Source of the DNA: Verrucomicrobiia bacterium
GTDB taxonomy: Bacteria > Verrucomicrobiota > Verrucomicrobiia > Verrucomicrobiales > DEV007
NCBI GenBank assembly: GCA_030430255.1
Contig: JAUIGD010000009.1
Span: forward strand, 1-41,732
Length of the DNA: 41,732 bases
Direction: 5' to 3'
In this document: positions 1 to 41,732 of the stretch, piece by piece
Layout: the number at the start of each line of letters is the position of its first letter
Position numbering within the stretch: the first letter of the stretch is position 1
The notes under the pieces: model-generated
Database searches by the model: none
Told to the model about the DNA's origin: nothing
What the model saw: the letters and a program-made list of their open reading frames with translations, nothing else
Program-made: the position numbers and the translations under genes

Positions 1-1057
1 TCTGTGAAAGCGCGAAATTGAGTGCGATCGATTCCCCGTCCGGCCCCACTACCGGATCGACCTCGAACTCAACCCCCACTGGAACCTCCTCAGTCTCGGC
101 GACGTCGTGCCCCTCACGCAGCGCGTAGCCTTTCACCAAGGTCTGCTTCCAGCCCATTTCCACCTTCGCCCTTTGGCCGGACTTCGTCACCACGCTCGGC
201 AATCCCACCAAAGTCGCTTGCCCCTCGGCTCGCATCGCCTCGAGCATCCGGTAGCAGTCGTTGCCCGTCAGCCCCCGGTCGCCCGCCCTCAGCAGCCGCA
301 GCGCTTGCCCTTGATCCAACTCATACACCTCGGCTCGGGCACTCACGCCGCGAGGAACATCAATCCAGCAGGGTTCCGTGAACGCCTCGGCCAATTCGAG
401 CCCCTGGATCGTGTTCTTCACCACCAGCAAGGAGCGAGCCCGATCAAAGTGCGCGCTGCTCCCCTCGGGAAACGAAATCCCTGCCTTCTCAAGAATGTCT
501 CGGGCATTGCCCCACCTCGGTCGGATGCTCGGCGGCGACGCGAACGGGTCGTCCAACGCTGCATCGTTGGGCACAGGCGGTCCAGCCTCGAGGAAATACG
601 GCGGCACCCGAAAGATCCGGGTGAACAACGCCCCTTCGTCCTCTGGCTCGCGGCCTTGCCCGGGACCGCGAACCCCATCGCGATAGCCCCATCCACTAAG
701 AAGGAACACCCCACCCGCCCCAAAACCAAAATCCCTCCCGGTCTGTGCCGCCAAGGCATCGAGGATCTCTGCGACCGTCGCATCCTCCAGATCCACGGAG
801 ACGACGACATGCATGCCACCGTCCACGGCCATCCGCACACCCCGGAAAGGCTCTTCGGCGTCCTCGGCATCGTGCTCCCGGCTGAGCTGTCGCAGTTTCT
901 CGACCGCAACATCCAGCGTCTCGTCCTCAATCTTAAACTCCGGGATGCGGATCGCCCCCAATTTCGCCGCCACCTCCGCGATGGTCGGCCTCGCCGATTC
1001 CGCAGTAACCAGGGCGGCAGAAGCCCACAGGACAATCGACACACCGATCGCTTTCAT
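1..1057 (-). CDS. Exported secretin-like protein, paralog 1 (partial, C-terminus beyond the window)
   Basis: The frame is open from the ATG at 1057 to the left edge, giving 352 visible codons with no stop. The N-terminus is a signal peptide ending VTA|ES. Next comes a short STN/secretin-N-like module (roughly residues 25-110, with an IRIPEFKIEDETLDVAVEKL-type opening). A segment of the type LLVVKNTIQGLELAE follows, which in this family matches the N-domain strand ending VRNTPEN. Then there is a beta-rich region with LPSVVTKSGQRAKVEMG, resembling the core of secretin C-domains. It is clearly paralogous to the upstream gene at 1112-2377, 54 bp away on the same strand, so the two probably form an operon. 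No type II secretion or pilus gene is nearby, so secretin function is not established. Signal peptide and paralogy are seen; the fold is inferred. Confidence 0.8.
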   Translation of the reverse strand, partial: MKAIGVSIVLWASAALVTAESARPTIAEVAAKLGAIRIPEFKIEDETLDVAVEKLRQLSREHDAEDAEEPFRGVRMAVDGGMHVVVSVDLEDATVAEILDALAAQTGRDFGFGAGGVFLLSGWGYRDGVRGPGQGREPEDEGALFTRIFRVPPYFLEAGPPVPNDAALDDPFASPPSIRPRWGNARDILEKAGISFPEGSSAHFDRARSLLVVKNTIQGLELAEAFTEPCWIDVPRGVSARAEVYELDQGQALRLLRAGDRGLTGNDCYRMLEAMRAEGQATLVGLPSVVTKSGQRAKVEMGWKQTLVKGYALREGHDVAETEEVPVGVEFEVDPVVGPDGESIALNFALSQ

Positions 1058-1111
1058 GTGGAATGCCTACAACGGGAGGAAGCTCGCGCCAAACGAGAAA
1101 CGCGGGCGCAC

Positions 1112-2377
1112 TTACTCCGGAACCCACTCGTCGGACATCGGTCGCTCGACCGATGCCGCCACGATGACCGCGAGAAACCGTGGATCGTCCGGCTCCCCAC
1201 CCGTCTCGTTCACAATCCCGGCGAACACCGGCTGCCCGTCGCTGAGAGAAAGCGCCGTGACCAATTTCGCCTGCGGCAGCCGGATCGTGTCGATCTCCGC
1301 CTCCTCCCCGCTCACCGGCAGGCGGATCGTCCGCCTCCCCATCTCCGGCTCGCCGCGCGTCAGCGACAAGGCCAGATTCAGATCGATCGAGTCGCTGGTG
1401 AACCTGACGAACGGATCCACCTCGAGCTGTAGCCCGACCTGCACCATTTCGATCTCGGCGACATCTTTGCCATCCTTGGCGGCGTACCCCATCAAGACCC
1501 GCTGCTCCCGCCCCATTTCGATCTTCGCCCGTTGGCCAGACTTCGTCACCAAGCTCGGAAGCGCCACCAGCGTCGCTCGCCCTTCCTCGAACCACTCGTC
1601 GATCATCCGCGAACACTCGGCGCCAGAGCGCCCGCCCCCTGCCGCCCGTTGAAGTGCGAGGGCCTCCGCCCGCGAGAGCTCATAGACCTCCGCACGCACA
1701 CGGACTCGATTGCGTTTTCTACCGATCTCATCGACGAGCTGAAGCAGCACTATCTCGATCAGCTCGTGATTTTCGGGGGTGTTCCGGACGACGAGCTGAC
1801 TCCCATCCCCGCTTCTCACCCACGCCCCCTCTGGAAAGCTCACCCCAAACGATTCGAGTCTCTCCCGAGCGGTAAGCCTCTTGCGGATCCCCGGCTCTGG
1901 CCGAGGGGGGGCGAATGGGTCGTCGAACTGCATCCGGTCTGGTGGATCGATACAGTTTGGCGGCACCGGATACACTCGGGTCACCAGCTCCCCAGGGTTT
2001 CCAATGATCCCGCCCCGCCAGAGAAACACCCCGCGCCCCCCGACGTCGACGTCGCGCCCCGAACGCTCGCCCAGCTCGGTGAGAATCTCCCGCACCGTCG
2101 CATTTTCCATCCGCAGCGTCACCAGCAGCGGCACCCGTTTCTCGACCGCGATCGGCACCCCGCGATCGGGCACCTCCACCTCCGGCGCATCATGCTCACG
2201 CGCCAGCCGGCGCACCTCCTCAATCGCGAAGGCCAGCGTCTCCGCCTCCACCTCGTAGCGAGGGATTCGGATCGAATCCAACTTCGCCTCGATTTCCTCC
2301 ACGCCAGCATCGGCTACCGAGAGGGCGCCGACCAGCAAGGTCAGGAAAACGCAGAGTTTCCTTCGCAGCAGGTTCAT
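1112..2377 (-). CDS. Exported secretin-like protein, paralog 2
   Basis: A 421-residue protein with a signal peptide (MNLLRRKLCVFLTLLVGALS, cleaved near ADA|GV). Residues about 25-125 form an STN/secretin-N-like module, with the pattern ETLAFAIEEVRRLAREHD followed by ENATVREILTELGERSG. Around residues 190-205 is LVVRNTPENHELIEIVL, typical of secretin N-domains. Residues about 220-400 form a beta-rich secretin-C-like region with LPSLVTKSGQRAKIEMG and DLNLALSLTRG. Verrucomicrobial genomes carry many such orphan proteins annotated as GspD-like. At this length it lacks the full set of N-domains and the long pore domain of a true secretin. It is the first gene of a pair with the truncated paralog downstream. 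The function is unknown and could be structural or envelope-associated. Confidence 0.8.
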   Translation of the reverse strand: MNLLRRKLCVFLTLLVGALSVADAGVEEIEAKLDSIRIPRYEVEAETLAFAIEEVRRLAREHDAPEVEVPDRGVPIAVEKRVPLLVTLRMENATVREILTELGERSGRDVDVGGRGVFLWRGGIIGNPGELVTRVYPVPPNCIDPPDRMQFDDPFAPPRPEPGIRKRLTARERLESFGVSFPEGAWVRSGDGSQLVVRNTPENHELIEIVLLQLVDEIGRKRNRVRVRAEVYELSRAEALALQRAAGGGRSGAECSRMIDEWFEEGRATLVALPSLVTKSGQRAKIEMGREQRVLMGYAAKDGKDVAEIEMVQVGLQLEVDPFVRFTSDSIDLNLALSLTRGEPEMGRRTIRLPVSGEEAEIDTIRLPQAKLVTALSLSDGQPVFAGIVNETGGEPDDPRFLAVIVAASVERPMSDEWVPE

Positions 2378-2552
2378 GGGACGAGGCTAGCCGTGGGTCC
2401 GATCGAGCCCAAGCCCAAACCCGTAGCCCGACGCAAGAACGTCATTTGAAGATTGACCCCTCGCCCCCATTCGCCCACAACGGGAGGAAATCCGGGGTTG
2501 CGGCGCAGGCTGCTCCCGTGGTGGGACCCCGAACTCGAACAACGATCCAGCG

Positions 2553-2903
2553 ATGAACCAACCCAATCCTTATCAGACTCCCGGAGCACCGGTCGGCCAG
2601 CCCCCGTACTCCGTCGGCCCAGGTGGTGGCTACCCGATGAAACCGGGCCGCGGTGGCATGATCCTGACCCTCGGCATTCTCGGTATCCTCATCTGTGGCA
2701 TCTGCTCGATCTTCGCTTGGGTCATGGGCAAAGGAGACCTCAACGAGATTCGCGCGGGGCGGATGGATCCCAGCGCGCAGGGAATGACCCAGGCCGGTTA
2801 TATCCTCGGGGTCATCGGCTGTATCCTGATGCTCATCGGTGTCGTCGTCCTCGTGGCGATGGCCGCGATGGGTGGTTCCGCGGCTTCGAACTTCGACTAT
2901 TGA
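2553..2903 (+). CDS. DUF4190-type small membrane protein
   Basis: A 116-residue protein with a Pro/Gly-rich cytoplasmic head (residues 1-33, NPYQTPGAP-like) followed by two hydrophobic helices (about 36-57 and 79-105). Between the helices lies GKGDLNEIRAGRMDPSAQG, which matches the DUF4190 pattern in which a short polar loop such as GxxDLxxIRxGxxD joins the helices. No enzymatic residue is evident. Five bases separate its stop from the start of the DUF2752 gene, so the two are probably cotranscribed. The role is unknown; the family is an inner-membrane protein of uncharacterised function. Confidence 0.8.
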   Translation: MNQPNPYQTPGAPVGQPPYSVGPGGGYPMKPGRGGMILTLGILGILICGICSIFAWVMGKGDLNEIRAGRMDPSAQGMTQAGYILGVIGCILMLIGVVVLVAMAAMGGSAASNFDY

Positions 2904-2908
2904 GCGGG

Positions 2909-3340
2909 ATGCCGGGAGCTCCGCCCCCCTCCGGCGGAACCCCGACCGGCGCGCGGAGACCGCGCCTGCCTTTAGCCGCAGCCCTTTTGACGGGGCTGTG
3001 GGGCGCGGGCGTCGTGTTCGTGACCCAGCTCTCAACGCATCGTGGCGACGTCCCTCCGGTCTGCCACCTGCGGCGCTTGAGCGGTGTCCCGTGCCCGACC
3101 TGCGGCAGCACCCGGGCGACCCTCGCGCTCGCCAAGGGCGATCTTCTCGGAGCCATCGCATGGAACCCGTGGCTCATCGCGGTGTACTTCATGTTCGGCG
3201 TCAGCCTCGCCGCCAGATTGACGCGGCAGCCACGCTACAACCTGATCGCCCGCCTGCTCGCCCGCCCGCGGGTCGCCGTGGTGCTCCTGCTCTCCACGCT
3301 CGCCCTCAACTGGATCTACGTGCTCGCCACGCAGCGCTGA
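2909..3340 (+). CDS. DUF2752 membrane protein
   Basis: A 143-residue protein read from the ATG at 2909, five bases after the preceding stop. The open frame extends further upstream, but that part overlaps the DUF4190 gene and looks non-coding. The hallmark of DUF2752 is present: a cysteine pair with following Arg, CPTCGSTRA, near residues 61-69, after a first membrane helix at about 23-42. Two more helices follow (about 85-103 and 118-137). Members are small inner-membrane proteins of unknown function that often sit beside DUF4190 or TM2-type proteins, as here. It converges on the exported protein at 3416-5209, with a strong palindrome between them. Confidence 0.85.
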   Translation: MPGAPPPSGGTPTGARRPRLPLAAALLTGLWGAGVVFVTQLSTHRGDVPPVCHLRRLSGVPCPTCGSTRATLALAKGDLLGAIAWNPWLIAVYFMFGVSLAARLTRQPRYNLIARLLARPRVAVVLLLSTLALNWIYVLATQR

Positions 3341-3355
3341 CCCTTGGGGAGCAGC

Positions 3356-3385
3356 GACGCGCGACCGCCGGGGCGGTCGCGCGTC
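3356..3385. terminator. Perfect 30-bp palindrome between convergent genes
   Basis: The 14-nt arm GACGCGCGACCGCC (3356-3369) is followed by GG and then its exact reverse complement at 3372-3385. It lies between the stop of the DUF2752 gene (3340) and the stop of the convergent minus-strand gene (3416). The position and stem strength suggest a bidirectional terminator. No T-tract follows on either strand, so a purely intrinsic mechanism is uncertain. Confidence 0.6.
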
Positions 3386-3415
3386 ACCGCGTAGGAAGGG
3401 CATCGGGCGCGGCGC

Positions 3416-5209
3416 CTAGGGCCGGTACACCCCGCCGAAGACCGGCTGCACCGGCCCGTCATCGACGCGGACTTTGAGGATGAGATGGACGTGCTCCTTG
3501 CCTTCGGCGGCGGCCGCGAAGGCCTCCCAGGCGAGCCGGAACGCGTAGGCGCATTCGTCCTCCACGTCACTGCTGAACGGGTCCTCCTCCAGCGTCGTCT
3601 CGCCGCCCTCGAAGGCAACCGGCAGCTCCTCGAAGTGCCCCTCGTTCGGCCCGCCGTCCGGGTCTTGCACCCAGTGGCGCAGGCAGGCCTGCACGGTGAC
3701 TTTCTTGCCGGCTGGGCAGGGGTCGCCGAACTGCACCCTAGGGTTGTTCTCGTCCGTGTTCCAGCGCTCGCAGTCGATGTGGTACTTGCCGCACTCGTAT
3801 GCGAGCTCGAGCATGCGGAAGAACATCAGGTTGTAGAGCGCCCGCGCCTCCTCCAGGCGCCCTTGGGCGATGAGCGCGTCGATCAGGTTGAATGCGTCGA
3901 CGGCAGCGGAGAGGATGGCGCTGGCCGCGCCGGCACCGAAGCGGCGGATGAGCTGCTTCTTGACGAAGTCCGCCAGCTTGTCGGCGAGGAACTCCTCGAC
4001 CTTGTCGGCGATCAGGTCCTTCAAGCCCTCCAGCCCGCGCCGCAGCTCGTCATACATCGCCCCGAAGTCGTCGCTCGTCTCGATCAGCTCCTTCACGCGC
4101 TCGATCTGCGCGGCCGCCGATTCCAACGCCGCCTTCTCGTCGGGGTCGCGCTCGACTTTGGCGAGGAAGTCGAGCAGTTGCTTGGCGTAGCAGAGCACCT
4201 TTTTGATGCGGTCGAGGTCACGGTTGATGCGCTCGACCAGATCGTCGATGTCGTCGTCGGACAGGTCGTCCAGCGGCGGGAACAGCTCGTCGAGCTCCGC
4301 CTCCAGCCACTCCTCCAGCAGGTCGGTGATCTCCGACGGGTTCTCGAGCAGCGTGCGGATCAGCTCGATCAGCCGCACCTCCTGCACCAGCGGGTTGTCC
4401 TCGAGGTCGCCCTCGGCCTCCTCGACCGCCTCGCGCAGTTCGTTCAGCTTCTTGATGATGTCGGCCAACTCCTCGCCCTTCGTCTTCGGCACGCTGAACA
4501 GCTGCCGCACCATGACCCCCTCGCGCGGCCCGTAGTGGAGGTTCGCCACCAAGCGCTCGCCATCGGTGAGCAGAGCCGGCCCGTGCGCTGTCGCGCGCCA
4601 CCCGGAGAGATCGGGGTCCCAGACTTCGATCACGCGCCGAACCTCGGTCGCGCCCGGGGCGTCCGGCGTCTCGAACACCGGCCGGCCACCGTCGCCCGGG
4701 CGGACGGCCACCCGCGGCGCGGGTTCGGCTTCGTAGGGCGACCGCCCCATGCGCCGCTCCGCGAGATTCGGCACGCGGTCGCCGTCGAAGTCGGCGTCCG
4801 GTTCGGCGAGGATATCCGGATCGATCAGGACCACCTCACCGTGGATCGATCCGATGCCCGTGCGGCCGCGCGCGTCGGCGACCAGCAGGTCGAAAGCGAA
4901 CGGGCCGGGGACTTGCGGCGTGCCGACCAAGGCGACTCCGGTCCGGTCGCCGGACAGTTCCAAGGCCATGCCGCCCGGCAGCGGCGAGAGCGGCTCGGCG
5001 ACGATCTCGCCCAGCGCGCCGGCCACCCGCAGCGGGTGGTGGTAAGCGACGCCGGCGACGGCGTTGCGCACTTGCTGCTCGGGGACGATCAGCGAGAACA
5101 CCCGGCCGCCGCCACCCTGGGCGGAGGCGCTGCCGGTGGTAAAGGCGATCGGGATGACGAAGCTGGCGAGGGACACCAGCACGGCGGGTAGGGCATGAGG
5201 GTTCTTCAT
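3416..5209 (-). CDS. Large exported protein with Ig-like head, calcium-loop motif and helical middle; function unknown
   Basis: A 597-residue protein. Residues 1-30 are a signal peptide (cleavage after SASA). Residues about 35-125 look like a cadherin/putative-Ig beta sandwich (GVAYHHPLRVAG, VPGPFAFDLLVADARGRTG). Around residue 138 is DADFDGDRVPNLAE, a thrombospondin-type-3/dockerin-like calcium loop common in exported PVC and Bacteroidota proteins. Residues about 240-480 are strongly acidic and helical with heptad-like Leu/Ile spacing, suggesting coiled coils or a helical bundle. The C-terminal 110 residues contain several cysteines (CGKYHIDC, DPCPAG, QACLRHW, DECAYAF), suggesting disulfides in an extracytoplasmic domain. 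I do not recognise a family for the whole protein. It follows the sulfatase gene on the same strand by 92 bp. Confidence 0.75.
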   Translation of the reverse strand: MKNPHALPAVLVSLASFVIPIAFTTGSASAQGGGGRVFSLIVPEQQVRNAVAGVAYHHPLRVAGALGEIVAEPLSPLPGGMALELSGDRTGVALVGTPQVPGPFAFDLLVADARGRTGIGSIHGEVVLIDPDILAEPDADFDGDRVPNLAERRMGRSPYEAEPAPRVAVRPGDGGRPVFETPDAPGATEVRRVIEVWDPDLSGWRATAHGPALLTDGERLVANLHYGPREGVMVRQLFSVPKTKGEELADIIKKLNELREAVEEAEGDLEDNPLVQEVRLIELIRTLLENPSEITDLLEEWLEAELDELFPPLDDLSDDDIDDLVERINRDLDRIKKVLCYAKQLLDFLAKVERDPDEKAALESAAAQIERVKELIETSDDFGAMYDELRRGLEGLKDLIADKVEEFLADKLADFVKKQLIRRFGAGAASAILSAAVDAFNLIDALIAQGRLEEARALYNLMFFRMLELAYECGKYHIDCERWNTDENNPRVQFGDPCPAGKKVTVQACLRHWVQDPDGGPNEGHFEELPVAFEGGETTLEEDPFSSDVEDECAYAFRLAWEAFAAAAEGKEHVHLILKVRVDDGPVQPVFGGVYRP

Positions 5210-5301
5210 GCCGCCCTGACGAACGGCCAGCCGAGCTATGCGCCACCGGAGCGGCGACCTTCAGTGTCCAGCGCGCCCGCTGGCCCCGCGGCGACCGCCC
5301 C

Positions 5302-6750
5302 TCAGAGATCGTTGTCTCGCAGCGACGTCAACTTCGCCGCGAGCTTCGCTTTGAACTCCGCCACGCGATCGGCCTGCGCCGGGTCGTCGGCGAGGTTGCG
5401 GTATTGCTTCGGGTCGCTTTCCAAGTCGTAGAGTTCCGCGCCGGCGCTGCCGTCCTCCGCATACTGGAGGTAGGTCCAACGCCGCTCGGCCAGCAGGAAG
5501 CCCTTCTGCATCGGCGACACGCAGAACGCCGCGTCGCGCACCTGCCCGCCGGGGTCGTCGAGCAGCGCCGAGATGTCCTCGCCCTGGATCCGCACCGGCA
5601 CCTCCAGACCGCACAGCGCCGCGGTGGTCGGGAACAGGTCGAGCAGTTCCACCAGCGAGCCGCACACCGCCGGCGCCTTGCCCGGCACGCTGACGATCAG
5701 CGGCACGCGCGCCGACTCCTCGTGCAGGCTCACCTTCGCCCAGAAGTCGTGCTCGCCGAGGTGGTAGCCGTGGTCGCTGGTGAAGATCACGATCGTCTCG
5801 TCGGCGATCCCGGCGGCCTCGAGCGCGTCCAGCACCTTGCCGACCTGCGCGTCCATGAAGGCCACCGAGGCGTAGTAGCCGCCCACCGCCTTGCGCTGGC
5901 GGCGCTCGTCCATCTTCATGTTGCGGCTCGTCTTGTAGTTGATCCCCGCGCGGGGGATGTCGTCCCAATCGCCTTCCACCTTCTCCGGGAGCGGCATCTC
6001 TGAATACGGCTTGTAGGGGGGATAGTAAGACTTTGGAGCGACAAAGGGCACGTGCGGGCGGACGAAGCCGACCCCCAACCAGAAGCGCTCATCTTTGTGT
6101 TCCTCGATCAGTTCGCAGGCCTTGGCGGCCGTCTTGCCGTCGGAGTGGACCTCGTCGCCGCCGTCGGCCTCGACCACCACGAAGGTGTTGCCGCCGACGA
6201 CCGGGCGCCTGCCGTCCGGGTTCCCCTCCAAGGTCTCGCCCTCGCCGGGCGCGCGCCACTCGGGGCCCGGCGAGTTGAACCGCTCCGTCCACGACAGCGG
6301 GTCGTCGGCGCCGTCGCCGCCGCCCTCGATGCCCCCAGGGACCCCCATGTGGAAGATCTTGCTCACCCGCGCCGAGTAGTAGCCCGCGCCTTTGAAGTGC
6401 CCGGCCCAGGTCGCCCGGTCGCCGATCCGCGGCCTCGGGTTCTTGTAGCCGAGTTCGCCGGTCGCGTGCGGGTAATAGCCCGACATGAAGGAGGCGCGCG
6501 AAGGCCCACAGTAGGTGCCTTGGCAGTAGGCGCGCGTGAAGCGCGTCCCACGCGCGGCGAGCCGGTCGATGTTCGGCGTCGCGCAGATCTCGTTGCCGTA
6601 GCAGGACAGCGCGGTCGGCGTCAGGTCGTCGGAGATGATGAACAGCACGTTGTAGCGGCCCGCCGGTTCGGCGGCGGTGGCGGCGGTGAGCACCGCAGCC
6701 CAAAGCAACGAGAGCACGGGCAGGGCGAAGGGATGGGGACGGCGACGCAT
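5302..6750 (-). CDS. Exported formylglycine sulfatase (iduronate-2-sulfatase-like)
   Basis: A 482-residue arylsulfatase-superfamily enzyme. The start at 6750 is preferred over in-frame ATGs at 6759 and 6792 because GAGG lies about nine bases upstream. Residues 1-27 are a signal peptide. The metal-binding aspartates are in IISDDLTP (about 38-45). The formylglycine motif CGPSR begins at Cys81. The downstream motifs GFVRPHVPFVAP and TSDHGYHLGEH are typical of the iduronate-2-sulfatase-like branch. It should hydrolyse a sulfate ester on a glycan outside the cytoplasm after Cys81 is oxidised; no formylglycine-generating or anSME maturase gene is in the window. The upstream intergenic space holds the 95-bp tandem repeat. 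The natural substrate cannot be read from sequence. Confidence 0.9.
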   Translation of the reverse strand: MRRRPHPFALPVLSLLWAAVLTAATAAEPAGRYNVLFIISDDLTPTALSCYGNEICATPNIDRLAARGTRFTRAYCQGTYCGPSRASFMSGYYPHATGELGYKNPRPRIGDRATWAGHFKGAGYYSARVSKIFHMGVPGGIEGGGDGADDPLSWTERFNSPGPEWRAPGEGETLEGNPDGRRPVVGGNTFVVVEADGGDEVHSDGKTAAKACELIEEHKDERFWLGVGFVRPHVPFVAPKSYYPPYKPYSEMPLPEKVEGDWDDIPRAGINYKTSRNMKMDERRQRKAVGGYYASVAFMDAQVGKVLDALEAAGIADETIVIFTSDHGYHLGEHDFWAKVSLHEESARVPLIVSVPGKAPAVCGSLVELLDLFPTTAALCGLEVPVRIQGEDISALLDDPGGQVRDAAFCVSPMQKGFLLAERRWTYLQYAEDGSAGAELYDLESDPKQYRNLADDPAQADRVAEFKAKLAAKLTSLRDNDL

Positions 6751-6790
6751 CCCGGCCATCCTCGATTGCCGCCCCGCGAGCGACAAGCCC

Positions 6791-6980
6791 AATCGGCGCT
6801 GGCCAAGCGCGCCGGAGAAGCCCCATCGGCGATAGCCCCGCGCGCCGATCAGGCCATCGGCGATAGCCCAGCGCGCCGATCAGGCCATCGGCGCTGGCCA
6901 AGCGCGCCGGAGAAGCCCCATCGGCGATAGCCCCGCGCGCCGATCAAGCCAGCGGCGATAGCCCGGCGCGCCGATCAGGC
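6791..6980. repeat. Higher-order tandem repeat, 2 x 95 bp, each built of 33+31+31-bp units
   Basis: Six related units occupy 6791-6823, 6824-6854, 6855-6885, 6886-6918, 6919-6949 and 6950-6980. Units 1-3 correspond to units 4-6 with about four substitutions, so a 95-bp block was duplicated in tandem. Most units share ATCGGCG at the start and GCGCGCCG inside. Consecutive 31-bp units create the inverted repeat GCCGAT/ATCGGC around a six-base loop. The right end overlaps the last codons and stop (6975-6977) of the GNAT gene, and the left end stops about 40 bp before the sulfatase start. The period of 95 is not a multiple of three, so the array is not coding. Transcribed from the GNAT side, it would form serial hairpins. 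Confidence 0.9.
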
Positions 6981-7430
6981 CATCGGCTTGACCATGCGGA
7001 AGTGCGGGAGGCCGACCTCGGTGAAGCGTTCCCCCTCGCGCCGGTAGCCCAGCGCTTCGTAGAACGGACAGGCGTCTTCCCGAGCGTGCAACACCACCGC
7101 TCCGGCGCCGAGCTCCCGCGCCCGTTCCTCGCTGCGGGCGACCAGCTCGCGCCCGACCCCCTGCCGGCGCAGCCCCTCGCTGACCGCCACCTGGCGCATC
7201 TTCAGCGAACGATCGTCGAGCGGGACGAGCTGCAAGCAACCGACGACGCGACCGTCGGGGTCGAGCGCCACCAGATGGTCAAACCCCGCCTCGTCGCCCA
7301 GCGCCTCCTCGAACAGATCGAGGCTGAGCGGCGCCCTGAGCAGCGCGTCCCGCAAAAGACACGCCGCCCAATATTCCGCTGAGTCGAATCCCACCCAGCG
7401 GTACTGAAGAGGAGTGGAGAGTGGAGCCAA
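6975..7430 (-). CDS. GNAT-family N-acetyltransferase
   Basis: A 151-residue protein with the GNAT acetyl-CoA-binding motif A at about residues 75-98: MRQVAVSEGLRRQGVGREL, where Q/RxxGxG/A is the pyrophosphate loop. Motif B-like ALGYRREGERF lies near the C-terminus. The N-terminal YRWVGFDSAEY and LRDALLRAPLSL resemble the small ElaA-like/YjcF-like GNAT group. No in-frame ATG lies between the TTG at 7430 and the upstream in-frame stop, so TTG is the likely start. The 3' end runs into the tandem repeat. The acetyl acceptor is unknown. It lies downstream of recQ with a 78-bp gap on the same strand. Confidence 0.85.
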   Translation of the reverse strand: MAPLSTPLQYRWVGFDSAEYWAACLLRDALLRAPLSLDLFEEALGDEAGFDHLVALDPDGRVVGCLQLVPLDDRSLKMRQVAVSEGLRRQGVGRELVARSEERARELGAGAVVLHAREDACPFYEALGYRREGERFTEVGLPHFRMVKPMA

Positions 7431-7508
7431 GTCGCGAACCCGGTCGTTCTAAGTTCATACCCTTTCTCGGGCAGAACGTTACAAGAAATCGGACGCCGGG
7501 GATGGGCT

Positions 7509-9446
<1,938 letters not shown>

Positions 9447-9538
9447 TTTCGCTCCGCCTCCTCGCGAGAGAACGGCGCCGGGTTCCGCATCGCGGGGGGC
9501 GCTGGGTTCGGCTTCGCCATCCGGCGGGATCGCAGCGC

Positions 9539-11518
9539 TCAGATCACACGGTCGTTGCCACCGTCGACGGGCAGCTGGGCGCCGGTGGTTTTTCCGAACA
9601 GCGGCCCGGCCATGGCGCTGACCATGGCACCGACGTCGGCGCTCTTGATCTCGGTCTTCATCAGGTTGCGGGTCTTGTACTCCTCGACCGTCAACCCGTA
9701 GCGCTCGGCCGAACGCTGCAGCGCCTCCGGCGTCCAGAGCTTGGTGTCGAACACCGCGTCGGGGTGGATGATGTTGCAGCGCACCCCGAACGGGGCGAGC
9801 TCGAGCGCCGCCACGCGGCACAACTGCGTCAGGCCCGCCTTGGCGCAGGAGTAGCTGGCGGCCCCCGCCCCCGGGGCGTTGACGTTGCGCGAGCCGACCA
9901 GGACGATCGCGCCGTCGAGCCCCCGCTTCACGAACGGGATGGCGTGCTTCAGCAGCACCTGATGGCTGGTGAGGTTGACCGCCATCGACTTGTCCCAGTT
10001 CGACTGCTGCATGTCCTCGAGATAGGCGCCCGCCGTGAAGATGCCGGCGTTGCTCACCACGATATCCAGCCCCCCGTGCAGCCGCACCGCCTCCTCGACC
10101 GCGGCGATCACCGCCTTCTCATCCGTCAGGTTCACGACGATCCCGGTGGCGCCGATGCCCGCCATGATCTCGGGGATCTCGGGGTTGAGATCGAGCCCGA
10201 CCACCTCCGCCCCCGCCTCAGCCAGCGCCCGCGCGCAGGCGAAGCCGATGCCGGCCGCCGACCCGGAGACGATCGCCACCTTGCCCCGATGGGCGGGGGC
10301 CGCACCGCCCGCCTTGCGCAACTTCGCCTGCTCCAGCTCCCAATACTCGATCTCGAACAGCTTCGATGCCGGCAGCGCCCGCCATCCGCCCAGCGCGTTC
10401 GCGGCCAACTGCACCGTCTTCACCGTGTGCCCGACAATGTCGCGGACCACTTCAGCCTCGCGGCGCGTCGCCCCGAAGCTCACCGTCCCGTGCCCGGGCC
10501 AGACGGCCCAGCGCGGGGCAGGGTCGAGCATCGTCAGACCGGCATCGGCGTGCGTGTTGAAATACTTGGCGTAGTCCTCGGCGAACTTGTCCACCGCAGC
10601 CTCCGGGTCGCCCGCCAGCACCACCGGCACCCGCTTCGTGCGGATGACGTGGTCGGGCGTGAGCGGTCCCCGCGTCGCCAGCGTCTTGACGTCCTCCCGG
10701 TTGGAGAAACCCGCCGCCTCGGGCGAACGGTCCCACAGCGCGTAAACCGGCCTGCCGCGCCAGCTCGACACCTGCGCCCGCAGCGCCGCCAGGGCGGGGA
10801 GGTCCTCCCCCGCTTTGGCGGTCGCCACCGGGCGCCGCCTGCCCAGCTTCGCGGCGATGTGGTCTTCCGCCAGCGTGACGAGCTCGACCATGAGTTCATA
10901 GCTCCGCTTCGCCTCGTGGTGGAACGTGAAGATGCCGTGGTTCATCAACACCAAGCCGTCGAGCTGCGACGCGTCGACCTTCGCCAAGCGCTTGTGGATC
11001 TCCTTCGCCAACACGAAGCCCGGCATGACATAGGGGATCACCAGCACCCGCTCGCCGTAGACCTCCTCGATACGCTTCTTGCCCCCCGGCGCGTTGGTCA
11101 ACGCCACCACGGCATCGGCGTGCGTGTGGTCGACGAAACGATGCGGGATCACCGCGTGGACGATGGCCTCGATCGACGGCGTCGGCGCCGCGGGGTCCAA
11201 CATCGCCGCTCGGCACTGCGCCACCATATCGGCATCCGACAGCGATTCGAACTCCGCCATCTTGAGCAGCGGCCCCATCCGGCACGGCGAGAACCCCGCC
11301 GCCTCGATCGTCGCGAGATCCCAGCCGCTCCCCTTCACGTAGAGCACGTCGGACGGCTCACCGAAGAAGTCGCTCACCCGCGCTTTCACCGAGGTGTTGC
11401 CGCCCCCGTGCAGCACGAGATCGGGGTCCGCGCCGAGCAGGCGCGACGAATACACCCGCTGCGCGAGGAGCGTGCGGCCGGCTTTCTTGGCGTCTTTCGA
11501 GTTCCAGAGGGACTTCAT
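9539..11518 (-). CDS. Bifunctional class II aldolase / short-chain dehydrogenase (RhaD/YuxG-type fusion)
   Basis: A 659-residue fusion. Residues 1 to about 400 are a class II aldolase/adducin domain with HGGGNTSVK (37-45), Zn-ligand histidines His131 and His133 (FVDHTHADAV), and a third in VLMNHGIFTFHHEA. Residues about 410-659 are a short-chain dehydrogenase with a GxxxGxG loop (SGSAAGIGFACA), an NAG motif (VSNAGIF), and catalytic Tyr/Lys in SYSCAKAG. Family members pair cleavage of a ketose-1-phosphate (such as rhamnulose-1-phosphate) with oxidation of the resulting lactaldehyde or a related substrate. It lies 81 bp downstream of the XylR-type regulator on the same strand, suggesting shared control with the divergent sugar operon. 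The actual deoxy-sugar or pentose substrate is not shown by sequence. Confidence 0.9.
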   Translation of the reverse strand: MKSLWNSKDAKKAGRTLLAQRVYSSRLLGADPDLVLHGGGNTSVKARVSDFFGEPSDVLYVKGSGWDLATIEAAGFSPCRMGPLLKMAEFESLSDADMVAQCRAAMLDPAAPTPSIEAIVHAVIPHRFVDHTHADAVVALTNAPGGKKRIEEVYGERVLVIPYVMPGFVLAKEIHKRLAKVDASQLDGLVLMNHGIFTFHHEAKRSYELMVELVTLAEDHIAAKLGRRRPVATAKAGEDLPALAALRAQVSSWRGRPVYALWDRSPEAAGFSNREDVKTLATRGPLTPDHVIRTKRVPVVLAGDPEAAVDKFAEDYAKYFNTHADAGLTMLDPAPRWAVWPGHGTVSFGATRREAEVVRDIVGHTVKTVQLAANALGGWRALPASKLFEIEYWELEQAKLRKAGGAAPAHRGKVAIVSGSAAGIGFACARALAEAGAEVVGLDLNPEIPEIMAGIGATGIVVNLTDEKAVIAAVEEAVRLHGGLDIVVSNAGIFTAGAYLEDMQQSNWDKSMAVNLTSHQVLLKHAIPFVKRGLDGAIVLVGSRNVNAPGAGAASYSCAKAGLTQLCRVAALELAPFGVRCNIIHPDAVFDTKLWTPEALQRSAERYGLTVEEYKTRNLMKTEIKSADVGAMVSAMAGPLFGKTTGAQLPVDGGNDRVI

Positions 11519-11599
11519 GAGATGCCTACGCTAGAACGCCCTGCCCAATTGGCCAGTTCGGATCGACGCCCCGATCGGCGGGGGACGCCCGATCCCGCA

Positions 11600-12739
11600 T
11601 CAGCGCAGCGAACCCGGGGTACACCCCAACTGCTGCTTGAACACCGCGCCCATGTACTCCTGATGGCGGAACCCTGACCGCTCGGCGACCTCCGCCAGCT
11701 TCATCCCGGTCGTCTCGATGAGCGCCCTCGCCCGCCGGATGCGCTGCCCCACCAGATACTCGCGCACGGTTTGTCCCGTCGCCTCGCGGAAGCGCCGTTG
11801 GAACAGGCTGCGGGAGAGCCCGGCCGCGCGCGCGATCAGTTCGTTGGTGACCGGATCGCCGAGATGCTCGTGGATGAAGTGGAGCGCCTGCGCGATCTGC
11901 TCGTCACCGATCGCGCGCGCCTCGGACGACCGCCTGCCCACCATGCCGTTGGGCGGCACCAGCAAGGTCGATGCCGGCGGGGCGCCGCCCGACATCAGGT
12001 GGTCGAGCAGGCGGGCGGCCTCGAAACCGACCCGCCGGTGTCCGCCGCGGACGCTGGAGAGCGGTGGGGTCGCGAGCTCGCAGAGCGAGGCGTCGTTGTC
12101 GACGCCCGCCACGGCGATGCGCTCGGGCACCGGGATGCCCTCGTCCCGACACGCCTCCAGCAGCGCGAGACCGCGTTGGTCTGAACACACCATCACCCCC
12201 ACCGGCTTCGGCAAGCCCCGCAACCAGCCGCGCAGGCGGCCGCGCGAGTCCTCGGCCCGCGACGCATCCCCACGGGGGGTCTCGAACACCGAGAACGAAC
12301 GCCCGCCGCGGCACCGCTGCCGAAATCCCTCGCGCCGGCGCTCGGACCAGTTCTCACCCTCGATCCCGAAGAAGGCGAAGTGTTGGAAGCCCCGCGACCG
12401 GAAATGCTCCGCGACATTCGCCGCGATGGCGGCGTCATCGACATGGACGAGAGGCAGACCGGCGTCGCCGACCACCCCCAACACATCCACCACCGGCACG
12501 CCCGAGCGCCGCAGCGCCTCCGCCGTCGCCCCGTCCTGGACACGGGCGATGATCCCGTCACCGCGCCAACCTTCGAGCCAGACGGGCACCCCCTCGAGCA
12601 AACCGCGCGCCTCGTGGTACACCCGCCAGCCGTCCCGCGGCTTGTTGTACTCCGAGATGCCCCGCAGAATCTCCCGCCCGGAGCCGAGCGAAGTCTCGAC
12701 GAGGAGGGCGACGCTTTTTCGGGAGCGCTCAAAACGCAT
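11600..12739 (-). CDS. XylR-type transcriptional regulator (sugar-binding domain plus AraC HTH)
   Basis: A 379-residue protein. Residues about 8-270 form a LacI/periplasmic-binding-protein-like sensor (VALLVETSLGSGREILRGI, VVDVLGVV, HVDDAAIAANVAEHF, RIAVAGVDNDASLCEL, SSVRGGHRRVGFEAARLL). Residues about 280-379 carry two AraC-type helix-turn-helix motifs (LIARAAGLSRSLFQRRFREA, then LAEVAERSGFRHQEYMGAVF). This architecture is the XylR family, which responds to a pentose or hexose and usually activates. It is divergent from galK and the sugar ABC operon, with 83 bp between start codons. A direct repeat in that gap is a candidate operator. The ligand is unknown; galactose, galactofuranose or arabinose is plausible from context. 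Confidence 0.9.
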   Translation of the reverse strand: MRFERSRKSVALLVETSLGSGREILRGISEYNKPRDGWRVYHEARGLLEGVPVWLEGWRGDGIIARVQDGATAEALRRSGVPVVDVLGVVGDAGLPLVHVDDAAIAANVAEHFRSRGFQHFAFFGIEGENWSERRREGFRQRCRGGRSFSVFETPRGDASRAEDSRGRLRGWLRGLPKPVGVMVCSDQRGLALLEACRDEGIPVPERIAVAGVDNDASLCELATPPLSSVRGGHRRVGFEAARLLDHLMSGGAPPASTLLVPPNGMVGRRSSEARAIGDEQIAQALHFIHEHLGDPVTNELIARAAGLSRSLFQRRFREATGQTVREYLVGQRIRRARALIETTGMKLAEVAERSGFRHQEYMGAVFKQQLGCTPGSLR

Positions 12740-12771
12740 GCCCGATTTCTACAAACTATTGCCCGATTCCT
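12739..12771. promoter_or_regulatory. Candidate XylR/AraC-type operator: direct repeat of 12 bp at 21-bp spacing
   Basis: TGCCCGATTTCT at 12739-12750 is repeated as TGCCCGATTCCT at 12760-12771, with one mismatch. The start-to-start distance is 21 bp, about two helical turns. Tandem half-sites on the same face of DNA at this spacing are typical of AraC-family sites. The pair lies in the only gap between the divergent regulator and galK, and the first copy overlaps the regulator's start codon, which fits autoregulation. Binding is inferred. Confidence 0.55.
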
Positions 12772-12822
12772 CAAGCGCCAAATCTTGCTGCAGAAAAAAT
12801 CCGCACAAAAAGTGTCTACCCC

Positions 12823-13998
12823 GTGATCGCCGCGAACTCGATATCTTCAGATTCCGCTTCGCCCGCTTCCTTCGCAGCGGTGTTTGGGGGGCGGCCGGAG
12901 ATCGCCGCGCGCTCGCCCGGTCGAATCAATGTGATCGGCGAGCACGTCGACTACCAAGAGGGCCTGGTCCTGCCCGCGGCGATCGACCGCTACGTGTTCG
13001 CCCACGCCCGGCGGATCGATGCACCGCAGTTGCGCCTCTGGAGCGCCGAGATCGGCGGCCGGCCGGTGACGGTCGGCATCGGGCATTCCGAGCCGCTGAC
13101 CGGCAGTGATTTTTGGGCCAATTACGTCTTCGGAGTGTTCGCGCAGTATCGGGACGCCGGCCACCCGGTCGGCGGATTGGAGATCACCTTCGAGGCCACG
13201 CTGCCTGCCGGCGCCGGCATGAGCAGCAGCGCGGCGATCGAGGCGGCCACCGCCCTGGCGGTGGAGACCGCCGGCGGCTTCTCGCTGCCGGCAAGAGACC
13301 GCGCCCTGCTGTGCCAGCGCGCCGACCACGATTACGTCGGCGTGCCCTGCGGCATCATGGACCAGCTCGCGGTCAACTCCGGGGTCGCCGGACATTTGTT
13401 AGAGATCGACTGCCGGTCGCTCGGGGTGACGCCGACCTCGCTCCCGGACGGGCTCTCGCTGGTCGCGGTCGACAGCAAGGTGAAGCACACCCTGGCCGAC
13501 GGCGAGTACGGCAAACGCCGCGCCGACTGCGAGGCCGCGGCCGGGCAGCTGGGGCTCCCCACCCTGCGCGATGCCACGCTGGCGCAGATCGATGCCGCGG
13601 CGGCGGCCCTCGGCGGGCGGGTGGCGCGCCGCGCCCGCCACGTCGTGCGGGAGATCGCGCGGGTGCGCGAGTTCATCGCCGCCCTCCAGGCCGGGAACGC
13701 CGGCGACGCGGGCCAGCGGATGTTCGACAGCCACGCCTCGCTTCGCGACGACTACGAGGTGAGCTGTGACGAACTCGACCAGCTGGTGGCGATCGCCGCC
13801 AGCCACGGCGCGCTCGGCTCGCGCCTGATGGGCGGCGGCTTCGGCGGCAGCACCATCAACCTCGTGCGCAGCGCCGAGGCCGACGCCTTCGCAGCGGACG
13901 TGATCGCCGACTACGCGGAGTGCTGCGGCATCGAAGGCTCCGCGTTCGTCGTCCACCCCGTCGCCGGCGCGGGCGCCCAGAAGGAGGTGGCATCGTGA
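12823..13998 (+). CDS. galK: Galactokinase
   Basis: A 391-residue GHMP kinase with all galactokinase signatures: GRINVIGEHVDYQEGLVLP (33-51), the ATP-binding loop PAGAGMSSSAA (128-138), CGIMDQLA with the catalytic-type Asp180, and motif 3 MGGGFGGSTINLV near residue 335. It phosphorylates alpha-D-galactose to galactose-1-phosphate in the cytoplasm, the first Leloir step. No galT or galE is in the window. The start is GTG with no Shine-Dalgarno sequence; the first 20 residues are poorly conserved, so a later start is possible. Its stop overlaps the GTG of the ABC ATPase (GTGA), so it is translationally coupled to the importer. Confidence 0.93.
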   Translation: MIAANSISSDSASPASFAAVFGGRPEIAARSPGRINVIGEHVDYQEGLVLPAAIDRYVFAHARRIDAPQLRLWSAEIGGRPVTVGIGHSEPLTGSDFWANYVFGVFAQYRDAGHPVGGLEITFEATLPAGAGMSSSAAIEAATALAVETAGGFSLPARDRALLCQRADHDYVGVPCGIMDQLAVNSGVAGHLLEIDCRSLGVTPTSLPDGLSLVAVDSKVKHTLADGEYGKRRADCEAAAGQLGLPTLRDATLAQIDAAAAALGGRVARRARHVVREIARVREFIAALQAGNAGDAGQRMFDSHASLRDDYEVSCDELDQLVAIAASHGALGSRLMGGGFGGSTINLVRSAEADAFAADVIADYAECCGIEGSAFVVHPVAGAGAQKEVAS

Positions 13999-15572
13999 TC
14001 GCCCGCCCGCCCCTGCTCGAGGCGCGCGGCCTCAGCAAGACCTTCCCCGGCGTGAAGGCGCTGGACGGCGTCGACTTCACCGTGCGCGCCGGCGAGATCC
14101 ACGCGCTGATGGGCGAGAACGGCGCGGGCAAGTCGACCCTGATCAAGGCCATCACCGGCGTCCACCCGCCCGATGCGGGGGCGCTGGAGCTCGCTGGCGA
14201 GCCCCTGTCACCGTCCTCGCCCCTCGATGCGGAGCACGCGGGCATCGCCACCGTCTACCAGGAGGTCAACCTCATCCCCGACTTGAGCGTCGCTGAGAAC
14301 ATCATGCTCGGCAGGCAGCCGAAGCGCGCGGGGTTTCTGCGCTGGCGCGAGATCAGGGGGCAGGCCGACGCGGCGCTCGCCCGCCTCGGGCTGGAGATCG
14401 ACGCCTCCCAGGCCGTCTCCCGCTTCCCCATGGCGGTGCAACAGCTGGTGGCGATCGCGCGCGCGCTGCACACCGACGCCCGGGTCTTGATCCTCGACGA
14501 GCCGACGTCCAGCCTCGATGACGCTGAGGTCGCCGGGCTGTTCGAGGTCATGCGCAGCCTGCGCGACGAGGGGCTGGGGATCGTGTTCGTGACCCACTTC
14601 CTCGATCAGGTCTACGCGGTGTCCGACCGCATCACCGTCCTGCGCAACGGCGGGCTCGTCGGCGAGTACCCGACCGCAGACCTGCCGCGGATCGAACTCG
14701 TCGCCCGCATGCTCGGCAAACAGGTCGATGAGGTGGACGCGGTCGGCGACACCATGCGGCTCGGCGCCGGCGATGCCGCGATCGGCGAGACGCTGCTCGA
14801 AGCGCGCGGCATCGCCCGTTCCGGCCTGGGGCCCATCGACCTCGACCTTCACCGCGGCGAGGTGCTCGGCCTCGCCGGCCTGCTCGGCTCCGGGCGCACC
14901 GAGACCGCGCGGCTGCTGTTCGGGGCCGACCGGAGCACCGCCGGCACCCTGCGGATCAAGGGTTCGCTCACGCCGCTCTCCTCGCCCGCCGAGGCGATCG
15001 CGGCCGGGCTCGGCTTCTGCTCGGAGGACCGCAAGGGGGAGGGCATCGTCCCCACCCTCTCGGTGCAGGAGAACATGCTTCTGGCGATGCAGGCCCGGCA
15101 GGGCGCACTGCGCAAGATCCCGGCCTCCAAGCAGCGCGAGCTCGCCGAGCACTACATCACCGCGCTCGGCATCAAGACGCCGTCCCCCGATACCCCGATC
15201 GAGAACCTCTCCGGCGGCAACCAGCAGAAGGTGCTGCTCGCCCGCTGGCTGTGCATGCAGCCTGAGATCATCATCCTCGACGAGCCCACGCGGGGGATCG
15301 ACGTCGGCGCGAAGGTCGAGATCGAGAAGCTCGTCGCCTCCCTGCGCGCCGATGGCATGGCGGTCGTCTTCATCTCCTCCGAACTCGACGAGGTCGCGCG
15401 CGCCTGCAGCCGGGTCGCCGTCATGCGCGATCAGAAGAAAGTCGGCGAGCTCACGGGCGACGAGATCGACGAACGCTCCATCATGCAGCTCGTCGCTCGA
15501 CTTTCCAAAGTCGAGGCCGGACGCCCCTCAGCCCCAAACTCGACTTTGGAACGTCGAGCGACCGATGCCTAG
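13995..15572 (+). CDS. ytfR: Sugar ABC importer ATPase (YtfR/RbsA type) with a repeat-encoded C-terminal tail
   Basis: A 525-residue tandem ATPase of the carbohydrate CUT2 class. GTG 13995 is chosen because AAGGAGGTGG (13981-13990) precedes it. Domain 1 has Walker A GENGAGKST, a degenerate signature in FPMAVQQLVAIARAL, and Walker B LILDEPTSSLDD. Domain 2 has a degenerate Walker A (GLLGSGRTETA), signature LSGGNQQKVLLARWL, and Walker B IILDEPTRGIDVG. This asymmetry is normal for RbsA/MglA. The last ~24 codons after QLVA are encoded by two REP-like palindromes (15496-15515, 15539-15558) and make the protein about that much longer than RbsA/YtfR. Its stop overlaps the next start by 8 bp. Confidence 0.93.
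   Translation: MIARPPLLEARGLSKTFPGVKALDGVDFTVRAGEIHALMGENGAGKSTLIKAITGVHPPDAGALELAGEPLSPSSPLDAEHAGIATVYQEVNLIPDLSVAENIMLGRQPKRAGFLRWREIRGQADAALARLGLEIDASQAVSRFPMAVQQLVAIARALHTDARVLILDEPTSSLDDAEVAGLFEVMRSLRDEGLGIVFVTHFLDQVYAVSDRITVLRNGGLVGEYPTADLPRIELVARMLGKQVDEVDAVGDTMRLGAGDAAIGETLLEARGIARSGLGPIDLDLHRGEVLGLAGLLGSGRTETARLLFGADRSTAGTLRIKGSLTPLSSPAEAIAAGLGFCSEDRKGEGIVPTLSVQENMLLAMQARQGALRKIPASKQRELAEHYITALGIKTPSPDTPIENLSGGNQQKVLLARWLCMQPEIIILDEPTRGIDVGAKVEIEKLVASLRADGMAVVFISSELDEVARACSRVAVMRDQKKVGELTGDEIDERSIMQLVARLSKVEAGRPSAPNSTLERRATDA
15496..15558. repeat. REP-like palindrome doublet, copy 1 (inside the ABC ATPase 3' end)
   Basis: The perfect palindrome CTCGACTTTCCAAAGTCGAG lies at 15496-15515. 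A second, imperfect version (CTCGACTTT-GG-AACGTCGAG) lies at 15539-15558. The start-to-start distance is 43 bp, identical to the doublet at 18588-18650. The ATG of the downstream permease (15565) follows six bases after the second palindrome. Confidence 0.85.
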
Positions 15573-16569
15573 CCGATTCACCAACAACCGCCTCGTGTGG
15601 CCGGCGCTCGGGCTGCTGTTGTTGCTCGGGGTGAACCTCGCCTCCGACCCTGGCTTCTTCGCGATCGCGCTGGTCGACGGCAGGCTCTCCGGGGACATCG
15701 TCTCCATCGTTTTGCAAGCAGCGAAGATCGTCCCGCTGGCGGTCGGCATGACCTTGGTCATCGCCACGGGCGGTGTCGACCTCTCGGTCGGCTCCGTCAT
15801 GGCGGTCGCCGCAACCCTCGCGGCACTGCTGGCGGCCGCCGGCGCGCCGCTCGTCCTCGCCCTGCTCGCCGCCTGTGCCGCCGCCGCACTGGTCGGCGCT
15901 GCCGCAGGGGCCCTGGTCGCCTTCGCCAAGCTGCAACCGATCGTCGCCACCTTGATCATGATGGTCCTCTGCCGCGGCGTGGCGATGGCCATGACCGAGG
16001 GGCAGGGCAAACCCATCGTCGACCCCGCCTTCCTCTACCTGGGCAGCGGCTACTTCCTGGGGCTGCCGGTCGCCGCGCTGCTCGCCTTCGCCTTCGCACT
16101 CGCGACCGGGCTCTTCCTCTCCAAAACGGCTTCCGGCCTGCTGATCTCCGCCGTCGGGGACAACGCTGCCGCCAGCCGGCTGTGCGGCGTCCGCGCGGCC
16201 CGGCTGAAGGTCGGCATCTACGCCTTCTGCGGCCTGTGTGCCGCCTTCGCCGGCGTCATCGCCGCCGCCCGGGTCGAGATCGCCGACCCCGCGAGGGTGG
16301 GCGAACTCCACGAACTCGACGCCATCTTCGCAGTCGTCGTCGGCGGCACCGCACTGACCGGTGGCCGCTTCAGCATCGCCGGTTCGGTCGTCGGCGCGCT
16401 GCTGATCCAGACCCTCGTGTGGACCATGCAGAAGCTCGGCGTCCCCTCGAACGTCACCCCGGTGCCCAAGGCGCTCGTGATCTTGCTGGTCTGCCTCCTG
16501 GGATCTCCCCGCTTCCGGGCGCAGCTCGCCGCCCCGTTCCTCCGCCGCCCCGCCACCACCACCACGTAG
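15565..16569 (+). CDS. ytfT: Sugar ABC importer permease 1 (YtfT type)
   Basis: A 334-residue inner-membrane protein with about eight to ten hydrophobic helices. The BPD_transp_2 family is shown by GMTLVIATGGVDLSVGSVMA (near residues 60-80) and ELDAIFAVVVGGTALTGGRF (near 250). The family uses such EAA-like cytoplasmic loops to contact the ATPase. The longer YtfT-like periplasmic loop (FFAIALVDGRLSGDIVSIVLQAA) distinguishes it from the next permease. The ATG at 15565 overlaps the ATPase stop (15570-15572). It forms a heterodimeric channel with the next gene product. The function is assigned from family and operon order. Confidence 0.9.
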   Translation: MPSRFTNNRLVWPALGLLLLLGVNLASDPGFFAIALVDGRLSGDIVSIVLQAAKIVPLAVGMTLVIATGGVDLSVGSVMAVAATLAALLAAAGAPLVLALLAACAAAALVGAAAGALVAFAKLQPIVATLIMMVLCRGVAMAMTEGQGKPIVDPAFLYLGSGYFLGLPVAALLAFAFALATGLFLSKTASGLLISAVGDNAAASRLCGVRAARLKVGIYAFCGLCAAFAGVIAAARVEIADPARVGELHELDAIFAVVVGGTALTGGRFSIAGSVVGALLIQTLVWTMQKLGVPSNVTPVPKALVILLVCLLGSPRFRAQLAAPFLRRPATTTT

Positions 16570-17538
16570 ATGCTCCAGCGCAAACACATCCCCCTGGTGG
16601 CGACCTTCGCGGTGTTGGGGGCGCTCTGGCTCGTCGCCGCGCTGACGCTCGACCACTTCCTCACCCCGCTGAACTTCGCCAACATCCTGCGCAACAACGC
16701 CTTCCTCGGCGTGGTCGCGATCGGCATGACCTTCGTCATCCTGGCGGGCGGCATCGACCTGTCGGTCGGCACGATGATGGGGCTCTCGACGATCCTCCTC
16801 GCCCGGCTGATCGCCGTCGCCGGCATCCCCCCCACCCTCGCCATCCCGCTCGTGCTGCTGGTCGGGCTCGCCTTCGGCACCGCGCTCGGTTCGGTGATCC
16901 ACTTCTACGGCTTGCCCCCCTTCCTCGTGACGCTCTCCGGCATGTTCCTCGCCAAGGGCCTCGCCTTCGTCATTCTCCCTCAGTCCCAGAAGATCGACCA
17001 CGACGGGTTCGGCGAACTCGCGGCCTTCAAAGTCAAATTCTTCGGCAACGCCCCGGTCACCGCCGGCGTGCTCGTGTTCGCGGCGCTCGCGGCGGTGGCG
17101 CTCTACATCGCCCACAGCACACGCTTCGGCCGCAACGTCTACGCGCTCGGGGGCTCGGAGAAGTCGGCGCTGTTGATGGGCTTGCCGGTGGCCCGGACCA
17201 AGATCGGCGTCTACGCGATCAGCGGCTTTTGCGCAGCGCTCGGCGGCGTGCTCTGGTCGCTCAATTCAAAGTCCGGCAACCCCGCCATCGGCCTCGGCAC
17301 GGAACTCGATGCCATCGCCTGCGTGGTCATCGGCGGCACCCTGCTGACCGGCGGCATCGGCGGTGTGGTCGGCACCGTCGGCGGCCTGCTGGTCTATGGC
17401 ACCATCGCCACCATGATCCGGTTCGGGGGTTTCGACTCCAGCTATGCCCGGATCGCCCTCGGCGCCCTGCTGCTCGCGTTCATCCTCCTGCAGACCGCCA
17501 TCATGCGCAGCGCGACCAAGCGCGGCGCCACCGCCTAA
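16570..17538 (+). CDS. yjfF: Sugar ABC importer permease 2 (YjfF type)
   Basis: A 322-residue polytopic inner-membrane permease of the ribose/galactofuranose class. Diagnostic stretches are GMTFVILAGGIDLSVGTMMG (residues ~55-75) and GTELDAIACVVIGGTLLTGG (~240-260). The N-terminal segment, LTPLNFANILRNNAFLGVVA, matches YjfF-like proteins. Its ATG begins at the base after the previous stop (TAG-ATG), implying tight translational coupling and a 1:1 ratio with permease 1. A dedicated pair of different permeases is the hallmark of the YtfT/YjfF galactofuranose system, unlike the single permease of RbsC or MglC. Confidence 0.9.
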   Translation: MLQRKHIPLVATFAVLGALWLVAALTLDHFLTPLNFANILRNNAFLGVVAIGMTFVILAGGIDLSVGTMMGLSTILLARLIAVAGIPPTLAIPLVLLVGLAFGTALGSVIHFYGLPPFLVTLSGMFLAKGLAFVILPQSQKIDHDGFGELAAFKVKFFGNAPVTAGVLVFAALAAVALYIAHSTRFGRNVYALGGSEKSALLMGLPVARTKIGVYAISGFCAALGGVLWSLNSKSGNPAIGLGTELDAIACVVIGGTLLTGGIGGVVGTVGGLLVYGTIATMIRFGGFDSSYARIALGALLLAFILLQTAIMRSATKRGATA

Positions 17539-17589
17539 CGCTCCGCCAGCCAGAACCCATCACCCATCACCCATCAAATCAAGCATCCC

Positions 17590-18570
17590 ATGAAACCCAC
17601 CAGCCCACCCCGCCGCCATCGTCGCCGCAACGCCCTCGCCCTGATCCTCGCCCCCATCGCCCTCGCCGGATGCAGCGGCGGCGACTCCTCCGGCGACGGC
17701 CTCCGCGTCGGGTTCGCCCAAGCCGGGGCCGAGAGCGCCTGGCGCCGCGCCGAGACCACGTCCATCAAAGCCGAAGCCGAGAAGCGCGGCGTCGATCTCA
17801 AGTTCGCCGACGCCCAGGGCAAACAGGAGAACCAGATCGCCGCGGTCCGCGACTTCATCGCCCAGTCGGTCGACGCCATCATCCTCGCCCCGATCGTCGA
17901 GACCGGTTGGGACGACGTCCTGACCGAGGCGAAGGACGCCGGAATCCCGGTGGTCTTGGTCGACCGCGGCGTCGATGTCGGGGACGACTCGCTCTACGCG
18001 ACCCTGATCGCCTCCGACTTCGTCACCGAAGGGCAGATGGTCGGCGAGTGGCTCGCCGAGAAGACCTCCGGAAACGCCAAGATCATCCAGCTCGAGGGCA
18101 CGCCGGGCGCCGCGCCAGCCATCGACCGCAAGAAGGGCTTCGACGACGCCATCGCCGCGCACCCCGGCATGACCTTGCTGGCTTCCCAGAGCGGCGAGTT
18201 CAACATCGAGAAGGGCAAGGAGGTGATGGAGGCGCTCCTCGCCCAGCACGCGGGATCCGTCACCGCCGTCTACGCGCACAACGACGACATGGCGCTCGGC
18301 GCCGTGCAGGCGCTCGAAGCCGCAGGGAAGAAGCCCGGCGAGGACGTCCTCGTGCTCTCCATCGACGGCGGCAAGGCCGCGCTCGACGCCCTCGTCAACG
18401 GCAGGATCAACTGCGTCGTCGAGTGCCTCCCCCTGCTCGGCCCGAACGCCTTCGACGCGATCGAGAAGATCCGCTCCGGCGAGACCTTGCCGAAGTGGCA
18501 GAAGGTCGAAGACCAGCTCTTCGACGCCACCAACACCGACGCCGATTTCGTCGCCAACCGCCCCTATTAA
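17590..18570 (+). CDS. ytfQ: Sugar-binding lipoprotein of the ABC importer (YtfQ type)
   Basis: A 326-residue periplasmic-binding-protein-1-like lipoprotein. A basic N-terminus and short hydrophobic segment end in the lipobox LAGC, so it should be membrane-anchored rather than free. The mature domain closely follows YtfQ: VGFAQAGAESAWRRAETTSI, ADAQGKQENQIAAVRDFIAQ, VDAIILAPIVETGWDDVL, AIDRKKGFDDAI, SQSGEFNIEKGKEVMEALL and VYAHNDDMALGAVQALEAAG. YtfQ binds galactofuranose in E. coli; related sugars such as arabinofuranose cannot be excluded. The 51-bp leader holds three tandem ACCCATC heptamers (17555-17575) and no Shine-Dalgarno sequence. This is the last importer gene before the REP doublet. 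Confidence 0.92.
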   Translation: MKPTSPPRRHRRRNALALILAPIALAGCSGGDSSGDGLRVGFAQAGAESAWRRAETTSIKAEAEKRGVDLKFADAQGKQENQIAAVRDFIAQSVDAIILAPIVETGWDDVLTEAKDAGIPVVLVDRGVDVGDDSLYATLIASDFVTEGQMVGEWLAEKTSGNAKIIQLEGTPGAAPAIDRKKGFDDAIAAHPGMTLLASQSGEFNIEKGKEVMEALLAQHAGSVTAVYAHNDDMALGAVQALEAAGKKPGEDVLVLSIDGGKAALDALVNGRINCVVECLPLLGPNAFDAIEKIRSGETLPKWQKVEDQLFDATNTDADFVANRPY

Positions 18571-18587
18571 CCCTGAACCAATCGTAG

Positions 18588-18650
18588 CTCGACTTTCCAA
18601 AGTCGAGCCCCCACCACCCACAACCCAATACTCGACTTCAGACAGTCGAG
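18588..18650. repeat. REP-like palindrome doublet, copy 2
   Basis: The perfect palindrome CTCGACTTTCCAAAGTCGAG at 18588-18607 is followed by an imperfect one (CTCGACT-TCAGAC-AGTCGAG) at 18631-18650, again 43 bp start to start. It lies between the binding-protein stop (18570) and the GH2 start (18658), eight bases ahead of the ATG. As RNA it would give two hairpins and could act as an attenuator or mRNA stabiliser between importer and hydrolase genes. Confidence 0.85.
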
Positions 18651-18657
18651 CGATGTC

Positions 18658-20916
<2,259 letters not shown>

Positions 20917-20922
20917 CCGTAG

Positions 20923-20942
20923 CTCGACTTTCCAAAGTCGAG
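20923..20942. repeat. REP-like palindrome, single copy
   Basis: CTCGACTTTCCAAAGTCGAG, identical to the first half of the two doublets, lies seven bases after the GH2 stop and 38 bp before the sulfatase-fusion ATG. It is preceded by GTAG, as is the copy at 18588. No second palindrome follows. Confidence 0.85.
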
Positions 20943-20980
20943 ACCCACGCCGGCAACGCCGCACCCCATCGCCCACCCCC

Positions 20981-23900
20981 ATGCGCACCGCCCCCACCCT
21001 CCTCGCGATCGCGCTCCTCGGCGCTTCCTCGCCGGCAGCCGAGCGCCCGAACGTCCTCCTCCTCCTGGTCGACGACCTCAAACCGGCGCTCGGCTGCTAC
21101 GGCGACCCACACGCCAAGACGCCCCACATCGACGCCCTCGCCGCGCGCGGCATGCGCTTCGACCTGGCCTACTGCAACCAGGCGGTGTGCGCCCCCTCGC
21201 GCTTCACGCTGATGCTCGGCTCGCACTCGACCTCCACCGGCCTCTACGGCCTCGGATCGAACCTGCGCCAGACCCTTCCCGGCGCGGTCACGCTGCCGCA
21301 GCACTTCGCGAAACACGGTGGCTACCGCACCGAATCGCTGGGGAAGATTTTCCATATCGGCCACGGCAACCACGGCGACCCCGCCTCCTTCTCGGTCCCG
21401 CACTTCAAAGAGAAGGTCATCGAGTACGTCGACCCGGCGAGCAAACCCGACGGCGCCATCACCCGCGAGGAGGCGATGTTTCAGAACCGGGCCGCGCCGC
21501 CCGGCGGCATGAACGCGCTCCCCCGCGGCGCCGCCTTCGAGTCGCCAGACGTCGGCGACGACGCTTACGCCGACGGCCGCGTCGCCGCCGAGACGGTGCG
21601 CCGGTTGCGGGCGGCCAGAGCCCGCCGGACGGAGGACGGCACCCCCTTCTTCATCGCCGCCGGCTTCGCCCGCCCCCACCTGCCCTTCTCCGCGCCGAAG
21701 CGGTATTGGGATCTCCACGACCCCGCGAAACTCCCGCTCGCCGAGAACAGAGACCTCCCCGCCAGTTCGCCCGGCGTCGCCCACAAACGCGGCGGCGAGA
21801 TCCGCAACTACTCCCCCGTCCCCGACAAAGACCAGCCGGAGGTCGAGATCGACGACGCGCTCGCCCGCCAGCTCGTGCACGGCTACTACGCCAGCACCAG
21901 CTACGCCGACGCCCAGATCGGGAAGGTGCTGGGTGCCCTGGACGAACTCGGACTCGCCGGCGAAACGATCGTCGTCCTCTGGGGCGACCACGGCTTCCAC
22001 CTCGGTGACCTCGGCATCTGGACCAAACACACCAACTACGAACAGGCGAACCGCATCCCCATCATCATCGCCGCCCCCGGGGTCACCGAGCCTGGCAGTT
22101 CGACCAAGCAGCTCGCCGAGAGCGTCGACCTCTTCCCCACCCTCGCCGAACTCGCCGGCCTCCCCGCCCCCGCCGGCCCGCAGCCGGTCGACGGCCTCAG
22201 CCTGGTCCCGGTCCTGGAGGATCCGGACGCCCGCGTGCGCGACCACGCTTACCACGCCTACCCGAAGGGTGAGCTCGGCCGCGCGATCCGCACCGAGCGC
22301 TACCGCCTCGTCGAGTGGGGCGACGAGTACGAACTCTACGACTACCAGGCGGACCCGCTCGAGACGGAGAACCACGCCAACGACAGGCCCGAGGTGGTCG
22401 CCGAGTTGAAGGGGATCCTCGACAGCTACCCCCCTCCGGTCGGCCGCGATGGCCGGAGAACGCGCGCCGCGATCGAGACGCCGGAGATCGCCGGCCGCGA
22501 GATCGAGATCACCGCCACGGTGCGCGCCGACTCCCCCCAGGGCGTGGTTTTGGCGCAGGGCGGCCGCGAACAAGGCTACGCGCTGCACTTCATCGATGGC
22601 GTCGCAGCGCTCGACGTCCGGATCGACGGCGAGGTCACCCGCCTGCAGGCCGGGGCGAAATCCTCGGGCACCATCCGGCTCGCCGCCCACATCACCACCA
22701 CGGAGCTCCGCCTCAAAGTGGACGGCGCACGGGTCACCGGCAAGTCCCCCGGCCTCATCGCCACCCAACCCAAAGACCCGCTCTCGGTCGGCCGCGATGA
22801 GCTGAGCGCCGCCGGCGACTACCCCGAAGGCGGCAACGCCTTCACCGGCCGCGTGATCGGGCACCGGGTGATCGCCACCCGCCCGCCCCCGGCGGGCGCG
22901 GGAGCCGGCGAGGTCCCGACCAAACAAGGCAAGCTCGTCATCCCCGCGGCGCAGGTCGCACCGGTCGCCCCGGTGATGGGCCGCGCCGAGATCGAGGCCG
23001 GCTTGCGGTCCCACGACCGGGCGCTGTTCATCAAGAACGACTGGATCCGCGACCCCTACATCACCCTCGGTCCCGACGACCGTTTCTATCTCACCGGCAC
23101 CACCATCGACGAAGACGACCCGCGCGAGGAGAGCGATCCGTACAACATCGGCCTCGCCGACATCTCGGCCGTCGGCGCCACCGTCCGCGTCTGGCGGAGC
23201 GAAGATTTGATCGACTGGGAGTACCTCGGCACCCCTTACACCCTCGCGGACAGCCATCATCCTGACCCGGGCGACCGCGTCTGGGCGCCCGAGTTGCACT
23301 GGATCGCCGAGATGGGACGCTGGGCGCTCGTGCATTGTCCGAGACAGAAATCGGTGTTCGCACTCTCCGCGGGACCGGAACTGCGGGGTCCCTGGTCGCA
23401 CCCGCTCGGCGACAACCACCTCCCCAAACACGATCCCTCGCTCTATCGGGACGGCGAAACTTGGTGGATGCTCTCGGAGAATACCAGGATCCAACCGCTC
23501 GCCCCCGACTTCTCCCGCTTCACCTCCACGCCGACCCGCATCGACCCGGCCGGCACCCGCCCCGACCCCGATGGCGGCAAGCCCATCAGCCGCATCGGCC
23601 ACGAGGGCGCCACCATGATCCGAGTGGGCGGGAATTTCGTGCACTTCGGCACCGCCTGGTCGACCGACCGGGGGCGCAAGGGCAGCTACAACCTCTACTA
23701 CTGCTCGGCCGATACGATCACCGGCCCCTACGGCCCTCGGAGGTTCGCCGGGCGCTTCCTGGGCCACGGCACACCGTTCCAAACACGCGACGGCAATTGG
23801 TGGTGCACCGCCTTTTTCAACGCCGACGTGCCGCCGCTCCCACGCGAGGGCATCCGCGAACGCGACCTCTCGGAGACCGCGCAGACGATCAACGGGCGCG

Positions 23901-24013
23901 GAACCACCATCGTCCCGCTCGACGTCCGCGTCCTCGACGACGGCGAGGTCTCCATCCGCGCGAAAGATCCGGACTACGCCCACCCGGGCCCCGACGAGGC
24001 GCAGAAGTTCTAG
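20981..24013 (+). CDS. Exported sulfatase / LamG-like / GH43-like fusion
   Basis: A 1010-residue, apparently bifunctional enzyme. Residues 1-20 are a signal peptide. Residues about 22-490 are a sulfatase: LLLVDDLKP metal site, CAPSR with formylglycine Cys70, GFARPHLPFSAP, and WGDHGFHLGD. Residues about 500-655 form a concanavalin-like/LamG-type beta sandwich (GYALHFIDGVAALDVRIDGE, FTGRVIGHRVI). Residues about 680-1000 resemble a five-bladed GH43-type propeller, with DPYITLGPDDRFYLTGT (base Asp691), VWAPELHWI, HDPSLYRDGETWWM (modulator Asp818), and GHEGATMI (acid Glu875); all three expected acids are present. Family 43 is the best match, but GH117 or a related clan member is possible. It would remove sulfate and a terminal sugar from one glycan. 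It is last in the galactose block. Confidence 0.87.
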   Translation: MRTAPTLLAIALLGASSPAAERPNVLLLLVDDLKPALGCYGDPHAKTPHIDALAARGMRFDLAYCNQAVCAPSRFTLMLGSHSTSTGLYGLGSNLRQTLPGAVTLPQHFAKHGGYRTESLGKIFHIGHGNHGDPASFSVPHFKEKVIEYVDPASKPDGAITREEAMFQNRAAPPGGMNALPRGAAFESPDVGDDAYADGRVAAETVRRLRAARARRTEDGTPFFIAAGFARPHLPFSAPKRYWDLHDPAKLPLAENRDLPASSPGVAHKRGGEIRNYSPVPDKDQPEVEIDDALARQLVHGYYASTSYADAQIGKVLGALDELGLAGETIVVLWGDHGFHLGDLGIWTKHTNYEQANRIPIIIAAPGVTEPGSSTKQLAESVDLFPTLAELAGLPAPAGPQPVDGLSLVPVLEDPDARVRDHAYHAYPKGELGRAIRTERYRLVEWGDEYELYDYQADPLETENHANDRPEVVAELKGILDSYPPPVGRDGRRTRAAIETPEIAGREIEITATVRADSPQGVVLAQGGREQGYALHFIDGVAALDVRIDGEVTRLQAGAKSSGTIRLAAHITTTELRLKVDGARVTGKSPGLIATQPKDPLSVGRDELSAAGDYPEGGNAFTGRVIGHRVIATRPPPAGAGAGEVPTKQGKLVIPAAQVAPVAPVMGRAEIEAGLRSHDRALFIKNDWIRDPYITLGPDDRFYLTGTTIDEDDPREESDPYNIGLADISAVGATVRVWRSEDLIDWEYLGTPYTLADSHHPDPGDRVWAPELHWIAEMGRWALVHCPRQKSVFALSAGPELRGPWSHPLGDNHLPKHDPSLYRDGETWWMLSENTRIQPLAPDFSRFTSTPTRIDPAGTRPDPDGGKPISRIGHEGATMIRVGGNFVHFGTAWSTDRGRKGSYNLYYCSADTITGPYGPRRFAGRFLGHGTPFQTRDGNWWCTAFFNADVPPLPREGIRERDLSETAQTINGRGTTIVPLDVRVLDDGEVSIRAKDPDYAHPGPDEAQKF

Positions 24014-24043
24014 CCTGGGTTATTCGGAATGGCGCTTGGTTAG

Positions 24044-24382
24044 GGAAAGGCACTTTGGGCGTTCCAGAATTCCGAGATTTTCTGTGAAGACGTCCTGCTG
24101 GCGGTCAACCTCGGGGACGACGCCGACGCCAGAGGCGCGGTCTACGGTCAGATAGCCGGGGCGCACTTTGGCCTGGCGGACATCCCCTCCCACCGGCTTC
24201 AAAAACTCGCAATTTCTACATTCCTATCCCGTGTCCCTGTCGACGCACAGATTTCGATCCTGAAGGAGTTTTCGGGAACGCCGCGACCGCTGATTGGATG
24301 GGGATGCTCCAGGACGAGGCGTCCCGCCGTTCCGCTTTTTCAGGCGACCACCACCGAGAGACAAGCGTTCACTCTTGGGTGA
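24044..24382 (+). pseudogene. C-terminal remnant of an ADP-ribosylglycohydrolase (DraG/ARH family)
   Basis: An open stretch of 112 codons, opened by an in-frame TAG at 24041 and lacking any start codon. It contains [40 protein letters not shown] and [16 protein letters not shown], running in order. This is the conserved C-terminal block of ADP-ribosylglycohydrolases, where the DD(A)D aspartates bind magnesium. The catalytic N-terminal two thirds are absent; the upstream sequence belongs to the sulfatase fusion. After about residue 56 the similarity fades. I read it as a decayed fragment left by a deletion or rearrangement. It occupies most of the otherwise gene-free 24014-24434. Confidence 0.75.
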
Positions 24383-24434
24383 TTGTTCTGCAAAGTTGAG
24401 CTCCGGCGGCCCCTGCAGGAAGACATATCGGCGC

Positions 24435-25649
24435 TCAGCGAGATAGGATCTCGATCACCATGATGCCGACCGGCGTCCCGACGACATAGCCCCACACGCC
24501 CACCAGGATGCCGGGAGTGACAAGTTTCGGCCAACCCGCACTCACCGCCATGGCGGCCGCGCTGGGCGCGCCCCCAAGGTTCGCGTTCACCGCAACCAGC
24601 AACTCCTCCAGATTGCCCTTGAGCAACCTCCCCACGAGAAGCGTAAAACCTAGATTCGTCACTGCGATGATGCCGCAGAAAGCGAAGAAAATCGGGGCAT
24701 CACTGATGACGGTGATGAGGTCGGCGGGGAAGCCGAGGGTCAGCAGGAACATAGCCAGGAGGTAGGAACCGAATTCTTCGGCACCGTTCACTTTCGCCAT
24801 CGGCTTGGCGAAGATGGTGGCCATGGCGAGGGAGACCAGAGTGATGATGACGAACGGGTTGGTCACCAGGTTGCCAACCATCTGCCAGGTCAGCGAGGCA
24901 CCGGAGGTGTCTCCGATCCATGACTTCACGGCGGCATGGATCATCCCGGAGACGGCGAAAGCCGCGAATGCGAAGGCGAAGGCGCGGGCGATGTCGAGCA
25001 GCGAGATCTCTTTGCGCTTCCAGTGCTCGGCGGCGAGGTTGCTCGCCGCATCCGGGTCGCGATCCTTCGAATGCGGGTGCGGGTAGCGCGAGCGGAACCA
25101 GGCGCTGGCACCGATGGCCAGCAGCGCGACGAAGAGCACCGCCATGACAAAGTTATCGGCGACGATGAGCGGGTTGGAGACGGTCGCCTCATCGACGTCG
25201 TAGCTGTTCTTCACCGCAGTGAAATTGACACTACCACCCATGTAGCTACCCGCCATCATGCCGGCGGCGTGCTCCGTCTGCGGGGATCCGATCGCGCCCT
25301 TCAAGGCGAAGACGGCGGCGAAGGTGCCGATGATCGTCCCGATCGCGCTGATGTGGAAAATGAGAAACAGGCGCCCGCCGCTACGGATGATCTCGCGCAG
25401 GTTCGCGCGGAAGAGGAGCAGCGGGATGGCGAGCGGGACGAGCCAATCACCCACAAAATCGTAGGCCGGGGCCGAGGGCGGAACGATGCGCAGGTTCGAC
25501 AGGACCATGGCGACCACCAGGGCGACGACAGGGGCACTCAGCCGCGCAGCCCAGCGGTATTTTTGCTCCATCCAGATGGCGGTGGCGGTGCCGCAAGCGA
25601 TGATCGCCCAGAGCGTGGTGTGATTGTCGGGGTGGATGAGCGGGTCCAT
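24435..25649 (-). CDS. DUF819 family membrane protein (putative transporter)
   Basis: A 404-residue polytopic protein with about ten to twelve hydrophobic helices. Family features include APVVALVVAMVLSNLRIVP, VGDWLVPLAIPLLLFRANLR, GMMAGSYMGGSVNFTAVKNS near residue 140, and the C-terminal NLGGAPSAAAMAVSAGWPKL. The last two Gly/Ser/Asn-rich re-entrant-like segments occur in both halves, suggesting an inverted-repeat carrier like other secondary transporters. DUF819 has no established substrate. It is the last gene of the five-gene operon, three bases after the dipeptide epimerase stop, which suggests uptake or export of the peptide or amino acid handled there. Transporter function is inferred. 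Confidence 0.88.
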   Translation of the reverse strand: MDPLIHPDNHTTLWAIIACGTATAIWMEQKYRWAARLSAPVVALVVAMVLSNLRIVPPSAPAYDFVGDWLVPLAIPLLLFRANLREIIRSGGRLFLIFHISAIGTIIGTFAAVFALKGAIGSPQTEHAAGMMAGSYMGGSVNFTAVKNSYDVDEATVSNPLIVADNFVMAVLFVALLAIGASAWFRSRYPHPHSKDRDPDAASNLAAEHWKRKEISLLDIARAFAFAFAAFAVSGMIHAAVKSWIGDTSGASLTWQMVGNLVTNPFVIITLVSLAMATIFAKPMAKVNGAEEFGSYLLAMFLLTLGFPADLITVISDAPIFFAFCGIIAVTNLGFTLLVGRLLKGNLEELLVAVNANLGGAPSAAAMAVSAGWPKLVTPGILVGVWGYVVGTPVGIMVIEILSR

Positions 25650-25652
25650 TTC

Positions 25653-26672
25653 CTAAGTCAAGGTGACACCGTTTCCGGGCACATCGGGGTAGATCGGGCG
25701 ACCGCGGTCGAGGCGGACGCCGGAGGCGACATCGCCGCCCTCCGCCACGAGCACCGCACCGTCCATGTCGACGTAGTCGAGCTGCGGGAGCAGCTGGGCT
25801 ATGGCGCTGATGCCGACGCTGCTCTCGGTCATGCAACCGACCATCACCTGTAGCCCGAGCTCGCGCGCGCTGGCGATCATGCGCCGACCCGGGGTGAGGC
25901 CGCCGGCTTTGCAGAGTTTGATATTGATCCCGTCAAACACCCCCGCGCAGCGATCGACGTCGTCCTCGGTGAGGCAGCTCTCGTCGGCGATGACCGGGAG
26001 CGCGCACTCGGCGCGGACTTTCTTCATGCCCTCCCAGTCATCGCGCAGCAGCGGCTGCTCGAGGAACTCGACACCGAGCTCCTTCAGCTCCGGCGCGAAG
26101 GCGATGGTCTGCTCGGCGGTCCACGCGGTGTTCGCATCGATGCGGAACACGGCGCTGGTGTGTTTGCGAAGCTCGCGGACGATCTCCAGGTCGCGGTCGG
26201 TGCCGAGCTTGATCTTGTAGATCGACCAGCCGTCGAACTCCGCCATCTTGGCGATCATCTTGTCCATGTCGTCGATGCCGATGGTGTAATCGCTATCCGG
26301 CACCTGAGTGTTGTCGAGCCCCCAGAGCTTCCAGACGGGTTCGCCGCGGAGCTTGCCCCACAGGTCGTGCGCCGCCTGGTCGAGGCCGCAGAACGCGAAG
26401 CGATCGTGCCCGAGCACCGGCTCCAAGCGGTCCCACAGGGCAGCGGGATCATCGAGTGTCTCCGCCTCGATCGCGCCACGCGCAGCCTCGAGCGAGGCGC
26501 GCATGGAGGCGGGCGAGTCCTCGTAGGCGAGCCCGGAAGCACACTCGCCGTAGCCGGTGACGCCGTCCTGGCTGAGTTCGACGAGCAGGTTCTCCTGCAC
26601 CGAAGTCGTGCCTAGCGAGATCGTGAACGGGTGCCGCAGCGGCAGCTGGATGTCGGTGATTTTTAGTTCCAT
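25653..26672 (-). CDS. Dipeptide epimerase (L-Ala-D/L-Glu epimerase type, enolase superfamily)
   Basis: A 339-residue enolase-superfamily enzyme. The catalytic Lys is in the KxK motif (Lys153/Lys155 in YKIKLG). The metal ligands are Asp179 (RIDANTAW), Glu205 (LEQP) and Asp230 (IADES), and the opposing Lys is in INIKLCKAGG. The C-terminal DxD-type motif YVDMDGAVL and GCMTESSVG match dipeptide epimerases, which bind the substrate's alpha-ammonium through DxD. The reaction is inversion of the C-terminal residue of a dipeptide, classically L-Ala-D-Glu from murein. Specificity in this family varies widely. One base separates it from the serine hydrolase upstream, and there is no signal peptide, so it acts in the cytoplasm. 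Confidence 0.92.
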   Translation of the reverse strand: MELKITDIQLPLRHPFTISLGTTSVQENLLVELSQDGVTGYGECASGLAYEDSPASMRASLEAARGAIEAETLDDPAALWDRLEPVLGHDRFAFCGLDQAAHDLWGKLRGEPVWKLWGLDNTQVPDSDYTIGIDDMDKMIAKMAEFDGWSIYKIKLGTDRDLEIVRELRKHTSAVFRIDANTAWTAEQTIAFAPELKELGVEFLEQPLLRDDWEGMKKVRAECALPVIADESCLTEDDVDRCAGVFDGINIKLCKAGGLTPGRRMIASARELGLQVMVGCMTESSVGISAIAQLLPQLDYVDMDGAVLVAEGGDVASGVRLDRGRPIYPDVPGNGVTLT

Positions 26673-26673
26673 G

Positions 26674-28275
26674 TTAGTTTCGGTCGAAGAACACGTTGCA
26701 GAAGTTGATGCGCTGGCACCTGCCGCCCGGGTCGGTGAGGAAGACCAGGTGCTCGTTAATGTACATCCCCGGCGGCAGTTCGAAGACGTTCTGGTTCACC
26801 GGCGTCAGGCGGTAGTCGACCATGTTCTCGGTCATCGCGTAGAGATTCCCGTGGCGCTCGCTGATGATGATGGGGATGAAGTCCGGCCCGTAGCTGCCGA
26901 GGAACGCCTCCCAGCCGGGACGAGATCGCTCTCCCGCCCCGGGGTCGACGCGGCGGAAGTTCTGGTTGCCCAACGAGAAACCGGTGGCGTCTGCGGCGAA
27001 CTCCACGCCCGCGTCGAAATTGATTCGGCTGTTCGCCAGAAATTTCCCTTCGCCGGTCGGGGCGAACTTCGTCGGTTGGCCAGAAACATCGCCGACCAGC
27101 GCGCCATCCTCCACCCAGAGTTTCGCCCAGTAGCTCTGCGATTCGTATTCACCGGCGAAGCGATCGAGATCGGTGGCGGCGAACTTTTCAACGGGTTCGT
27201 TTGTCTCGCCGAGCTTGGCCTCTAACATCGCGGACAGCGCGGCGGTACGGATCCGCGCGACGCGGCCGCCGGCGATGTCTTCGTTTGCGAGCACCACCAC
27301 GGCCACTTTTGCTTCCGGGAGTATGACGACCGAGGTGCTGAAACCGTAGACCGCTCCGCCATGACCGACCGATCGGTGCCCGCGGAATTTTCCGACGACA
27401 AAGCCCAAGCCGAAGCCGTTCTCGTCCTCGGTGAGCTGCGGTGTCCACATCTCGGCGAGCGATTCCGGTTTCACCAAGCCGCCCCCTTTCGCAAGCATCG
27501 CGGAGGCGAAACGCGCCACATCTCCGACCGAGGCGAACAGGTTTCCGGCGGGAACGGTGCCAAGATCGAAGCTCGGCGCTGCCCGCCGCGTCCAACCGCC
27601 ACGGCCGTCGGTGACGCGCATCTGCGAGCCGACTAGACCGCCCTCCGGGAGATTCTCCAGCAGCCAGGCCGAGCGCTTGAGCCCAAGCGGCGCGTGAATT
27701 TTTTTCTCCTGATACTCGGCGAACGCCATGCCACTGGCGCGCTCCACGAGGTGTCCGGCGAGGGTCGCGCCGATGTTCGAGTAGCGCGTTTTCTCAGTAG
27801 GACGTGTCACCAGAACGCCGCTCCGCAGGCTGGCGGTGGTCGCCGCGACGCCCGGTTCGTCCGCGTCGAAGTAGCTGCCGATGGTCGACTCGCGCTGCAA
27901 GCCGCTGCGGTGGCTGAGCAGCTGGCGCAAGGTCACGGGCGGCGCGTCGGCGAACGGGTTGGCCGGCAGGAGTGCGGCATCGACCGGGGCGTCGAGGTCG
28001 AGCTCACCCGCCTCCACCAACTGCATCACAGCGATTGCGTTGAACAGTTTCGAGATGCTGCCGACGCGAAAAATCGAATCCTCGCCGGCCTCGCCGAAAC
28101 CTTTCGCGTAGACGGTGTTCTGGTCATCTACCAACGCGACCGCGACGCCGCCGATCCCCCACTCCGCCATCTCCTCGCGCACGACGGCCTCGAGTTTCGG
28201 GATCTGTTTCGAGTAGTCGGCGGCGGGCATCGTGGCGGTGGGCAGGGCGAGCAGGATCAGCGCGATGGGTTTCAT
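26674..28275 (-). CDS. Exported serine hydrolase of the beta-lactamase/class C PBP family
   Basis: A 533-residue protein with a signal peptide (residues 1-18). The beta-lactamase-fold domain spans about 22-345. The nucleophile motif SxxK is Ser73-Ile-Ser-Lys76, the YxN motif is Tyr165-Ser-Asn167, and the third motif is His305-Gly-Gly in VGHGGAVYGF. All three are intact, so it should be active as a D,D-peptidase, D-aminopeptidase or esterase. The C-terminal ~180 residues form a beta-rich domain (YESQSYWAKLWVEDGALVGD) like the lipocalin-type tails of D-aminopeptidase-like proteins. Its ATG overlaps the stop of the alpha-oxoamine synthase (ATGA). It could release the dipeptide or D-amino acid used by the downstream genes. 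Confidence 0.9.
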   Translation of the reverse strand: MKPIALILLALPTATMPAADYSKQIPKLEAVVREEMAEWGIGGVAVALVDDQNTVYAKGFGEAGEDSIFRVGSISKLFNAIAVMQLVEAGELDLDAPVDAALLPANPFADAPPVTLRQLLSHRSGLQRESTIGSYFDADEPGVAATTASLRSGVLVTRPTEKTRYSNIGATLAGHLVERASGMAFAEYQEKKIHAPLGLKRSAWLLENLPEGGLVGSQMRVTDGRGGWTRRAAPSFDLGTVPAGNLFASVGDVARFASAMLAKGGGLVKPESLAEMWTPQLTEDENGFGLGFVVGKFRGHRSVGHGGAVYGFSTSVVILPEAKVAVVVLANEDIAGGRVARIRTAALSAMLEAKLGETNEPVEKFAATDLDRFAGEYESQSYWAKLWVEDGALVGDVSGQPTKFAPTGEGKFLANSRINFDAGVEFAADATGFSLGNQNFRRVDPGAGERSRPGWEAFLGSYGPDFIPIIISERHGNLYAMTENMVDYRLTPVNQNVFELPPGMYINEHLVFLTDPGGRCQRINFCNVFFDRN

Positions 28276-29390
28276 AGTAGCGAGCCGAGTTCGGAGAGCA
28301 GGCGGTCGATTTGGGCGTCAGTGTGCGCGGGGGTGACGGCGAATCGCAAGACTCCTTCGCGCGGGATGCCGGAGTAGGCGGGCACGAATGGCAGGAGGAT
28401 GCCGTGCTCTTTCAGCGCTTGGTGGATGCCGCGCATCTGGTCGGTATCGCCAACCGTGACACCGAACTGGGCCGTCTCGGTCTCCGGAGCGGAGAGGCCG
28501 AGCTCGCGCAGCCCCGCACGCAGGCGCAGGGTGTTGGCGCGCAGCCGGGTGCGCAGCTCCGGCTCCGCCATGACGATCTCCAGGGCACGCGCGGCGGCGG
28601 CGGTGATCGCCGGTGGCTGGGGGCTCGCGCCGTCGAAGTAGTGGGAGGAACGCCGCGCACGCCCGACGAACTCGCGGGTCCCGGGAACGATCCCGCCGAA
28701 GCCGCCGAGAGCTTTCGCCAGCGTGCCGCAGACGGCGATCTCCACACCGCCGACCGCTGCGCCGCCGTTGGTGTTTTCCCACAAACCGAGCGCATCCAGC
28801 AGCCCGCGACCGTCGGGGCCGAGGACGCCGAAACCGTGGGCGTCATCGAGCAACAGCGTCGCCTCGAGCCCGTCGAGCGCCGCCAGGTACTCCGCCACCG
28901 GCGCGAGCGTCCCGGACGACGGGCCGACCGCATCCGCCATCACTAACACCTTCCCGCCACGAGCAGACAGGCGCTTTAGATCCGCGGGATCTCGGTGCTT
29001 AAAGGTGACGACCTCACCGCCGCCGAGCCGCGCCGCTTCGCGCACGCAGAAGTGCGCTCCCTCGTCCACCAGGATCAAATCCGCATCGCCGAGCGCCCCG
29101 ACCATCACGTGGTTTGCCACGTATCCGCTGCCGAAGTAAAACGCATCCTCAGTACCGAAAAATTCCGCCGCGCGGCGCTCGATATCGAGCAGCGGATCGC
29201 TCGTGCCATACCCGGCGCGCGAGGTCCCGGTGTGCAGGCCGTATTTTTCAAGAGCCGCGCAACCCGCCGCGACCACCTCATCGCGCGACTGGATTCCCAA
29301 GTAACTTGTGCCACCGAAGTAGAGGTAGGTCACGCCATCAATCACCGTCTCGGGACCGCTGCGCGATTGCATCAGGTGGGGCCGGCTCAT
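28272..29390 (-). CDS. Alpha-oxoamine synthase family PLP enzyme (BioF/KBL/SPT-like)
   Basis: A 372-residue fold-type-I PLP enzyme. The family motifs are NYLG-like TSYLGIQ (28-34), GTSRAGYGTSDPLLDIE (55-71), HFCVREAARLGGG with the ring-stacking His113, the DDAHGFGVLG pair (Asp183, His185), and the Schiff-base lysine Lys226 in CGTLAKALGG. The C-terminal RFAVTPAHTDAQIDRLL is standard. Alpha-oxoamine synthases condense an amino acid with an acyl-CoA and lose CO2, as in biotin, 2-amino-3-ketobutyrate and sphingolipid synthesis. The sequence does not pick one. Being coupled by 4-bp overlaps to both an exported amidase and an exported serine hydrolase is unlike bioF or kbl loci, so I do not assign a name. 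Confidence 0.9.
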   Translation of the reverse strand: MSRPHLMQSRSGPETVIDGVTYLYFGGTSYLGIQSRDEVVAAGCAALEKYGLHTGTSRAGYGTSDPLLDIERRAAEFFGTEDAFYFGSGYVANHVMVGALGDADLILVDEGAHFCVREAARLGGGEVVTFKHRDPADLKRLSARGGKVLVMADAVGPSSGTLAPVAEYLAALDGLEATLLLDDAHGFGVLGPDGRGLLDALGLWENTNGGAAVGGVEIAVCGTLAKALGGFGGIVPGTREFVGRARRSSHYFDGASPQPPAITAAAARALEIVMAEPELRTRLRANTLRLRAGLRELGLSAPETETAQFGVTVGDTDQMRGIHQALKEHGILLPFVPAYSGIPREGVLRFAVTPAHTDAQIDRLLSELGSLL

Positions 29391-30352
29391 CTTGAGTCCT
29401 TATCGCCCTGCTCGTGGAAGTCCGCAGGCACCTCCAGCTCGATGATCTCGCCATAGAGATCTGGTCTTCGCTGGCGGAAGTTGCGGCTAGTGGCGCGGTT
29501 CTGGCGGACGTTTTTGAGATCTACCGTCGCGGAAATGTACGATTCCTCTTCGTCCGGACAGCGTGCGCGGATCCGTGTCGGCCACTTGGCGATGTCGCCG
29601 ATCATCGTCCCGCCGCCGTACGATTGGTTGGTCGTGACCATCGCAACGAGGTTGCGGAACATCGTCGACTTGACGATGAAATCTTCCACCTCTCCTCCGC
29701 GCCCGTTGATCCAGACGATGAGTTCGGCGCCTTTCAACGACAGCACGCGGGCGGGCTCTGGGAACCAACCGTCGTAGCAGGTCATGATCCCCACTTTGCC
29801 GAAGTCGCACTCGACGACGGGCAGTTCTTTGCCCTCCTCCATGATCCACTCCGGGTCGTTCTTGGCGAGCCAGTCGCGATCCTTGCCGGCCGGCGGTTGC
29901 GCCCACGGCGGTTGCGTCCTGTCGTATTTGTCGATCGCCGCGTGGGTCTTGTAGTACTTATTAATGATCTCGCCCTGCCGGTCGAAGGTGAGCGCGGCGT
30001 TGGCGAATTGCCCGCCTTCCTTGATCTCCCAGCAGCCGACGATCACATAGATTTTGTTCGCTTTGGCCGCGTCGGCAATCCTCTCCGTCTCGGGGCCGGG
30101 GACCTGGATCCTGCCGAGCACGTATTCCGGGAATACCACCAGCTGGGCACCGTCGGTTCCCGCCCGGTCGATGTACGGGATGAGGGTCCCGGTGACGTCG
30201 TAGCCCTCCTTCGGGAAGTCGCCCTTGTCGTAGCCGCGCACCTGAACGGCGGCGATTTTCACCTTCCCGTCCGGAGCGCTTTCATCGGCCGGGGCCGGGC
30301 CGAGCATGAACATCAGCGCGAGCACTACGAGTGGGGGGCGGGTGGCAATCAT
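29387..30352 (-). CDS. Exported nitrilase-superfamily carbon-nitrogen hydrolase
   Basis: A 321-residue protein read from the ATG at 30352; a TTG at 30388 would extend it by twelve residues. The ATG gives a normal signal peptide (MIATRPPLVVLALMFMLGPA). The catalytic triad is complete: Glu76 in VVFPEYVLG, Lys135 in KYYKTHAAI, and Cys192 in GIMTCYDGWFPE. Nitrilase-fold amidases hydrolyse linear amides or nitriles; export is uncommon. It is the first gene of the five-gene operon, and its stop overlaps the next ATG. It may deamidate or trim an amide outside the cytoplasm before the product is processed. The C-terminal SRNFRQRRPDLYGEI resembles the tail of plant-type nitrilase/amidase branches. Confidence 0.9.
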   Translation of the reverse strand: MIATRPPLVVLALMFMLGPAPADESAPDGKVKIAAVQVRGYDKGDFPKEGYDVTGTLIPYIDRAGTDGAQLVVFPEYVLGRIQVPGPETERIADAAKANKIYVIVGCWEIKEGGQFANAALTFDRQGEIINKYYKTHAAIDKYDRTQPPWAQPPAGKDRDWLAKNDPEWIMEEGKELPVVECDFGKVGIMTCYDGWFPEPARVLSLKGAELIVWINGRGGEVEDFIVKSTMFRNLVAMVTTNQSYGGGTMIGDIAKWPTRIRARCPDEEESYISATVDLKNVRQNRATSRNFRQRRPDLYGEIIELEVPADFHEQGDKDSR

Positions 30353-30373
30353 CCGAGGGAAACTATCAACCGG

Positions 30374-30745
30374 ATGACTGGCCAACAAGATTGGAATTCT
30401 GACCGCGTCACCCTAGCTTTGACAGAATTGGAAGCTCGACCTGACATCACAAGCCCGCGCCACTTCAGCGCTCCGCTCGCTGGGGCGGTCGTCCTGTTCA
30501 CCGCGTTGTTTTTCGCGGGCAGACCTGCGCGCACATAGAGTCTCGAAGACGTGCCCGGGGTGGTGGTCAACCACGTGCCGGCGCCGACGCTGGTGCAACG
30601 TCTGGCGCGGAAGGCGAAGTGCACCGCCTCGCCATCGATCGCCGTGCTATCACCTCCCTGCGGGTGCGGCGCTCTCCTGCACGTCGCCTGTGAGTTGGTG
30701 AGCGATCGAGATCTCCTCCGACCTTCGACCCACTCCCTCTGCTAG
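30374..30745 (+). pseudogene. Decayed N-terminus of an exported sialidase-like (BNR) protein
   Basis: In one frame, a hydrophobic signal-peptide-like stretch (LAGAVVLFTALFFAGRPA, about 30476-30529) is interrupted by TAG at 30536-30538. The same frame continues as SLEDVPGVVVNHVPAP and then TASPSIAVLS. The pattern PGVVxNHxPA followed by SPSIAVL opens many exported exo-sialidase/BNR-repeat proteins of PVC bacteria. No propeller follows, and the reading degrades into a Cys-rich stretch before the stop at 30743-30745. I infer a nonsense-interrupted, truncated relic. The family match is by memory of the motif only. It fills most of the gene-free interval 30389-30795; 30746-30795 shows nothing further. 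Confidence 0.35.
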
Positions 30746-30795
30746 CAGCAGCTACCGACCGGCCTTCAAATGGCTACCCGGAACCCGACCCCGCG

Positions 30796-31341
30796 TCACT
30801 TCTCTCCGAGCTGCGGAACCCCCAATTCCTTGTAAGGGAAATATCCATCTTCGAGCCATGCCCCCGGCCTTGCGCAAACCAGAGAAGCCGCTACGCCATC
30901 TTCGGATATCATCAGCACATCTCTAATTCTCCATTTCCCGTCTCTCTTCCTCAAAAGGTAAAAGTATTCGATCACCTCTGAGTCAATCTCAGCCGATGTT
31001 TGAACCACCGCGGCCGTTCGGCGAACCGTCTTGCTAGTCACAAGTTCTTTGCCAAACGGGTGATAGGGAATCGTACCGAAGCTGACGCTCGGCAAGCACT
31101 CATCAGGTTCGAAGAAATATTCCTCTAAAATTCGGCGCCACTCATCCGTCACTTTCTCCTCGACCGCTTTCGGAGCCACGCCAACGCCCAACAACAAAGA
31201 AGCTGCCCGGCGCTCCCAATCGGAGTGGGCTTCGACATAGCTCAAAACCAAGTCCTGGCAGCGGTCTTCCTCCGCCCCTTCAGCGAGGCTCGTTGCTGTC
31301 ATCGAAGCGGCAGAGACTATTGTCGCGATCAAGGTTCTCAT
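30796..31341 (-). CDS. Exported small protein of unknown function, AT-richer than its surroundings
   Basis: A 181-residue protein with a signal peptide (MRTLIATIVSAASMTATSLA). A GAGGGA-type Shine-Dalgarno sequence sits just ahead of the ATG, unlike most genes here. The segment VIEYFYLLRKRDGKWRIRDVLMI resembles the last strands of NTF2-like domains, suggesting a cone-shaped ligand-binding or immunity-type fold, but this is weak. The coding sequence is visibly richer in A and T than the neighbouring genes, a possible sign of transfer. It sits between a gene relic and tRNA-Glu. I do not recognise a family. Confidence 0.65.
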   Translation of the reverse strand: MRTLIATIVSAASMTATSLAEGAEEDRCQDLVLSYVEAHSDWERRAASLLLGVGVAPKAVEEKVTDEWRRILEEYFFEPDECLPSVSFGTIPYHPFGKELVTSKTVRRTAAVVQTSAEIDSEVIEYFYLLRKRDGKWRIRDVLMISEDGVAASLVCARPGAWLEDGYFPYKELGVPQLGEK

Positions 31342-31472
31342 CAGTCCCTCGCTCCCGACGGGGCGTGGCGTTGGAGCGGAAGTCCGTCACGCTGGATCCG
31401 AGCGCGAAGCGCATTCGTCTCAATTCATACTGCGAAGCCCCTAACCGATTGACGGTAAGTCATCTGGAAAAT

Positions 31473-31547
31473 TGGCGACCCGTACGGGACTCGAACCCGT
31501 GTTGCCGCCGTGAAAGGGCGGAGTCCTAACCGCTAGACGAACGGGTC
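31473..31547 (-). tRNA. tRNA-Glu (anticodon TTC)
   Basis: Read on the minus strand, the acceptor GACCCGT (31547-31541) pairs with ACGGGTC. The D arm is GTCTAGCGGTTAGGAC. The anticodon loop is CTTTCAC, giving anticodon TTC, on a CCGCC/GGCGG stem. The T arm is ACGGG-TTCGAAT-CCCGT. The discriminator is G, and CCA is encoded at 31475-31473. All stems are fully paired. A promoter lies just upstream. Confidence 0.97.
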
Positions 31548-31566
31548 GTTCGCTTGGCGAGCCGGG

Positions 31567-31594
31567 ATAGTAGCTGGACGGCGAAGCTTTGCAA
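31567..31594 (-). promoter_or_regulatory. Sigma-70-type promoter for tRNA-Glu
   Basis: On the minus strand, TTGCAA (31594-31589) and TACTAT (31572-31567) are separated by 16 bp. Transcription would start about 10-14 bases before the mature tRNA 5' end at 31547. The rest of the gap between 31342 and 31668 shows no other feature. Confidence 0.6.
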
Positions 31595-31668
31595 GGAGGA
31601 ATCGCCGAGAACTTTCCCGGCCTCCGGCGCCCCTCGCTCTCGGCCTGGGACCGCGGCGACCACGCCCG

Positions 31669-32805
31669 CTACATGTCCCGCTCGCTCTTCTTGAAAACGT
31701 GGATCCCCAGCAAGCCGATGGCGATGATGCCGGAGACGCTGAGCAGGTGGCCGAACATCATCAGCAGCCCGGTCAGTTCCAAGCCCCCGAACCCGGCCTG
31801 GATCCAGGCGACGAAGATGTAGGCCACGACGAGCGCGTGCACCGCCGCGTTGGCCATCAACCAGAAGAACAAGACGCCCTCATCCACCGTGATGAGCTTC
31901 TTCGTGAACCCGAGGGACCGGTGCTTGCCCCGCAGATACATGATGCAGCTGAAGAGGTAGAGCTGCGTCCCCGCGACGCCGGCGATCAACAGCAGGATCT
32001 TGCTGTGCAGATCGAAGATGTTGAGACCCAGAAATTTGGTCGGGCCGACGACGTAGGCTGCCACCTGCAGCAGGGTGGCCACCACCATGAGGAACAGGCC
32101 GCTCAGCTCGAACAGCTGCGGGCGCTCGGAGAGGATGAAGAGCAGGTGGCGCATGCCGTCCCGCCAGGTCCGCAGGTGGGCCTGCCGCCCGGGCGCGTCC
32201 TTGCGCAGGCCACTGGGGATCTCGACCGTCTTGGCCTTCGCCTTGAGCGCCTTGATGAGCAGTTCGGAGGCGAACTCCATCCCGGTGGAGCGGATGTCCC
32301 ACTTCTCATAGGACTCCTTCTTGATGCAGCGGAAACCGGAGTTGCAGTCGCTCAGCTTGCCGCGGAAGAAGAGGTTGATCAGACCGGTCAGGACCGGCGT
32401 GCCGAGGTGGCGGTGCAGGAACGGCATCGCGCCGGGTTCGATGTCCTTCGTCATCCGCGATGCGATCGCCATGTCGGCGTCCACCTCGACCCCCTTCTCG
32501 TAGAGCGGCAGCGCGTGCTCGTAGAGATAGGTGGCGTCCGCATCGGCGAACATGACGTACTTCCCTTGCGCCGCCTCGATCCCCCCGCGCAGCGCCGCCC
32601 CGTAGCCACGCACCGGAACGGGGACGAGCCGGGCGCCCTCCTCGGCTGCGATCTCGCGCGAGCGGTCGGTGCTGCCATTGTCGGCGACCACGATCTCGTA
32701 GGTGAGGGAATCGCCGGCCGCATCGAGCGACTTGCGGACGGCGCGGATGCATTGGGCGAGGGTCTCCTCCTCGTTGAGACACGGGAAAACGAATGTCAGA
32801 TCCAT
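31669..32805 (-). CDS. Family 2 glycosyltransferase with C-terminal membrane domain
   Basis: A 378-residue protein. Residues 1 to about 225 are a GT-A fold of the dolichyl-phosphate-mannose-synthase-like group: FVFPCLNEEETLAQCIRAV, VVADNGSTDRSREIA, and the metal-binding DAD at Asp88-Asp90 (MFADADATY). The following GFRCIKKESYEKWDI is typical of polyprenyl-phosphate glycosyltransferases. Residues about 235-375 contain four hydrophobic helices, anchoring it in the inner membrane. It likely transfers a sugar from a nucleotide donor to a polyprenyl phosphate or another lipid carrier. It diverges from the methyltransferase gene, with 81 bp between starts. Donor and acceptor are unknown. Confidence 0.88.
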   Translation of the reverse strand: MDLTFVFPCLNEEETLAQCIRAVRKSLDAAGDSLTYEIVVADNGSTDRSREIAAEEGARLVPVPVRGYGAALRGGIEAAQGKYVMFADADATYLYEHALPLYEKGVEVDADMAIASRMTKDIEPGAMPFLHRHLGTPVLTGLINLFFRGKLSDCNSGFRCIKKESYEKWDIRSTGMEFASELLIKALKAKAKTVEIPSGLRKDAPGRQAHLRTWRDGMRHLLFILSERPQLFELSGLFLMVVATLLQVAAYVVGPTKFLGLNIFDLHSKILLLIAGVAGTQLYLFSCIMYLRGKHRSLGFTKKLITVDEGVLFFWLMANAAVHALVVAYIFVAWIQAGFGGLELTGLLMMFGHLLSVSGIIAIGLLGIHVFKKSERDM

Positions 32806-32886
32806 GGGCGCCCCCCTTTAGCGCGGTTTACCGCAAAACCCAAGAATCTTATCGACCGGCGCGCCGGGATGCCTTAGAGCCACCGC

Positions 32887-33705
32887 ATGAAAGATCTCGT
32901 CGAGAACCGGAGCCGGCTCGGATTCGGCAAAAAGCTGTCGCTCGCCCGCCAGGCGGTCAAGGAGAACGGCTTTCTGTGGACGGGTCTGATGGGGATCTAC
33001 TACCTCTGCAGCGGCGTCGCGGAGAAGGCCTTCGGCCGGGCTGCGGCCCGGCGCGAACGGCTCGGCCTCCCCGGGATGAACAGCGTGGCCCTCAACAAAG
33101 AGATCTGGGAGAGCTGGGATTGGGGGGCCGCCGGCGATGAGTGGTCGCCCTCGCCGGAGTGGAAGGCCTCGCTCGTCCGCAACATCTTGGAGAAATACGT
33201 CCCGGATGGCGGGCGCGTCGTCGAGATCGGCCCCGGCGGCGGCCGCTGGACCGAATACCTCCAGAAGCGCGCCGCGAAGCTCACCGGCATCGACCTCTCG
33301 CAGGCGTGCGTCGACGCTTGCGCGAAGCGGTTCGCCGGATGCGACAACGTGGAGTTCTACACCAACAGCGGCTGCGACCTCCCGCGGATCGACGACCGTT
33401 CGTTGGACGCCATCTGGTCGTTCGACGTCTTCGTCCACATCAACCGGGCCGAGGTCGAGAAGTATGCCGCCGAGTTCGCGCGGGCGCTCAAGCCCGGCGG
33501 CGTGGGGGTGATCCACCACGGCAACGTCGGCGGCAAACGCGGCGGTTGGCGCAGCGACATGACCGACACCGCGATGCGCGAGGTGCTCGAGGCGGCGGGC
33601 CTGCAGGTCGACGCCCAGATCGACCACTGGGTCGACGGTGGCACGGAGCACGAGATCGGCCTCTACGACGACAGCGTGACCGTGTTCCGCAAACCGGGCG
33701 CCTGA
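32887..33705 (+). CDS. Class I SAM-dependent methyltransferase
   Basis: A 272-residue protein with a helical N-terminal extension (1-100) followed by a Rossmann methyltransferase domain. SAM motif I is VVEIGPGGGRW (111-121), the acidic motif II is TGIDLSQACVDAC, motif III is SFDVFVHINRAEVEKY, and LKPGGVGVIHHGN is the post-III strand. The substrate is unknown. The gene precedes a GT2 glycosyltransferase by 10 bp on the same strand and diverges from another, so methylation of a surface glycan or its lipid carrier is plausible. No close match to a named methyltransferase is apparent. Confidence 0.87.
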   Translation: MKDLVENRSRLGFGKKLSLARQAVKENGFLWTGLMGIYYLCSGVAEKAFGRAAARRERLGLPGMNSVALNKEIWESWDWGAAGDEWSPSPEWKASLVRNILEKYVPDGGRVVEIGPGGGRWTEYLQKRAAKLTGIDLSQACVDACAKRFAGCDNVEFYTNSGCDLPRIDDRSLDAIWSFDVFVHINRAEVEKYAAEFARALKPGGVGVIHHGNVGGKRGGWRSDMTDTAMREVLEAAGLQVDAQIDHWVDGGTEHEIGLYDDSVTVFRKPGA

Positions 33706-33715
33706 GCCGCGAGCC

Positions 33716-34843
33716 ATGGCCGCCGCCCTCGTCTTCTGGGCATCGCTGGCGATCGTCGCCTACACCTTCGCCGGCTACCCTCTGCTCATGCATCTGCTGG
33801 CGCGGTCCCGGCCGCGCCCGCTGGAGCTCGCCGACCCACCCCCCACGCCGATGGTGACGGTGATCGTCGCCGCCTACAACAGCGGCGGCATGATCGCCGA
33901 GCGCGTGCGCAACCTACTCGATTCCGACTACCCGGGCGACCGGCTGGATGTCATCGTGACCAGCGACGGATCCACCGACGACACCGCCAGCGCGGCCGCC
34001 CTCGACGGCGGCGGGCGCGTCCGCGTGCTCGACTTCCCCGAGCGCCGGGGCAAGCCGGCATGCCTCAACGACGCCTTCGCCGCCGCGACCGGGGAGATCG
34101 TCGTTCTCGCGGACTCGCGGCAGCGGTTCGAGCGCGACGCGATCGCGCGGCTGGTGCGAAACTTCGCCGACCCGCGGGTGGGGGCGGTGAGCGGGGAACT
34201 GGAGATCGCCCCCTCGGAATCGGGGGTCGGGCAAGGGATCGGTGGCTACTGGAAACTCGAGCGCCGGCTGCGCGCCGACGAGTCCAAGTCGGGGTCCGCG
34301 GTCGGATGCACCGGCGCCATCTACGCCGTGCGCCGCGAGCTCTTCAGGCCGGTCCCCAGCGACACGCTCATCGACGACGTCGTCATCCCGCTGACGATCG
34401 CCGCCTCCGGTGCGCGGATCCACTTCGAGCGAGAGGCGCGCGCCCACGACCCCCAGCCCCTCGACCCGTCGCGGGAGAGACAACGCAAACGCCGCACTCT
34501 CGGCGGCAATTTCCAGATGCTCTTCCGGCACCCCGCGTGGCTTTTCCCTTGGGGGCACCCGCTCTGGTGGAGGATCGCCTCGCACAAGTACCTGCGCATC
34601 CTCGCCCCCGGCTTCCTCGTCGCCGCCTTGGCCACCAACCTGTGGCTGGCGCGCGACAGCGCACTCTATGCGGCTCTCGCCGTCCCCCATCTCGGCCTCT
34701 ACGCAGCCGGAGCACTCGGCGCGACCACGGGGCTCTCGAAGTACCGGGCTTTCTCGTTGCCCGCCAGCTTCCTGTTCCTCAACCTGATGTCCGTCGCGGG
34801 CTTGTTCTACTACCTCCGCGACCGCGGGCGCAGTGGTTGGTGA
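33716..34843 (+). CDS. Family 2 glycosyltransferase, processive-type, membrane-bound
   Basis: A 375-residue protein with an N-terminal membrane helix (about 4-27), a GT-A domain (about 45-270), and three C-terminal helices (about 290-370). GT motifs are VTVIVAAYNSGGMIAERV, VIVTSDGSTDDTASAA, RRGKPACLNDAF, VVLADSRQRF, a GAIYAVRRELF acceptor loop, and RQRKRRTLGGNFQML in place of the QxxRW motif. This domain order resembles hyaluronan/cellulose-synthase-like GT2 enzymes and N-acetylglucosaminyltransferase IcaA-like proteins. It probably builds a surface or exopolysaccharide chain. It is the downstream partner of the methyltransferase. Confidence 0.87.
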   Translation: MAAALVFWASLAIVAYTFAGYPLLMHLLARSRPRPLELADPPPTPMVTVIVAAYNSGGMIAERVRNLLDSDYPGDRLDVIVTSDGSTDDTASAAALDGGGRVRVLDFPERRGKPACLNDAFAAATGEIVVLADSRQRFERDAIARLVRNFADPRVGAVSGELEIAPSESGVGQGIGGYWKLERRLRADESKSGSAVGCTGAIYAVRRELFRPVPSDTLIDDVVIPLTIAASGARIHFEREARAHDPQPLDPSRERQRKRRTLGGNFQMLFRHPAWLFPWGHPLWWRIASHKYLRILAPGFLVAALATNLWLARDSALYAALAVPHLGLYAAGALGATTGLSKYRAFSLPASFLFLNLMSVAGLFYYLRDRGRSGW

Positions 34844-34965
34844 GCGCGCCGCCCGGTGCACCCCGCCCCTCTTCGGGGACTTGCGCCGCGCCGCCCGATG
34901 GAGCATCCTCGCCCCCTCGCCCGGACTCTCGGCGCAACCATCCTCCCACCCGATTTCAACCTCCC

Positions 34966-36147
34966 ATGAGCAAAGTCTTAATCATCGGCGCCGGCGGCGT
35001 CGGCAGCGTCGTCGCCAAGAAGTGCGCCATGGTGCCCGATGTCTTCAGCGAGCTCTGCCTGGCCAGCCGCACCAAGTCGAAGTGCGACGCCATCGCCGCG
35101 GACATCGCGAACGTTCCGGTGCACACCGCACAGGTCGATGCCGACCACAGCGATCAAGTCGCCGCCTTGATCCGAGATTTCGGCCCCGAGTTGGTCGTCA
35201 ACGTCGCCCTGCCCTATCAGGATCTCGCCATCATGGACGCCTGCCTCGAGACGGGCGTCCACTATCTGGACACCGCCAACTACGAGCCCCCCGATGAGGC
35301 CAAATTTTGCTACCGGTGGCAATGGGATTACCGTCAGCGCTTCGAGGACGCGGGCCTGATGGCGCTGCTCGGGTGCGGCTTCGACCCCGGCGTCACCAGC
35401 ATCTTCGTGGCGCACGCGCTCAAGCACCACTTCGACAGCATCGAGACCGTCGATATCATCGACTGCAACGCCGGCGACCACGGGCAGCACTTCGCCACCA
35501 ACTTCAACCCCGAGATCAATATCCGCGAGGTCACCCAGCCCGGGAAATACTTCGAAGACGGCCGGTGGGTGGAGACCGAACCGCTCAGCGAAGAGCTCGC
35601 GATCGACTACGATTTCCCGGAAGGCATCGGGGTCAAGCGCGCCTACCTCATGTACCACGAGGAGCTCGAGTCGCTGGCGCAGAACATCCCCGGGGTGCGC
35701 CGCCTCCGCTTCTACATGACTTTCTCGGAGAGCTACCTCCGCCACCTCCGCGTCCTGGAGAACGTCGGCATGACCCGCATCGACCCCGTCGAGCACGACG
35801 GGCATCAGATCGTCCCGCTGCAATTTCTCAAATCCGTGCTCCCCGAGCCCTCCACGCTCGGCACGACGACGAAGGGGAAGACGTGGATCGGCTGCGTGAT
35901 CGAAGGCACCCGGGGGGGCGAACGGAAGTCCTTCCGCATCTACAACACCTGCGACCACGAGGACTGCTTCAGCGAGGTGGGATCGCAAGCCATCTCCTAC
36001 ACCACCGGCGTCCCCGCCATGATCGGCGCGATGCTCATGGTCAAAGGCGTGTGGATGCGCCCCGGGGTCTGGAACACCGAACAGCTCGACCCCGACCCGT
36101 TCATGGAGCAGTTGAACCTCCACGGACTGCCCTGGATCGAAGGCTAG
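34966..36147 (+). CDS. Saccharopine-dehydrogenase-family protein, carboxynorspermidine synthase type
   Basis: A 393-residue cytoplasmic oxidoreductase read from the ATG at 34966, whose leader is C-rich and lacks a Shine-Dalgarno sequence. The Rossmann loop is LIIGAGGVGSVVAKK (5-19). Family landmarks follow: LASRTKSKCDAIA, VVNVALPYQDLAIMDACLE, HYLDTANYEPPDEAKF, GCGFDPGVTSIFVAHALKH, and SEVGSQAISYTTGVPAMIGA. The length and these motifs match carboxy(nor)spermidine synthase, which reductively condenses aspartate semialdehyde with putrescine or diaminopropane using NADPH. The partner decarboxylase (nspC type) is not in the window. A true saccharopine dehydrogenase is less likely by motif, but not excluded. 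Confidence 0.88.
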   Translation: MSKVLIIGAGGVGSVVAKKCAMVPDVFSELCLASRTKSKCDAIAADIANVPVHTAQVDADHSDQVAALIRDFGPELVVNVALPYQDLAIMDACLETGVHYLDTANYEPPDEAKFCYRWQWDYRQRFEDAGLMALLGCGFDPGVTSIFVAHALKHHFDSIETVDIIDCNAGDHGQHFATNFNPEINIREVTQPGKYFEDGRWVETEPLSEELAIDYDFPEGIGVKRAYLMYHEELESLAQNIPGVRRLRFYMTFSESYLRHLRVLENVGMTRIDPVEHDGHQIVPLQFLKSVLPEPSTLGTTTKGKTWIGCVIEGTRGGERKSFRIYNTCDHEDCFSEVGSQAISYTTGVPAMIGAMLMVKGVWMRPGVWNTEQLDPDPFMEQLNLHGLPWIEG

Positions 36148-36631
36148 CCCGAATCGATCACCAAGCTTCGGGCTGCGGCTTGCCCTCGTTGATGCTGAGG
36201 GTGTTGCCGTTGGGAACGGCTCGGGCAGGGTGTCCACCCAGCCGCTTCGCCGATCCCTGCCGCCGCCTACTCAGCCTCAACGATCGGCGGCGCCTCGCCT
36301 GCGGATGTGGTGATCGATCCGGGCTAGGGACTTGCCGGACCAGAAACTCTCAAGCCGACTTCCCCGCGGGGCTCGAAACCGGCCACGCGCCCGGCATTCG
36401 ACTCCTGGACTGTCACCCTGAGCAACGCGAAGGGCCTCTCACCGCGATCCGCGTCTCCGGAGCCATTCGTGTTGAACGATCCCACCGCCTCCCCGGTTGG
36501 GAACTCGACTCCGAGGGGCTGTACCGCGCACGGCGAAAACGGCGGCACCCACGAGGATCTCCCGGAGCGAGCATCGGTTCCGTCCTCGACTCAATCCGCC
36601 GAAAACCCGGCTTCACCAAGCGCCATTCCGG
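36148..36631. other. Gene-free interval with hairpin, dispersed-repeat fragments
   Basis: No supportable gene is seen. A stem-loop at 36146-36174 (AGCCCGAA/TTCGGGCT, 13-nt loop) overlaps the dehydrogenase stop and may be a weak terminator. Around 36411-36440 is TGTCACCCTGAGCAACGCGA, resembling a repeat seen in many unrelated genomes. At 36615-36630 is ACCAAGCGCCATTCCG, the reverse complement of 24025-24040. The interval separates convergent genes and looks like repeat debris. Confidence 0.5.
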
Positions 36632-38383
36632 CTAGCCGGCGCTATCGACCGTCCGCCCATTCTCATTCTCTTCCTCGAATCCCGCCGCCGCTAGCTTCGC
36701 GTAGAGCCCGCCTCCGGCCAACAGCTCGGCATGGGTGCCGCGCTCGACGATCTGCCCTGCTTCCAAGACACAGATCAGATCGGCGTCGCGCACCGTGGTC
36801 AGCCGGTGGGCGATGACCAGGCACGTGCGGTCCTCGCGCAACCGCGCCAGCGCGCCCTGGATCAGTTGTTCGGTCTCGTTGTCCACCGCACTGGTCGCCT
36901 CGTCCAGTAGCAGGATGGGCGGGTTTTTGAGCAGCGCCCGGGCGATCGAGATCCGCTGCCTCTGCCCACCGGACAGTTGGGTCCCCCGCTCCCCGCAGAC
37001 GGTGTCGATCCCCTCCGGCAACTCGTTGACAAAGTCCTCCGCGTTGGCGGCGCGCAGGGCGCCCCACAGCGCTTCCTCGCTGGATCCCGGAGCGGCCAAC
37101 AACAGGTTCTCGCGGACGCTCGCATTGAACAGGAAGCTCTCTTGCGTGACGTAGCCGATGCGGTCCCGCAACCACTCTTTGCAGAGCTTCGAAGCGTCGC
37201 GGCCATCGATGCGCATGATCCCTTCGGCGGGCTCATAGAATCGGGCGACGAGGTTGAACAGGGTCGACTTGCCCGCCCCCGTGGGGCCGACGAAGGCCAC
37301 GGTCTGGCCCGGTTCGGCGCGGAACGAGACACCGCGCAGGACCGGCTTGCCCTCGGCGTAGGCGAAGTCCACCCCTGAGAACTCGACCGCCCCGCGCAGC
37401 GCCTCCGGCCGCTCGCCGTCGCGCAGGTTCGGCTCGTCCTCGAGATCGAGAATCGAGAACACCCTCTTGCCCGCCACGGTTCCGCTCACCAGCATCCCGG
37501 TGATGCCGCTCACTTTGGAGATGGGGTCGTAGAGGTATCCCCAGGCGAACAGGAAAGCCCCGACCGTCCCCAGGGTCACGCTGCCGTCCACCGTCCAGTA
37601 GGTGGCCGCCGCCATCATCGCGACGATCCCCGACTCCGCGACCAGCGACACCCCGGGCCAGGTCATCGCGTCCGCCTTCGCCACCCGCATGCGCGCCTTG
37701 CGCAGCTTGCGGCTCTTGCGCTTGAAGCGGCGCAGCTCCTCCGGCTCGGTGGTGTATGCCTTGATCTGACGGATCCCCGCGATGTTGTCGTGCAAGAGCG
37801 AGTTCAACGCGCTCGAAGCCTCGCTCGTCTTGCGGTAGCGGTCCTCGTTGTTGCGCGAGTAGAGCCAGGTCGCGATGCCCACCACCGGCAGCGGGGCGAG
37901 CGTGATCAAGGTCAGCCCGGCATGCTGCGAGAACATGTAGGCGAGCACGATCCCGAACTGCAGGAGCGAGGTCAGGCCCTGGTCGATCCCCTGCGTGATC
38001 ACCCTCTCCATCGAGGGCACGTCGCTGCCCACGCGGGTCATGATGTCGCCCGTGGGCTGCTTGTCGAACCACGCGATCGGCAGCCGTTGGACCTTGTCGT
38101 AGAGATCGCGCCGCAGGTCGTGGATGATGCGCTGCTCGAAGGCGGTGTTCGTCAGGGTGCGCGCCATGAGCATCACCTGCCGCAGGGCGATCGCCCCGAC
38201 GGCGACCAGGGCCGTCGGCAGGATCAGCTCGGTTTTGCCCTCCGGGATGACTTCGTCGATGAAGCGTTTCGTCGCCATCGGCAGGACCAGCACCAGCAGG
38301 GTCGCCGATACCGCCAGCGCCAGCGCGATGGACGCGCGCCACGGATAGCGGGCGGTGAAGCGGAGGATGCGGGCGATCGTCAT
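36632..38383 (-). CDS. ABC exporter half-transporter (MsbA-like)
   Basis: A 583-residue homodimerising exporter, read from the ATG at 38383 (MTIARILRFTARYP). Residues about 1-320 form a six-helix type-I ABC transmembrane domain with the intracellular motif PIAWFDKQPTGDIMTRVGSD. The nucleotide-binding domain (about 340-570) has Walker A VGPTGAGKST, Q-loop YVTQES, signature LSGGQRQRISIARAL, Walker B PILLLDEATSAVD, and H-loop VIAHRL. All catalytic elements are intact. The family exports lipids, drugs or peptides; the substrate is unknown. It lies 103 bp downstream of pdxJ on the same strand. Confidence 0.92.
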   Translation of the reverse strand: MTIARILRFTARYPWRASIALALAVSATLLVLVLPMATKRFIDEVIPEGKTELILPTALVAVGAIALRQVMLMARTLTNTAFEQRIIHDLRRDLYDKVQRLPIAWFDKQPTGDIMTRVGSDVPSMERVITQGIDQGLTSLLQFGIVLAYMFSQHAGLTLITLAPLPVVGIATWLYSRNNEDRYRKTSEASSALNSLLHDNIAGIRQIKAYTTEPEELRRFKRKSRKLRKARMRVAKADAMTWPGVSLVAESGIVAMMAAATYWTVDGSVTLGTVGAFLFAWGYLYDPISKVSGITGMLVSGTVAGKRVFSILDLEDEPNLRDGERPEALRGAVEFSGVDFAYAEGKPVLRGVSFRAEPGQTVAFVGPTGAGKSTLFNLVARFYEPAEGIMRIDGRDASKLCKEWLRDRIGYVTQESFLFNASVRENLLLAAPGSSEEALWGALRAANAEDFVNELPEGIDTVCGERGTQLSGGQRQRISIARALLKNPPILLLDEATSAVDNETEQLIQGALARLREDRTCLVIAHRLTTVRDADLICVLEAGQIVERGTHAELLAGGGLYAKLAAAGFEEENENGRTVDSAG

Positions 38384-38486
38384 GGGGGTCTGGGAAAGGA
38401 CGCCAAGCGTTGCCGGGACGCCCCGGGCTGGCAATCACCAATGTCCGGAGCCCCCGCCGCGGCCCATCGATCTGGCGATGCCCGCG

Positions 38487-39239
38487 CTACTCTTCTCCGC
38501 ACCAGGTCACCGCCATCGCCTCGAGCATTTCGGCCACCGCGGCCCTCAAGCCGATCGCCACCGAGCGGGCGATCAGGTGGTGGCCGATGTTCAGTTCCTC
38601 GAGATGGGGCACCCCGGCCAAACCCGGGAGATTCCGCGTGGTCAGCCCGTGGCCCGCGTTGACCTGCAGGCCAGCTCGGTGCGCGAGTTCAGCCCCTTGC
38701 GCGAGCCGCCCCGCATGCTCCGCCCGCTCCGCCTCGGCGACCGCGTTGGCGTAACTCCCCGTGTGCAGTTCCACCATCTCCGCACCCAGTTCGGCGCTCG
38801 CCTCGATCTCCTCGGGCAAGGGGTCGATGAACATGCTGACCCGCACCCCCTCCCCCTGCAAGGCCTTGACGGTCTCGGCCAAACCCGCCCGGCCGGCGCG
38901 GACGGCCAAGCCGCCCTCGGTCGTCACCTCCGCCCGCTTCTCAGGCACCAGACACGCCGATGCCGGCTTCGTCCGCAGGGCGATCGCCACGATCTCAGGG
39001 GCGTTGCCCATCTCGAAATTGAGCGGCAACGGCACCTGCTCCCGCAGCTCGGCGATGTCGCGGTCCTGGATGTGCCGGCGGTCTTCCCTCAGGTGCGCCG
39101 TGATCCCGTGGGCGCCCCCGGCGAGCGCTTCCAGCGCCGCGTCGACCGGTGAAGGCTCCGCAAAGGGTGCCCCCGGGCCGGCGGGGTAGCGCGCCTGCCG
39201 GAGGGTGGCGACGTGATCGATATTGACACCTAAGCGCAT
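38487..39239 (-). CDS. pdxJ: Pyridoxine 5'-phosphate synthase PdxJ
   Basis: A 250-residue TIM-barrel enzyme that condenses 3-amino-2-oxopropyl phosphate with deoxyxylulose-5-phosphate to form pyridoxine phosphate. The ATG at 39239 gives MRLGVNIDHVATLRQAR, the invariant PdxJ N-terminus. Other landmarks are AHGITAHLREDRRHIQDRD, FEMGNAPE, CLVPEKRAEVTTEGG, SMFIDPLPEEIEAS, VELHTGSYA, and VNAGHGLTTRNL. The length is normal. It follows purH by 25 bp on the same strand, so the two are probably cotranscribed. It makes PLP precursor, the cofactor needed by the alpha-oxoamine synthase elsewhere in the window. Confidence 0.96.
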   Translation of the reverse strand: MRLGVNIDHVATLRQARYPAGPGAPFAEPSPVDAALEALAGGAHGITAHLREDRRHIQDRDIAELREQVPLPLNFEMGNAPEIVAIALRTKPASACLVPEKRAEVTTEGGLAVRAGRAGLAETVKALQGEGVRVSMFIDPLPEEIEASAELGAEMVELHTGSYANAVAEAERAEHAGRLAQGAELAHRAGLQVNAGHGLTTRNLPGLAGVPHLEELNIGHHLIARSVAIGLRAAVAEMLEAMAVTWCGEE

Positions 39240-39264
39240 GGGCGGACCGATTTTGATTCCGGGA

Positions 39265-40812
<1,548 letters not shown>

Positions 40813-40977
40813 AAAGCGGGAATCGTCGAGGATGTGAGTTCGCGCGAGGTTGGGGTCGGCGTTCGCACCGCGCAAGCCCGAATGCGGACCCGACCGGACC
40901 GAGCAACGGGATCCGGGCAGCCCGCAGACCGCGACCCGGAGTTCGGTTCGCGCCGGGCCGCAGACGGTCCCCCGGGG

Positions 40978-41448
40978 TCACTCGCCGTCCCCGATCCCCT
41001 CCACCGGCGCCGGGCCGGCAGGCGGCGCGGCGCCGACTTCGATGTAGAGACCATCATCGACCTTGACCCAGTAGATCCCATCCGGGGTGCGGTCTCCTTT
41101 CGGGGACTGGTAGTGATAGAGCGAACAGCGGTCGCCGTCCTCGCGGCCGACCTTGAACATGTACTTGTCGAAGCGAACCTGCGGGTCGATCACCCTCCGG
41201 AACAGAGGCGTCCCGCCGAACCTCATCACCGGCAGGTCGAATCGGTCTTGCTCCTCGAAGGGGAAGCGCTCGGCATCGCCCAGCGCCGTCGGCCGGTCGT
41301 AGCCCTCCAGATCGGCCCGCTTGCCCGCGTCGACGAACGTGAACAGCGCCACCAGCAAGGCGGCGATCGCGAAGGCGAGCAACGCCCTCCCGGGCGTCTG
41401 CTTGAAGAGGTTCGGCGTGTTCACCCCCATCCATCCCGCGCCGGGCAT
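40978..41448 (-). CDS. Small membrane-anchored protein of unknown function
   Basis: A 156-residue protein with one hydrophobic helix near the N-terminus (about residues 21-39, ALLAFAIAALLVALFTF) and a mostly polar, probably periplasmic domain (PFEEQDRFDLPVMRFGG, KYMFKVGREDGDRCSLYHYQ, DGIYWVKVDDGLYIEVG). The second in-frame ATG at 41430 may be the true start, since the first six residues add little. I recognise no family. It is divergent from rplM and 165 bp from purH on the same strand. Coding potential rests on length, composition and a sensible hydrophobic profile. Confidence 0.65.
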   Translation of the reverse strand: MPGAGWMGVNTPNLFKQTPGRALLAFAIAALLVALFTFVDAGKRADLEGYDRPTALGDAERFPFEEQDRFDLPVMRFGGTPLFRRVIDPQVRFDKYMFKVGREDGDRCSLYHYQSPKGDRTPDGIYWVKVDDGLYIEVGAAPPAGPAPVEGIGDGE

Positions 41449-41487
41449 TCGCCGTCAAGTGGTGTGCCAGAAGCGACGAGGAAACGG

Positions 41488-41516
41488 TTGACACCCCCTG
41501 ACCAGCACCCTAATAT
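41488..41516 (+). promoter_or_regulatory. Near-consensus sigma-70 promoter for rplM
   Basis: TTGACA at 41488-41493 and TAATAT at 41511-41516 are separated by exactly 17 bp. The expected start near 41523 leaves a leader of about 60 bases before the rplM ATG at 41585. Strong promoters of this form are expected for an L13-S9 ribosomal operon. Confidence 0.8.
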
Positions 41517-41584
41517 CCCCGCTCCCTTTCCCCGGTGAGGGAACGGTTCCGGGCGCCCTGAACCGGCTCGCCACACTCTGAACG

Positions 41585-41732
41585 ATGAAGACTTTCTCCG
41601 CCAAAGCCCAAGACGTCGAACGCCAATGGTACGTCGTCGATGCCGCCGATCAAATCCTCGGCGACGTCGCCGTGCAGGTCGCCAACCTGCTGCGCGGCAA
41701 GCACAAGCCGATCTTCACCCCCCACGTCGATA
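41585..41732 (+). CDS. rplM: 50S ribosomal protein L13 (partial, 3' end beyond the window)
   Basis: The ATG at 41585 opens a frame of 49 codons that runs off the right edge. It reads [20 protein letters not shown], then [20 protein letters not shown] and TPHVD, the conserved start of L13. The family motif LAxxxAxxLRGKHKPxxTPHxD is intact, though the first part shows the unusual [10 protein letters not shown] in place of the common LGRLASxxA. L13 is an early-assembly protein of the large subunit; rpsI normally follows it. No Shine-Dalgarno sequence is visible before the ATG. Confidence 0.93.

Follow-up and report, generated by a model that had tools for sequence, protein, structure and literature searches.

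Gene content of the locus

The window, that is, the whole stretch of 41,732 nucleotides analysed, comes from a Verrucomicrobiia bacterium and contains five closely spaced minus-strand genes (Table 1). Rechecking of the ORF coordinates bore out the first-pass annotation on these genes and on their junctions, which are 4-bp overlaps for NIT/AOS and AOS/SER, a 1-bp gap for SER/EPI and a 3-bp gap for EPI/DUF819. NIT and SER carry hydrophobic N-terminal segments of the export type, which are absent from AOS and EPI.

Table 1. Genes of the cluster, with positions in the window
Gene	Product	Coordinates	Strand	Family assignment and remarks
NIT	Exported CN_hydrolase, 321 aa	29387..30352	-	CN_hydrolase; 4 bp shared with AOS gene
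AOS	Alpha-oxoamine-synthase-like PLP enzyme, non-canonical subfamily, 372 aa	28272..29390	-	Aminotran_1_2
SER	S12/class C beta-lactamase-fold serine hydrolase, 533 aa	26674..28275	-	PF00144 at residues 28-344
EPI	Dipeptide-epimerase-type enolase-superfamily enzyme, 339 aa, cytoplasmic	25653..26672	-	MR_MLE
DUF819	Membrane transporter, CPA/AT clan, 404 aa	24435..25649	-	PF05684, 272 bits vs gathering score 27

All catalytic residues had been described as intact. This holds for NIT, in which the triad E76/K135/C192 is present, for SER, for EPI and for the PLP-binding set of AOS, but not for the near-invariant AOS residues N50, S185 and P358 (E. coli KBL numbering), which are replaced. SER shows the S12 motifs S73xxK76, Y165xN167 and H305GG and has a conserved C-terminal domain beyond the S12 domain; its PDB matches include ClbP (3o3v, 4e6w). 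S12, MR_MLE and DUF819 are families of diverse function. DUF819 has been placed in the CPA/AT clan (PMC8396727); a structure model of the window protein, with a pLDDT of 42.7 from a 3-row alignment, was discarded.

A conserved core and a local addition

The order AOS-SER-EPI-DUF819 is kept in genomes of two other families of the order (G003 and G101). Since it is conserved there at protein identities of 46-73%, the linkage of the four core genes exceeds chance. The idea that hydrolase, transporter, dipeptide epimerase and AOS-like enzyme belong to one functional unit is upheld. The single five-gene system proposed at first has to be given up: NIT is a local addition outside the conserved unit, because a nitrilase is absent beside the core clusters of the relatives and NIT finds no match at E <= 1e-40 among 112 other genomes of the order. 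Shorter versions also exist, namely AOS-SER-EPI without DUF819 in G501 and a SER-EPI pair at a contig end in G032.

The unit is infrequent, at about 1-2% of the sampled genomes of the order, with AOS present in 5 of 387. Cluster-type DUF819 is found only in AOS clusters within the order sample; the remaining DUF819 genes of the order belong to a different subgroup (about 25% identity) and lie outside any such cluster. Close EPI relatives are tabulated for 12 genomes; a hypergeometric value for SER and EPI in the order had been computed with 13 and is left out of the evidence. As the subclade of the window EPI is common and solitary across the order, this enzyme may have a general role. AOS is solitary in two Planctomycetota, and a scan of genome contigs with the AOS alignment gave, among the matches listed, at least 80 loci with AOS alone and no partner. 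The viral contigs searched gave no match. In the literature library searched we found no published account of the unit, in agreement with the earlier remark that no described pathway joins these activities.

An odd branch of the alpha-oxoamine synthases

The closest NCBIfam models of AOS are BioF and SPT, yet it scores below every NCBIfam cut-off for alpha-oxoamine synthases. Its identification as BioF of the biotin pathway, considered from the outset, was rejected: the score against the BioF model is 211.6 bits for a cut-off of 426, and bio genes are absent beside any AOS copy read. The AlphaFold model (pLDDT 93.7) superimposes on SPT and ThAOS with TM scores of 0.86-0.90. AOS thus shares with SPT, KBL, BioF, ALAS and ThAOS a like fold, the PLP-binding residues (H113, D182, H185 and K226) and the C-terminal Arg (R349), whereas in the tree it forms with relatives from four groups of bacteria a separate clade (11 members examined, support 100/96) with replaced N50, S185, His-Ala-Ser and P358 columns.

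These replacements, T28 for N50, F114/C115 for A137/S138, P157 for S185 and Y339 for P358, were evaluated by comparing the 11 subfamily members with 80 ordinary alpha-oxoamine synthases. At the N50 column, Asn occurs in 79 of the 80 ordinary enzymes, while the subfamily has Thr (9/11), Ser (1/11) or Asn (1/11). In SPT and SulA, activation of the carboxylate of the substrate for its departure is ascribed, as a likely role, to this Asn (KBL N50, SulA N53) and an Arg (PMC9304779). Some SPTs have Tyr at the same column. The His-Ala-Ser motif, which has been called strictly conserved across the family (PMC6148460), reads H-[AS]-[SC] in the ordinary set, with Ala in 69 and Ser in 11 of 80 at the second position, and H-[FY]-[CS] in all 11 subfamily members. 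The S185 column of the subfamily holds Pro or Ala, with Ser in two members. The C-terminal loop of the 'PATP' type (PMC11906848) has its first Pro in 80/80 ordinary enzymes and a Tyr instead in 11/11 of the subfamily. The N-terminus differs as well, with 29 residues ahead of the Y30 column versus a median of 51 for the ordinary enzymes.

Because AOS has lost the near-invariant Asn as well as the His-Ala-Ser and C-terminal Pro motifs, the initial premise of a synthase coupling an amino acid with an acyl-CoA is insecure, and judged from these signatures this reaction cannot be assumed. Over the canonical reaction, a decarboxylative condensation with acyl-CoA, we slightly favour a step that does without it, such as a racemization or a retro-aldol/retro-Claisen cleavage; with H, D, H, K and R retained, AOS may still carry out the condensation.

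Specificity of the epimerase

EPI contains the motif residues of a dipeptide epimerase, K153xK155, the metal ligands D179/E205/D230, the second Lys K252 and D302xD304, and shares this set with E. coli YcjG, B. subtilis YkfB, B. theta 3IJI (its best PDB match) and E. faecalis 3JVA. The DxD motif was rejected as proof of a dipeptide substrate: DgcA, which carries the annotation N-acetyl-D-Glu racemase, has D302xD304 too, so the substrate need not be a dipeptide with a free amino group. A DgcA-type racemase is the best NCBIfam model of EPI (220 bits, cut-off 400), a likeness to the DgcN-DgcA D-glutamate pathway; EPI differs from that pathway in lacking both a DgcN partner and the side-chain Arg.

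At the column of YcjG R24, a residue with a role in dipeptide specificity (PMC3965090), the window EPI has T23 within L-G-T, the same as the E. faecalis enzyme, and none of the AOS-linked EPIs has an Arg (Thr; Leu in Variovorax). Arg is found there in YcjG, in a B. finegoldii enzyme whose gene adjoins that of a C40 peptidase and in a further three comparison enzymes. Since the AOS-adjoining EPIs lack the Arg of YcjG and of most comparison enzymes, murein-derived L-Ala-D-Glu is an unlikely substrate. The partners differ too, S12 and AOS taking the place of C40 or MpaA in known dipeptide epimerase loci, and with both the specificity Arg and an NlpC/P60 partner missing, the murein-type dipeptide first put forward is disfavoured. 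An EPI paralogue lies elsewhere in this genome, upstream of an ORF with esterase and Amidohydro_3 domains.

Reshuffled relatives on plasmids

The window AOS and SER were searched separately against 72,556 plasmid records. Both searches independently reach the same loci, with peptide ABC genes, EPI or M55 adjoining. The unit recurs beyond Verrucomicrobiota, in other phyla. Full-length SER relatives occur on 11 of the plasmids; nine of the records are from Ensifer, for which reason the hypergeometric value for the SER-AOS overlap was set aside as evidence. DUF819 gave no match on the plasmids.

In Ensifer, SER adjoins AOS together with a peptide ABC system and a D-aminopeptidase M55, while Nitratireductor combines peptide ABC genes, SER, EPI and AOS in one locus. 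SER from both genera has no signal sequence or export segment, and the adjoining ABC genes are of the peptide-import type. The Variovorax locus clusters EPI, an S12 hydrolase, an MFS protein, an M81 peptidase, AOS, RidA and a D-amino-acid-oxidase-family protein, along with a TonB receptor and ExbBD genes. S. meliloti has a second AOS, which comes after an ABC system for oligopeptides and after a C69 dipeptidase, and in Ochrobactrum AOS is missing from the locus. Across copies the gene order varies, the transporter is DUF819, ABC or MFS, and M55 can replace EPI. The AOS neighbours in Rhizobium sullae (dapF, lysA, M14) were considered as murein-related and left unused, as ectoine transport genes and insertion sequences adjoin them.

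Probable salvage of peptides with D-residues

With slightly more confidence than doubt, we interpret the core (24435-29390) as a salvage operon for small peptides with D- or otherwise unusual residues. SER would trim the peptide, outside the cytoplasm here and apparently within it in Ensifer and Nitratireductor, and the product would be carried through the membrane, presumably inwards, by DUF819, whose place in other copies is taken by an MFS protein or an ABC system for oligopeptides. The cytoplasmic EPI would then invert the carboxyl-side residue of what is probably a dipeptide other than L-Ala-D-Glu, making it cleavable by ordinary peptidases, a job for which the D-aminopeptidase M55 could be the equivalent in Ensifer. 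Finally, the AOS-like PLP enzyme may act on the freed amino acid or amino ketone. Whereas linkage, families, motifs and the fold and clade of AOS are observed, the direction of flux is one that we infer: uptake and catabolism fit better than synthesis because SER of Ensifer and Nitratireductor has no signal sequence and a peptide importer adjoins. The rarity of the unit and its uneven parts, with AOS gone in Ochrobactrum and DUF819 in G501, weigh against salvage.

That the unit is biosynthetic instead appears unlikely. AOS keeps the fold and the PLP residues, SER is exported in Verrucomicrobiota and has ClbP among its PDB matches, and a patchy distribution is frequent for biosynthetic clusters, but a ligase, an NRPS, an acyl carrier and an acyl-CoA supply gene are absent from every copy. 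AOS has replacements at the residues linked to activation of the carboxylate and to the C-terminal loop, and the import-type ABC genes and non-exported SER of Ensifer and Nitratireductor likewise speak against synthesis.

Somewhat less probable still is that the unit breaks down one specific peptide made by other organisms, nonribosomal or cyclic, in which AOS would deal with an unusual beta-amino or keto residue. The model here is the mlr cassette, with the periplasmic S12-type MlrB, the MFS protein MlrD and the cytoplasmic M81 enzyme MlrC. Its combination of a periplasmic S12 hydrolase, a peptide transporter and a cytoplasmic peptide-processing enzyme resembles the unit, and MlrB of the microcystin cassette, a periplasmic S12-like protein of 59 kDa, is close to SER in size and layout (PMC12474180). 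In Variovorax the S12 hydrolase, MFS and M81/MlrC-type peptidase line up with EPI and AOS, and the TonB receptor and ExbBD genes are there too. Against this, an mlrA gene was not seen, the Verrucomicrobiota copies lack M81 and MFS, the window has an epimerase and an AOS-like enzyme in place of mlrA and mlrC, and DUF819 and the dipeptide-type ABC systems point to small substrates.

Recycling of murein (peptidoglycan) peptides by an S12 D,D-peptidase and an L-Ala-D/L-Glu epimerase, on the pattern of ycjG-mpaA in E. coli or ykfABC in Bacillus, is improbable: despite the match of EPI to the B. theta enzyme 3iji and the D-Ala-D-Ala carboxypeptidases among S12 enzymes, the specificity Arg is gone from every AOS-linked EPI, inspection of the ORFs that flank the window genes and of those in loci L006, L007 and L109 revealed neither NlpC/P60 nor LD-carboxypeptidase nor MpaA as a partner, and a more general spread in the order would be expected.

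Returning to salvage of D-residue peptides, we also propose, tentatively and with doubt somewhat outweighing conviction, that the AOS-like clade runs a reaction undescribed for its family, other than a decarboxylative condensation with acyl-CoA, on amino acids from such peptides. Together with the S12 hydrolase and either a dipeptide epimerase or a D-aminopeptidase it would then make up an undescribed salvage pathway in at least Verrucomicrobiota, Alphaproteobacteria and Betaproteobacteria. The unit would open the use of D-residue peptides by environmental bacteria to genetic study. AOS represents an uncharacterized branch of a textbook PLP family in which conserved substrate-side residues were replaced together, and for the DUF819 transporter family, small peptides or products derived from them become a candidate class of substrate. 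Among known systems, the Dpp/DppA loci of D-aminopeptidase and peptide transport are matched by the Ensifer copies, which likewise join peptide ABC, SER, AOS and M55, whereas the window has DUF819 and EPI in place of the ABC system and M55. The same partners with swapped transporters occur in cultivable Ensifer, where the hypothesis is open to experiment.

A four-gene unit in Verrucomicrobiales

The window carries five consecutive minus-strand ORFs whose coordinates and four junctions (two overlaps of 4 bp, then 1 bp and 3 bp) are as the first-pass annotation gave them, and the active-site motifs that it had described as intact were found present in the enzymes. From the nitrilase onwards, Pfam assigns the products to CN_hydrolase, Aminotran_1_2, Beta-lactamase, MR_MLE and DUF819, each above the gathering score. 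A hydrophobic export-type N-terminal segment occurs on the nitrilase and the S12 serine hydrolase, and none was found on the window's alpha-oxoamine-synthase-like enzyme (AOS) or epimerase.

AOS is present in 3 of 142 sampled genomes of the order; when sampling is widened to 387 genomes the number is 5, the window's own genome counted. The order AOS-hydrolase-epimerase-DUF819 is identical in G003, from another family, and G101, from a third, with protein identities to the window of 63/60/73/56% and 51/47/71/46%, respectively; G501 has the first three genes with DUF819 missing, and the G712 contig stops within the hydrolase. The nitrilase, initially counted as part of a five-gene system, adjoins none of these clusters, and a search of 112 further genomes of the order found no relative of it at E<=1e-40. 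Therefore, the unit is four genes and the nitrilase a local addition.

Hydrolases of the window kind occur in 4/142 genomes and adjoin the epimerase in all four, including G032, where a contig end cuts the locus. Epimerases of the same subclade are found in 12/142 and, where the hydrolase is lacking, are stand-alone genes in the neighbourhoods read; the cluster thus appears to have recruited an epimerase common in the order. Cluster-type DUF819 was seen only inside the clusters in the order sample, and distant DUF819 proteins occur elsewhere in four other genomes. In both G101 and G501, PSCyt/PSD1 and DUF1501 genes lie upstream of AOS, and in G101 DUF1501 overlaps AOS by 4 bp. Third-position GC is 0.81-0.88 across the window's five genes versus about 0.90-0.94 in most other window genes, and these lower values would be consistent with acquisition of all five, nitrilase included.

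Features and loci discussed in the text
Feature	Location	Coordinates	Strand	Basis
Nitrilase	window	29387-30352	-	Pfam
AOS	window	28272-29390	-	Pfam
S12 serine hydrolase	window	26674-28275	-	Pfam
Dipeptide epimerase	window	25653-26672	-	Pfam
DUF819 transporter	window	24435-25649	-	Pfam
Sulfatase, SGSH_C and GH43 glycosidase domains, single ORF	window	20981-24013	+	
Second epimerase locus	own genome, contig C249 (L101)	10279-14247		
PSCyt/PSD1 and DUF1501 genes	G101 (L007)	4398-8872		
PSCyt/PSD1 and DUF1501 genes	G501 (L109)	11496-16152		
S12-MFS-M81 genes, with a TonB receptor and ExbBD genes nearby	Variovorax paradoxus plasmid (L130)	1899-13526		

A divergent synthase clade

In a tree of 52 AOS proteins the window enzyme falls in one 11-member branch (support 100/96), apart from E. 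coli KBL and BioF, together with four order relatives, two Planctomycetota, three Alphaproteobacteria and one Betaproteobacterium. Its modelled fold (pLDDT 93.7) resembles SPT, ThAOS and KBL (TM 0.86-0.90), and PLP-contacting residues are kept in 11/11 members. The clade was compared with 80 ordinary AOS from the same scan, a set skewed toward related-motif AOS and including KBL and BioF: N50 (KBL numbering) in 79/80 is T in 9/11 clade members, S185 (79/80) is P or A in 9/11, M186 (79/80) is S, A or T in 10/11, A or S after the catalytic His (80/80) is F or Y in 11/11, and P358 (80/80) is Y in 11/11. In SPT/SulA, Asn and Arg are proposed to activate the substrate carboxylate for its departure (PMC9304779). 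The His-Ala-Ser motif has been described as strictly conserved (PMC6148460), and the 'PATP' loop is known to be mobile (PMC11906848). Since the Asn is lost and both motifs are replaced, on this sequence-based reading the acyl-CoA condensation cannot be assumed.

Recurrence on proteobacterial plasmids

Searching 72,556 plasmids with the window AOS (tblastn) revealed a match in Ensifer sp. PDNC004 lying 7 bp past a serine hydrolase, with peptide ABC genes before the pair and an M55 D-aminopeptidase after it. With the hydrolase as query, 11 records reached E<=1e-40, nine from Ensifer and one each from Nitratireductor and Ochrobactrum; in the first ten, AOS is at most one gene away. The two genes adjoin directly in 9/9 Ensifer records (four read, five inferred from match coordinates); Nitratireductor has SBP-permease-permease-hydrolase-epimerase-AOS, the last two overlapping by 4 bp, and Ochrobactrum has ABC-hydrolase-M55, AOS being absent. 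The match between these alphaproteobacterial hydrolases and the window's spans 89-96% of its length and takes in the C-terminal domain, at about 30% identity; no export segment was found on those of Ensifer or Nitratireductor. Variovorax groups an epimerase, S12 hydrolase, MFS protein, M81/MlrC-type peptidase, AOS, RidA and DAO-family oxidoreductase, and in S. meliloti a second AOS comes after genes for an oligopeptide ABC system and a C69 dipeptidase. Across phyla the order of the genes and the type of transporter vary, yet the partners stay together; the linkage is therefore explained by shared function and not by a single operon having simply been transferred in recent times.

Possible role in peptide catabolism

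The epimerase keeps its catalytic lysines, metal site and DxD. Arg occupies an N-terminal-loop column in YcjG, DgcA, the Persicobacter and Opitutaceae-type enzymes and the B. finegoldii enzyme encoded beside a C40 peptidase; the Deinococcus enzyme beside NlpC/P60 has His there, and AOS-linked epimerases have Thr, or Leu in Variovorax, without exception. Residues proposed to govern specificity in some dipeptide epimerases include R24 (PMC3965090). A free-amino dipeptide is a likely substrate, and no more than likely because DgcA shares the DxD.

Peptide or D-amino-acid catabolism is what the neighbouring genes point to: Variovorax RidA and its DAO-family protein, Ensifer M55, the S. meliloti C69 dipeptidase, and the Amidohydro_3/esterase ORF adjoining a second epimerase copy in the window's own genome. 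The hydrolase would trim a peptide containing a D-residue, the transporter would carry the trimmed peptide or its product, the epimerase or M55 would remove the stereochemical block, and AOS might act on the unit set free. Biosynthesis, with the export-side enzyme removing a prodrug group, seems unlikely. Somewhat less probable still is mlr-like action on nonribosomal peptides, which the Variovorax S12-MFS-M81 order recalls in its resemblance to mlrB-mlrD-mlrC of microcystin degraders. Murein recycling is the least probable of these.

In the literature searched, mostly outside subscription journals, we found no paper joining these families, in agreement with the earlier statement that no described pathway is known to unite them. 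We file the unit as a newly recognised variant of peptide-salvage operon bearing an AOS-like clade without prior characterisation. The second epimerase copy is 79% identical, and the single ORF that follows it, which holds both the esterase and the Amidohydro_3 domain, runs off the contig end. Elsewhere in the window, the sulfatase ORF adjoins a GH2-type protein, a sugar ABC transporter and a galactokinase.
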